From positions 8,356,135 to 8,420,134 of the forward strand of contig OZ005692.1 of the NCBI GenBank assembly GCA_963930775.1: a DNA stretch of 64,000 nucleotides, given 5' to 3'. The position numbers were made by a program, and so were the translations under genes. This stretch comes from Cliona cf. orientalis. Its lineage: Eukaryota > Porifera > Demospongiae > Clionaida > Clionaidae. This document shows, in pieces, positions 1 through 64,000 of this stretch. The notes under the pieces are model-generated. The model saw only the letters and a list, made by a program, of their open reading frames with translations. It was not told the origin of the DNA and made no database searches. Position 1 is the first letter of the stretch. Every line of letters begins with the position of its first letter.

Positions 1-694
1 GTTGGCTACAGGTAGAATTTTCAGGGTACAAATCTAGCCACTCTTGAGGTGCTTGAAAAGGAGTGTGAACGTTATGCAGAGGTAGGTAGAGAAATAGTGG
101 AGTACTAGGGTCATGCGAGGTGAGAATACTTGTCAAGTCATCACGGAACACATATGCATCATACGTTCCATTGCGAGGATCTGGAGCATCGTTCTTCCAA
201 AAATCAACAGCACAGCCGATTATTTCATGCATATGATCTTCTCCTCCACTTAAAAATCCAGACGACGAATCAAATCCCCTATTAATGGGCAAATAATCAG
301 TTGTAGCAAAGCCTTCGTGCCACTTTCCTACCATATGTGTGGCGTAACCTGCTTGCTTGAGCTTGGATGGTAGTGTGGTCATATTGAGGTTGAGACCGAG
401 CTTGGATGTGGGTGGATCAATATTCCACTGATGAGCATGGTGAGGCCATCGACCGGTTAAAAGAGAAGCTCTCGAAGGTGAGCAATACTTGAAGACATAG
501 TGTCGGTCGAGTAGCAGACCAGTGTTTATTAGCGTGTCAAAGTTAGGTGACTTGATAGCAGGATTGCGTAGGCCAACGTCAGCATATCCCCAGTCATCTA
601 CAAACACGAAAACTATGTGTGGCTTGACAGGTACTGGTTGAGCAGAAGTGGTGCACAAGGCACACAACAGAATCAGACACAAGCCAGCAATCAT
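1..694 (-). CDS. Arylsulfatase (ARSB-like), N-terminal part, runs off window edge
   Basis: The minus-strand frame opens at an ATG at 694 and stays open to base 1, giving about 231 residues; the rest lies outside the window. It starts with a hydrophobic signal peptide ending near TTSAQPVPVKP. Then come the metal-binding VDDWGYAD segment and the CSPSRAS box, whose cysteine would become formylglycine, followed by HMVGKWHEGF. Members of this family hydrolyse sulfate esters of glycans or small substrates; secreted or lysosomal location is inferred from the signal peptide. It is clearly paralogous to the complete gene at 1020-2483 on the same strand, so the pair is a tandem duplication. No intron is seen. 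The exact substrate cannot be told. Confidence 0.9.
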   Translation of the reverse strand, partial: MIAGLCLILLCALCTTSAQPVPVKPHIVFVFVDDWGYADVGLRNPAIKSPNFDTLINTGLLLDRHYVFKYCSPSRASLLTGRWPHHAHQWNIDPPTSKLGLNLNMTTLPSKLKQAGYATHMVGKWHEGFATTDYLPINRGFDSSSGFLSGGEDHMHEIIGCAVDFWKNDAPDPRNGTYDAYVFRDDLTSILTSHDPSTPLFLYLPLHNVHTPFQAPQEWLDLYPENSTCSQ

Positions 695-1019
695 ACTTCT
701 CTTTACTGAAATAAAATTTCAGTCAAAAATTATGTGTAGCTAGTCTATAAATGCTAACCCAAATCTAAGTCACCTGACTCTGAAGCTCATGTGTGCATGA
801 ATATTTACTGTCACAAGATTCATTACGCTATAAATATCAAGAATGAGGCCACAAGACAGTGTGGATATGAATGCACATAGCTACACCGCAAGTATACACA
901 TGCAAGTACGTGTAAATTTCTATTTTAAGCGATGCAGATTAAGAACAACAATCACGTGCACTGAACCCAATAATAACTGTTATAGTGTGCACAGGTAGTT
1001 CAGCATCATAGTCCTTTTG
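695..1019. other. Spacer between the tandem sulfatase genes
   Basis: A 325-base AT-rich spacer separates the start of one sulfatase from the stop of the other. I see no ORF, RNA gene or repeat in it. It must hold the promoter of the left-hand gene. Confidence 0.6.
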
Positions 1020-2483
1020 TCACTTCCAAGGCTGCCAATACTCCCCATGCTGCTTCATATAGGAGCAAGCATTGTCATCCATTGGTAGATCAGATTCATT
1101 ATGAACACCTTGGTCCTGCATATCCCTTGGCTCCTTGGCATACTCATTGTACTGCCGTATCATCTTCTTTAGAACATCAGGTTCCTGCTTGGACAATTCT
1201 TTACGCTCGCTAGGATCTTCCACAATGTTGTAGAGGCAGTAAGGATCACAGTTTTCACCCTTTGGTCCATCGTGACAGGGGTAGTCCAGTGGTGTCCACA
1301 TCAGAGAGTCACAATCTTCTGGTTGCTTTCCGACAATTAGTTTGTAATCTCCCATAATAATGGCACCAGTGTCACCAAAGTCATAACTTAAAACTATATC
1401 TGGGTGCTGAGTAGTGGTATTCTCACCTGTTATGATAGGCCACACATCAAGTCCATCTACTGGGAATTTTCCTGATCCTGAATCGGATGAATCTACTCCT
1501 GCTAGCTTGCAGAAGGTGGTGTACCAGTCGGCAATGTGAATGAATCCTTCAGACGTTTTCCCTTGCATTTTGGCCGGCAGCAGTCCTCCATTGGCGAAGG
1601 CAAGTGATCTAACACCACCCTCAAACAGAGTACCTTTACTGCCTTTCAGCGGGTAATTACTGCCACCACAAGGGGCACCCCCATTATCGGCTGAAACCAC
1701 TATGATTGTGTTGTCCCACATGTTGTTCGATTTCAGTAGCTCCACGAGGTGTCCAGTAACATTGTCAGCTACACTCACCATGGCTTGATAAGTGAGACGA
1801 TTTTTACAAGTAGAATTTTCTGGATAAATGTTCAACCATTCATCTGGAGCTTGTAGTGGAGTGTGGACGTTGTGTAAAGGGAGGTAGAGAAATAATGGGT
1901 CGCTGGGATTGTGGCTTGAGAAAAGTGCTGTGAGATCGTCGCGGTAGATGTAGGCATCATATGTTCCATTACGAGGATCAAACGCATTATTCTTCCAAAA
2001 ATTAACGATTCTACAGCTCTCTTCTTCGTTCATGTGATTCTCCCCTCCACCTAAGAATCCAGACGAAGTATCAAACCCTCTATTGATGGGAAGATATTTA
2101 TCTTGAAAGAAACCCTCGTGCCATTTCCCCACCATGTGTGTGGAGTATCCAGCTTGCTTCAGCTTAGCTGGAATCAGAGTCATATTTGGATTGAGCCCAA
2201 GGGGAACGGCTGATGGGAGGTTCCACTGGTGAGCATGGTGAGGCCATCGACCAGATAGAAAAGAAGCTCTTGATGGAGAGCAGTACTTAAATACGTAGTG
2301 TCGATTGAGAACAAGTCCTGTGTTCATGAGTGTATCGAAGTTGGGCGTTTTGATGGCAGGGTTGCGCAGACCAGTGTCAGCAAATCCCCAGTCATCCACC
2401 AAAACAAACACGATATTTGGCTTTGTAGGCAGAGCAGCGGCTGCAATGCCACACAATGTGATCAACCACAACGCACCAATCAT
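1020..2483 (-). CDS. Arylsulfatase (ARSB/ARSI/ARSJ-like), complete
   Basis: An intronless ORF of 487 residues with its ATG at 2483. A signal peptide occupies about residues 1-18. The type I sulfatase core is intact: D30-D31 in VDDWG bind the metal, C68 in CSPSRAS is the formylglycine precursor, then HMVGKWHEGF (Lys and His of the active site), LPLHNVHTP (His), and SADNGGAP near residue 266 (Asp-Asn), followed by PLKGSKGTLFEGGVR. This order is the arylsulfatase B type. The usual KWHLG reads KWHEG here and in the neighbouring copy. The product probably desulfates glycans in a lysosome or outside the cell. Lack of introns and a tandem copy may reflect retrocopying or old gene transfer, but that is inference. 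The specific substrate is unknown. Confidence 0.93.
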   Translation of the reverse strand: MIGALWLITLCGIAAAALPTKPNIVFVLVDDWGFADTGLRNPAIKTPNFDTLMNTGLVLNRHYVFKYCSPSRASFLSGRWPHHAHQWNLPSAVPLGLNPNMTLIPAKLKQAGYSTHMVGKWHEGFFQDKYLPINRGFDTSSGFLGGGENHMNEEESCRIVNFWKNNAFDPRNGTYDAYIYRDDLTALFSSHNPSDPLFLYLPLHNVHTPLQAPDEWLNIYPENSTCKNRLTYQAMVSVADNVTGHLVELLKSNNMWDNTIIVVSADNGGAPCGGSNYPLKGSKGTLFEGGVRSLAFANGGLLPAKMQGKTSEGFIHIADWYTTFCKLAGVDSSDSGSGKFPVDGLDVWPIITGENTTTQHPDIVLSYDFGDTGAIIMGDYKLIVGKQPEDCDSLMWTPLDYPCHDGPKGENCDPYCLYNIVEDPSERKELSKQEPDVLKKMIRQYNEYAKEPRDMQDQGVHNESDLPMDDNACSYMKQHGEYWQPWK

Positions 2484-4091
2484 GGTTAGTTACTGTCAAG
2501 TTAATATCAACTTTGTATGCGTTAGCTATTATTGGTTACATCATGTGATTGTGTTAATGTTAATCATAGCACGATCATGAATATTCCTATCCAAATCATA
2601 CAAGCATAATATCAGCACACACATGCAGATTCATGCTGCTACCATTCACCACCCCTGCATGTATAAAGTGATGGCAGATTGGTGTACAAGAGGCTAGATC
2701 CTTACAAACGTATTATGCAGGGTTCTCGTAGCTAATAAAATTAATTTAAATTAATGTTGTATAATATAGCCGTCTCTCAAATATTATTGTTATTACCAAT
2801 CACCACAAGCAGGTTGTAACGGAAACAATTAATGGGAAAATTGGCTACTCAATCCAGGGACTACTAGCCAAAGTGAAGGATACAATAGCAACAGGTGTAT
2901 AGGGAATTCCTCTTCTGAATCAGTATCTGTGGGTTCTATGTACTGTAAACCTTAATTGGGGCTTACCCTTCACAACCCAAGATTCACCACGAAGATTTGT
3001 TACCTATACCCACAATTAAGTGTGCGTGCAATTAGGTACTTTTGCATGTGTAGTAATAAACACCAGTGTGTATATACTAGTGTACAAGTAACAAGAGGTA
3101 CTACCCATACTACCCGCAAACATGAACACGACCACCAGTAATGTGTAGGGTACAGCACCACTTCTGTTCTAGTATACAAATGAACTATAATAGACATGAT
3201 GAGGACATAGTAACATGCATGTCAATAAAATTAATATATGCACGGAACTCAGGGGAAACCTTCATGACGATTATAGAAAATAAAGCAGAAGTTATAATGC
3301 ATAATAATAATTAAGAATCTACCTACAAGTATGCGCATGAAGTTGTGACAGCCAAGCTGGGTTATTATAGAGACAATCAAAGTCAAGCCAGGGTTTCATA
3401 CTAGGTGCATAATGCCCAAAAACTTCTTTTCAATGACTGTGGCCCTTGTGAAGCTGTGAATAAGCTGAACCACATAACCACATGCAATGGTGCACGCTGT
3501 AAACCACACAATCACATTCATGCCCAAGGTCGGTCACTGATTGGATCATTAGTCACTATGGAATGCTGCAAATTAGTCTCAAATTTGTCAAGTCACACAT
3601 GCTTGCATGTGGATGCACTTATTATTATTATTATTGTGTAAACAAATGATTTCATCAACTATAAAGGAATATCACTGCCATGTCATGGTACTGTAACACT
3701 ACACTGGATTACATAAACTGAGCCAGGTGTATACTGGATGTATTACATAGTTCCAAAACATAACTATACAGGTTGAGCAGGATAGCACAATAGTACAAAC
3801 ACTGTGCAGGATGTAATGCAGGTCATGCTATACATAGAATGAGGGGTTCAACAAATCCTTTATTGGTAATCCTAGATGAATAGCGCTTAATAGGTATATA
3901 CTAGTAAAGGAAATGTAAAGTAGGGATATTATATAGTATCATATTATTATTTGCTTTGATGTTGGATATTTGACACAAAAGCAGCTAGTGATCAATAGAG
4001 CCACTACCAAAGCCACTATGCAATACAATACTGGGTCACAATGATATTATTGATTATGTCATAAATGCACAATGCAGCTGCATAGAATGCC
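2484..4091. other. Intergenic, no gene recognised
   Basis: About 1.6 kb upstream of the sulfatase and downstream of TACO1. Only short unsupported ORFs occur, of at most 91 codons. An (ATT)n run sits near 3620-3640. I see no convincing exon, RNA gene or terminal inverted repeat. Confidence 0.55.
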
Positions 4092-7000
4092 TCATTTTCT
4101 TGGATTTGACTGCAGCACAAAGTTATCATACACTTCAGTTACATCACTATGGTCAGATAGGGCACACACCAGTCTCACTGCACTGTCATACGACTCTTGT
4201 GAGAGATGAATGAGCGATTTTGGAATGTATTCCAAGCTAGCTCCAGGTACTGCATATCCCAAAGACTTTAAAGCTTTAGACACCGTAGATAGTTCACTGG
4301 GATTGCATAAGAATCTTATACACCGTTCTTCACCCATTTGCTCATTATCAGTGGTACTATCCAGATTTGAAGTAGAGTCAATGTCTTCAGAATCTCTATC
4401 AGTTCGTACATCTTCAGCACCTACCTCAATGGCTACTTCAAGCAGGTCTGTAGATGCATCAAACTCATGCTGTGGTACTCTGATTACTCCTTTGTGGTCG
4501 AACATGAAGGCAGATGCCCCTGCCTCGAGAAGGATACCACTGAAAGGGTGTATTATATGTGTGTGACCAAAAATGATGTGAAAATGGAACTTTAGTAGGT
4601 TTATCTTCTACTAGTCCCAATATCAAACCTAAGGGGAGACCATCCCAGTTCCGGCCGCAAGTTAGGCAAACACCTAATCCCAGCGAAAGGCAGAGCTACT
4701 TACTAATAGGTGCCTAGCTTTGAGAATTATAGGTGTGATAGGTTATGTATGTGCCCGAGAGAGTGTAAGCAATAAATCGTACATGGCATGAGATCGAGGA
4801 GGACCTGGTAATTTAAAGCAACTCATCTGCCTTACTATAGCAATGCTTCCAGCATTCACTCATAACCATAGCAACTACATTGTACAATAGCTCCACAATG
4901 ACTGTATGACACCATAACGGCTTGGTATAGAGGCTAGCCAGGTGGCTGCACTATAGCTAAGTACGTACAGTGAAGAATCAGCTACACAGTCACATTAGTT
5001 ATCTTTTTGTATTGTATAGTTCCGACCATCACGAATGATCATTGAGAGCAACTCCTTGACTGAATGCCTGCTTTTGTGTTCATGACGTAAGGAAAGTCAA
5101 GACTAATTGCTATGCGAACCTGTATCTATCATCAGGGATGGAAGTAGTTCAAACATTGGTGTAAATTTTGAGTTGGTAAATATGATTAGCTATGCAATGC
5201 TGTATCTTGCTAGACTAGGTTGAGCATTCAGCCTAGTCTCTTAGGCCCTTGATGGCCGCTCACGCCTGAAGCACGTCAGGCTTACCCCAGATGGATGAAC
5301 AAGAACATTCTACGTATCTGTTCTGGATAGTTCTGCAGTTGACCATCTGTGTTGAAGTCATAGTTAGGCAGATGTCACCCAATCTAGCCAAAAATATGTA
5401 ATTATATACTCTGTTTAATTTGATCCCACAACTTGAGCCAGCTACATTTTGGCAGGCCACTACATAATATGCCACACTTAACGCTAGATTCCCTGGCAAC
5501 TAAAAAGTAGGAAGTGAGTTGCTTATATTGCCACTTTTGCAGACATACATTTTGTGCATGTGCATCACTTTGTTTGTTACAGTCTTAGTCCCAATATCCA
5601 GGGCCTATATATTACACTAAGGAAGATGATATCATCAGGCGGGGCAAGCCTTCGCTCATGGCATCAGCTGTACTCCAGGGTTTTTATTCGTAAAGAATCA
5701 AAGTGTTATTAAAATACCTTGATTTTGAGTCACTAACTCGGCAGGCAAGTACAATCAAATGATCAAATTGGAGCAGGCAGGTTCTCAGTTTAGCAAGGTA
5801 CAGCTCTACCTGTAGCTACAGTACAACAGAAAACAGTACCAACCATTAATGACTGCCACTGCCATGGCCAAACTTGAGATGAATAAGGTCGAAAGTTACC
5901 CAACAACACACTCCACGATGCAGATGTTTATCCGCCTAAGGTGCTTGAGCTCGAGCCACACTGCATTGCAACGATTCCATGGATCTGACCTTCAATCTGC
6001 ATTAATGACGACCTTTACCTGTCACGATTAGGTCTACCACGTGGTGTCTGAGCATGCGCATTGAGTCGTTGCCATGCAAGATCACGCACAAATAAATAAA
6101 TATATATATATACACCGCTTCCGTTTTCTCGTGTATTCGGCTCGCTCAGGCTCGCCCCGAATTAACGTTAATTATGTAGCAATCATTAAAATCACATAAA
6201 ATTGGGTAAATGAATCACGCACAGTGCATGTAATCAAAGGAACTTACGAATATTTTGCCAGTAAATTCTTGATTTCAGGTCGTGTTTTTCGATTGTTGTG
6301 TGTGAAGGCCTCAATGATCATATGATAGCCAGAGGGCCCTTGGGCGTCATAAATCACCAGTTCAGATGATGAACTATCTGTGCCCTTGCTACTGGCTTTC
6401 TTGATAGCATTCTCAATACTTGCTTTAGGAACACCTACATAGATGATATGTAATAATAATTGTTATGGTACATGTAGATACGATGAGGCATTAAAAATTA
6501 GAGTATTTACAAACCTATAATCAGTAAAAACGTACGTAGCAGTGGCATCGATGATTCAGCAGTGAGCAATGCAGCAAATCATAGGTCTACCCCTTATTTT
6601 TCAATAAATGTCAACCATCTATAGCTATTTTTAGTTGCATCTATCTAAATAAAGAACGTATTGAACAAACACCAACTCATATCCCACTATCCTGATCATT
6701 TGCTCTATTGTTGACAATAGTATAGAAGATAGAGAATTAAGCTGCCTTGCATGTAAAGCATCAATAACAGATAGTCGGTATACAATCATTCAACCAGTGC
6801 ATGAGCAACTTGCAACCGCAGAGAGATACACCACAGATCAGTTGTACGTATACGGTAATCTACATTGTATGCTATATTATGGATAAGGTCTATTGATTTG
6901 CTGCTAAACNNNNNNNNNNNNNNNNNNNNNNNNNNNNNNNNNNNNNNNNNNNNNNNNNNNNNNNNNNNNNNNNNNNNNNNNNNNNNNNNNNNNNNNNNNN

Positions 7001-7469
7001 NNNNNNNNNNNNNNNNNNNNNNNNNNNNNNNNNNNNNNNNNNNNNNNNNNNNNNNNNNNNNNNNNNNNNNNNNNNNNNNNNNNNNNNNNNNNNNNNNNNN
7101 NNNNNNNNNCTTTAACAAGATATTCCGCTCACACACTTACATGTATTATACATGTACATCAATATATTATAATATTATGTTGTTGAGGTTAATATAATAA
7201 CTATTGCATCACATACCTGCTTTCCTAGCGCTCTCGATGATACCAGCAAGCCGCATGTTAGAGTCGGGATCAGGTCCACCTCCAACCTTAATAGCACTAG
7301 CAATCAGTGTCACATACTTGTGGATTGTCACACTCTTCTCAAGATCAGTGACTTTCTTCTTATGTTTGACCTTTGACCACTTGTTGTGTCCTGCTTTAAC
7401 CACAGCACTAGTATGATAGAATCGATTCCGCATGGTGAGCCAACTCGGTAGACATAGCAAGGCGTGCAT
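4092..7469 (-). CDS. TACO1: TACO1, mitochondrial translational activator (YebC family)
   Basis: Three exons on the minus strand: 7217-7469, 6248-6434 and 4092-4539. They join in phase to 295 residues, close to human TACO1. The N-terminus carries a basic presequence around MRNRFYHTSAV, then the family signature AGHNKWSKVKHKK and the KVGGGPDPDSN segment. Exon 2 holds VPKASIENAIKKA, and exon 3 ends with ALSDHSDVTEVYDNF. Both introns are GT-AG, with donors read as GTATGT and GTAAGT. In animals TACO1 helps mitochondrial ribosomes translate COX1. The start is uncertain: 7469 fits the family length, but the frame stays open a further 179 codons upstream. Intron 1 holds the 200-N gap; no coding sequence appears to be missing. 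Confidence 0.93.
6139..6158. repeat. Solitary end of the GGGGCGAGCCTGAGC repeat family
   Basis: This sits in TACO1 intron 2 and matches the terminal sequence of the element at 53073-54141 (GGCTCGCTCAGGCTCGCCCC). A stretch of (TA)n precedes it, as next to the other copy. Only one end is recognisable here. Confidence 0.4.
6910..7109. other. Assembly gap of 200 N
   Basis: Exactly 200 N bases, a usual size for a gap of unknown length. It lies in TACO1 intron 1, and the flanking exons join in phase without it. Confidence 0.99.
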
Positions 7470-8006
7470 GCCTAAGTTGTTAGTAAGGGGTTGGACGTAT
7501 TGAGGAACTTCATGAGTGCTATTTATCTCCAAGATAATCTGAGTGTTATCTAGATCATAAAAGGGGTGGACACTGATGGCCTCAGGGCATGTCAGTGCAA
7601 ACTGTAAACCTTTGGTTGCAAGAGCTATTACTGAAGCCTGTTGTAGGATTTGGTGGTAAAATTCAATTATCCACAGAACGGTCTTTGATACTGATTCTTT
7701 GAGAATTGGCACAAGGCTAGAGCATCGAGTCAGCTGATCACTAGATTGCTGCCACATTTGCATCCGTTCTTGACTTTGAGTGTAGCTACAAAGTTGATGT
7801 CGCTGGCACAACCTGGTACCTGTGTGCAGCCGATAATGCCGCCTATCATTAACATTGCTTCTAAGTTTATGTTGGCAGTTACTGATCCAGAGCTCAGGGG
7901 GCAGTACAAACAAATGTAGGGTATTGGCATACTGGGTGGCTCTAATTAGAGTCATGAAATTTAGGGGATTCCTCCTCACTATTGCTGAATAAACAGACAT
8001 CATCAT
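7470..8006 (-). other. Open frame continuous with TACO1 exon 1, product unknown
   Basis: Upstream of the TACO1 start the same frame runs open for another 179 codons to an ATG at 8006. The translation is varied and not low-complexity; it includes LFVLPPELWISNC, ILKESVSKTVLWIIEFYHQ and SVHPFYDLDNTQIILEI. I do not recognise it. So long a stop-free stretch in AT-rich DNA is unlikely by chance. It may be a real N-terminal extension of TACO1, a 3' exon of another gene, or a fused fragment. No mitochondrial presequence would then begin the protein, which argues against a simple extension. Confidence 0.35.
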
Positions 8007-9596
8007 TTATTGGATGTTCGCTATAAATAGTCAACAGTGAAATAGTATAGTTCAGTGCTTACAGATTCCACTTTCACATTCAGCAGTTGAGCTCAGTATA
8101 GTGAATTGATAGCCGACATCAAACTGAGGCTTCAATCTTCACGAGGTGGGCGTGGCTCTCATCATCGCGGTACAGCCCAAAGAATCTAAGTGGAACTTGG
8201 AGCCGAGGAAAGAGCGAAGTGTTTGTCCGGATATTATATAGACGCTTGTAAGGTAAGTATCATATACTGTGAAATAATGATGATATTTAATATTTTGTAA
8301 TAAAAGTCAGCTCATGGTGCCACGCATACGGCCACCGTAGCAACCGTGTTGACCGAGTTCACGTGGCGTTGCATACTGAAACCTGATTACTTTATGAAAG
8401 ACCACTGGCAAGCCAACCTAATAGTAGTTTCATTTTCAGTGCCTGATTGTACTGGCCTAATTATATAAATAATACCACTGTCAATTAAAATGTTAGACTG
8501 AACTAGTTAGTTAGATAACTAGCTAGCCTAATTGTGCCACATTCAGTTTGCATCATGAGGAGGAGTATTCTGAGCCAAAATTGTCACTAACCGATCACAA
8601 TGCATGAAATTATGCATTAAGATCCATACTTTATCTAAAACCATAATATTAATCTAAATAACTTCAAGTTCGGTTCATGTTTAATATTATTATTATGATA
8701 TTGACTCGGATGATGGCCATGAGATATCAATTAAGCTTAGAGGTCATTATCCCTCTCCGACGTACCTGGCCGATGAAAATCAAGTTCATGCATACTCTCA
8801 GATTCTGGGTTCAAATTGATGCAGACATGCATGGACTCTGGGGAGCTCTAGTTACTTACCTAACTAAAAGGTTGTGTTGCCTGGCATATAATATGCATGG
8901 TAAATGGTTCACCGTTGTTCTACTATGATCATATTAGGCCATGGTCTTGTAGCTAGTCAGCGGCCATCTAAACAGTGATCAACTACTGATTTGAGTGGCC
9001 CAGTGACAGAGCTGAGTCTGGCACAAGCCGTACCTCTCAATTACTACCACACTTCTCGAGCGAAACGTTACATACAAGGTGGTCAAAGCAACTCTGAGGG
9101 ACGTCTTGAGCTTTAACATCACTTGTGGCAACCGTGCGTACACTAGCTACTAAGCTATAGCTACTTAGTTCATGTTGTGTCATGAAGTGGTGTTCCTCTG
9201 ACTGGCTATTGAGACCTCTTTTGCTTGAGATCGAGAGAGTTGGTATGTGACACTGACATGATTAACAAGTTGATATCACAGATGAACACATGTAAGGAAA
9301 GAGGTTGGGACATTCTGTCTCTGTGGAACAATAAACGTTCAAAATTAATTTTAATGGTACGAACTACCATGGACAGATAGTAGCTACCCATGCAGAAATT
9401 TAGCATCAAAATATCAGTAGCGAATTAAATAAAATATATGTAAAGTATTGCTGGTCCCGTAATGATTAAAGATTGATGCATAGTTTACATATTTGTGGGC
9501 ATATTCACGCGCCAGCTACACGTAACGCCACACCTATAATTTTCATGGTTTCGTGCGTAGGAGTGTGCGGAGTTGCGCAATCGCCCACTTCCTGTT
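8007..9596. other. Intergenic between TACO1 and the first BAHD1-like gene
   Basis: This is divergent upstream DNA of two genes. A plus-strand donor-like site, AAG then GTAAGTATC, follows base 8252, so a noncoding first exon of the downstream gene may end there. No convincing ORF or repeat is seen in the rest. Confidence 0.4.
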
Positions 9597-12500
9597 ATGG
9601 TAGTGATTTGTGCACCTCGTGATTTTCAATGGGCGGATCAAGCCAGATCGATCGAAGACTCTTCGAGTGAGGCCGATACAGAAACTAGCGTCCTTATCGT
9701 AACATCAAAGATACTATTGTAAGTAAACCTCCCGGATAAAGATTTGTAGGGTATAGCTCTTTGAATATTGTCATGGTTAGCCCAAGTTACGTAGGATCTT
9801 AATTGCCGCGCCCGACGACCCAGACCGATTTGGGCCCGGGCGTCCGTGGGGCCCGTGCTAGTCGACAACGTCAACAGAGGTATCGAGAATGGGCGACAAG
9901 CGTGCACCGCCCCTCTAGATAGTGTGAATCTACGATAAAATATTTAGTTGACCTGAATCACGCCCCGTTTAATACAAGTACTCTGACGAATCAGTCCGGC
10001 TGTGTGTAGCTAGCTGACATCTCACTTTTGTTCTGCCTTTTTCTTACAGCATAGAATCTACAGTGAGTGACAGCTATAAGATGCTTGCTGTGCCGATCAT
10101 GCCAACCACGCCACTGCTGAATGCGGAAAAGAGAAGACTAGGCAGTCGGCTAGAAGATATGTATGTACCAGAACCAAAAAGACGTCGTACAGATTCCAAA
10201 ATTGTACAAGAGGTCGGTCCTGGAAACAATATCAAGTCGATATCTGAAAGTCAGGACCAGCGTGGACTATTTCTCAGCTATGCGCCACCCGTGTGCTTGC
10301 CTCCACTCAGGAGAACTGCCAGTCTGAAAGCTGAGCTACAACTGTCCTTGCTTTACAATGATAATTCTCGTAGGCATCTCTTCACAGAGCCACAGGTATC
10401 TTTGTCAAGCACTGATTCGGCTATCGAAAGTACGGACAAGGATAGTCAGAAGAAACCTGATGTTGTTGGTGAGCTAATCCACAAGGAAGTGGACAAAGGT
10501 GATGGCCGAATACCTGTGGTGAACCTCAAGAACAACGGAGTCAAAAGAAAGTCTGTGTCTCCAATGGTTGAAAGGATTACTGCACTCTCTACACAGAACC
10601 ACACAAACAGTGATGTGGACTCAGACTGTAGTGAGTCTGGACGTACATCCATTCTGAAGAGCAAGATCAAGCAGCCGGCTATTGTGTTGACCAAAATGAC
10701 CCAACCTATCAAGAAGAAGGCCACACCATCTAGTTCACCCGCTCCTCGCCCAATCACACCTGTACCCTCCTTAAATGTCGTTGGAGGATATCTACATAGA
10801 ATGGCTAGCCTCAATGCGAGAGCTTGTGTTTCAGCTTACTTGGAGCCTGAAAGAAAATTTTCACCAAAGCACAAGAAGATACCATCGGCACCGCCCAAAC
10901 CAGCACTGCCTAACCCACCTGTGTCAAAGGATAATAGCGACTCAGTACCATCGGCAGCGCCCAAACCAGCACTGCCTAGCCCACCTGTGTCAAAGGATAA
11001 TAGCGACTCAGAATGCAAGACTGATTCCTCTGTTTCTTCGATATGCAAAGTATACACGGAAGCTCCAAAGTCCAAGCCAGTTGTCGTGAATTTAAATGGA
11101 AATGAGAGTGTAATTCCAATTATCAAGTTCGACAGAAGTGGAAGTCCAAGTACACTGATCATTAAAGAGCTTGATGATGATAGTAGTGTGCCGTACAATA
11201 GAGAAGGATTATTGTACAATGGTGACTCCATACATCCGGATGCACGAGTGTTTGTTGCCGACGATAAAAAGCTTCAGCTTCCTAAGAGAATAATCCCTAC
11301 CCTTGTGCCGGCAAGGCTCTCTACAGTGAAGAGAGCAGTCAAAAGGGCTACTTTAATTGGTATTTTACCAAGTAGCAAGAAGCACAGTAAGGTAAGCGAG
11401 TGTCGAGGGTGAAGAGGATTATTTGTGGGAGTAACTATGATGTCCAATATTTATGATTTGCAGAGAAATAATGGATGGTGCCCATTGGGAAAACCAATCA
11501 AAGTCATTAAGTACCGTGAGGTGTGTTAGCATATAATATTAGCTATTGCACAACGGCAATTTCATGATTGATTGATGCATATGCTTACCAAAGCTACGTA
11601 TCTCTGAAAATTAAGTGCATGAACAGTGTTATGGTGATCAATTCTCAGATAGATACAAATTTGACGTATACTAGCTGTAGCTATAGGAAATCTAGTTGCG
11701 CGTGCATGCATGCATAATCTACCTACCTACGTATACCTCTACTACGTGCGTATAGCTATGACTATCATTTAACACAGCAGCAATCTTCTAAGATCTCTCG
11801 CAAGTACTTCGCTGGTATTAGAAGGAGAAAAGAGGTATAATATGATGCTATATATGCATGGCAATAATAGTGAATCTGTAAGTAACTTTCATACAGGATA
11901 TCTTTGTGCGAGATTCTGTTGTTATCAAATCTGATTCTGGTAGAAATGATAAGCCGTATGTTGCTAAAATTGGAAGTATTTGGCAGGAACCAGGTGATTT
12001 ATTATTGTTATAATGGATAGCTGTAGTTTAGCTTCCAATGCACCTTAGGTACTTGCATGTGTGTGTTTAATCATACATAATAGAGGGGGAGAAGGATCGA
12101 GAATGCACATTAGTATGTGTAGTGACGTCATGCTGTCATGGTGTGGCACACCCCTCCCTGGCCTCTTGTATGCACATCTACTATGATTTGTGATGGCGTT
12201 AACGTCAGTCTTGTTGCCAGTCTAAACCTAGATATATATATCACTAACCGAAGCGTGGGGAGCAAAACCAAGCATTAAAACGCAATTTGAGCTCTCATTT
12301 TTATATTTTACCCTGTATAAAACATTGTATAGACTTTTCTTTGGCTATCAGCGAGACAACTCAAAGAGAGAGTGATTGGGCAGTGTCCTAACAATGTGCT
12401 TTAGAAGCGTCCGCAAGCTTTCTGGAGGTAGCACTCTGGTCTGCGAGCTTCATCAACAGCCCCGAGTCATATTCAGGTTGAATTAACTTACCTGAGCTTG

Positions 12501-14279
12501 TTTGGATTTGTTGCGCTTGGTTTATAATGAAGTGCTATACTTCAGGTCATCGTTGGCACTCTTTGCCTGATGCTGGATCTAGCGAGGCATTTAACGAAGG
12601 TTTAGATCCCAAGAAAGGAACACAAGGCCAAATGGCAGCCCACCTACCTACAAGTCTACAGACACTTTGGGAACGGGCCTCTTGTCCTTTGCTCGGAGGT
12701 TGTCCCTATCTCGGAGGTTCATGATTTTTCAACCGATTTTGATTGTATTATCCTTAACAAATTAGTAAATGCACTGAAATGGCAGTAGAGATGATAATCA
12801 AGTGGTTGGTATGTTCTGTTTTCAGTATCAACATAGCACAGGCTGAATTTTTTTGCTTCTGAAGTACTGGCTACTCCAAAATCGTTATCTGGATTCAAGG
12901 ATAATATTATTATCGCGCATGCAGCACAATATCGTGACTGCCTAGATTGCGACAAAGGTGGAAGTGGCATCATTAATTTAAGGGCGTGGTTTCCGGATGT
13001 CCACTATTTAGAGGCAGTTGCATTGAAAAGTCATGTTGGGAGCTTGGATCTTGTCCGCTGTCCGGAATCGAGAAGCGTCCACTTCTCGGAGGTTGCTAAT
13101 GTACTATAACTATGCTAAATTCAATCGGTAACACGGCACTTGTCCACTGTAGAGAGGTTGTCCGCTTCTCGGAGGGTCCGTTATCAGAGGCTCGACTGTA
13201 TTCAGAAAAGCTGCTGGTTATTTCTTTTGGCTTCAGGACCTCGGCTACAATGCACGAAGTCTTTCTCGAGGGCAACAAATGCAGCCTTTGCGGTGTAGCA
13301 AAATTGTGCGATTAGCCAATTTTTGATAGTCTAAGAGTCACGTGACTGTGACACGCATCAGCCATATCTGTATACACGTTTCCAGTCCCTCCCCCCTCTA
13401 TTATCTATGGTTGAATCATAATATCTATTACCAAAGTTTAATATTATGTGTTGAAAATGGTGTGTTATAGTGAATTTGCATGACATTGTATATACTTATG
13501 ATGCAGATGGAAGTCTCATGATGATGACATTCTGGTACTATAGACCAGATGATATCCAGTCACAGAATCCAACTACTGAATGTGTTGGTGTAAGTTGTAT
13601 ACCCATGGCATGCAAAGACGATGCATCGAAACAGAGCTTATTGGTACAATTTTTAAGTCAGCGATATGAACACCGTTGGTCACGAAATTATTAGAGCTAT
13701 AACTCTAATTATTATTTCAACTGTATGCTATAGCTGTGTATACATTGGACACTGATCATGGGTGAATTTGAAATTACTGCATGTGTCTATATGCAGCGGG
13801 AACTTCTTGCCTCACAACACCGTGATGTCAACAGTGTTTCATGCATTGAGGAGAAATGCTACGTCTTGGGCTATTTGCAATATTGCCGGTATGTATGATT
13901 AAATATAGCCAGGCATGTTATAAATGGATATAATTTTAAGCTTGTTTCAAGAATTTGTATAGCTATATCTAGTTGTGGTACTTTCAGATATCATTCATCT
14001 GTTGTGAGAAGCACCATCATCAATCCACTGACCAGAAGCCTCACCAGTGGTGTAGTTCCCGAACTTTCGGAGACTATGACACAGCATGATGATGATGATG
14101 ATGATGGTGAACTCCTAATGGATACAGATTTAATTGAACTTGATCCGAAGAAGCAGCAGTTGGAGCAGCCAGGGCCTATGTTGGAGCAACTTCAAGATGC
14201 CGATCCTTTTCTTGTCTATTTGTGCTATAGAGGCTTTAACCATATCTCAGGGAAGATACAAAGTGGCAGAGCTGGATGA
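9597..14279 (+). CDS. BAHD1: BAHD1-like chromatin silencing protein, copy A
   Basis: Exons: 9597-9718 (optional), 10050-11391, 11464-11520, 11781-11834, 11897-11993, 13507-13589, 13797-13888 and 13988-14279. All are GT-AG and in phase, giving 712 residues, or 661 if translation starts at the ATG at 10081. The large exon encodes a disordered basic region with the MASLNARA motif, as in vertebrate RLASLNAEA. The next exons encode [11 protein letters not shown] and a basic patch. A BAH domain follows (about residues 475-565 of the short form) with [29 protein letters not shown] and [15 protein letters not shown]-terminal [12 protein letters not shown] matches the BAHD1 tail. The Tyr of PYVAKI and the Trp/Tyr of WYYRP sit where BAHD1 binds H3K27me3. 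A nuclear heterochromatin role is inferred. Copy B lies 5 kb downstream. Confidence 0.88.
10881..11012 (+). repeat. 66-bp in-frame tandem duplication in copy A
   Basis: Two nearly identical 66-base units (10881-10946 and 10947-11012) each encode a 22-residue Pro/Ser-rich block containing PKPALP and [10 protein letters not shown]. Copy B lacks it, so the duplication followed the gene duplication. Confidence 0.9.
13060..13201 (+). mobile_element. Possible pogo-type DNA transposon end
   Basis: In intron 5 of BAHD1-like copy A, the segment ending CAGAGGCTCGACTGTA resembles the end of pogo/Tigger-like elements (reverse complement begins TACAGTCGAGCCTC). It contains repeated GAGGTTGTCCGCTTCTCGG-like blocks, and related blocks occur near 12690-12720. 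I see no transposase and could not define the other end. Confidence 0.35.
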
Positions 14280-14385
14280 AATAGCTAGCTACATGTACAA
14301 GACGTACTCTAATAGCCCCTGCTGTTAGTAACTACCTAAGCTGCACACCCCTATTTATTTATTTTTGTGCACCATTATTACTATT

Positions 14386-14793
14386 GTTACAAGTATAAAA
14401 ACAATTGAATAAAATTGAAGGATGAAGTATATATAGGGATGGCAGTGCCAAAAAGTACACAAACAAGATTCATAGGGATAATTAATGTATCACATCCACT
14501 ATACATCCCTACGCTTGCTTTTCTGATACACATCTGATTCAGCATGTAATTTAAAGTGTCACTACTATTGATATTGATCCCTGGGTATACAGTATTGATT
14601 TTCCATTCCTGCATGCATGTGCATGTGCCCCATGCATATATAATATTATGCCAGTGTGTGCATAGCTACTCAAAAAGCAAGCGTAGGGATGCATAGTGGA
14701 TGCGTTATCTCTACGAATCTTGTTTGTGTACTTTTTGGCACTGCCATCCCTACTTCATCCTTCAATTTTATTCAATTGTTATAATACTTGTTA
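14386..14793. mobile_element. Foldback element, about 400 bp
   Basis: The left arm starting AAGTATAAAAACAATTGAAT is matched in reverse by the right arm ending ATTCAATTGTTATAATACTT. Each arm is roughly 130 bases with a few mismatches and includes GGGATGGCAGTGCCAAAAAG and its complement. There is no coding capacity. It lies just after the stop of copy A and probably supplies its 3' untranslated region. Confidence 0.8.
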
Positions 14794-15583
14794 CTGTTCT
14801 TTTTTTTAGTGCCCTCAGGGCCTGGTATATACTTATCAATGCTACCTAGCTGACTAATATCGTGGGGACAGAGGCTGGGCATATACCATGGCGACCAGTT
14901 TGCCTAAAAATTTAATGCATGGAACTAGCTACTTCAAAGTTTTTTTTCTGGACCTATATAGCTAGCTACATCCAACTGTGCTCCAGCAATAAATACAATA
15001 ATATTATTATAGGGAAGCAAGTACACCATGTTTGTGTGATCTTAGCCTTTGAGTCAGGTACTACTGCGGCTATATATATGGTACCCCAACACACCGTGAG
15101 TTCAGAGTCAAACTTGAATACTCCTGCTGTAAGTGCAAATCCCAGGCAGTCTCAAGTTGATAGCTTGCTAGGGCGTCTTCTTTTGCATCACACACTATTG
15201 AACGTGCATCAGTGGGGTTCTCGAGACTGCTCAGGTAACTAGTTGACCTGCGAATGAAGCCACGTCCCTCGTTATGTCGATCATGAAGCTGGCTGACTCG
15301 ACTCGGCGGCAACTGACTTGAAAGAAGGCTGTTCAAGTAGAACTAAGTAGCGACGAAACCATTCCGTTTCAGAAGCATATTTTATAGGTCAGTAAGCTTA
15401 CTGCTGGTAAGTAGCCACTATGATCGACAGTTCACTGAGCTGATCAGCTGAGCGCTCGTGCTCGATCGGCGAGCAGGTCCTAGCTAATCCTGGCTGCGCC
15501 GGCGCACGCGCGCCACTTACATCGGTCACATGACTTCACCATGGCAACAACAAATGAGCATGCGCATTAGTATAGGTAATAGC

Positions 15584-15725
15584 GAGGTTGTATGTTGAAT
15601 TTGGGTAAAATAGCACTCTGAAATAGGTATTTGGTTCAAAAATTGTACGAGCGATAGCGAGTACAATTTGATGAATCAAATGCCTATTTCGGAGTGCTAT
15701 TTATCCAAATTCAACATACAACCTC
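15584..15725. mobile_element. Short near-perfect hairpin element
   Basis: The arm GAGGTTGTATGTTGAATTTG pairs with CAAATTCAACATACAACCTC at the far end. The interior (GCACTCTGAAATAGG against CCTATTTCGGAGTGC) also pairs almost to the centre. Confidence 0.8.
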
Positions 15726-16055
15726 ACTATCACAGGCTAATAGTATACATACACAAAGTCAGATGGGTATTTCAACTCAGAAGGGTATTTCAAACTCAGG
15801 TGCCTATTTCACTTGTAATACTTGTAATTGGTATACAAGATTTGTACACATCAAAGTACAAGTATACTATTATATGACAAAATGGCTAATTGGACACACC
15901 CACTCGCAAAACGCGCGCTGTACACACCCACAATTAAATCGCTATCCTGATAACACAAAACGAGCTTGCCACAGACATGCGCGCTCCATAATGGAGTGGA
16001 TTTATACTTGAACTAAGGTGAGCGATCATGGTAGTCTTGAGTTAGCCCAGGAAAA

Positions 16056-16084
16056 CAGAAAGAAAGAAAGAAAGAAAGAAAGAA
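16056..16084. repeat. (GAAA)n microsatellite
   Basis: About seven units of AAAG/GAAA between two inverted-repeat elements. Confidence 0.9.
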
Positions 16085-16122
16085 TGAGAAATGGCTGTTT
16101 TTTTGAATATCTGGTTCTGACA

Positions 16123-16590
16123 TATAGACGGGTTGCCTTAGTATGATTAGCATGGCAAGGTCATAAATTAGAAAAATCAGTACCCTCAAGATATGTCGTT
16201 ATGGCAATGATTTTTTTTTTAGATAGTGCTATTGACCCATGTAATCATCACACTGAAGTTTGTGACTTGTCTGATTTATTGCTGATTTTATAAAAATCTT
16301 AGAAGTGAGCAATTTTCCCATATGTTTGTATTGCGGTAGGGCACATTTTGCCCTACTGCCATACAAACATATGGGAAAATTGCTCACTTCTAGGATTTTT
16401 ATAAAATCAGCAATAGATCAGACAAGTCTCAAAGTTGGTGTGATGATTACATGGGTCAATAGCATTATCTTAAAAAACATTCATTGCCATAGCAACAAGC
16501 CTTGATGGTATTGATTTTCCTAATCATGGCCGCATATTCATGTGGCTTGAACTTTCATGTCATGAATCACATTAAGGCAACCCGTCTATA
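16123..16590. mobile_element. Long palindromic foldback element, about 470 bp
   Basis: Terminal TATAGACGGGTTGCCTTA pairs with AAGGCAACCCGTCTATA. The arms match for most of 200 bases each, and the centre (GTAGGGCACATTTTGCCCTAC) is itself palindromic. The inner arms, around CCATATGTTTGTATTG, are almost identical, so the element is young or is kept homogeneous. Confidence 0.85.
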
Positions 16591-16735
16591 CAATTGAGTT
16601 GGTGGATGATCTTGGTCTTGTTAGATAGATAATTTGCTGTAGATTCTGATTTTGACACTTAGAAAGTTCACAAAGTTACCTGTTTTGAGATATTTGGATT
16701 TTTGTAATGTATTATATATGAACCCTTGACCACAT

Positions 16736-17210
16736 CCCCAGTGGCTGCATAGTTCTAATGGTGCATGTGGTAAAGGTCGTCAATACACACATCGATGCCG
16801 GGGCCTCAATCGCAGAGATGGAGTCTAAGATCAACTTTCGACTTCGAGTTTCGATGCTTCAATCAAAGGAGATGAACTCGATAGCACAGTACAGCTTCCG
16901 AACTTCAGATCGGTCGTGGCATGACGCGTGCTATAAATAGCGCAAGGCTAGCTTTATTTATCCACAGGATTACGTCAGCCAAGAGAACGCGTGAAGTTCG
17001 GCTGGCATTACTTGTCGGAGAAAGCAGCACTCAGCTTTTAATGTATTCGCTGGATATGTATGTAAGTTAATATACGATTCTGTGGATCGATTTTCAGGTC
17101 TCAGAAGTGTTCTGTAAAGGCTCTGAATTTTAGCGCTATGACGACATAGGTTACATCATAATTACAACATAATTACCTTATAACCGCAAAAAAGTAAATT
17201 TATACTGGGG
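16736..17210 (+). mobile_element. Nonautonomous element, copy 1
   Basis: It begins CCCCAGTGGCTGCAT and ends TTTATACTGGGG. The same element lies inverted and diverged at 44626-45167. Shared landmarks are the TAAATAAAGCTAG-like block, AATGTATTCGCTGGAT and the AATTACCTTATAACCGCA-like end. I see no transposase. Confidence 0.7.
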
Positions 17211-17628
17211 ATGTAATGAAAAACTTAGAGACTACGTCCAGAGTCCCTCATGAATACGCCGCCACAAATTCGAACTAGGACACGTTGACAAACTGCGCAT
17301 GCTCCGTATACGCGTACAATATTGGGGCGCGCGGCTTGAGCCGGTTGACCTTCACCTGCCACGTGCTCGACTGAATAGGGAAATCCCCCCGAGTGCGAGC
17401 TCGCCAAAGAAAGCGAACCGAGAAAATCGCCATATCTCATCGATAGTCCACGATGTCTTCTACGCTAGGTTCGAATTCTGGGTCCCAACAACCTTTCATG
17501 CGCGCTAAACATTTTGAAACAGTTTCACAGGAATTACATCATAAGTTTCATCATAGGTTTCATCATCATTTCATCATAATTTTCATCATAGCGAGAGCCG
17601 AATTCTTTGTTTCTAATTGGGACTCTGG

Positions 17629-17664
17629 ACGTACGTACGTACGTACGTACGTAGGACGTACGTA
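17629..17664. repeat. (ACGT)n simple repeat
   Basis: Nine or so ACGT units with one interruption. A similar run occurs near 51842-51862. Confidence 0.9.
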
Positions 17665-17922
17665 ATATGGAGTATCCGTGCCATCCCTACTTATAGAGTC
17701 TACCGACTCTATGATTATTACTATATTATAATATTGTGATTAAAATTGTGTACAATGATAGCAGCTAGCTATAATATTATTATTATTATAAAGGCCATGG
17801 CTACCGGTAATCCCATTGCCTCAGGGTGAACCTGGCCCTAGCTCTGACGATTCACTGTACATGTACCTCCCTAGCTGCTCTAGCTAGATCTATAATATTT
17901 ATTATACCCTATTATACTATGA

Positions 17923-18144
17923 TACCGTATAGCCGGAAAATTTGGCGGGGAATTAAATTTGGCGGTTTGGCGGTCTATATTGCAACCGCCAAATTAAAAA
18001 TCCGCCAAAATTTCCTACTCGCATATATACGTATGGCGATCCCGTACCGAACCGCCAAATTTAAATCCGCCAATATTCTTCTAATAGCGATTTGGGGCTC
18101 AACCGCCAAATTTAATGCCCGCCAATATTTCCGGCTATACGGTA
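17923..18144 (+). mobile_element. TACCGTA-type MITE, family 1 (GCCGGAAAATTTGGCGG)
   Basis: The element starts TACCGTATAGCCGGAAAAT and ends ATTTCCGGCTATACGGTA. Its interior is built from repeated CCGCCAAATTTAA motifs on both strands. A second copy lies inverted at 33319-33545. Confidence 0.85.
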
Positions 18145-19042
18145 ATATTATGTATATTATAATATATCTGAAGAAGGCCCGGGGTTTTATCTTCCATAAT
18201 AATTAGTTATGTCATATTGTGTCCCCCATATAATATATTATTATTATTATGTTTGATATAGGGATTGTATGCATATGGGTACCGGTGAAAAGAGTTTGTG
18301 CCGAGGCACATGCCCATGCATGGTCAATTCACGCTCATGGAGGAATTAGGCCTATTACGTACCGCATGCAGTGTATACGTAGTCACAACAACCGGTGTCG
18401 ACCACACAAGCTCAGTACAGTATAATACGTATTATGCGCGTAACTACTCGCTAAAATAAAATACTCGCGCTAATTTTATAGTTGCGCATGCGCAAAAATA
18501 GGCGTGTCACTTAGCGTGTAATTACACAACCTCCACTTCCGGGATATGGATACTGTACATGTATGGCGCCGATCCGGCTAATCTGGCACCTTCATGATAT
18601 TTACCGCGCACTTGACTCGTAATTAGAATCGAATCGTGCTGTACTGTCATAGTACATGCTAGAGTCTAGAGTATAGTACAGGCAAGACGTATGAAAGTCT
18701 TTGTTGTGGCCAAATCAGGTATCGCGTGTTTGGGAAGTTTATCGGCAGTCATCGGTGGCAAAGCTCAGGGTATTCTGATCAGTCACGACCCAGTAAGAAC
18801 CCAGCAGTCCCAGGGACTGGAATACTAAAATCGCTGAAGGTGAGTTTATAGTGTATGGCGAACTTTCCAGACCAGTGCGGTCATACTGTGCCGCGCCGTG
18901 TGGACGTGGGTCGTCACGATGGGGCGGCGCCGTACGCCGCCCTCAGTTCAGATCAGTACACCCACTAAGTTTGTGTTCTGTGTATGTTTTAATATCAGTT
19001 CATTTCATACTTTGCAGAGTCACTGTTTGTGTATCACCAGTC

Positions 19043-22000
19043 ATGTCTACAACGACACAGCAGCGACAACTCGTGAATCAGCGCAAAAGGAAGCATTTGA
19101 GGAATCAAAAGAACGATGATGCCAACAGAAGAACTAAGAGGCGTCGTTTAGACCCACTGGATGACAATACGCGTAATGGAAATAAGGTTGTGATGAAATC
19201 AGAGGATAATTTTCAAGAGTTTCACAGTATATCGCGCCCACGATTGCTCCCAAAGCGAGGAATTACCAGTATGAAACGTTCATTTGACAGCAGCTATCCT
19301 GATGCTCATCATAGTAGCATATCAGATCATAGCAGTCTAGAATCGATGGCTAAAGAACTTAAACCGAGCTATGGCAATCAATACTCGCAGAGTCCCGGCA
19401 GGAATGACGAAGCTCCAAGATCACTGGTTCATGAGAATGAACCCCAGCAATTGTCGATGTTGGCATGTGGTATGAAACGTCATAATCCTGAGGACCCATA
19501 TGCGATAGAGGGCAAAGACATTGGTATGAATCAACGAATCAAAAGTGAAGCAGTATCGCCAGACTCTTCTCCTTTAAGTTCACCACATCCAATCTTACCT
19601 CTGAACTCAAACATCGTCCTTGAAGGCTATGTACATACAATGGCAAGCCTCGATGCTGGAGCGTGTGTAGCAGCGGCCTATCTCCAGCCCGATAAGAAGG
19701 CACCTTCAAAGAGGAAGAGACGCTCCAGTCGTTGGTGCAGAAGGAAAGTCAGGTCAAAGTCCAAGCTAAATGATGAATCGGCGGTATTGGATGCTACATG
19801 CAGTCCTAAGCAGGTTGTATTGAATGTCGAAGAATCAACTGCAAATCCAGTAATCTTGAACGTGAGTGGGGTTGAGAATGTCATCCCCGTTATCACCTTT
19901 AGTGGGATGAAAATGCCTCCCTGTGCTGTTTTGGTGGAGGGACTCGAAGACCAGCCAAATGAGCAAGGCCAAGTATCGTACAACACTATGGGATTGTTAC
20001 ATAATGGCGATACACTGCACCCTCATGCAAAGGTGTTCTTAGAAGGCAGTCATGAGCTCCACCTACCCAGTAGAATTATCCCTACGCTAGTTCCAGCGAG
20101 GCAGTCGACTGTCAGGAGAGCTGTAAGGAAAGCTATTTCTGATGGTATCGCTCGGCGTCATAGGAAACCAGCCAAGGTATGATGTAGCTACATGTCGAAC
20201 AATAATTAATAATAATATTATTATTGTAGTGAATGCTATAAAGTGGGGCAGATATTTGTGTGAAGTAGATAGTGTTATCCTCAGCACCTCATATTCTCAT
20301 GTAACGCCACTACAGTCACACCCCCAGCTGTTGCATGCATTTCTATCTGTTCATGACTGGTAATGGTGGCAATATGGATGCTAATGATGTGATAATGTAA
20401 AGGCCGTAAAAATGTTTGTGTCAATGTTGCAGAGAAAAAATAACGGATGGTGTCCGCTTGGAGAGCCAATCAAGGTGATCGAAAATCAGACTGAGGTAAG
20501 TATAGGACATTCTACTGTTATTGTGAAATAACACTGTTACGTTGAGCAATTCAATACTCTCGGCCCATTATGGCTGGCTGGAAATAAGAGTGGGAATAGA
20601 ATTTTGGTGGTTGGATTCCAAGTTCAAGGGTTGATACGGAATTAATAAGAGGGTTATCTAGGATTGCCAACGACAGTCCTAGGACGTCCCCAAACCCCTA
20701 TCCCCCAACCCCAAACCCAAACCCCACCCCCATCCCATACCCCAACACTAACCTGGGACATCCCAGGACACGTGATGGCAATCCTGGACATGTATGATTA
20801 ATAATAGTTCAGGGGTAAATAATGCTGATCCTTTGGGAGGGGGAATCAGTCATATTTAATTTTTTATTCTCTATGAAAAACGTGACCAAATCAGATCTTC
20901 AGAGAATGCATAAAGTTCGACCAGTGGTACCATAGGTTTCATCATACATTACACCATAATTACCTCATAACCACAGAAAAGTGAATTGCTACTGGGGAGT
21001 AATGTAAATTTGATAATTTCTAGGGACGGGTAATACACCTCCTCCTCAGGGATGGGAAATCTGTATGCTCCCCACCCTCTGAATAAACGTCTGATTCAGA
21101 AGTTGATTGTTGGCATGACGTCGCAATAATAACATTGTTATGGTAGTTTCGATTTTAGTATTGCACAGGATACCAGCATAACTGGCAATGAGAAGTATTG
21201 CAGCATGCTATACTGGCTCCGTGCTGGAATGGCTCGCGAGGAGTTAGAAAAATTTCGACAAGTGAAAAAAACAATCAAGGCATAAAGCGAGATTTGAACC
21301 TGCTACATTCTGTTCCACACGCAGGAGCCCCAACCACTACACCACCGCTGTTATCACTGATGCCAATCATTATTTCCCCCTTATCATAGACAAACCCTAG
21401 AGACTAACCCTGCTAACAATTGGTAACCCATCCCCAACCCCTCCAGCCCCTCCCATCCATATCGCGTATATAGAGACTAACCCTGCTAACCATTGGCAAC
21501 CATCCCCAAACCCCCCAGCACCTCCCATCCATACTGCGTATACGTATATTAGTATGCGTGAGCAAACCATTGTTGCACGCGTTTTGCGCCGATGTTGCGC
21601 GTGCCTCTCTATGGCCATTCTAACACATCGCACGGAGCCATTGTGGCACGCTACAAGTATTTTTGATTGATCAGCTTAGAATTAAATTTTGTGTCAATAC
21701 GGTATCTATAAACCACAAGCGGCATACAGAATTAGGTACCGAGAGACAGGGTGGAGATCATGATAATCAATATGATAGTAGCTACATTATGTGTGCTAGA
21801 CTTTGTGGCTATGATGTCATTTTTCATTATAGGGACTTTGCAGAGCCTACTATGCTGGCATTAAAAGAAAAAACGAGGTAAAAGTCCTTTTCGACTATTG
21901 CATAATGATTGCTGTGTATGCTAGTCTATATCTGCCACCTACATAATATTATAGTAATAAAGGGTATTATTATAGGAATGATGTAATGCATGATTGCTTT

Positions 22001-25000
22001 ATTGTTTATGCTGTTGCATCATTAACTTGCAGGAAATATTTGTAAGGGACTGTGTTGTAATCAACGCTGGCACGGAGAAACGGAAAAGCTCGTATGTTGC
22101 CAAGATTGGAAGCATCTGGCGAGAATCAGGTATGAGACGTGTCACACTAATAGGAATCTTAGAGCCATTGTGATTATTACTGGGGAAAAGGCCATAGAAT
22201 TAAAGATGTAGCAATCCCATTTCTAATTATTCAGCACTTGTACTAATTAGTCCACGCTCCTTAACAATAATATTATTATTTGTCTCTAAAATTAATTTTA
22301 GATATTTGGCGAGAACAGACAATAATAAATGAGTTTGTGCCACATTTTTAGAAGAAAGTACCGTAGAATCCCGCGATTACGCCCCCCCTTGCGCATAACC
22401 CCCCTGCATTTTTAGCTCAAGTTCCTGCATAGGTAGTTTTGTCTCGCGTATAAGCCCCCCCTCCCTGACTGTAAAATGGAGTCCATAAGTCAATAAAAAC
22501 AGTAGCTACAGCTAGCAAACTAGCTATTTGTATCATACTATGCCTTACTTTGTCGTTTTACTCGAGTTTTGCCCACCAAACAGCCAGAGATCGCGCGCCC
22601 ACGTGGCATTCGACGACTGGTAATGGTCGTCACACGGAAATGTAAGGATCCCGCGTATAAGCCCCCTCCCCACTTTTGCCCAATCCTAGCATGCACAAAG
22701 GGGGGGCGTATTCGCGGGATTCTACGGTATGTATGTACCTGGCAGGTACAATATAATTTTTCGGAGGGGGGGGGTGGATGGAGGGGGATTGGAAAGTCGA
22801 GGAAAGCCCTCAAAATTACTTCTTGCTTTTCCTGACTGCAAGTCTGAGAGCATAGCACTGTGCCAGCTAATAGAAAGAAATTTACATTAGCTAGAACACC
22901 ATTAGAGTCGAAGATGCCATCGGCTAGAGGACAGTAACAATTGTTGCTTGCTAACACTGAGAACAATTGGTGGGTGGTGCTGTCGTGTGGAGGCATCAAT
23001 ATTTGTCAGTAGAAATGTTTATGACTACCAAATCAAATACAAATATGGCAAAAATGAACACCCTGCAAAAATTACGAACTGGCATGCAATATAGTATTAT
23101 TGTAGAAAGCCCCTCTATGCTACATGTAGTTATTAGTGAGGTGTGGTCTATCACGACCTGTGAGAGGGTCAGCTTCTGATAGTGGTGTCACATAGAGGAT
23201 GGGTGCATGAAAGGAGTGGGGGTCTACTACCACGATCCTATGTGGAGCACGGGCACTTATCTAATTATGGGAGAGTAGTGGTCTGTATTATTAAATTTAT
23301 CAATCATGGTATTGGTCGGTTAAGTTACGCCACTTTAAAGCATTTGACGAATACGTAACATTGCATAATTGAAGTGTGCTACTTACATATATACATAGTG
23401 ACCCTTTACCATACAGTGGGGCGTTTCAAATCAGGATTAATAATAGTTATTAATCTTGTACATGTTCATTGCTGTGTATTAATGTTCTCTTCCTGTTTTT
23501 AAATTTGCTATCAGAAGCTCAGTAATTATTGTGCAATTGATTAGGCCACAATGAGGTTTTATACATGGAAATTATGCGAAGTGAATATCAAAATAATCAA
23601 CAATTCAAGTTTGATGTCTTGAAAGCTTTAATTTGTTTCTCTATGATTTGATATGCAGACGGTGCTCTAATGATGACAACATTTTGGTACTACCAGCCTG
23701 ATGATATCGAGGTCCGCCACGCCGGGATACAGTGTGTTGAGGTAAATAATTATAATAATATAGTGCGGGAAAATGTCATACTTTGTGCAAACTAACAAGA
23801 TACCACAAATAAAATTGTAATCACATGTTCAAAAACACATATGTTGTATTAACCTAATAATGAAAGTGCATTTTAAACGATAACGTGGGCTGGGATTGTT
23901 TCCGGAAAATTTTGATCGACCCCTCAATGCTAAGGCCATACCTATTTGATATGTTGTTGCTCGGACATAGACCAGTGAAAATCAGAGTCGGTCGGTCGGG
24001 AAAAAAAATGAAAAAGAAAGCAAATAACACCTCACTTTACCATGATAGAGAGCCAAACAGTTGTCATTGTGCCTGATCAGACAGCATATGACACACGGTG
24101 CGCATGCGTGCAATGTGTTGACACACCCACTTTTTTTTTTATAATGGACAAACTGCAGGGTCGGTCGGGTCCGAGCAACAACACATTGAATAGGTATGGC
24201 CTAAGCGTTACAAGCTAGAACTATAAGCAGTCACTGTGAATGGCAGTCATGACACTACCCACTGGTACATGTACATGTGTACAAACCAGAGGAGGTTGAT
24301 CACAATTTTGCGGAATGTGCATTTTATTATCATACATCATATTATGCAATGTATTGTTTTTGCTGACTCAGCGGGTTGACCTGGGTTGCATTGCAGCCTA
24401 TGGTACACATGCTCCAATTAGAATCTGTGCACAAACACTAGCATCATCCCCAGTTACCTCGATCTACATGTAGCATTTAAAACATGGGAGTGGCCTGGAA
24501 ACAAGGCTATACAAACACAACCTGCCTCTCAGATAGACTGTACACAAACCAAGTTGAACCAATAATAGGTGTACATGACATTGCAGGGTTTTCCCCAGAA
24601 AAAATCAAAGGCAGGGTGAATGGGTGTTGGTTGGGCGAAGTTTTTGACCACATCAATCATTTTGGTTCCCACATCAATATTGAAGTTAGCCATATGGGGG
24701 TGGGGGGGGGGGGGCGTTTTGCCGAAGGGACCTGAGGAGAACACTGAATTGTATAGCGGCTGCTAAGTATATAGCTTATATCCGAATCGTCGTCACTGAG
24801 GTATATAATAGATTCCGTTGTTGGCCTCAGCAAACTAAGGAGGATGTTGGCCAGCTAATTGATTAGGTCATGTACTTAAACAGGATGTTGTAAATGTGCA
24901 TAATGTACACTCATGTCCATACGTGTACACTGTATGCCGCAATGCTACAGTGCAGCAGCATCATGCTCATGCTGTTTACATAATCTATACCCTATTAAAT

Positions 25001-28000
25001 GTGGGGAATTGTCTAAAAAGCCCAAAAATGGACAAAAAAACATACATTGTACTCTACCAAGTTGCTGAAATTTTCAGAAATATGAATTTTCTGCAGCTCA
25101 TGAAACATATTTTAAACATAATATTTTCAAGATTCGGGGGGCTAATTCAACATTTGTGGGTTAGCCCACTATGGCTCTCAGCCCTTCAATTATTATACAC
25201 CATCCTTTATCCTACCTACTATGACCTAGTTCATAGTTGTAAACTAGCTCTGACCTTTCACAATTATTATTATACTATGTAGCTAATAATTGTAATAATA
25301 CTACCGTACTCGCTCTAATTATTCGAACATTCTAATAGCCCGAACGGCAAGTTTAAGTAATTTATTTACTTCCTAATTCATCGATCATCTTGAATTTGAA
25401 GTTTCTCACCCGCTCTAAATCAACCGAATGGCCACACAGTACGGCATGGCAGGAGCTCGAGACAACTCTTGCACATTAATTTTATCGAAGAGTGTGGCTA
25501 CCACATCTCGGACAGCATATAAGAGTGGAAAGGTAACACGGACACAGACGGATTCATTTTGCAATCGCTCAGAGCACAGCGACATTGGGAGCTTCAGAGC
25601 TGACGATGATAAACCTAGTTGGACATTGACTGCTGTTTCTTCGTCACTATAATCGTGCTTTCTCCATTTGCACCGGATCCGTTCTACATGTATTTACACT
25701 CGAGCAAGCCATTGCCCGAACTTATTTACTTTCTACTAACACCGAACGGCGATATTAATAATTATTTTTGGCCATTCAGATAATTAGAGTGAGTACAGTA
25801 TTGTGATGGAGATTCAAATCTGGTGCAGCAGGGTATACATGTACATTCAAGCGAATTGTAATTATTGTTTTTATGTAGAAGGAGATTTTGGCTTCACAGC
25901 ATCACGATGTCAATAGTGTGGCATGCATTGAAGACAAGTGCTATGTTGTCGGACTGAAACAGTATTGCCGGTAAGTTTTTATAGTGCATGCAGAGTGAGT
26001 AAATTTAGCACCATAAGCATGATATTAATTTTAGCTTCTACCTGTGCATGTACTCTACAGTAATTAATTTTTGCCTGTGATGAACCGATCTTTCTTAAAT
26101 ATTGTTGTGATCTGGTAACAAATGTCATTATCATAATGAATGCACTGGAGTGCAGAACCCTCGCCGCTGTGTGCATGCATGACTCCTGGTATCATACTGG
26201 AGCTACATGTACTAGGGATGTGGTATTGTTAGCCTTTGGGACATGCGTGAGGGGTACGGTATATATAGTCATTCAGTGTGATAGTATTACCAAGTTAATT
26301 ATAATAATTATATATATTAATATCCTGCTACATACATGTGTACGTGTACCTGGCTTATTACACATTGAAAACAAGGTGCTATTGTGCTTTTTATTGACAC
26401 TTTATTCAAAGCTTGGCAACATTAGCTGACCATGCACCACTGCCTTTTGCACACTCTCATGGGATACTAACATGGGTAGAAGAGATAGCAGTCGCTTCAT
26501 TTCAATAAGTCTAGTCTAGGACTGAGTGTGTTGGTCTTCTTGTAACTGATTCACTGGTCACAGTAGGCTAGCTATCACTTGACTTTTTTAGTGTATACTA
26601 GATTTGCTGATCTGGCATACACAACTATTATTAAATTTTAACTGTGTGCATCAATCGGCATTTTATGCTGGGGGCACACCCCACTCTTGCATCCATCCCT
26701 AAAGTGGGGTTAGGCCACTCCAAATGAGAATATAGTTACCATTAACCATCATTATGAATCTCATTATGAGCACAATGAATACTAGAGCTCTATAGAGCAC
26801 ATACCCCGCGCGCACATTGCACAATCTATAGATCTGCTTTTGTTGCTGCTTGGTTGTATCAAAGGCTTATAGACCCCGAGAGCCCTCGGTTTTAATAGCT
26901 ATAGGGCTCTTGGTGATATCAGCCAAAACACCACTGACTCTCACTCTGCACCAGGTGTAGACTAGGTACATATAGATAATACTAAAAGGCACTATTTGTG
27001 ACGCCCGTGGACCGTGTCCATCGATTTGATGCACACTGAAGCATTTTCGCCGAAGCACTCTCTCTGCACCAGATAGACTGATACTTCCAATATTATTTTT
27101 GTTGAAAATTAATAGTATAGCCGCCTTACATTATATTTTGGTTCCATAGGGCTGCAGATTTCAGCTCTGTCAGCGGATGTGGATAGACTAACTAGCATTT
27201 ATTAATTTCGACGATCTTTACCAGTCATATTCTTGGCTACTTAGTTGTGCGCATGGGCACAATGGGCATGCATTATGCATTGAGTGGGCACTGTCGATAG
27301 GCGTGGCTACGTTAGCCAACAAAAAGGCACTATTTGTGACGCCCGTGGACCGTGTCTATCGATTTGATGCACACTGAAGCTAGTTTTTCGCCGAATTCTA
27401 TTGATTCGTTGTGCTTACGATGCGCTTAGATGCCTACATCTCGAGATATGGCGATTTTTGTGCTCACAACAACGACACAACCGATTACTTTACCCCTTGC
27501 GCATGCGCGCGGGGTAAATATTCTTCACCCCCACAACTGTGCATGTACACACAAGGAGAGCATGGTCAGCTAGCCATTGCTACCACTAGCCAGCTAGTAT
27601 GCTGATAGCAGCACCTTGACAAGAATGAAGGGGCAATTCGCGCAACTACATGTACACACATCACCTACCATGGCTAGCTAGCTTCAAATTCATGAAGCAG
27701 TATATACTGCTCTTGCCTATAATTATAGCTAGCTTACCACCATAAAAATTTAATAATAATGGACATAATGGTAGAATGAAGTGGTAGCATCAGAGAGAGA
27801 TGGGAAACTATACGTACGTTTTCATTTGGAGTGACCTTATCAGCAATAAAGGCTTCCCCCCTCATACATAGAATCCTGACATTAGAGCAAAATTAATGGA
27901 ATTAATGACTTGATTAATTTTATCACTTTTTGCTGCTTTCGAAATATTAACAGCATTGGCAGTCCTTTGGGGAAGCTCTCTGTCTCACTATCACAATGTC

Positions 28001-28448
28001 ATAATTAAGTTATCTTCTCCCTATCTGTACAACACTAGTGGACACCATAATTATTATGGCCAAATTATACGCATAATTATTATTATTACTGTAGTCCTAT
28101 CTGCATGCATCTGGTTAAGTTCTTCAGTATAATTATTATTAATTTTTTTTATTTCAAAGGTATCATGCATCAGTGCTTAAGGATAAACTCGGTGATCATG
28201 TTGGTAGGATCCACTCACGGGGTATGGTACCTCAACCGCCAATTCCAACTACCACTCTCTGCAAACCAATCATGGTCGATACTGACTTAGTTGAACTGGA
28301 TCCTATGAAACAGCAGCAAGAAGAGCTCGGACCATCACTATCACAGCTTCAACAAGCCAACACATCTCTTGTGTTCTTGTGCCATAGAGGATTCAACCAT
28401 ATTACTGATAAACTTCAAAGTGGAAAACTAACGATACCAAGATTATGA
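19043..28448 (+). CDS. BAHD1: BAHD1-like chromatin silencing protein, copy B
   Basis: Coding exons: 19043-20176, 20433-20495, 21833-21877, 22033-22129, 23659-23741, 25879-25970 and 28160-28448. All are GT-AG and in phase, giving 600 residues. A probable noncoding exon ends at 18839 (GAAG then GTGAGT) and splices to 19018, so the open frame before the ATG at 19043 is intron. Shared with copy A: a basic KRRRLD segment, [34 protein letters not shown], and the BAH domain (about residues 415-505) with [27 protein letters not shown] and [13 protein letters not shown], then the tail [11 protein letters not shown]. Exon boundaries and phases match copy A across the BAH region, showing duplication of an intron-bearing gene. 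The cage-position aromatics are kept. A role as an H3K27me3 reader is inferred. Confidence 0.88.
21399..21541. repeat. Tandem duplication, period about 73 bp
   Basis: Two units each beginning AGAGACTAACCCTGCTAAC and containing CCCATCCATA, in intron 3 of BAHD1-like copy B. Confidence 0.75.
22359..22729 (+). mobile_element. TACCGTA-type MITE, family 2 (GAATCCCGCGATTACGCC)
   Basis: It starts TACCGTAGAATCCCGCGATT and ends ATTCGCGGGATTCTACGGTA. A second copy in the same orientation lies at 36067-36455, with the shared interior AGCTCAAGTTCCTGC and TGCCTTACTTTGTCGTTTT. It sits in intron 5 of BAHD1-like copy B. Confidence 0.9.
23931..24204. mobile_element. MITE with TTGTTGCTCGGAC ends
   Basis: AGGCCATACCTATT and GTTGTTGCTCGGAC at the left are matched by GTCCGAGCAACAAC and AATAGGTATGGCCT at the right. 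GGTCGGTCGGG motifs lie just inside both ends. Intron 6 of BAHD1-like copy B. Confidence 0.8.
25302..25800. mobile_element. TACCGTA-type MITE, family 3 (CTCGCTCTAATTA)
   Basis: It starts TACCGTACTCGCTCTAATTA and ends TAATTAGAGTGAGTACAGTA, about 500 bases, in intron 6 of BAHD1-like copy B. A 74-codon ORF inside (25428-25652) is Ser/Thr-rich and unrecognised; I do not call it a gene. Confidence 0.75.
26984..27380 (+). repeat. 59-bp direct repeats about 340 bp apart
   Basis: A 59-base block starting AAAAGGCACTATTTGTGACG occurs at 26984-27042 and again at 27322-27380 with one visible difference. Both are in the last intron of BAHD1-like copy B. Confidence 0.85.
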
Positions 28449-28682
28449 TCGTGACGAAAAATGATATTTATCATGTCCCTCATAATTTTGACTTCTATTG
28501 TGGCAATATCCAATAATTGTACCAATCAAAGTTTAAAACCATTATCTTGTTTTTGTCAACCCAAGTACATGTACCTTGCTAAAATGCACCAAATAATTTA
28601 ATAAACTTATCAACGAAAATGGTAAAAATACGTATGGCACATACAATGTCATGTATATTATAGCAATGATTAAATTTTACTA

Positions 28683-31183
28683 TTACTGGTAAAGGTCTCG
28701 ATGTTGAGTTCGAATGTGATTCTGTAAGGTACCATTTAGACTAAATGCCTTACCACAGTGCTGGCACTTGTATGGCTTGTCTCCAGTGTGAGTTCGAATG
28801 TGATTCTGTAAGTTACAATTTAGACTAAATGCCTTGCCACAGTGCTGGCACTTGTATGGCTTGTCTCCAGTGTGAGTTCGAATGTGATTCTGTAAGTTAC
28901 AATTTAGACTAAATGCCTTGCCACAGTGCTGGCACTTGTATGGCTTATCTCCAGTGTGAGTTCGAATGTGCCTCTGTAAGGCGCCCCTGTCACTAAATGC
29001 CTTGCCACAGTGCTGGCACTTGTATGGCTTGTCTCCAGTGTGAGTTCGAATGTGTGTCTGTAAGGTGCCCCTGTCACTAAATGCCTTGCCACAGTGCTGG
29101 CACTTGTATGGCTTGTCTCCAGTGTGAGTTCGAATGTGTGTCTGTAAGTTACTACTTCGACTAAATGCCTTGCCACAGTGCTGGCACTTGTATGGCTTGT
29201 CTCCAGTGTGAGTTCGAATGTGTGTCTGTAAGTTACTACTTCGACTAAATGCCTTGCCACAGTGCTGGCACTTGTATGGCTTGTCTCCAGTGTGAGCTCG
29301 AATGTGAATCTTCAACTCACCATTAGATTGAAACCTTTTGCCACAGTGCTGGCACTCAAACGGCTTTTGACCACACATTTGCGAATGAATAGCTTTAGGC
29401 AAATAGTCGTTTGTGATTGAACATTTATTAATGTTTTGGCTTTCTTTACATTCATCTTGACTTGAACTATCTCTGTCGCTTGATTCTAATTTATTTTCTT
29501 GCTGCATATCTTGAGTAGTGATAGTCTCATGTCGCCTGATGTGATCTTGCAGCTGGTAGAGCTCGCTAAAGGTCTGTTGACATTTGAAGCACTTAAATAC
29601 TTGCGGGTGAGCCTTGGCACATGGAGCACTGTGTTTTAAATGAATTTGGAATGATCGATTTTCGACGAAGCCTGAACCACAACCCTGACATTTGTAGCAC
29701 GGATCCATTCCTAAGATAATATGTGGTGTATGTGTGTGATTCAAGTGTACCATAATTTGTGAAATTTTCGTTGTTAAAAAATTTTTGTTTTTATGCGAAA
29801 ATAGTTTACTTATACAGCAAATATATTATGGTGCATGAAATTAACGCGAATTACGGTATCAGTGACTGAGTGCAGTGGAATAGGAACTGGGGCAGGTGGA
29901 GGGAGGGGGGCAATAATTCAATAAAAGTAATTAAGGGGATCTTGCATACTAATTATTGTATAATATCGTTCAGATCAAGCCATCAAATTTTAAGCTGCCA
30001 ATAATATTCTTACAAAGGCAAAAATTAGGGACTCAATTGCCAAATTTAGCTGTATGGTATAATTCACCTGGTCTTATTGATATTCCAAGCTCTTGTGCAT
30101 ATTCGCGGCCATACCATACCAGCAGTTCACAGCCAGGATAGAGGTGCTTGAATGTGCGGTAATAGATCTCTCCTTTGTACTGGAAAGCAACCATGTTCTG
30201 TTCCTCTTCATGACGAGCGCAGTTGACAAAGCGAAGCCAGTTGGACTTAGAGGCATCTCGGCCATCGAGGAAGTACGGCTTCTGGCCATCTTTATGAATC
30301 TGGTACATATAAATTTTTAATTCTCTCACTGATTTGCAGGGCTGATTAAAGTTTGCTACACCAATCTAGTATCTGATTGATACACCATATTAATTAAATT
30401 TTTATGTTATTACCGTAGATCAGGATATTATCGCTGGTAAAATATTTGGCTTGTAAATTTTTCACGTAGTCTAAATTTCGTTGCCAGATTATAGCGACCA
30501 AAATAGGTATAGGTTGATGTACATTACTTTCGCTGGAAAAGGTTATTGATGAAAATTTTACAATGAAAATTTCGTGATCTACGGTATACCATAATGACTG
30601 TGTGTATGAGAGTAGTTCAGTATTGCCATGCCAATGATGTGTTGTCATGGCAATCACATGATATGCTACATGTACATCCTGTGAGTCTCAGAAATCACTC
30701 GAGACTATGGAAGTGTAAACAGAAGGAGTGTATGCATACAGTAAGCATGTAGGGAGCATGCAACCTATTGTACATGCATGTACCTCCCACATGTAGCTTG
30801 TATCTTCAATGTTCTCCATATCCTCCTTGAAGACCATGCTGCCTTGATACGGACCAACCTTCAAACCCCGAGGAATAAACTCCTTTGCAAACACTCCTAA
30901 TCCTGCAAGTACCATTCATAACATAAATATAACATTGGTAGTGCAAAAAGGTGTCATAGGCCACTCATTTTTGAGCCAGGGTTTCATCTAGCGATAAAAT
31001 TTGGGGTGGAAGTACGAGTGGGCGTATTCAGCATGCCATATTTTTAGGAGAATTTCTTTAGATTGTTTCGGGTAATTTTTGATCAAAAATAAATGCTAAA
31101 GGTTTGATTTGGCGACTTGTTGTGATATTATGATGCTTAATTTAATAGGGGGGGGGGGAGCTAGGGAGTTTGGAGGGGAAGCT

Positions 31184-31227
<44 letters not shown>

Positions 31228-32022
31228 CTGGATGAAACCCTGTGAGCAGTTGGATTTATTCAGTGATGGAAATTAAGCTCCATGCAAATATTATTGCACA
31301 TCAAAATTAGTATTCAATTTTCTTCCCCCCTCCCGCAATTGCAAAAATCCGGAACACTTCACCTGCATCAATGATATCAGATGTCTTGACAGTGAGTTGA
31401 GCTGGCACTGGTACAGTGGTATATGCCATGGAGTCCTTATCCCATCCCACACTGGGGTCTAGGCACCGGAGTGGACCGTGGATAGGACAATCACCATCAT
31501 AAACCTCTTCACAATCTTCACAGACTATAAAAGACAAGTGATCTATTAAACTTGGCAACCATATGCAGGGATTCCCCCAGAACAGAATTCAAATCGGGTG
31601 CTTAAACTTAATCAAATTGTGGCTTTAAATTCAACCCATTCTTTGATGTATACCAAAATCAAACCGGGTGACACACCCTGATTCAGGTATGCTAGGGGGT
31701 ATTATACATATAGGTATTCTGCCACATCAAAACGTAGCATTGGTGGCATGTATTTTGATGCCATACGGCTCAAGGAGGGTGTTAAGAAAAGCACTCAGAA
31801 TAATTCGATCATCTTACACAGATAGTCATCATCATCAGATATCTCCTCTTCACGGTAAATTTTCTGCTCTTTCACTCTCCTCCTGGGGTATTGATGGACA
31901 TCCACAGATGGAATATCAGTGCTAGCACTGCATGAAAGAAATTATGTTTGGGCTCACTTAAGTTATTGGATTCATGCGCGTGCCTAACCCCCACCCCGAC
32001 ACACATACACACATGCATTGTG

Positions 32023-32066
<44 letters not shown>

Positions 32067-34249
32067 TGTATATGTATGTATGCTCCACTGGTATAGTATG
32101 CTCTATAGACTTACAGATCTTCTAAAGTGAATCCCTTGAATTCAGTTCCAACATCAGAACTGTCTCCATCCCCAAACAGCTCTTTGCCCCTGTCATTAAG
32201 CTGGAAATGAAATGTGAATTTGGACTGAATGTCGTTCACCACAGCCTCAGGGGGAAATCCCCAGAAATCATCACTCTCTGACAAGTCTGAATCAAAGAAG
32301 TCAGGTAGTGGTCGAAGTGTGGATTCCTCAGGAGTACAGTTTTCAGATGACTCTAAAGTTGATACGGCTGACTTTGATTTTGGTTTAGAAGAACGAACTG
32401 GTCGTTTATTTGAAGATGTTTTCTTGGTCTGCGGCTGAAACACTTTGTTTATGCGTTTATCCTGTTACAGTAATCACAATAATTATTATTGGTTTTATAA
32501 TAATATTATTATATATAATATGACAAATGCACCTGGCCAGAGCTCTATGTTACAAAAGAAAGTAGTATTTTTCTCAAGCAGGGTCGCTTGGGTGTTAACA
32601 TTGATCACTATGTGGGGTATAGACCATGACATTACGTATTGAGAACCATCCCCAGGCTATAGCTGATGCTCAAGCACAAGAAGCAACTACATGATTAATT
32701 ATGCAGCTGATTATCATTGGTGAAAATTACTAGTATCTTACCACATTGTTAGTAACATCGGTCAGGATAACGTCTTTTGTTTGCAGGTCCAAGGCAGGTT
32801 TTGCTTTCGTGGTAGCTGTGTCAGGGAAAAGACTACTTTGATAGGTGTATAAATGGGATTTCTTGTTATGATATCCACATAAGTATTATGATATTGATAC
32901 ATAATCATCATCGTAACACTACAGCATGGAGGATATCACCACTTTACAGTGTAGTTAGTATCAAGAGTCAACTATTGAAATATGGGCAGAGTAGAAACCA
33001 TTGATCGATTTTACTTAGGTCAATAATTTTTTGCCTATAGCTACACATCATAAGATGGGTACCTTCTAATGAAGCTATCCCATCACAAGAACACCACAAT
33101 TTATAATATCTACACCCACGTACCTCTTCTTCTGGGTCTTTGTTTCTGTTCCTCCATCCATGGCTGCCACTCCTCTTCACTGTCTGAGTCATCCTTCACC
33201 ATCCTCCTAGCAGCCGGCCTCTTTCCACGCCCTCTCCTTCCAGACACTCGCTTTGCTTTCTGATCACCATCAACTGGATTCTTTATTGGAAGACCTATAA
33301 ATGTACATTAATCAGAAATACCATATAGGCGGAAATATTGGCGGGAATTAAACTTGGCTGTTGAGCCCCAAATCACTATTGCAAGAACATTGGCGGATTT
33401 AAATCTGGCGGTTCGGTACAGGATTGCCATACGTATATATATATATGCAAGTAGGAAATTTTGGTGGATTTTAATTTGGCAGTTGTAATATAGACTGCCA
33501 AACTGCCAAATTTAATTCCAAGCCAAATTTTCCGGCTATACGGTATGTCATACAGAAATGATTGTCAAGAAATATTAACTCCATACTTGTAGGTGCATAA
33601 TTATGCACCTATAAATATTATGTGGTGCCCAGTACCCCCTGTATGGGCAAGGGTGGGGCTAACAGGGGATTTGACTTTTTCTAAAAATGAATGCTCCCTA
33701 TGGGGGCAATAATATCTTTGAGTCAAACCGCTAGTATAAAGATAGCTAAATTGTTTTCTTTTTTGTATAGTTAGGCGATTTCCTGATTTATACCAGGTAG
33801 CTCAAAGATTTATGAAAATCAAAAGCCCCTGTACCCTCAGGGCTAGGTCAAGAAATCAATAATTCCCCCAACAATCCCCTGACTTCCCCACCTATGCCCG
33901 TACAGGGGGTAGTGGGACATATAATTGACAGGTGCATTATCCTCCAAGTGCACACAACACATATCTAAGCTTCTAGCCCCTGTGGAATGTCCAGGAAGCT
34001 AAATTGTGTTGCCAATAATAACACTAGACTTGGAATGAGTACTGGTGCATGCCAGAGTACTTTCTTACCTAGGCTCTTCATCATTTCCTGATTCCTTCTG
34101 ATATTATCCAGCCTCCTCTTCTCATAGTCGCAGAGCTCTTCTTCTGACTCACTCTCTCCAGCACTGGAGGACCAGCTCTCATCACTGTCACTCTCACTGC
34201 TACTGCTGCTACTGCTCAACTTTCTTCTCGTCCTCTTCCTCCCCGGCAT
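28683..34249 (-). CDS. PRDM9: PRDM9-like histone methyltransferase with zinc-finger array
   Basis: Nine exons: 34069-34249, 33124-33294, 32742-32815, 32115-32434, 31818-31927, 31363-31524, 30784-30902, 30068-30299 and 28683-29710. All are GT-AG and in phase: 798 residues (human PRDM9 has 894). In order: acidic/Ser-rich N-terminus; CDYEKRRLDNIRRNQEMM (about 40-57); DDSDSEEEWQP, as human EDSDEEWTP; SSXRD-like block ending SDDDDYLFCEDC (about 262-290); PR/SET domain (about 325-450) with AGLGVFAKEF, NWLRFVNCAR, MVAFQYKGEIYYR and CELLVWYGREYAQELGI. The three tyrosines catalytic in PRDM9 are kept (GPYQG, AFQY, VWYG). Then two degenerate fingers and eight C2H2 fingers with TGDKP linkers. No canonical KRAB box is seen. 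In vertebrates PRDM9 places H3K4me3 and H3K36me3 at recombination hotspots; a meiotic role here is inferred. Confidence 0.9.
28700..29363 (-). repeat. Coding minisatellite: eight 84-bp zinc-finger units
   Basis: Eight C2H2 fingers in tandem, most with the framework YKCQHCGKAFS...HIRTHTGDKP. Units differ mainly at the DNA-contact helix: SNGELKI, RSSNLQT twice, DRGTLQT, DRGALQR, LNCNLQN twice, LNGTLQN. Neighbouring identical pairs point to recent unit duplication or conversion. Confidence 0.92.
30411..30586. mobile_element. TACCGTA-type MITE, family 4 (GATCAGGATATTATCGC)
   Basis: It starts TACCGTAGATCAGGA and ends TTTCGTGATCTACGGTA. GGTAAAAT and ATTTTACAATG blocks pair inside. It lies in the PRDM9-like intron between the two SET-domain exons. 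Confidence 0.65.
30977..31242. mobile_element. MITE with CAGGGTTTCATC ends
   Basis: CAGGGTTTCATCTAGCG at the left is matched by CGCTGGATGAAACCCTG at the right, about 266 bases, in a PRDM9-like intron. It contains the poly-C tract at 31185-31226. Confidence 0.8.
31185..31226. repeat. Poly-C tract of 42 bases
   Basis: An uninterrupted run of C inside the MITE at 30977-31242. Its length may be inexact because homopolymers assemble poorly. Confidence 0.9.
32023..32063. repeat. (CA)n microsatellite
   Basis: About 20 CA units in the PRDM9-like intron between the exons at 31818-31927 and 32115-32434. Confidence 0.95.
33319..33545 (-). mobile_element. TACCGTA-type MITE, family 1, second copy
   Basis: Inverted relative to 17923-18144. 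It ends TTTTCCGGCTATACGGTA and holds the same GAGCCCCAAATC and CGTATATATA landmarks. It sits in PRDM9-like intron 1. Confidence 0.85.
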
Positions 34250-34821
34250 GATGACTGCACCACTAGGATCTTCTATATAGAATGGAAAAGACCCTGGAGA
34301 CTATCCCTGACAAACTATCTTACCCGAAACCCAACCTCTGACCCCACTCATACATGGCCTAGCTTGTCCATTGTTTATAGGAGAGCCCACCACTATCCGT
34401 ATGAAACTATGGCTGCATACTTTGCCTAAAATAAAACATATATTTGCATTTATCCGAGTGAAAGTGCTTGCATCCAGACCATGCACTATCTAATTTTTTT
34501 TTGTAAAAAATACTTAAATTCCTACCCACTAACAATTATTTTTGAAAACATGTCTAGTTCTAGAGTTGGTATAGCTAAAAATTTACGTACTTTGAGCACT
34601 ACTTTCTTTTTGATGGGATGTATTCGGTCTAACTCAGTCCAGTAGAGTATAAAATTTGACGCTGAATCATTCGGTCCTGAAGTTGAAGCTGCCTGCATGC
34701 ACTGGATCCAGCTGCTATGATTTCCCGCCATAAGGCGGCGCGCGCAATAGGACCTTTTGGCTGTACTTTGAACTTTAGGTTTATGTGCGAAGTGCGCGTC
34801 ATATGGAAATTCGTGGCAGAG
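34250..34821. promoter_or_regulatory. Shared upstream region of the PRDM9-like and JARID2-like genes
   Basis: The two genes point away from each other with about 570 bases between start codons, or about 470 if the upstream ATG at 34717 is used. Transcription of both probably begins here, so a bidirectional promoter is likely. I see no clear TATA box and have not identified specific binding sites. Confidence 0.5.
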
Positions 34822-37800
34822 ATGTGGAGGCAGGAGGGAAGGCGAGTGAGAAATCGCCAGGTAAACCTTTGTATTTACATAATCTGTATCGAAGTGTAAG
34901 GAGATGTTGCTTTTCTTATTAAATCACAAAAAAATTAAATATCATTATTTACCCTCTGCACATGCTTCTGTAGATAGTGTAATCCACTACGGTATATATC
35001 TTGAAGTGTCTATGCTTTTCTCTTCCTCCTAGTCCTATGGCGTGGTTGGTCTCCTCCCAGCTGAAGAAGCTGCCATAAGAAAGGCTTTGAGGGAGTCCCT
35101 ACGAACAGCAGCCGTGGAGAAAACAAGAGATGATTCGTCGTCATCATCATCATCATCTGACTCTAGTCCTTCTCCCTCACCCAAGGAACAACATGTAGGC
35201 TCAAAACGCAAAGCTGAAGTCAGCAGCTTGCAATCTCACCCACCATCTAAACGAACAAAACTAAAAAAGCAAAAGAACCAAGCTTCATCATCACTTCCTA
35301 CATTCAACAGGACACTTAGTACGAAGAGCCCCTCCGAACTTTTAGCTTGCCAGAGTCCAGTGAGAGTAAGTGTACCATCTTCACCAGTGCGCAACCATAG
35401 CAGTCCGATTATTTCTGATAGTGGCTCGCTGAAACTGATCCTAAGCTCTTCATCTGATTTATCATCTGGTACTCCATCTCCTTCTAGCAGCCACCAAGAT
35501 TCTTCTTCAAAGTCAAAGAAAAAACCTGCAAAAACGACTTCCAAATCTTCGAAAGTTAAGAGAGTTCTACTAGCTGAATTCTCCACATCTGCTGGGGTAA
35601 AGGCTAAACCTCTAAAGGGCAAAGGAAGCAAATCCACACCAAAGCTTAAACGAAAGAACAACGACAAGTGTATAGGTGATGGAGCTGGTAAAATCAAGAC
35701 TGGAAGAAAGAAACAGCATACTCTTCATCAAGATAGTAAGGATAAGGCAGCGAAGGCTAAAGAACAGAAAACCCCAGGAAAGAAAGAACAAAAGAAGGTG
35801 TCCATGAGACTAGCTGACACTTCACCCATAGGCAATGGACTATCGTCAACACTCACTTCAGTAAACTTCCCTGATATTCCAGATGAAGGTCCTGCAGAGA
35901 TAGTCTCTGAAGATGCTGGTAGTGCTGGTAGTGCAGTTAGGGCTGAGGTTGGTGACTCAAAGGAGGAGGAGGAGAGAGAGGATAAGCAGCAGCTACAAAA
36001 GACGACAACCTTCACTTGGTATGAAATTTTTTAATGCAGTCATTTAATAGATATATCATACATGTATACCGTAGAATCCCGCAGTTACGCCCCCCCCCCC
36101 TTGCGCATAAGCCCCCCTGCATTTTTAGCTCAAGTTCCTGCGTAGGTAGTTTTGTCTTGCATATAGCCCCCCCCCTCCCTACAGCAAAAGGAGAGTCCAT
36201 AGGCCAATAGAAATAGGAGCTACTGCTAGTAAACTAGCTATTTGTGTCATATTATGCCTTACTTTGTCGTTTTTCTTGACTTTTGCCCGCCAAACAGCCA
36301 GAGAATGTACAGAGAACATGCGCCCATGTGTCATTCGATGGTCGGTAATGGTTTTCACGCGAAAATGTAAGGATCCCGCGAATAAGCCTCCTCCCCACTT
36401 TTACCCAATACTAGCATGCACTAAGGGGGGGGCGTAATCGCGGGATTCTACAGTAATAATTTTTTTGAGGCTGTGCAATCTTTTGTGCTTGTAGCGATTT
36501 TATGGCACACAGATTACCTGATACATGTATTACAATGTATATTATTTCACTCTAGATCTGATATCATCACACATGTGATTATCTCAAATTAGGCATCTAA
36601 TTATCTATTTGCTTTCCATCTATCCCTAGCTCATACTCAGCCCAGAGGAAGTTTGCTTCTAACCACACTCCTCCAGCAAGGTACTTGTACATGCATGTAT
36701 GTCTGCAGTCTGTAGTGTAACCTACTGTGAGTCATAGCCTGGCGTTTTATAACTCATTGTGGTGTTAGGAATGACACCAGTATATATGCTGTAACATTAG
36801 CATAAACACGATACTGTTATGATATGTGTTCAAAATTAATGGTGATGTATCTTGCTGTAGTACTTGTGCCATGTAATCTAGCATTTCATGTACACAATAT
36901 TATGATCAATACAGATGCCCTGAGCAAGTGATAGAGAGTCACTTACACTTAAAGGAGGTTCCAAAAACAGAAGACTTCATAACTTTCCTCTGCTTACGAG
37001 GTATATTATGATCTACATTGTACATGTAAATGAGATAAAAGCTGGAGTGCCCGGGGGGGGGGGGGGGGGGGGTGGATATACGTACAATGTATACCATCTA
37101 TAGAAACATTAATTTTATCAAAGTACACAATATTATTGTATTCTCTTCCCCAACCTAAATCCTCTATGAAACATACTAAACTTTGATGCATAACACAATG
37201 TCATGTATTGCACATGTACATACATTTTATAGGTAGTTCGAGTTTACCAGAAGCTCTAAGGAAGTTCTCTCAACCCTGGACACCTACTCTCTACAAGAGG
37301 TCAAAGACAGTGCGTGTGAGGAGTGCAGATAGTGGAAAGGTACATGTTCATATCATTAAGGTTTAGTCTCAATATACCATGCCGTTCCATAGTCATGTAT
37401 AATATTATTATACAAACAAAACATACTTGCAGTCACCTAAGCTATTGTGTGATATCAGCATTGTTTAATGGCACAGGCATAAATAATAGTTAGAGACAGA
37501 GTGCAAGGTCTCTACGCATTTTAAGAGACCCAAAGGCCCGAGGCTGTAGCATCCCATGCGAAGCGAGGGTGCTACTAAGGGCCGGAGGGTCTCTCAAAAG
37601 TGTAGAGACCATTGGATGAGGTCTCCAACTGATTTAGAATATATCCAGACATTTGGCCTGGGGACTGGGCCACTGTTGCACTGTGCATCTTTTTTTTTGC
37701 CCTTGGAAGCTCAATAATAGACCTCCTCTCAAAGAGGTCTCTAAGTGAAATAGTAGACCTCCAACTGACCAATCAGATTGCTGTATTTGTTACAACTATA

Positions 37801-38807
37801 TTCTAATTAACCTCGGCGCATGCGCTGCAGGGCTACGGTAATCGTTCTATCTATCTCTGTGTGTGTCTGTTACCACGAAATCTGCTGCCTACCTCATTTT
37901 TACATTGCTACAATGTCATAGTTTGGTGTTTTCAACGTTTATACCGTTTCGCTTTCCAAAATACTTCATTCAAGAATTCTGGAGCCATACATGTATGTGG
38001 TCACTGCCGCCTTCCTTGCTCCCTGGTGAGCTTTCAATGGATAAATGAGACAGCAATGGCTTCTTTATAACTCGAAAAGTATACATGTATATTGTTAGTT
38101 ATAGATTCAGTAGCACGACTGGTTCATCACTGATCGTAGCACACTGGCAGAGAACCATCTTGGCTATCTCTGCATGCTATAAACTGCTGACACAGCACTG
38201 CACACGTGATACTGCTGGACATTACGCAATCGCGTTCCATGTGCATTCTTGTCCATCTGAACATCTTAGTAATGCTGGATATGCAGTAGCCACTGCTTAG
38301 TGCTTGTCCCAAGGTTTTACACTATAGTGCTTCATTATTATAGTTACACCAAATAATTTTCCATCATTGTGTGTGATGTATTATTCACAATGTTATGTAG
38401 ATTTCCAAAAGCCGTCAGTGTGGAAGTGCTGCCAAGAAACTGGTCTACCCTAACAGGTACGTGTACACATAACTGCACATAGCCAGAATATTATTGGTAG
38501 GAATTAAATTAGATTTGGTGATTGAATTTAACTTTCTTTGCAAGAGTATTCATTCCTTGCTGTGTGGTTCTTTAGAGCTAATTACATGTAGGTAGCTCAT
38601 GTGTGCATGAGGGCGGGACATAGATCACATTATTATTCCTGACAACATGGCCATAATAACTATATTTTCCATCAGAAAATACATGTGTACATGTACATGT
38701 ACATTACACTGACTATTTTTTGAAATTTAAGATTGTTCTTTTTTTTAACTTTCTGCAGCTCTGTTGTTTCTGGTTCGAAAGCCACCAATCATGTTCTTCA
38801 AGTATAG
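34822..38807 (+). CDS. JARID2: JARID2-like PRC2 cofactor, N-terminal part only
   Basis: Seven exons: 34822-34860, 35033-36018, 36630-36680, 36915-37000, 37233-37339, 38401-38456 and 38759-38807. All are GT-AG and in phase: 457 residues (492 if the ATG at 34717 is used). Three vertebrate JARID2 features occur in the right order: a basic start plus helix LLPAEEAAIRKALRESL, where JARID2 has its ubiquitin-interacting motif; SAQRKFAS, matching the QRKFAQ site (K116) that PRC2 methylates; and KTEDFITFLCLRG, matching the SUZ12-binding segment. K349 is 28 residues before the TEDF motif (38 in human). Between lies a Ser/Lys-rich disordered region. The model stops 285 bases before the next gene, so JmjN, ARID and JmjC domains are absent. 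A nuclear PRC2 role is inferred. Confidence 0.82.
36067..36455 (+). mobile_element. TACCGTA-type MITE, family 2, second copy
   Basis: It starts TACCGTAGAATCCCGCAGTT and ends AATCGCGGGATTCTACAGTA. The interior closely follows 22359-22729. Intron 2 of the JARID2-like gene. Confidence 0.9.
37053..37072. repeat. Poly-G tract
   Basis: About 20 consecutive G in intron 4 of the JARID2-like gene. The exact length may be an assembly estimate. Confidence 0.85.
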
Positions 38808-39092
38808 CTGGGTAGGCTACTAGGTTTGTTAATTTCATTATTATTGTCATGCCACAAGTACTCCATAGACCACAGGTAAATAAGTAGTCAGTCAATTCCC
38901 TTTCCATTTTTCAACCATCAACACTTTCTTTTATATTAATAGTAATTAACGTATTTACCCAAATTTAATAATCTAAACGTTTGGATTATGTTATACACAT
39001 GGGACAGTGTTTACATGAAATTAATTCATATCGTACACTGAAACTGAAATTCCACACAAAACTAACTACGTACAGATACTTAGTCTACCTAG

Positions 39093-41426
39093 CTATATAC
39101 ACTGAAACTGCCACACTTGTCCTTTGTTATCCTTGCTACTGTCCACCCGCCAGTAGTATGTAACTCCTGGTTTTAGTTCTCCAGACAAACTCACAATATT
39201 AGCTGGGGCGTTGAGCTGACAAACTAGCTCAGGTGAGGAAGAATCAGCGGTAGCAATAGTCATCTCATTTGTACCAAAGTAGACATAGTGTGATTGAGCA
39301 TCATAGCCAGCCAGCCACATGAGGTCAGCGTCACACTTTGCTGTGGTTGTTCCATTGGGAGGAATGGGCATGCTGGCTAGTAGCTGCTGGCGTCCAGGGA
39401 TCCAGTAGACACCACCAATACTGGAGTCATGACCACAACTACCAGCTGGGCTCACAGACTCTTTACCATAAGGTCCAATGCCTTTAGCAAGATAGTCTGA
39501 ACCTTTAATAGGTCGAAAGTCCAAGTTGTCGGGGTCCCTGAGGGATTTCCTCACGTCTCCCTCGACATTGTTAGTGAAATTTCCAGGCAGTTTAGTAAAC
39601 GTACAGTTTTCATCTTTAAAATCAGGGCAGGCTCCATGCTGGAGAATATTTCCAGTTGTCACCGTGTGTGCATCTTCTCCTTTGGCCCCGTTTCCCGGGT
39701 AACCTAGCAGAGATAGATCATATGGCTTTTCGTTATCAAACGATAGGTTATTTTCCACATGGTGGTCATCTCCTTTGATCATGAGCCCACCAGTTTTCCA
39801 GATCACATTGTATCGTACTGTGCCATTGTATCCCCATGGTGCATTGGGTTTCATCTCTCTATCAAACCTAAGACCGTACTTTTGAGTATCATAGCTCCAA
39901 TTATACTCCAGTATGGTTCCATTCTGAGCTTCCACCCCTGTCTGTACATGAGATCCATCATCCTGTAAATATTTCAAGTCATAGAACAGATTAAGGCAAA
40001 CGTTGGCTCCAGTTGGTAGGCCAAGTTGTCTATCCTTAGCTGATCCACTTCCAGGAGAAAATCCAACACTCGGACCATTACTGTGAACTGTGTTTCGAAT
40101 GAAGTTATCCCTAACTCCATCAGATTTAAACAGAAAGCCGTTTCCCACGCATGTGAAATCGTTGTGGTGCCATAGGTTGTTCTCAAACACACCATCTGCT
40201 CCCCTGTAGCTCATAGTCTGACCATCAGCATACTCCCACGTACAGTTGAAGACAATGAAATTCCCCGCATTCTTCGTAAGTAGTCCATTGTAGTAGATGG
40301 TGGTAGTGTTGGGAACAGCTAGTGATCCTAGCATTCTCTTAGAGTACGATGGATAGCTGAAGTGAAGGGATTCCAATCTAATGTTGCTAACATCGCTTAT
40401 TTTGTCTTCGCCTTTGATAAATACAGTTGTGGCTATGAAGGTTAAGTTGGATAGAACTAGCCAGGTTGAGTTATTTGTAATCGTGAATGCATAAGTTGAT
40501 GTTTTGCCCCGAATATCATGGCTTCCCGGGTTTTCAGAATCCACCGTCCATAAATAAAGCTTCTTCATTCCTTTATCATAGAACCACTCACTCGGAGAAT
40601 CCAAGAACTCCAGTTTATCTTCAAGGAAGTACCGAGAGTTCTGACCGTGGAATTTTACCCCTCCTGTTAGTGGCTTCTCCAGAGCAAAAGCAAAGCTATC
40701 TTCCCCTGTATTGTGTTTATCCACCGCCCCAGCCCATGTCAGCCAGCTTCCAATGTTTAGAATAGCAATAGCTCCAGTTGCATTCAGTCCTGACTTGGCC
40801 AAACCTTGTGTTCCATTGTCCACAATAATCCCCTTTCCGGTAGGTGGGTCAAAGGTTGATTTGGCATCGGCAAATCCCCACTTTGTGTAGTCAAAGACAG
40901 AGTAGTCGTACCAGAATGCATTGGGCCATCGAGCATTGACCTGCATCTCTCCATCGACAAACAGCTGCCAAATGTCCTCCTCCAAAGTTGTCACATACAT
41001 GCTGTCCTTGTACTTCTCCCAGGTGCTGGTGATGGGAACTGTCCCGTCAAAGGTGACTCTCTCTCCAGGATAAGACCTGAATACTATCGGGTTTCCTTCA
41101 GTTCCTTGAAGGCCGCTAATAGTCACTTCTTCATAGTAGACTCCGCCTCTGATGGTGCACACATCTCCTGGGGTTAATACTGCGACAGCCTTTTGTACGT
41201 GTTGCCATGGTTTCTCTAGAGTTCCTGGATTGCTGTCATCACCATCGACTGATACAAAGTACTCTGCTGCTTCATTGTGTAGAAACAGCAATGCTAATAC
41301 TTGCAAGAGAGTTAGACATTTCAAAAACCCCATGGCGACCCTTTTTTTTTGAGAGTGCACGTTTAGCATCATAACACTGGATTCATTGGGTTGGTGTATC
41401 ATATGATCACTATCAAAATTATTCAT
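39093..41426 (-). CDS. Secreted right-handed beta-helix protein 1
   Basis: An intronless ORF of 777 residues. The most likely start is the ATG at 41333 (746 residues), because a clean signal peptide (MGFLKCLTLLQVLALLFLH) follows it. The mature start EYFVSVDGDDSNPGT and GDVCTIRGGVYYEEV are typical of pectate-lyase-like right-handed parallel beta-helix proteins. QLFVDGEMQVNARWPNA is a block common in bacterial members. Many N-x-S/T sites suggest an extracellular glycoprotein. The end holds ADLMWLAGYDAQ, YVYFGTN and YYWRVDSS, a small module usual in planctomycete and related bacterial enzymes. Polysaccharide binding or cleavage is possible; catalytic residues cannot be assigned. It is very similar to the gene at 48160-50427 and less so to the one at 45673-47919. 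Confidence 0.88.
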   Translation of the reverse strand: MNNFDSDHMIHQPNESSVMMLNVHSQKKRVAMGFLKCLTLLQVLALLFLHNEAAEYFVSVDGDDSNPGTLEKPWQHVQKAVAVLTPGDVCTIRGGVYYEEVTISGLQGTEGNPIVFRSYPGERVTFDGTVPITSTWEKYKDSMYVTTLEEDIWQLFVDGEMQVNARWPNAFWYDYSVFDYTKWGFADAKSTFDPPTGKGIIVDNGTQGLAKSGLNATGAIAILNIGSWLTWAGAVDKHNTGEDSFAFALEKPLTGGVKFHGQNSRYFLEDKLEFLDSPSEWFYDKGMKKLYLWTVDSENPGSHDIRGKTSTYAFTITNNSTWLVLSNLTFIATTVFIKGEDKISDVSNIRLESLHFSYPSYSKRMLGSLAVPNTTTIYYNGLLTKNAGNFIVFNCTWEYADGQTMSYRGADGVFENNLWHHNDFTCVGNGFLFKSDGVRDNFIRNTVHSNGPSVGFSPGSGSAKDRQLGLPTGANVCLNLFYDLKYLQDDGSHVQTGVEAQNGTILEYNWSYDTQKYGLRFDREMKPNAPWGYNGTVRYNVIWKTGGLMIKGDDHHVENNLSFDNEKPYDLSLLGYPGNGAKGEDAHTVTTGNILQHGACPDFKDENCTFTKLPGNFTNNVEGDVRKSLRDPDNLDFRPIKGSDYLAKGIGPYGKESVSPAGSCGHDSSIGGVYWIPGRQQLLASMPIPPNGTTTAKCDADLMWLAGYDAQSHYVYFGTNEMTIATADSSSPELVCQLNAPANIVSLSGELKPGVTYYWRVDSSKDNKGQVWQFQCI

Positions 41427-42128
41427 TGCATGTACACGAAAAAAATAACTGTGTTAGATAATGAATCACTTGATCACATCCCCATGCACTGCCAGTATCT
41501 CTTCTACACTAGGTTCGAATTCTGGGTCCCAATAATTAATGTTCATGTGAGCTAAACATTTTGAAGCAATCTTCACAACAATTACATTCAGTATAGGTTT
41601 AATACCTCATAGGTTGGCCAAATTTTTTATTAATTTTGATTGAGTTTCGGGATGTAATTAATTTTACTTCATAATTATTATTGCCACCAACATGATTGTG
41701 ATCACAGGTATGCATTAAAATGGAATTAGTTTCACTGCTGCAATAACATCCTAGCTGTATTTGTGTGGTCCATTACTCATACTTACATCATTATGACATA
41801 ATAATAATATTATGTCACAACTGTAATTAAGTAGACAACCTTCATGGGATTCTAGGATGACAATAACTTGAAATTCAATAGCTATGCAGAAGACAAACTA
41901 TACCGGTAACCATAGTTACTACATACTAAATCTTGCTGCAGTAGATCTACTCTATACCACATGCACAGTACTTGGTACAGTGGTGTAAGTCTTTGTAACT
42001 ATTACATCATTACATTTCACTGAATATAAACATTGCATTGTAGTTTATACTATAAATAGTTTTAAATTACTGCGCATGAGCCAGTCATGTGCATGGGGTG
42101 TGAATCGAATGGCATGGCATGTGTAGTT
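41427..42128. other. Intergenic with a repeat fragment
   Basis: About 41503-41600 (ACACTAGGTTCGAATTCTGG and following) matches 17460-17550. The rest is AT-rich with no recognised gene. It separates two divergent genes, so both promoters lie here. Confidence 0.55.
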
Positions 42129-44290
42129 ATGAGAGGCTTCTGTATATTAAACCACAAAATCGCGATAGCTTTGATTGAAGGTATATTGATTCCATATTCG
42201 AGATAAAAAAATTACATTGTATTTGCTGGAGTATCTGCATTAGCATTCATACTGTTGACATTGACTATATGTACTACTGAGGTAAGTAAGTTGACCTGTC
42301 ATACATGATTCAGTATTAAAATTAATACATGCATGAGAATGTAGCTATTTCACTTTAAGCAGAAGTAGGTATACATAATACCTACATCATGATCATAATC
42401 AGCCTCAGTTAGTATAGTGGCCCTGGAGACTGGGTGTGAATTGTGAACATATCCAGGCGAAAAATATGTCCTGTCAGTGAGCAACAGGGAAAACTAGATC
42501 TGGAGAAGCAAATATTGAGATAATTGAGGAGAGTCTCAGGGGGGAGGGCAAGGGCTTGTAGGGGAGAGTAAGGGAGAGAGGAAGATATTTAACTACATGT
42601 ACACTCACGGAGTGAGGAGAGAGGGACAGAGACCGAGAGACCTACGTACCTGTACAGTGTTTGCTTTGCATGTATTTATTATTATGATGTATAGTATATT
42701 CCAACCAATTTCCACATGCAACAGATGCATATAGCTAACAGTTAACAATAAATTAAAACTGTTCATTGTTAACTGTTGCATGTGGAAACTGGTTGGAATA
42801 TAAGAACAATAAATAAATACATCATGTCGATTGATCAACCAAGAACCTCTCTACGAAACTGTATTTATATTGCATTCACTAGCCTGACACGTGCACATAT
42901 TGATGATAATATTAAATTATGCATTCATGCAGGTATCAGCTTGGAGAAAATTGTATGATACTTGTGAAGCGTAAGTTTAATAGCATAGATTCTAAGGCTA
43001 TATTGGTGCACGCAGCATTAAGTCTACTGAAAAGTCTATGATCAGAGAAGCAACTATATCTTACCATAATATTATTATAATAATAATATTATGCATATTT
43101 GCTAACTGATTACTAAGCCTGATGAATAATAATAAGGGCTGGATGTGAAGCCAAGAACTTATCATGTTGCTATGACGATGGAGACGACGACGATGATTAT
43201 TCTGACTATGATCGAAAACGTCGACAAATTGATGACACCGGATATTACTGTTGTGATCGGCTGGCAATCATATTAGGGTATGATCAAGTTACACGTATAT
43301 TTCAGTGTGCCATTATTATACCATTGCATGCCGAAAAGCAAATTTTCAGCATTATGTAACTGTTGCCATACCCAATAGTATGCCATACATGTGTACTAGT
43401 ATTACCGATCAATAAGCTTTTATCATGTGTGCAATATTATGGGAATAGCCGCATGCATAGTCGATCTCTAGCCTCGTATCCAGGTCATCCCATGTCGCGT
43501 GCAACGTTGAAAAACATGGGAGGGCCTGGATACAAGGATAGTCAATCTCCACATATCAAATTGGACCGCCTGGATTTTACTGAACCAAGGACCTCTCCTC
43601 AACATTTCCGGCATGAAGTGTACAATTATTATTATTAAGTGATACTGAACAATAATTATTGATCACCAAAATCACAATAACTATCATGCCAATTTTTTCG
43701 ATAATATCCCAAATGAAAAAGTTCTAGTTTTGATCCGTACTGCATGAGAGTAGCTAGCTACATCAGATTCTAAAAGTTACGGTCTTGTCGTACTTAGCAT
43801 GTTAGCATGTTTATCGTTATTAATTTTAATAGGCTATCACTGGGACTGGGCATCCCAGCTGTTGGCTGTGCATGCTTCTGGACGTCTCTATTCATTTATG
43901 ACAAATGCAAGAATAGGAAAGCAACTAAAACTAGTAAGTTCCTAGAAATAAGTAATAGTAGTCACTGTGAGCATAAAAATTAATTATTAAGACAATCACA
44001 TATACACAGCTACCACTACATCTGTGTTGACGTCATCCTATCCATCCGCATCAAGAAATGATTTTCAAATGGAATCTGGTACTTCATCGATCAATAATCA
44101 TACCAAACCAGTGGTGACAAACTCATTTGACCTGTATCTGACCACATCCACCTTCAAATTTCACTCAACACCTACCGAACAAGAAGCAGCTGGTAATGCT
44201 GAATTTATCGGCTCAAATGGTCCACCAGCTGGTGATACTAAATTTATCACAAATGGTCCACCATCCTACTCCTCTCTGTATCATAGCTAA
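42129..44290 (+). CDS. Small Cys-rich single-pass membrane protein with PPSY tail
   Basis: Six exons: 42129-42180, 42232-42281, 42933-42970, 43137-43277, 43833-43933 and 44010-44290. All join in phase to 220 residues. The first intron is only 51 bases, so the 5' end is the least certain part. Order: signal sequence (ALAFILLTLTICTTE), a cysteine-rich ectodomain (DTCEAAGC, LSCCY, GYYCCDR) with an acidic run, a hydrophobic membrane segment (LSLGLGIPAVGCACFWTSLF) closed by KCKNRK, and a Ser/Thr-rich cytoplasmic tail ending NGPPSYSSLYHS. The layout resembles Shisa, CYYR1 and WBP1/VOPP1 proteins, whose PPxY motifs bind WW domains of ubiquitin ligases. Assignment to one of these families is not possible. 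A decayed copy lies at 50940-55300. Confidence 0.7.
42669..42825. repeat. Inverted repeat in an intron
   Basis: TATTCCAACCAATTTCCACATGCAACA is repeated in reverse as TGTTGCATGTGGAAACTGGTTGGAATA (outer 27 bases, a single mismatch visible); the inner AACAGTTAACAAT also pairs with ATTGTTAACTGTT. Probably a small foldback element. Confidence 0.75.
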
Positions 44291-45672
44291 CGAAAAAATG
44301 CCCCAATCGCTAATGTTACTATGATAAGTGCAATCCAAAAGAACAATCATGCTTGCATACGTAGTAACCATATTAAATTATGGATAACTGAGTACTATGT
44401 TATATGATACTTTCATGATTAATTTTTTTATGCCAGCTTATTACTATGATGAATTCTTAGCCATAGAGTCTTTAATAACTACTGTAATTAATCGAGTACA
44501 ACGTATGATCCAATTTAACGTCATTAATAATTTTTACTCTCATAACGCGGAGCGATTGACGACCTTTACCAGAAAAGCGCGCATTTTTAATTGCAATTAT
44601 CTTTTTTCATACTATTAAGTTATCTCCCCAGTAGCAATTTACTTTTCTGTGGTTATGAGGTAATTATGGTGTAATTATGATGAAACCTATGGTGTAATCT
44701 CTTAGGTAATCTATGAGGTAATTATGAGAAAATTCAGGGCCTTGCTGGAGCCTTTCTGGGACTTGAAAATCAGTAAATATGTAGAGTATCTTACGCGTGT
44801 ATCCAGCGAATACATTACAAGCCGGGCGCTACTTTCTCTGACATGTCTGAGAAGTACTGTTGGTTGAACCTCACGTGTTTTCTTGGCTTACGTAATGCCG
44901 TGGATAAATAAAGCTAGCCTTGCGCTATATATAGCACGCATTGTCACAAGGGGCTGGCCCGTGCGCGACTGCAGCAGCGTGACCAACCTGAAGTTCGGAA
45001 GGAATACTGTACTGTCGAGTTCGTCTCTGTGATTGAAGCATTGAAGCTTGTCGCTGTCAAGGCTGAGAGGCCATCTCCATGATTTCTGGGGCGAGCATCG
45101 ATCGGTGTGTACGCATTCTATTGACGACCTTTTACCACATGCACCATTACACTATGCAGCTACTGGGGAGATGGTCAAGGGTTCATATATACCGTATTCA
45201 GATTATAACTATTTCTGTCCATCCTTGCATTTAGTCATGCAGAATGATATAGAGAAAAATAAATCAGCTCAGGTGACGAAGAGTCAGCGGTAACAAAAGC
45301 TGTCTTGTATAGTGTGATATCAATTGAGCACCATAGTCAGATCGAGGGTCTTTCAATAGTTCCATGCTGGCCTTCTGACAGTGGCTCTAGTATCATAACT
45401 GAATTCATTGGGTATCACAATTATAATCATTAGTATGTTTTAATTGCGTGCACACATAAAAGTAGCTAGCAGCCTATTGCCCATGTATGCCTGAAGCAGA
45501 TCTGGAGAACAATAATATCTACTGTAATGCATTATGAACAATACCATGTATATATCTCATCACAATGTCATTGAGTCCAATAAGGTCATACGTATACCTT
45601 ATGAATATAATAATATTATAGGTAGTGAATAATGGACTAGCTAATAATTAGCTATAGACTAGAAATAAAAAT
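44291..45672. other. Intergenic with a repeat element
   Basis: Contains the element at 44626-45167. Near 45250-45300 a short stretch (CAGGTGACGAAGAGTCAGCGGTA) resembles the 3' coding part of the beta-helix genes, read in antisense, and may be a small leftover of duplication. No intact gene is seen. Confidence 0.5.
44626..45167 (-). mobile_element. Nonautonomous element, copy 2 (inverted)
   Basis: It begins CCCCAGTAGCAATTTAC and ends GCAGCTACTGGGG. It is the inverted counterpart of 16736-17210, with the landmarks ATCCAGCGAATACATTA, GGATAAATAAAGCTAGCCTTG and CACATGCACCATTA. The copies are clearly diverged. Confidence 0.7.
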
Positions 45673-47919
45673 ATGAGGCCTGCCATGCTATCACTTGTGT
45701 TCTGGCTATCATTATTCCGTTTACCAGAAGCCCAAGCAACTGAGTATTTCGTATCAGGTATTGATGGCTACGACTACAACCCTGGTACCATTGATAGACC
45801 ATGGCAACACATCTGGAGAACTGCTCTCGCCCTGCATCCAGGAGACATTTGCACTATCCGAGGAGGAGAGTACTTTGAAGAGATAACTTTAAGCGGCATG
45901 CAAGGGACTAAGGATAAACCAATAATCTTCAGAGCATACCCTGGAGAGAAGGTAGTCCTAAGAGGCACTTTTGGGCCAATATCTGGACCATGGTTCAGCC
46001 ACACGGACAAAATCTATAGGACACCGCTGGGCTACGATATATGGCAGCTCTTTGTTGATGATGAATTGCAAGTGAATGCTCGATGGCCCAATGCATACTG
46101 GTATGACTACTCTGTCTTTGATTACACAAAGTGGGGCTTTTCTGACAAAAGTTCAAGTTATGACGGATCCACAGGGACGGGAGTCATGGTTGATAATGGA
46201 ACACAGAATTTGGCCAAATCTGGCCTGAATGCAACTGGCGCTGTTGCCATCTTGAACATAGGTAGTTTTCTGACTTGGGCCGGGACGGTGGAAAAACACA
46301 ATCCTGGAGAGAATAGCTTTAAATATGATCTACAAAAAGTCCCTGGCCCGGTTGTTTCATACAAAGCCTCAAATTGTCGCTACTTTCTAGAAGACAAATT
46401 GGAATTTCTTGACTCTCCAAGCGAGTGGTTCTATGATAAGACGACTAAAGACCTGTACCTGTGGACTAAGAATTCAGACCACCCCCTGAATCACGACATA
46501 CAGGGTAAAAGGATCACATACGCCTTCACAATCACTAAAGGTTCATCGTGGATCATATTATCCGGATTAAACTTCTTTGCAACTACTGTGTATATCGGAG
46601 GCAAGGATGCCAGTGAGGATGTTCACAATATCAAGCTAGAATCTCTACACTTCACGTATCCATCGTATTCCAAGAGAATGTTAGGGTCATTGGCAGTACC
46701 GGACACCACTACCCTATACTTCAACGGCCCTCTTACACAGTATGCTGGGAATTTCAGTGTCTTCAACTGTACGTGGGAGTATGCTGATGGTCAGACTATG
46801 AGCTACAGGGGAGCGGATGGTGTGTTTGAGAATAATCTATGGCACCACAACGACTTCTCTTGTGTAGGAAATGGAAATATCTTTAAATCAGAGGGTGTTA
46901 GAGATCAATTTATTCGAAACACCGTTCACAGCAATGGACCGAGTGTTGGATTTTCCCCTGGAGCAGGTAATTATTCAGATAGGCAGCTGGGATTATCAAC
47001 CGGTGCTACGGTCAAGCTGAACCTCTTCTACGACTTGAAATATTTGCAAAATGATGGATCTCACATACAAACCAGAGCTCCCTCGCAGAATGATGCAATT
47101 CTCGAGAACAACTGGTGCTATAATACGTCAAAATTTGGGCTAAGATTTGACCGAGAGCAAGCATTGAATGCCACAATGGGGTACAATGGAACCATACGCA
47201 ACAATGTTGTCTGGACCACAGCAGGCATTGATGTTAATGGGGATAACCACAACATCACTAATAATCTCTCTTTCGATAATCAGCCATGGCTCTATGATCT
47301 AATAGTGGTCGGTAGGCCTCAAGGACCTTTACAAACTGAAAATCTGCACACTGTAACCACCAGGAACATCCTCCAGAAAGGTGCATGCAGTGAAACAAAA
47401 ACAAAAAATTGCACGTACATACCAGGATCATTCACCGACAATGTCGCTGGTGATGTCCGAAAACTATTGAGAGATCCTGATAATCTAGATTTCCGTCCGA
47501 AGCAAGGGTCGGATCTGATCACAAAAGGAATCGGACCCTATGGCCAAGAGAGCATAGAACACTGTGGCTACTATTGGATCCCTGGACGCCAGCAGCTGGT
47601 AGCCACGATGCCCATACCTCCAGATGGCACAACATCAGCAAAGTGTGATGCTGATCTAATGTGGCTGGCTGGCTATGGTGCTGAGAGCCATGATGTCTAC
47701 TTTGGCACAGACAAGAAAGTTGTAGCTTCCGCTAATTCTACCTCCCATAACAAAGTGAAATGCTTTGGTCGCCTCAAAGCTCCCAGTAATGTTGTACAAA
47801 TTGGAGTTCCCAAATTGGATGCAGGGACAGCATACTACTGGAGGGCAGATGCAAGGGGGCCCTCTGGTAATGATGTTAAAGTTGGACCTGTGTGGTGGTT
47901 TCAGTGTAAAGACGATTAG
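45673..47919 (+). CDS. Secreted right-handed beta-helix protein 2
   Basis: An intronless ORF of 748 residues with a signal peptide (MRPAMLSLVFWLSLFRLPEA) directly before TEYFVSGIDGYDYNPGT. It has the same block order as its neighbours: GDICTIRGGEYFEEI, QLFVDDELQVNARWPNA, CTWEYADGQTMSYRGADG and WHHNDFSCVGNG. It ends with ADLMWLAGYGAES, DVYFGTDK and YYWRADARG. It is the most divergent of the three copies, so the split from the others is older. Many N-glycosylation sites suit a secreted protein. The gene is on the same strand as copy 3, 240 bases upstream. A role in binding or cutting polysaccharide is inferred from the fold only. Confidence 0.88.
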   Translation: MRPAMLSLVFWLSLFRLPEAQATEYFVSGIDGYDYNPGTIDRPWQHIWRTALALHPGDICTIRGGEYFEEITLSGMQGTKDKPIIFRAYPGEKVVLRGTFGPISGPWFSHTDKIYRTPLGYDIWQLFVDDELQVNARWPNAYWYDYSVFDYTKWGFSDKSSSYDGSTGTGVMVDNGTQNLAKSGLNATGAVAILNIGSFLTWAGTVEKHNPGENSFKYDLQKVPGPVVSYKASNCRYFLEDKLEFLDSPSEWFYDKTTKDLYLWTKNSDHPLNHDIQGKRITYAFTITKGSSWIILSGLNFFATTVYIGGKDASEDVHNIKLESLHFTYPSYSKRMLGSLAVPDTTTLYFNGPLTQYAGNFSVFNCTWEYADGQTMSYRGADGVFENNLWHHNDFSCVGNGNIFKSEGVRDQFIRNTVHSNGPSVGFSPGAGNYSDRQLGLSTGATVKLNLFYDLKYLQNDGSHIQTRAPSQNDAILENNWCYNTSKFGLRFDREQALNATMGYNGTIRNNVVWTTAGIDVNGDNHNITNNLSFDNQPWLYDLIVVGRPQGPLQTENLHTVTTRNILQKGACSETKTKNCTYIPGSFTDNVAGDVRKLLRDPDNLDFRPKQGSDLITKGIGPYGQESIEHCGYYWIPGRQQLVATMPIPPDGTTSAKCDADLMWLAGYGAESHDVYFGTDKKVVASANSTSHNKVKCFGRLKAPSNVVQIGVPKLDAGTAYYWRADARGPSGNDVKVGPVWWFQCKDD

Positions 47920-48159
47920 ACCAATGCTCTAGCAATTTATATTATGTGATAAAATATTCTAGACACAGCTTACATGAACTCCCTACCAAACATATTATTG
48001 TGCTCTGTATATTATCATACTTTGCTGCTATTCTATTGATCTGTTTTTTATGTGCATAATAATAATAATAATATTATTATAATTATGATTGCTAATGTGG
48101 TGTTAAAATTATTCATTGAAGTTAGGTTGCATGACCGCATCTTATGACCTTGGAAGGCC

Positions 48160-50427
48160 ATGATGAATGATGTTAGCTATTGGCTTGGCAATAATATTAT
48201 GGCTCTAACACGGTTACTAATTTTCCTTCTTTTAGCTATTAGTGAGGCAGCAGAGTACTTCGTATCAGTTGATGGTGACGATAGCAATCCTGGAACTCTA
48301 GAGAAACCATGGCAACACGTACAAAAGGCTGTCACAGTGTTAACCCCAGGAGATGTGTGCACCATCAGAGGCGGAGTCTACTATGAAGAAGTGACTATTA
48401 GCGGCCTTCAAGGAACTGAAGGAAACCCGATAGTATTCAGGTCTTATCCTGGAGAGAGAGTCACCTTTGATGGGACAGTTCCCATCACCAGCACCTGGGA
48501 GAAGTACAAGGACAGCATCTATGTGACAACTTTGGAGGAGGACATTTGGCAGCTGTTTGTCGATGGAGAGATGCAGGTCAATGCTCGATGGCCCAATGCG
48601 TTCTGGTACGACTACTCTGTCTTTGACTACACAAAGTGGGGATTTGCTGATGCCAAATCAACCTTTGACCCACCTACTGGAAAGGGGGTTATTGTGGACA
48701 ATGGAACGCAAGGTTTGGCCAAGTCAGGACTGAATGCAACTGGAGCTATTGCTATTCTAAACATTGGAAGCTGGTTGACATGGGCCGGAATTGTTGATCG
48801 ACATAATTCGGGCGAATCAAATTTCTCCTTTGACCTTCAACACAAACTGCACTCTCCATTCATTGATTTTCATGGACAAAATTCTCGATACTTTCTTGAG
48901 GATAAGATTGAGTTCTTAGATGCTCCAAGTGAGTGGTTTTATGATAAGAACACGAAGAAGCTTTATGTATGGACAGTCAATTCTGATGAACCAAGCAGCC
49001 ATGGGATCCGTGGTAAAGTTTCCACTTATGCTTTCACGATTACCAATAATTCAACCTGGTTAACTCTATCCAATTTGACTTTCATGGCCACAACAGTGTT
49101 CATCAAAGGCGAGGACAAAAGAAGCGATGTTAGCAATATTAGATTGGAATCACTTCACTTCAGCTATCCATCGTACTCTAAGAGAATGCTAGGATCACTA
49201 GCTGTTCCCAACACAACCACCATCTACTACAATGGACTACTTACGAAGAACGCGGGGAATTTCAGTGTCTTCAACTGTACATGGGAGTATGCTGATGGTC
49301 AGACTATGAGCTACAGGGGAGCGGATGGTGTATACGAGAACAACCTGTGGCACCACAATGACTTCACATGCGTGGGAAATGGAATGCTTCTACACTCGGA
49401 GGGAGTCAGAGATAACTTCATTCGAAACACGGTTCACAGTAATGGTCCATGTGAAGGATACCACCCAGGAGAAGGAGAGTCACCAGATAGAGAACTAGGG
49501 CTGCCAATAGGAGCAACTGTTAGCTTAAATCTATTTTACGACTTAAAAAACCTGCAAAATGATGGATCTCATGTACAAACGGGCATCTATTCTCAGAATG
49601 GAACCATACTGGAGTATAATTGGAGCTATGATACACCAAAGTACGGTCTTAGGTTTGATAGAGAGATGAAACCCAATGCACCATGGGGATACAATGGCAC
49701 TGTACGATACAATGTGATCTGGAAAACCGGTGGACTCATGATCAAAGGAGATGACCACCATGTGGAAAATAACCTATCGTTTGACAATGAAAGACCATAC
49801 GATCTATCTCTACTAGGTTACCCGGGAAACGGGGCCAAAGGAGAAGATGCACACACAGTGACAACTGGAAATATTCTCCAGCATGGAGCCTGCCCTGATT
49901 TTAAAGATGAAAACTGTACATTTACTCAACTGCCTGGAAATTTCACTAACAACGTCGAGGGAGACGTAAGGAAATCCCTAAGAGACCCCGACAACTTGGA
50001 CTTTCGACCGATTAAAGGCTCAAACTATCTTTCTAAAGGCATTGGACCTTATGGTAAAGAGTCTGTGAGCCCAGCTGGTAGCTGTGGCCATGACTCCAGT
50101 GTTGGTGGTGTCTACTGGATCCCTGGACGCCAGCAGCTCCTAGCCAGCATGCCCATACCTCCCAATGGAACAACCACAGCAAAGTGTGACGCTGACCTCA
50201 TGTGGCTGGCTGGCTATGATGCTCAATCACACTATGTCTACTTTGGTACAAATGAGACGACTATTGCTACCGCTGACTCTTCCTCACCTGAGCTGGTTTG
50301 TCAGCTCAACGCCCCAGCTAATATTGTGAGCTTGTCTCGAGAACTAAAATCAGGAGTTATGTACTACTGGCGGGTGGACAGCAGCAAGGATAACAAAGGA
50401 CAAGTGTGGCAGTTTCAGTGTAGCTAG
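48160..50427 (+). CDS. Secreted right-handed beta-helix protein 3
   Basis: An intronless ORF of 755 residues. The ATG at 48199 is the likelier start, since MALTRLLIFLLLAISEA makes a clean signal peptide before AEYFVSVDGDD. From there to the end it is nearly the same as copy 1 (39093-41426) in protein and DNA. The clearest divergent patches are the stretch after the WLTWAG motif and the stretch after GPSVGF/GPCEGY. The high similarity of long stretches in inverted genes about 7 kb apart suggests recent duplication or gene conversion. The C-terminal ADLMWLAGYDAQ/YYWRVDSS module is present. Function as for copy 1. Confidence 0.88.
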   Translation: MMNDVSYWLGNNIMALTRLLIFLLLAISEAAEYFVSVDGDDSNPGTLEKPWQHVQKAVTVLTPGDVCTIRGGVYYEEVTISGLQGTEGNPIVFRSYPGERVTFDGTVPITSTWEKYKDSIYVTTLEEDIWQLFVDGEMQVNARWPNAFWYDYSVFDYTKWGFADAKSTFDPPTGKGVIVDNGTQGLAKSGLNATGAIAILNIGSWLTWAGIVDRHNSGESNFSFDLQHKLHSPFIDFHGQNSRYFLEDKIEFLDAPSEWFYDKNTKKLYVWTVNSDEPSSHGIRGKVSTYAFTITNNSTWLTLSNLTFMATTVFIKGEDKRSDVSNIRLESLHFSYPSYSKRMLGSLAVPNTTTIYYNGLLTKNAGNFSVFNCTWEYADGQTMSYRGADGVYENNLWHHNDFTCVGNGMLLHSEGVRDNFIRNTVHSNGPCEGYHPGEGESPDRELGLPIGATVSLNLFYDLKNLQNDGSHVQTGIYSQNGTILEYNWSYDTPKYGLRFDREMKPNAPWGYNGTVRYNVIWKTGGLMIKGDDHHVENNLSFDNERPYDLSLLGYPGNGAKGEDAHTVTTGNILQHGACPDFKDENCTFTQLPGNFTNNVEGDVRKSLRDPDNLDFRPIKGSNYLSKGIGPYGKESVSPAGSCGHDSSVGGVYWIPGRQQLLASMPIPPNGTTTAKCDADLMWLAGYDAQSHYVYFGTNETTIATADSSSPELVCQLNAPANIVSLSRELKSGVMYYWRVDSSKDNKGQVWQFQCS

Positions 50428-50939
50428 GTAGACTAAGTACATGTAGCTAGTTAGTTTTGTGTGGAATTTATACAGCTAGAGAGTTAGCTACCACAAGTCC
50501 AAAAACCTATTGTTATTATTTAAAATATTATTATAGCTATAAAAAAATACCTAAAGGGCTCAGAATCACGCAGAGTGGCCTAATACAAAAATGATAATGA
50601 TGCATTTTTCATAAACAACAAAAAAATTCAACATAATAGTATTATTATAGCCTACAATATTTTTTAACAATACATTAATTTTGGAGATAGGCAACTCCGG
50701 TTCTCATTTAATGTAAGTTTGTCCCGGTAAATTGGCCTGCTATGTGAAGCAGATAATCGAAATAGTAAGATTGTGGGGATCGAGGGCATGGTAAAGTTAC
50801 GTTGCTATCATGCATACCCTGGTATAATATGTCATAATCATTATTGCTATGATACTTGGATGCCCACACTGCATATTAATTTTATAATATTTAATTACAG
50901 TAACATAGCTAGTATTATTATGGCTATAGCATTGTCTCG
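50428..50939. other. Intergenic, no gene recognised
   Basis: AT-rich spacer between convergent genes. I see no ORF, RNA gene or repeat of note apart from AATATTATTAT-type runs. Confidence 0.55.
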
Positions 50940-51469
50940 TTAGCTATGATACAGAGAGGAGTAGGATGGTGGACCCTTTGCGATAAGTTTAGTAGAACCA
51001 GTTGGACCATTTGTGGCAAATTTAGTATCACGAAGTGCTTGTTGTTCAGTAGGTGCAGAATGAAAGGTGGATGCAGTCCGATACAAGTCGAATGAATTTG
51101 TCACTGCTGGGCTGGCACGGGAAGTATTAGTAATGGTTGATGAGGTACCTACGGGTTCAGTTTGAAGATCAGTTCTGGACAGGGCTTGATAGGAAGTCGT
51201 TGTCGACACTGGTGCAGCAGTACCTGTGATTGACCATGTGATACAATTTTAGCATAATGAGCAAGTAATTAAGGCGCATGCATATCTATAAATACTACAT
51301 GTAAGTATATATTCTGTAATGAGTATTTTAGGAACTTAATTACTAGTTATAGCTTCCTTCTTTTTCTTAAGGCGCTTGACATACAAGCAATAAATGATAA
51401 TGCAACCGGTACCTGGGATGCCCAGCCCCAGTGATGCCTATAAAATGCAGAAAATTCCCTGGATCATAA

Positions 51470-53069
51470 TACCGTATCCTCCCGAAAATAAGCCCCCCCT
51501 TTTTCAGCAGTAGACATGCCGGATCTAGACTGGGGAGGGGGCTTATTTTCGAATATGCACTTTCCCTCGAATATAAGCCCCCCTTAGCCACCATCGTTGG
51601 TCACGTACTGCGGGAAATATCCAGAGTTTGCTTGTCTTTTCTCCAAAAGAGCGGCAACATGAGGATCGGCAGTAGGAAAAGGACTTGTTGTTCCATGTGT
51701 GTACGTCTTTAGAGGAAAGTAAAAGCATCTTGACCGGCTCGTAAGTGTCTTCGCCAAGCTAGAAGTGCCATCTGACTTCAAAATAGGCTTTTGTAAAAGC
51801 CAGCACCATCTTTGTACTCGTAGTCAATTGGAGGGCGGGGTTACGTACGTACGTACGTACGTGCGTACGAACGTGCGTGTGTATTATGTGCAGCTACTTG
51901 GTGGGAGGGGGGGCTTATAATCGAGGCAAACATACCTGTGCAAGAACTTGAGGGGAGGGGGCTTATTTTCGGGGGTGTCTAGATTCACTGGAACGTGGAA
52001 CGGTGGAATGGAACAGTGGAACGGTGGAATGGAATAGTGGAATGGGCAACTATGACAACGACCCTGTACCACACCAAACTTATTCGAGCGTGCATGCAGC
52101 TCAGCTTGAGCAGAGTCAGAAAGGTGACAGAGAAGAATAGATGTTAACTCGCAGAAAGACAGAGACTCTGAGAGGCAAAAGCACAGAACACATGCTGATA
52201 TAGTAATTAGCTATAGATCTAGATCTACTCCTACTGTGACCAAGAGTATACTCTTGCTGTGACAGATAGATTAATATCTGCCGTAATATAGTGCCTATTT
52301 GTTGCTCAGCCTGTTGCCATGCCATATGGCCTTGAATGCTATATCCCTGGCACTGTCTGGGACCAAGGTCTGGGTAGTTCTATTGGTCATGATGCCCATT
52401 ACATCAAGTTATTAAAATAATAGAAGCTATCAGAATGCTAGTTTCCTGGGTGACAATCATGTCACCTGTAGCACTCGGCTTGATGCCATAGTCAATCAAA
52501 TCTTCATTATAGTACCACTTGAGTATTGTATATATTGATATTCCCTACCATCAAGTCCTAATGATTATTTATGTGAGTGTATGATGGTATACAATGACTA
52601 TGTATATGTGTGTGCATAGTTTCTTTAATAATTCTCCACTGTATAGGCAAGCATGCTTTGATCTCCCTGAATGTGGTCCTCTTCCTTCCTTCTTCAGCCA
52701 GGGTCCAATGGTGGCTGATGAGTTCAGTACTAGCTATCACAGGCTAGGTGTGCCAGGGGTTGATACGGCTTACTCCACTGCTGAGAATAACTTGTCAGTC
52801 AGATAGCTATAGCTATGCGTAATATAACAACACATGCACAGGCTCCTTTTGATAACACTCTTTCAACTTGCAGGTAGCCTCGCATCCAGACCCAACCTCA
52901 ATTTCTAGTGCGCATGCCCAATTGGTCCACTTATACAAGTAAAAACGGTACAGGGTCGTTAATCGCCATTCCAGTATTCCACCGTTTCACCATTCACCGT
53001 TCCACTATTCCATTCCACCGTTCCACGTTCCAGTGAATCTAGACACCCTATTTTTGGGAGGATACGGTA
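51470..53069. mobile_element. TACCGTA-type element, family 5 (CCTCCCGAAAATAAG), composite
   Basis: It starts TACCGTATCCTCCCGAAAAT and ends TTTTTGGGAGGATACGGTA. Inside, near the two ends, lie inverted arrays of the GGAACGTGGAACGGTGGAAT type (51990-52050 and 52965-53035) flanked by TCTAGATTCACTG. A 69-codon plus frame around 52600-52806 is open but unrecognised. Probably nested elements, about 1.6 kb. Confidence 0.6.
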
Positions 53070-53072
53070 ATT

Positions 53073-54141
53073 GGGGCGAGCCTGAGCGAGCCCCACATAA
53101 ACGGTACAGCTGTGCGCGAATTGTATATATATATATATATAATATATATATATTATTTCTGGTCACGTGACTTTCAACCAATCAGATGCATTGAAAAGTG
53201 TGCATTAAATCGCGTATTGCACACTTAAGTGTGCATTAAATAGATATTGCACAGTTTGAATGTAGCTAGCTTTGAAACAAGTCTAAACGAGTCAGAACAA
53301 GTCACCCAACAAAAGCGCTTGAGTGTAGAAGCGCGTGAACCAATAATCATGTAAGTTTCAACGCATCAGCTTGGTTGAAAGTCACTTAGACCAGAAATAA
53401 AACCTTTAGAACACACTTACCTGGCACTGCGTGATTTAATGTGGTGCACTCGGATGATGCAATAACGCTCTCGGTGGAGTAATGCACTCGCCTTCGGCTC
53501 GTGCATTACACCACCTCGAGCGTTATTGCATCATCCTCGTGCACACATTAAATCACTTAATGCCAGGTAAGTGTGTTATAAATATTACTTAATATTATTA
53601 TTTATTATGGTACGTCGGTCACGCGAAATTATATTCCCAGTGATGCTCTACGGACATAAACGCGAAATATTCTATTGCGCATTCTCGTACCTGGGACACG
53701 GGCCGCATATACGCCGTTCTAATTTAGCGAATTGCAAATTTACACTCGAGCTTTATTGCAAGCGCCGTACAGAAGCAAGCAGAAGGCTCCAAAGGAGGAG
53801 ACTCTGAGCGAGATAGAGCCTGTCATCAGCTCAATAGCGCAAGGATCAGCTAAAAACATGATAAAGATAGACTAGACGTGATGCTGAGGCTCACTGATGA
53901 CTCTGATAATAGATGCAATAGTAAAACGTTGTACGTATTGACTGTCAGGCACTGAAGGATGGAGGGGACTATCATGCAGCTGTAGACCTACAGGCCTACA
54001 CGGCACTATATAAAGACTGTCTGTCATTGTTTGCTTGGATCTGAATCAGTGGTCTTCATGATCTATCGTGCTATGGCTTTATTAAAGTTTTTGAGTCACA
54101 GCTACTGACAGACTTTCAGAGGCTCAGCTCAGGCTCGCCCC
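53073..54141. mobile_element. Element with GGGGCGAGCCTGAGC ends
   Basis: GGGGCGAGCCTGAGCGAGCC at the left is matched by GGCTCAGCTCAGGCTCGCCCC at the right. A (TA)n run lies next to the left end. A single end of the same kind occurs at 6139-6158. It encloses the hairpin at 53410-53578. No transposase is seen. Confidence 0.5.
53410..53578. repeat. Strong hairpin, about 170 bp
   Basis: AACACACTTACCTGGCA pairs with TGCCAGGTAAGTGTGTT. The pairing continues through TGATTTAATGTG, ATGATGCAATAACGCTC and GTAATGCACTCGCC to a loop at CTTCGGC. Confidence 0.85.
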
Positions 54142-54225
54142 AAACAGGCCCTGCATGTCACTAGTATTATTAACCCTCGCCGCAAAGCGTAGGCGGAGGG
54201 TTACTGCAATCGTTTGGCGATTTTT

Positions 54226-54269
54226 GTCTGTCCGTCCGTCCGTCCGTCCGTCCGTCTGTCCGTCCGTCG
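54226..54269. repeat. (TCCG)n simple repeat
   Basis: About ten TCCG units, just after the inverted pair AACCCTCGCCGC/GCGGAGGGTT at 54171-54202. Confidence 0.9.
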
Positions 54270-54699
54270 CAACCCTCTTTTGCTAAATGGTAAGGGTCGT
54301 CATAGAGAAAGTACGCATTCTAGGTACTAGTAAGTGGCATCATGAAGGAAGAGTGGTCATGTTAAGTCCTGCCCAGTGGAGTAGTGTGTGCAGCTGTTGC
54401 CAGTCTGTGTTTACATGGCACCTACCTCAACTGCATTCTCAGAATCTGTGCTTTGCTGGTCAGTTGTCAATACAGTGACAGTGTAAACAGGCAGTGGCTC
54501 TCAAATGCATAATTCAGTTAAAGTAGTCACAGTGTACATAGTGGCATAGCCTGGAGCCTTCCCCCAACTCTTGACTCTAGTACCAGAACCCTGTTTAGGT
54601 GCAGGGTATGTAGTCAATAGTATACCAGTACTCTGTTCAGGTGTAGGGTATGTAGTTCAATACTCCTGATATTGAACATGCACTGTAGTAATGCATGTA

Positions 54700-54766
54700 G
54701 CATGCATATTATAGTATGGCTCACTGAGTGTAATATACTCAGTGAGCCATGCTATATGCATGCATG
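54700..54766. repeat. Short perfect-stem hairpin
   Basis: GTATGGCTCACTGAGT pairs with ACTCAGTGAGCCATGC across a GTAATAT loop, extended by GCATGCATA on both sides. Confidence 0.8.
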
Positions 54767-55300
54767 TAGCGGTGAGGGTTCTGCACTCCTGTGCATTCAT
54801 TATAATATTAGTGCTTTAGCTTTTTATTATCGATATTCATGTATCAATCTCCACACATCAAATTTAATTTAATAATAAGACTATAGGTACCGCCATAGGA
54901 TCTATACTTGCCCGGCATAATTGTAGCTAGACTTCATGCTGGAAAGGTCGAGTATTAGTACTTAAGATTATTATGCATGCATGGCTATCATCGTCGTTGT
55001 CATCATAATAGCAACATGACAAGTTTTTGGCTTTACATCAAGCCCTATTATTAATTTTAATTCATCAGGCTTAATACTCTTCTGGCAAACATGCATAATC
55101 ATTATGGTAACGATAAAGTTAAGTTGCTTCCCTGATCATCTCCTGAAACAGTGCATGGTATTTTGGAAGGAATACTATAATGTTGTCTGTATAGGTTTGC
55201 TGCATCCACCAGTGGCTAGAAAACTGAAATCTGTGTATCAATTGTAAGCTATTACTTACTCTTCACAAGTATCATAGTATTTCCGATGGCGAGCTGATAC

Positions 55301-57107
55301 CTGCATCAGTGTATGAGTATATATTATTATACTAGTGAATAACATCAGTTGTGTATAATAATAAAATTAATGCGTGCATATATGATTTACTATGAATAAT
55401 ACTTGTAAAAACAGATCTATTTCTCTTTTGTTAGATCTGCATCCCTCTAGCTCTCCTCAACAATATTATAATATCTTCCTCCCCGGACCCCTTATTACAC
55501 CTTCCAGCCCCACTGCATGATTCTACTTATCTTTCTTTCTCAATTGCTTCCTCTCTAGCTAGTCCTCGTACTCAGGCTCATCAAATACATAGGCTGGTGG
55601 TGGGCGTGGCACTCCACGAGCGAATGGAACGTGGAACAGTGGAATGGAATAGTGAACGAGTAACGACCCCGTACCACATCCACTAGTATTAATTTTGCAT
55701 GCATGCATGCATGTCCACCATATTCGAGACAAAAAAAGGTAATTTTGTGACAGTGAGCATGCATGCTAGATCTATAACTCTGGTGCCTTTTCAGTATTTG
55801 GATCCCAAATTATTATGCCATAGATATCTATGATTATATTCTGCTTTTCTGTGATTTATATTGATCTGGATCATCGTCAATATTAAGGTATGCTAATTAA
55901 TTTTTATGAAGTTACTGTTAATTTTACCATGACTAACAGCATGCGGTCTTACTTTGCAATTGATCATGACGAAGTTACAATAGGGCTAGCCACAGTTTAA
56001 TTATCCAATTGCAATATCTAGCTAGCTATCATCAAGATGTGATTTCAGAGTGGGAAGGCATCAGATTCTCCTTGATACTTCTATCGAAGTTCCATAATAA
56101 TTATTTCCCAAATTTGATAACCTGTTCTTGAAATCTTACATAATATATATAATTATTATTATTATGCTACGCATATACTCAGTCCAGAACGGCATGCTAC
56201 TCTCCACTATCAACAATAATAATAATAATTATTATTATTAGTACACCAGCCACAAATGTATATCACTCTTTAAATTTGCCTTTAAGCACCGTAAGCAAGA
56301 GCTAGGGCTGTTTGATAGCTTGTTTCTCTGTTTGTAAAAATGTAAAAAATTTACTATAATAACGTAACCCGACCAATCTGACTCCGTGAGCAAACACCAT
56401 ATTATTATAGTGACTACAGACTGTACATTATAGTAAATCTTCCGCAGGTAGTAAAAGCAAATTCTGCATTCCCACAAACAACGGTACAAGGCAACTTAAT
56501 CTTATAGGTTGTCTAAACAGATCGATTATTGTGTTGTATTGGCATGATGTTTTCTTTAAGTCATGATCTGATTCACTGAATTGTTTTCATTCTAACCGCC
56601 CAGTACAAGGACGGATAGATTTATTTCACCCATGTGAGAGTATGTGTGTGCATGTATTATGACATTGTGTGTGTATAATATTATTATGGCATGGAGCGTA
56701 TATAGGTGTATGTGCATGTGTATGAAATTACTCCCATAGGCAAGAGTACGGATTACAGCTGTAATTGTACTCTCACTCTATCGGTACTCCTGCTATAACC
56801 TAGGGCAAATTCTACACTAGTATCAATATCAGTACACACTTTAATCCTCGTATACAACTAACAGTATGCTTACATATACTCGTACGGCCATATAGAACTC
56901 GCTGTTGCTCATGCTATTACTGACTGTACTCATATACACGTAGGAGTACTGATTACTGCCTTAATTGTACTCAGAAGTGTAAACTAATATTCCCTTACCA
57001 CTTAAAGTTCATACGCGGCTGCTAACAATGTATCGTGTGAACTTAACATTATAAGGAGCTATGTTTTCCATTTCATTTATAGTTCTCTATACTCTGTCGA
57101 GACTGAA
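55301..57107. other. Intergenic, no gene recognised
   Basis: AT-rich. It contains a fragment of the GGAACGTGGAACAGTGGAAT array at 55626-55655 and an (AAT)n/(ATT)n palindrome at 56211-56240. The promoter of the following receptor-like gene must be at its right end. Confidence 0.5.
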
Positions 57108-60100
57108 ATGAATATCACTACTCAATCAAATTTGGCAGTCATTGGCCTAATCTTGGTGATTTCGATTGGGTGCGATGTGATTCAGTTTGGTGCAACTGAG
57201 AAGTTCTTTCATATCATAGCCTCGTCACATGATCCATGTCCAAAATTACCCTGTCTTACTCTCTCTCAATTTGCCGCAAACTGTAATGTTTATCTTGATA
57301 CAAACAATACATTAATCTTTCAACCAGGAATCCATTCCCTTCATCAAGACCTAGCCATAGCAAATATCAGCGCATTATTGATGATTTCAAACTTGACCAT
57401 CCATGCAGGTGCTAATGTCACCATAATATTATTGCAGTTAGCAAAAATTCATCTTAGAAATATCAAGCTTGTACACATAAGGGCTCTAAATTTCACTGGG
57501 ATTGGTGGAAATGTGATTGAATCAGTTAATCAATTTTTGTTTGAAGAATCCTGCTTCACTGGCGGTGAAAAAATGATTGGAACGGCACTAAGTATTGTTG
57601 AGACTAATGCTGTGATTAGTAGAAGTTTCTTTCGCTCCAACCAGTTCAGATCATGCATTGTTTCTTCTGAATCAGACTGTTATAATGTTGGAGGGGCTAT
57701 CATTGCTCATAGGAGCACCTTGATTATCAATGAGAGTGAGTTTGAAGGAAATAATGCTAGAATGGGTGGAGCCATATTTATTTCAGGGCATATCAAAAGC
57801 ATGAATAGTAACAATAATAGCGCTATCCTAGATGATACTTTACTTGCTGAGACTGTATTACTCATTACTGGAAGTAAATTTTGTAACAACCATGCCAAAG
57901 AAAATGGAGGAGCAATATTTGATAGTAGTGGTTATAGTCTTAAAATCAGTAGAAGTCAATTTACTAACAATACCTCAAGCAATGGAGGAGCAATTTCAAA
58001 GACTTACAAGAAGTCAGCTATTAGATCTAGAGCAAGTAGGTTTGACATGTACAACATTGAATCTTACGGCAGTGGTGGAACACTAGAAGTGTCAATGCCA
58101 CACTGTACTGTCATCATTGTAAGCACAACCTTCATCGATAACATAGCAAGTCATGCAGGAGGTGCTGTGCATATTACAGGATATTTTGACCCACACACTA
58201 AGTTAAATTTTGTTTTGAAAATATTTCAGAGTAACTTTACACGCAATCTAATTAGTACTCCCAGTGGAGATGGATCAGCATTGTCTGTACGGTACATTTC
58301 TTACATTCATGTTATGGAAAGTGAATTCAGTGAGAATGGCATCGCAAATGGTAGAAACATTGATAGTTACTCTGTTCCTGATACTTTGCATCTTGGTGAG
58401 GAATTCATACATATATTCATGTCTACTGCCATTTTCAATAATACTTTCAGTTGCAATAATAAAGGATCACTTTCTGTAATTAAAAGCAGCATAACGTTTC
58501 TCAGTAATACAACATTCGTTGATAACCATGGGAACTGTAAAACTGGTGGTGCTATTTCTTCCTATCGAAGTCGTTTATTTATCCATGGAAATTTCATTTT
58601 AAAAAACAATCATGCCAGGAAAGGTGGAGCTATGCATGCAATTGAGAGTACAATCCACATATACGGTCACGCCATTGCGGTCAACAATTCGGCCAGAAAG
58701 ACTGGAGGTGCTTTATATCTGTACCAGACTAGACTGGATTGCAAGATAAATGGTACACTTATTATCATTGACAATACTGCATCAGAGAAAGGCGGAGGAA
58801 TCCATGCTATCAGCTCAACTATAGCACTAAATGTCCTGAGACCAGGGACGTTGCTGATTGGGCAAAATACTGCAAACATGGGAGGTGGACTTTATTTCGA
58901 GATGAATGCTCTGCTATATATTTTTCTATACTTTAAAGAAACTCCACTGTCACATGCACCTATTATTACTAGAAACAGAGCAAGGTATGGAGGTGCCATA
59001 TATATGGCTGACTTTGAAACTTGCCTTACATTGTCACAGTCAACAATAAAACCTTGCTTTTTGCAAGTGGAATCAATTTATCACAATAAACCCACCCCCA
59101 CAGTAGTTTTAAATATTTCAGAGAATTATGCTGAGGCTGCTGGCTCAGCAATATATGGTGGACTGCTAAATAGATGCTCAGTTAATCCATGGTATGAGCC
59201 AGTTACTGACTTAGTACACATAGCAAATATTACAAATACACACAACTTAAGCTCAATTAGCTCTGAGCCAGTTGGAATATGTTTTTGTAGAGAGGATACA
59301 GAAGATTGCAATTATCAACCACCTACTGTCAGAGTTATGAAAGGGGAAACATTCATATTATCTCTAGTAGCAGTTGATCAAGTCAATAAAACAATCAAAG
59401 CGTACATCAGCAGTCATTTATCCACCGAAATTGGTGGGTTAGGTGTAGATCAACTGAATCGCAGTATAGGTGATAAATGCACCAAGTTAAACTATAATGC
59501 TTACTCACCACATGCCAGGGGACAACTGAACTTGTATGCTGAAGGACCATGTAAAGACACAGCTCAATCCGTAAGGAGAGTGCATATCATATTCAATCCT
59601 TGCAAATGCCCTATTGGCTTTCAGCCACTCAGTACGGAAGAAAATCACACTACCTGTGAGTGTGTGTGTGATTTAAGGCTTCGCCCCCACATTACCGAAT
59701 GTAACAATCAAACAAGACTTTTGAAAAGAAATGGAAATTTCTGGATCACCTATATCAATGAAATGGCTAATACATCTTCAGGTGGCTTTTTGATTTATCC
59801 TGACTGCCCTTTGGACTACTGCAAACCTTCAACCCCAGCGTTAAACTTTTCACTTCAAACACAGGATAATATCGACGAACAGTGTGCTGATAATCGCTCT
59901 GGAATGCTGTGTGGAGCTTGCCTACCTGGTTTTAGCCTGTCACTTGGTAGTTCACGTTGCATTCAGTGTCCCTCCAATTGGCCCCAAACCACAGCCCTGA
60001 TAGTAGGAGCTGCTCTCTTAGCAGGAATAGCATTGGTAGCCTTACTTTTGATACTCAATTTAACAGTTGCTGTAGGAACACTCAATGGGATAATATTCTA

Positions 60101-61358
60101 TGCTAATGTGGTGTATGCAACAAGCAACTCATTATTTCCTTATTCTACACAAAATTTTCTCACAGTGTTCATTGCATGGCTGAACCTTGATATTGGATTT
60201 GACACCTGTTTCTTTGAGGGTATGGATACATACTGGAAAACACTTATACACTTGGCTTTTCCTGTGTATGTCATCTGTATTGTAGTCATGGTCATCTTCA
60301 TTAGTGAACGTTCAACCAGATTTTCTCGCCTGATTGGTCGGAAAAATCCAGTGGCAATGCTGGCCACATTGATACTCCTATCTTACACCAAGCTATTGCG
60401 TATAATTATAGCATCCCTATCTTTTGCTGCCTTAGACTATCCGGATAGGTCTCACAAAGTCGTATGGCTTCCAGATGCAACGGTTGAATATCTACGAGGA
60501 AAGCACATATTTCTTTTCATTCTAGCAATTTTAATATTCTTAACTGGTACCTTCTTCACTCTTATCCTTTTGTTTTGGCAGTGCCTTGTTCACTTCCAAA
60601 ATAAAGTAATCTTCAGATGGACTAGATATCAGAAACTACGTCTTTTTCTTGAACCTTACCAGGCTCCTTATGAATTTAAACACCGCTACTGGACTGGTTT
60701 GCTACTTTTGGTACGCTCTGTTCTATATCTGATCATTTCGGTATCACACAACCCCAATATTAGGACACTTGTAGTGGCTATTTCAGTATTCTTTTTGCTT
60801 CTGATATTACCAAAGATTTGTTATAGCATTTCTGGTCACCTCTATAGAAATTTCATTCTTAATCTCCTTGAATTAGTGGTGTATATCAACCTTGTGCTTT
60901 TTTCCATCATCAAACTCTATGCCTTAGGTTTGAAAAGAGTAGATATTGAGATCGTTGTGGCTTATGTTTCAGGATCAGTCGTATTTTTCCTTTTTATTGC
61001 TATTTTGGTTTATCACACCTTTGCTGAGGTCATTGCTAAAACTAGAGTATGGAAAATGAGTGTAGACAAATGCCATTGGCCATGGAGACCGAATAGTAGA
61101 GAAAATATTATTGATAACGAGCCTAGCAATAGATTGTCAAGATCTAATCCCACCTTCAGTGAAGTTGGAAGACCTTCATCAAAAGAAAAACCATTGTCAG
61201 CACTTATTGAACCGGAAAGTGAAGGAGCTACTAACAATTCAACAGATATGGAAAGTCAATGTGGACATCAATCATCAACTAAGGGATTAGAGCGACACAG
61301 CAGCTTTTCAGATGAGTCAGTGGACAGCACTACTGCACTACTGAATGAGCAAAACTAA
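57108..61358 (+). CDS. Beta-helix receptor-like protein with multi-pass membrane region
   Basis: An intronless ORF of 1416 residues with its ATG at 57108. A signal peptide covers about residues 1-28. PCPKLPCLTLSQFA starts an ectodomain of repeated GGAI- and FxxN-type turns (about 150-760), as in polymorphic outer-membrane/pectate-lyase-like repeats. A cysteine-rich segment with CADNRSGMLCGACLPGFSL comes next (about 910-960). At least seven hydrophobic segments lie between about 963 and 1305, including LTVFIAWLNLDIGFD and NPVAMLATLILLSYTKLLR. A Ser-rich cytoplasmic tail of about 110 residues closes it. I know this layout from expanded families in sponges and other early animals; ligand and signalling are unknown. 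AATAAA at 61424-61429 may be the poly(A) signal. A receptor role is inferred. Confidence 0.85.
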   Translation: MNITTQSNLAVIGLILVISIGCDVIQFGATEKFFHIIASSHDPCPKLPCLTLSQFAANCNVYLDTNNTLIFQPGIHSLHQDLAIANISALLMISNLTIHAGANVTIILLQLAKIHLRNIKLVHIRALNFTGIGGNVIESVNQFLFEESCFTGGEKMIGTALSIVETNAVISRSFFRSNQFRSCIVSSESDCYNVGGAIIAHRSTLIINESEFEGNNARMGGAIFISGHIKSMNSNNNSAILDDTLLAETVLLITGSKFCNNHAKENGGAIFDSSGYSLKISRSQFTNNTSSNGGAISKTYKKSAIRSRASRFDMYNIESYGSGGTLEVSMPHCTVIIVSTTFIDNIASHAGGAVHITGYFDPHTKLNFVLKIFQSNFTRNLISTPSGDGSALSVRYISYIHVMESEFSENGIANGRNIDSYSVPDTLHLGEEFIHIFMSTAIFNNTFSCNNKGSLSVIKSSITFLSNTTFVDNHGNCKTGGAISSYRSRLFIHGNFILKNNHARKGGAMHAIESTIHIYGHAIAVNNSARKTGGALYLYQTRLDCKINGTLIIIDNTASEKGGGIHAISSTIALNVLRPGTLLIGQNTANMGGGLYFEMNALLYIFLYFKETPLSHAPIITRNRARYGGAIYMADFETCLTLSQSTIKPCFLQVESIYHNKPTPTVVLNISENYAEAAGSAIYGGLLNRCSVNPWYEPVTDLVHIANITNTHNLSSISSEPVGICFCREDTEDCNYQPPTVRVMKGETFILSLVAVDQVNKTIKAYISSHLSTEIGGLGVDQLNRSIGDKCTKLNYNAYSPHARGQLNLYAEGPCKDTAQSVRRVHIIFNPCKCPIGFQPLSTEENHTTCECVCDLRLRPHITECNNQTRLLKRNGNFWITYINEMANTSSGGFLIYPDCPLDYCKPSTPALNFSLQTQDNIDEQCADNRSGMLCGACLPGFSLSLGSSRCIQCPSNWPQTTALIVGAALLAGIALVALLLILNLTVAVGTLNGIIFYANVVYATSNSLFPYSTQNFLTVFIAWLNLDIGFDTCFFEGMDTYWKTLIHLAFPVYVICIVVMVIFISERSTRFSRLIGRKNPVAMLATLILLSYTKLLRIIIASLSFAALDYPDRSHKVVWLPDATVEYLRGKHIFLFILAILIFLTGTFFTLILLFWQCLVHFQNKVIFRWTRYQKLRLFLEPYQAPYEFKHRYWTGLLLLVRSVLYLIISVSHNPNIRTLVVAISVFFLLLILPKICYSISGHLYRNFILNLLELVVYINLVLFSIIKLYALGLKRVDIEIVVAYVSGSVVFFLFIAILVYHTFAEVIAKTRVWKMSVDKCHWPWRPNSRENIIDNEPSNRLSRSNPTFSEVGRPSSKEKPLSALIEPESEGATNNSTDMESQCGHQSSTKGLERHSSFSDESVDSTTALLNEQN

Positions 61359-62732
61359 AAGACTTGTTAATTTAATTCAATTTAGGTAATTATACTATAA
61401 TATTATTATCATGCTAATTATTAAATAAATTGCAGAACTTAACCAACATAATATAGTGCACTGTGCAATGTCATCCTGTACAGTAATTAACTATTTCCCT
61501 GATGTCACGATTTCTATTAGTAATAATTGCGCAGCACTAATTAAAAGACTGTCACATGGCCGTGCATGAGAGAGAAATCTAATTTTAATTTTTTGCTATT
61601 TTGGATGTAGCCAATGGTAAACTATCATTATTATAAAATTTATTAACACACTATGGCTATTGGTGTTAAGTTACAAACTCCATCAATGTATACCTACATG
61701 TATGCAAAGCTTGATTGGTGCAGTGTTCGTGAAAATTCTCAGACTTATTGTTATAAACATTATGGCATGCACAATTAATCATTGAAGCTCACAAGAAAGA
61801 AATAGAACAAAGACAGCTTACATAATTATAAAGCAAGTTTACTTGAAAAATTCTGACCAACAGGAGCCTTAAGAGGCAGTCTGTAGGCGCGTACTATCAA
61901 TTTGGCCATACGATATTGCCAGTATACACATGGCTATTCATTTATGCTGGCTACATAGCCAAACATAATTATTCATAAATACACATCCCCCACACTCCCT
62001 TGTTCATAAAATAATATATAACACATGCCCATGGACATGACATGCACAGTGCATGCATGATTGGTGCCATTGTATGCTGTATACGTGGGAGAAGCACATG
62101 ACATTGTACAGTTCTTTATTGCATAATATGCATGATCTCATTATCTTTTCCTAGTTTTGAATCCGGGCCCTACTTTTCCTTCTTTGTCAGTTTATGCATG
62201 ATTTCCCTATCTTGGGCATTAATTTATATGCAACTATCCATGCATGCATGATTAACTAAAGCACACTAGCACAGTAGCTAACAGGCATTTAGCTAAGTTA
62301 TAAGCTCAATAAACACATTCGTGCATGCATGATCAGTTCTCCATGTGAGAGAGGATCGTGCAGACCATGCATGATCTTAAAAATTTGTTTTTCTTAGTCT
62401 TATAAATTATGCAGGCTATTCCTTCCTTTTCCTATTTTGCCACTTAATCGTTTCCTTATGTTATTGTTAATTATTATTCCTACTCACTGTACGATCACAC
62501 TACTACAGACATTGATTTATTATGCTTAGTAGATCTGGAGGAAGTCAAGCCTTACTGAACAGGAATGAAAAGCAGCGAACGGGCCATGCTAGACGGAGCT
62601 GGCCAGAAATTTTTTATTTAAGCAGTTGAAGGAACTCACAAATTCAGAGCTACATGCCTACATACCCAGCTACAAGATCTAGAAACTATCATAATTATTT
62701 GGAATAGCTTAAGCATAGACCAAGAAGTAGCT
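61359..62732. other. Intergenic, no gene recognised
   Basis: AT-rich spacer with many TGCATGCATG motifs. I see no ORF, RNA gene or terminal inverted repeat that I can support. Confidence 0.5.
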
Positions 62733-64000
62733 ATGCTTCGGATAATCATTGCCCTAGCTGTTCTGAAAATCGCCGCATGTGATACCTTCTACATCATTCC
62801 AAACACTGGAGGTGCAGGCAGCTGTCCAGTATCAGCCGGAAGATGTTATACTCTCCATGACTATGCCAGCAACCCAATGCTCACATCCAACCTCACCTTG
62901 GAGTTGCTGCCTGGGAACCACAGCCTCAATACAACTCTAGCACTTACTTCCAGTGTAGTGAACTTCACCATGGTGTCCATTAATACTATAGTCATTTGTG
63001 GTCGCAGTCCCAACCGAGGTTCCATCACATTTGAAGCAGTGCAGAATGTAAATATTGTTGGGCAGATAAACTTTGTGGATTGCTACACCAGAGTCAGGGC
63101 TGCAAGTAATTTAACTGTTGAAGGTAGTACATATCAAGGTGGAGACTCTGTGGGGTTTCAGGTGTCCGAAGTCACTTATGCTCGTTTTCAGCGAACTTCA
63201 TTCATCAGTGTCCGTGGCAGTGCTATAGCTATTACTAGATCTATCGGTCCCATTACTGTTGAAAGCTGCGATTTTGTTGCGAACGGTCACACGCTTCGTC
63301 ATGGAGGTGCAATTGTTATTACTCAGTCTCGTACCTTGACTGTCATCAATAGCAAGTTTATTGGTAACAGTGCGGGAGTGGAAGGAGGTGGTATATACTC
63401 CATGAGCAGTCGTGTCGATATTAGAGGGTGCAATTTTACACGTAACGTGGCCAGACAACTAGGAGGTGCAGTATCCATACAGGAATCGGGCGGATCAATA
63501 CTGTACAGTAATTTCATGGAGAATACTGCTGGTGATCCAATTAGTGGAGGTGGAACTGCTGGTGCTGTTCACAATCAAGCAGTCTTTGATTCTACAGCTT
63601 TGGAGATTCATTACTCGACTTTTGTTAATAATGCAGCTGGTGGTAATGGAGGGGCAGTGTTCGTACGTACACGAAGGCACTTTGACATCACAAATTCCAT
63701 CTTCCGGAATAATTCAGCTTATCGAGGTGGTGCAATTGACTTGTATAAAAATCATCACGTCATCATTCTATCAGTGATCAACTGTTCATTCAGTGACAAC
63801 AGTGCAGTTCTTAAACGAATCTATTCCAATCCCAGCCCCAGGGGTGGTGCAGTTCAAATAAGAGGAGGAATACGCTGCATCGGAAGCAATTTTACCAACA
63901 ATTCAGCCGAATACTATGGAGGAGTGGCCTACATGTATGATGATTCAAATGATTTCTATTCAGAGCAGTGTACTTTCATCAACAATTCCGTCAGTGTCGG
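62733..64000 (+). CDS. Beta-helix (GGAI-repeat) secreted or receptor-like protein, 5' part
   Basis: The frame opens at the ATG at 62733 and is still open at the window end, giving 422 residues. A signal peptide (MLRIIIALAVLKIAACDTF) is followed by SCPVSAGRCYTLHDYA, the same kind of start as the 1416-residue neighbour's CPKLPCLTLSQFA. Then come repeated turns such as HGGAIVIT, EGGGIYSM, LGGAVSI, NGGAVFVR and RGGAIDLY, spaced 20-40 residues apart. It is probably a paralogue of the gene at 57108-61358, so a cysteine-rich and membrane part may follow outside the window, but that cannot be seen. No intron is seen so far. Confidence 0.85.
   Translation, partial: MLRIIIALAVLKIAACDTFYIIPNTGGAGSCPVSAGRCYTLHDYASNPMLTSNLTLELLPGNHSLNTTLALTSSVVNFTMVSINTIVICGRSPNRGSITFEAVQNVNIVGQINFVDCYTRVRAASNLTVEGSTYQGGDSVGFQVSEVTYARFQRTSFISVRGSAIAITRSIGPITVESCDFVANGHTLRHGGAIVITQSRTLTVINSKFIGNSAGVEGGGIYSMSSRVDIRGCNFTRNVARQLGGAVSIQESGGSILYSNFMENTAGDPISGGGTAGAVHNQAVFDSTALEIHYSTFVNNAAGGNGGAVFVRTRRHFDITNSIFRNNSAYRGGAIDLYKNHHVIILSVINCSFSDNSAVLKRIYSNPSPRGGAVQIRGGIRCIGSNFTNNSAEYYGGVAYMYDDSNDFYSEQCTFINNSVSV

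Follow-up and report, generated by a model that had tools for sequence, protein, structure and literature searches.

A single predicted gene spans nine exons on the minus strand of the window, the 64,000-nucleotide stretch of DNA analysed here (Table 1). The spliced model runs from the ATG at 34249 to 28683 and encodes 798 residues plus a stop codon. All eight introns are GT-AG, the phases match at every junction and the 798 codons hold no internal stop; the nine in-phase exons proposed by an earlier sequence-only reading thereby reassemble, and the gene appears intact. Exon 4 has no Pfam match, and its best score against human PRDM9 (19) is equalled in 3412 of 5000 shuffles.

Table 1 Exons and sequence features of the gene, in window coordinates.
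Feature	Position	Strand	Content
Exon 1	34069-34249	-	residues 1-60 and one further base; ATG, Ser/acidic stretch, likely KRAB-A second half
DYEKRRLDNIRRNQEMMKSLG (exon 1)	34129-34069	-	likely KRAB-A second half, of ancestral type
Exon 2	33124-33294	-	a run of basic residues, plus the DDSDSEEEW...PWM block
DDSDSEEEW	33193-33167	-	corresponds to the conserved, W-containing block that follows KRAB in PRDM9 (aKRAB-B W31)
Exon 3	32742-32815	-	no recognised domain; placed by phase and GT-AG only
Exon 4	32115-32434	-	acidic linker, no recognised domain; placed by reading frame and splice signals only
Exon 5	31818-31927	-	linker, last residues DDDDYL
Exon 6	31363-31524	-	PR zinc knuckle (CEDC...C.IHGP) and PR/SET start
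Exon 7	30784-30902	-	PR/SET; catalytic Y358 at 30849-30847
Exon 8	30068-30299	-	PR/SET; catalytic Y426 (30161-30159) and Y442 (30113-30111)
Exon 9	28683-29710	-	two proximal fingers, then a linker, the array of eight C2H2 fingers in tandem and the stop codon
84-bp minisatellite, 7.8 copies	28705-29356	-	encodes the eight-finger array

The PR/SET domain most closely resembles PRDM9

The PR/SET domain matches Pfam PF21549 far past chance level (E 4.1e-44), and its best PDB match is PRDM9 (47% identity, E 6.1e-47; next PRDM class 4e-28). PRDM9 chains score 153-163 bits against the model, compared with 101 for PRDM14, 100 for PRDM12 and 92 for PRDM11. When human PRDM9 is itself the query, PRDM11 reaches 159 bits and the other PRDM classes at most 85, so the model lies about as close to PRDM9 as PRDM9 does to PRDM11. 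A zinc knuckle match (PF18445, E 0.0015) falls in exon 6, below the family cut-off, and the motif DDDYLxC stands ahead of it. The catalytic tyrosines of human PRDM9, Y276, Y341 and Y357, align with Y358, Y426 and Y442 of the model, bearing out the earlier claim of a PR/SET domain with all three; complete orthologues show no substitutions at these positions, and some partial orthologues have lost them (Baker et al.). The residues MWEI, which lie at the exon 7/8 junction, are nearer to PRDM14 and PRDM12 than to PRDM9. No PR/SET relatives were confirmed in the genome_contigs and viral_contigs collections.

In a PR/SET tree, the model groups with PRDM9 and PRDM11 at weak support (74/70). Alternative groupings with PRDM14 (p-AU 0.31), PRDM1 (0.19), PRDM12 (0.10) and PRDM4 (0.07) are not rejected. 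Constraining the model to join PRDM9 without PRDM11 costs 9 log units (p-AU 0.05-0.08), a penalty that would fit, though not prove, a gene predating the duplication. The sequence-only reading had named such a tree as its check; the resulting group does include PRDM9, but it takes in PRDM11 as well, and its support leaves PRDM14 and the others standing. The rows omit PRDM16, which had a split alignment, as well as redundant PDB chains for PRDM1, PRDM2 and human PRDM9. PRDM4 and PRDM10 were also absent from the first tree and are present in the second, and for several rows the tree uses the fragment given in the search output.

The N terminus carries two blocks in PRDM9 order

The N-terminal region was compared with human PRDM9 and SSX1. 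With the second half of the human PRDM9 KRAB-A box as query, the best of 2730 window segments belongs to this gene (score 51, next 38; equalled in none of 5000 shuffles). With the human W block, the top of the 2730 stop-to-stop segments is the open reading frame that holds DDSDSEEEW (47, next 34), and the two blocks follow one another in the same order as in PRDM9. The helix carries the I-gap-RR and the glutamate at A24 that PMC8835667 gives for ancestral KRAB; the name W31 comes from that paper, and both W31 and A24 were assigned here by our own residue count. The SSX1 KRAB is weakly similar to the helix (score 32, equalled in 24 of 5000 shuffles); SSX proteins are not known to have a PR/SET domain. 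Against the PDB, the helix finds only unrelated proteins (best E 0.36).

The rest of a KRAB box was not recovered. In a six-frame search of the window with the KRAB first half, no minus-strand score from 33900 to 39000 exceeds 28, and the PxxFM motif is absent after the half box. The top first-half match in the window (42), a 16-residue minus-strand segment at 46840-46887, is antisense to a GH141-like open reading frame and away from the gene, and was set aside. The model has no Pfam KRAB match, which says little for pieces so short, because the human PRDM9 KRAB second half or EEW block, searched alone, also gives no KRAB or SSXRD match. The earlier description of a DDSDSEEEW block without a canonical KRAB box is right about the block and overlooked the likely KRAB-A half in exon 1.

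No SSXRD is recognised. Pfam finds none in the model, while the same search returns 1.1e-16 for human PRDM9 (residues 171-201) and 4.8e-13 for SSX1. The SSXRD-like block of the sequence-only reading probably corresponds to exon 5, and neither Pfam nor the comparison with human PRDM9 supports it: against the human SSXRD without DDDYL, exon 5 scores 26 (equalled in 1293 of 5000 shuffles), and with the human SSXRD as query it falls outside the five best window segments. Its score against SSX1 is 35, equalled in 110 of 5000 shuffles, and the gene may hold an SSXRD as a strongly diverged copy. DDSDSEEEW as the SSXRD is ruled out by the Pfam placement of the human domain. Given the SSXRD result, we do not class the predicted gene as a complete PRDM9.

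The finger exon carries a minisatellite with diversity at contact positions

Pfam places ten zf-C2H2 matches in the finger exon, which together with the 84-bp tandem repeat upholds the C-terminal array described earlier. Fingers 2 and 3 are identical in DNA, as are fingers 6 and 7. Outside the five helix codons, fingers 2-7 differ once, synonymously, and every amino-acid difference before the second histidine among fingers 2-8 sits at helix position -1, 1, 2, 3 or 6; the last finger, with its longer H-H spacing, enters the protein comparison only. Contact positions -1, 2, 3 and 6 hold a share of 0.79 (fingers 2-8) or 0.64 (fingers 1-8) of the diversity, a within-array measure from eight fingers of one haplotype. 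In vertebrate orthologues this share is 0.331-1.000 for complete copies, 0.224-0.524 for SSXRD-SET copies and 0.158-0.331 for SET-only copies (PMC5519329 Table 1), which puts the model inside the complete range and above the SET-only range. Judged within the array, the fingers appear to bear the marks of fast evolution at DNA-contact positions.

Discussion

The PR/SET class, the catalytic tyrosines and the one-exon 84-bp array all place the gene in the PRDM9 lineage, partial copies counted, in the sense of orthology used by Baker et al. With the best PDB match and the two collinear N-terminal blocks, they uphold the PRDM9-class identity first proposed. The gene shares with complete vertebrate PRDM9 the best-matching PR/SET domain in three exons, the zinc knuckle, the three tyrosines and the single finger exon of 84-bp repeats diverse at contact positions; it differs in having a likely KRAB-A second half only, no PxxFM, no detected SSXRD and a longer stretch separating the KRAB-like helix from the W block. 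Teleost PRDM9 likewise has its PR/SET domain in three exons, of mammal-like sizes, and its fingers in one (PMC11600626). PRDM11 has the zinc knuckle and PR/SET domain of the PRDM9 lineage, and the tree weakly joins it to the model, yet the model is much nearer to PRDM9 in bits and carries a finger array. PRDM11 is not known to have such an array.

In mammals, PRDM9 determines the sites of recombination. We favour, as the more probable reading, a PRDM9 orthologue older than the vertebrate PRDM9/PRDM11 split, most likely working as vertebrate PRDM9 does; on its sequence features, the gene is probably a hotspot designator. The finger array would bind a specific DNA motif, and the PR/SET domain would trimethylate H3K4 and H3K36 nearby in meiotic cells. 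The KRAB-like helix and W block would help to carry the bound site to the machinery that makes the breaks, and these would form at the motif. Germline expression, methylation, break designation and the roles of the N-terminal blocks are what we infer from this likeness.

Among the alternatives, the missing pieces of the head give most weight to a partial orthologue with no part in directing recombination, which would instead regulate chromatin or transcription. Only a likely half of a KRAB-A box is found and the SSXRD has no Pfam match. In vertebrates, copies that have lost KRAB or SSXRD show slow finger evolution, swordtails carrying one of them recombine like knockouts (Baker et al.), and mice require the aKRAB (PMC11600626). 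Against this stand the three retained tyrosines and a contact-position share above the SET-only and SSXRD-SET ranges, and we consider a regulator unlikely, if worth keeping in mind. A transcription factor of another class, PRDM14- or PRDM12-like and resembling PRDM9 through ancestral PR residues, would suit the MWEI residues and the groupings that the tree does not reject; its 52-62 bit deficit to the PRDM9 chains, the collinearity of the N terminus with PRDM9, the DDDYLxC ahead of the knuckle and the minisatellite finger exon make it improbable. PRDM9 has a finger directly behind SET, and the model has a finger in the same place. This speaks against SET and finger exons belonging to two genes, as do the canonical, in-phase junctions; the uninterrupted frame and the retained catalytic residues and finger ligands speak likewise against a pseudogene. 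Little or no similarity supports exons 3-5, and we regard a wrong model or a dead gene as very improbable.

A PRDM9 orthologue here would have company outside vertebrates. According to Oliver et al. 2009 (PMC2779102), Nematostella, Lottia and Capitella have Prdm9 with concertedly evolving fingers, under positive selection at -1, 3 and 6 in Nematostella; the likeness to our gene is drawn from these descriptions. A 2026 review (PMC13186367, citing Oliver 2009 and Ponting 2011) credits cnidarians and sponges with full-length PRDM9; it dates the gene itself to the ancestor of animals and its function to that of euteleosts. If this is a sponge gene, it would be one of that set. Because PRDM9-type genes are already reported outside vertebrates, it is a good test case and not a new kind.

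The gene bears on the vertebrate-derived rule that fast fingers accompany a complete KRAB and SSXRD. Tentatively, and with considerable doubt, an early-branching animal may have a PRDM9 with the KRAB second half and W block, no recognisable SSXRD and an already fast-evolving array. If so, the arms race over hotspot choice would be older than the assembly of the full KRAB-SSXRD head, and the essential head of PRDM9 would narrow to the KRAB-like helix and W block. A copy possibly outside vertebrates whose catalytic residues are intact and whose array looks driven would offer a species in which the ancient function may be tested directly.

Gene model and PR/SET domain

Joining nine minus-strand exons yields an open frame of 798 codons plus a stop, with all eight introns GT-AG and in phase; the open reading frame (ORF) containing the ATG starts just upstream, at 34300, behind a stop. 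Reassembly reproduces exactly the in-phase exons, coordinates and residue count of the sequence-only reading. One intron contains a run of 42 C (31185-31226), a possible weak point of the assembly, and the first intron holds one copy of an inverted dispersed repeat (17922-18144 and 33319-33546, about 84-90% alike).

Features of the PRDM9-like gene and its neighbours (window positions)
Feature	Position	Strand	Basis
PRDM9-like exon 1	34249-34069	-	gene model
PRDM9-like exon 2	33294-33124	-	gene model
PRDM9-like exon 3	32815-32742	-	gene model
PRDM9-like exon 4	32434-32115	-	gene model
PRDM9-like exon 5	31927-31818	-	gene model
PRDM9-like exon 6	31524-31363	-	gene model
PRDM9-like exon 7	30902-30784	-	gene model
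PRDM9-like exon 8	30299-30068	-	gene model
PRDM9-like exon 9	29710-28683	-	gene model
Single-ORF gene, probably secreted beta-helix protein, weak GH141-like insertion domain	39096-41453	-	Pfam
Single-ORF gene, probably secreted beta-helix protein, weak GH141-like insertion domain	45658-47916	+	Pfam
Single-ORF gene, probably secreted beta-helix protein, weak GH141-like insertion domain	48148-50424	+	Pfam
Two tandem sulfatase ORFs	2-718, 1023-2489	-	Pfam
Two long ORFs, C-terminal halves related by eye, no Pfam match	10018-11409, 18797-20179	+	
Long ORF, Chlamydia PMP-type repeats	57006-61355	+	Pfam
Long ORF, Chlamydia PMP-type repeats and beta-helix	62622-63998	+	Pfam

The predicted protein carries a PR/SET domain (Pfam PF21549, residues 330-452, E 4.1e-44) with Y358, Y426 and Y442 at the places of the tyrosines (human Y276, Y341 and Y357) listed as required for catalysis by Baker et al. 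(PMC5519329), bearing out the earlier claim of a domain with all three. Mouse and human PRDM9 are the top PDB chains (E 6e-47 to 5e-44, 153-163 bits; identity 79/168), followed by PRDM14 (4e-28), PRDM12 (1e-27), PRDM11 (3e-25) and then other classes. A human PRDM9 query gives PRDM11 159 bits and all other listed classes at most 85, so the model and PRDM11 stand at roughly equal distances from PRDM9.

Our main PR/SET tree (12 rows from PDB alignments) groups the model with PRDM9+PRDM11 at 74/70 support (75/81 in an earlier 10-row tree), outside the PRDM9+PRDM11 branch itself (95/95, 12 rows). Forcing it to pair with PRDM9 but not PRDM11 costs 9 log units (p-AU 0.08; 0.05 with 10 rows). In the tree, the PRDM9 affinity anticipated from sequence appears as a weak grouping with PRDM9+PRDM11, and placements with PRDM14 (p-AU 0.31), PRDM1 (0.19), PRDM12 (0.10) and PRDM4 (0.07) are unrejected. 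This topology would fit a gene predating the PRDM9/PRDM11 duplication, and the tree by itself is indecisive.

N-terminal half

Pfam detects KRAB (1.9e-7) and SSXRD (1.1e-16, residues 171-201) in a human PRDM9 sequence and neither in the model. The isolated second half of human KRAB likewise gives no KRAB match; the lack of a Pfam hit is thus uninformative about the half box, the putative second half of an ancestral-type KRAB-A in exon 1. By direct alignment, model DYEKRRLDNIRRNQEMMKSLGL scores 58 against a 22-residue human PRDM9 segment (0/5000 shuffles), and VKDDSDSEEEWQP scores 47 against human VDDTEDSDEEWTP (13/5000 and 11/5000 in two runs). As a whole, this region scores 84 (0/2000), and model residues 1-278 score 97 against human 1-198 (0/2000 in each of three block shuffles, 1/2000 in a free shuffle; reversed control, 41). 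These segments were picked after inspection, and a scan of the whole window is the less selected and weightier control. Among its 2730 stop-to-stop segments, the human KRAB-A second half has its top match in the exon 1 ORF (51; runner-up 38) and the human EEW block, counterpart of DDSDSEEEW, in the exon 2 ORF (47; runner-up 34), the two following each other as in PRDM9.

The half box is likely homologous to KRAB-A, short of proof because short helices of the YExxRLxNIxxN type occur in unrelated proteins. Exon 1 ends on SLG in phase 1, which we take to be the end of the KRAB-A exon also. Ancestral KRAB is marked by E at A24, a gap-KR stretch replacing VMLE, then PxxFM, and PRDM9 further has a conserved W at B31 (Lorenz et al., PMC8835667, whose 666 entries are all bilaterian). 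By our own count of this numbering, the model shares the E, the gap-KR stretch and the W, but its W lies farther away and it lacks PxxFM.

The proposed SSXRD-like block, probably the exon 5 linker ending DDDDYL, did not hold up. Human SSXRD has no match in the gene's frame among the best five window segments (top 33; one is antisense to exon 4), and exon 5 without DDDYL scores 26, equalled in 1293/5000 shuffles. With DDDYL and the start of the exon 6 zinc knuckle it scores 66 (0/5000), carried by that stretch; against an SSX1 sequence, exon 5 scores 35 (110/5000). Exon 4 shows no similarity to human PRDM9 by alignment.

Zinc-finger array

Exon 9 contains ten zf-C2H2 matches (Pfam), two proximal fingers followed by eight tandem fingers on an 84-bp unit (7.8 copies, 28705-29356; Tandem Repeats Finder), so the C-terminal tandem array first seen by eye is upheld. 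Two pairs of fingers, 2 with 3 and 6 with 7, have the same DNA sequence, and outside helix codons -1, 1, 2, 3 and 6 fingers 2-7 differ by one synonymous base. At the protein level, up to the region of the second histidine, finger 8 differs only at these helix positions, and it ends HIRTQH instead of HIRTH; finger 1 has diverged at several others. Were five variable codons placed at random among 28, the probability that all fell within the five helix codons would be 1e-5, and that four or more fell within -1, 2, 3 and 6 would be 2e-4.

Following Baker et al., we calculated the share of amino-acid diversity falling on contact positions: 0.79 (fingers 2-8) and 0.64 (fingers 1-8) for -1, 2, 3, 6, and 0.58 and 0.49 for -1, 3, 6. 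Table 1 of that paper (PMC5519329), whose position set may differ from the two chosen here, gives 0.331-1.000 for complete orthologues (one NA; human 0.687, mouse 0.910), and 0.158-0.331 for SET-only, 0.224-0.524 for SSXRD-SET and 0.314 for KRAB-SET partial orthologues. With so few fingers, our shares and probabilities are rough.

Genomic neighbourhood

Head-to-head with the PRDM9-like gene lie exons of a JARID2-like gene, a Polycomb cofactor (36630-37340, plus strand); the joined pieces match the Jumonji/JARID2 N-terminal region (E 1.6e-6), including AQRKFA and PKTEDFxTFLCLRG. A long ORF at 35033-36034, without a Pfam match, is by position probably part of it; its start and the start codon of the PRDM9-like gene are about 0.8 kb apart. 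A second dispersed repeat pair (22399-22706 and 36112-36431) is about 84-90% alike. Among the beta-helix genes, one of the three GH141-like matches is under Pfam's cut-off; 39096-41453 and 48148-50424 are inverted copies (86-95% alike), and the latter has six bacterial relatives at 21-25% identity. The sulfatase ORFs are 79% alike across 203 bases.

Discussion

Taken as a sum, the evidence supports well the orthology of this gene to the PRDM9 lineage. Its most likely predicted role is PRDM9-like hotspot designation, as the array carries a signature of the arms race within the gene itself. That the gene is not such a designator is a real rival, since the head, the N-terminal KRAB and SSXRD part, is incomplete.

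One survey restricts the PRDM family to metazoans (PMC2082429), which marks the source of the window as an animal. Prdm9 with concerted finger evolution is described in sea anemone, snail and polychaete (Oliver et al. 2009, PMC2779102). A 2026 review places full-length homologues in cnidarians and sponges, traces them on that ground to the animal ancestor and describes their function from that time on as unknown (PMC13186367); a second paper from 2026 shows PRDM9 hotspots as gained in the vertebrate ancestor (PMC13320716). Among the matches listed in our sponge and Porifera literature searches, none was a study of an array from a sponge PRDM9. The presence of PRDM9 in sponges is thus already in print. 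The PRDM9-like gene of Cliona cf. orientalis makes the dating of PRDM9 function testable.
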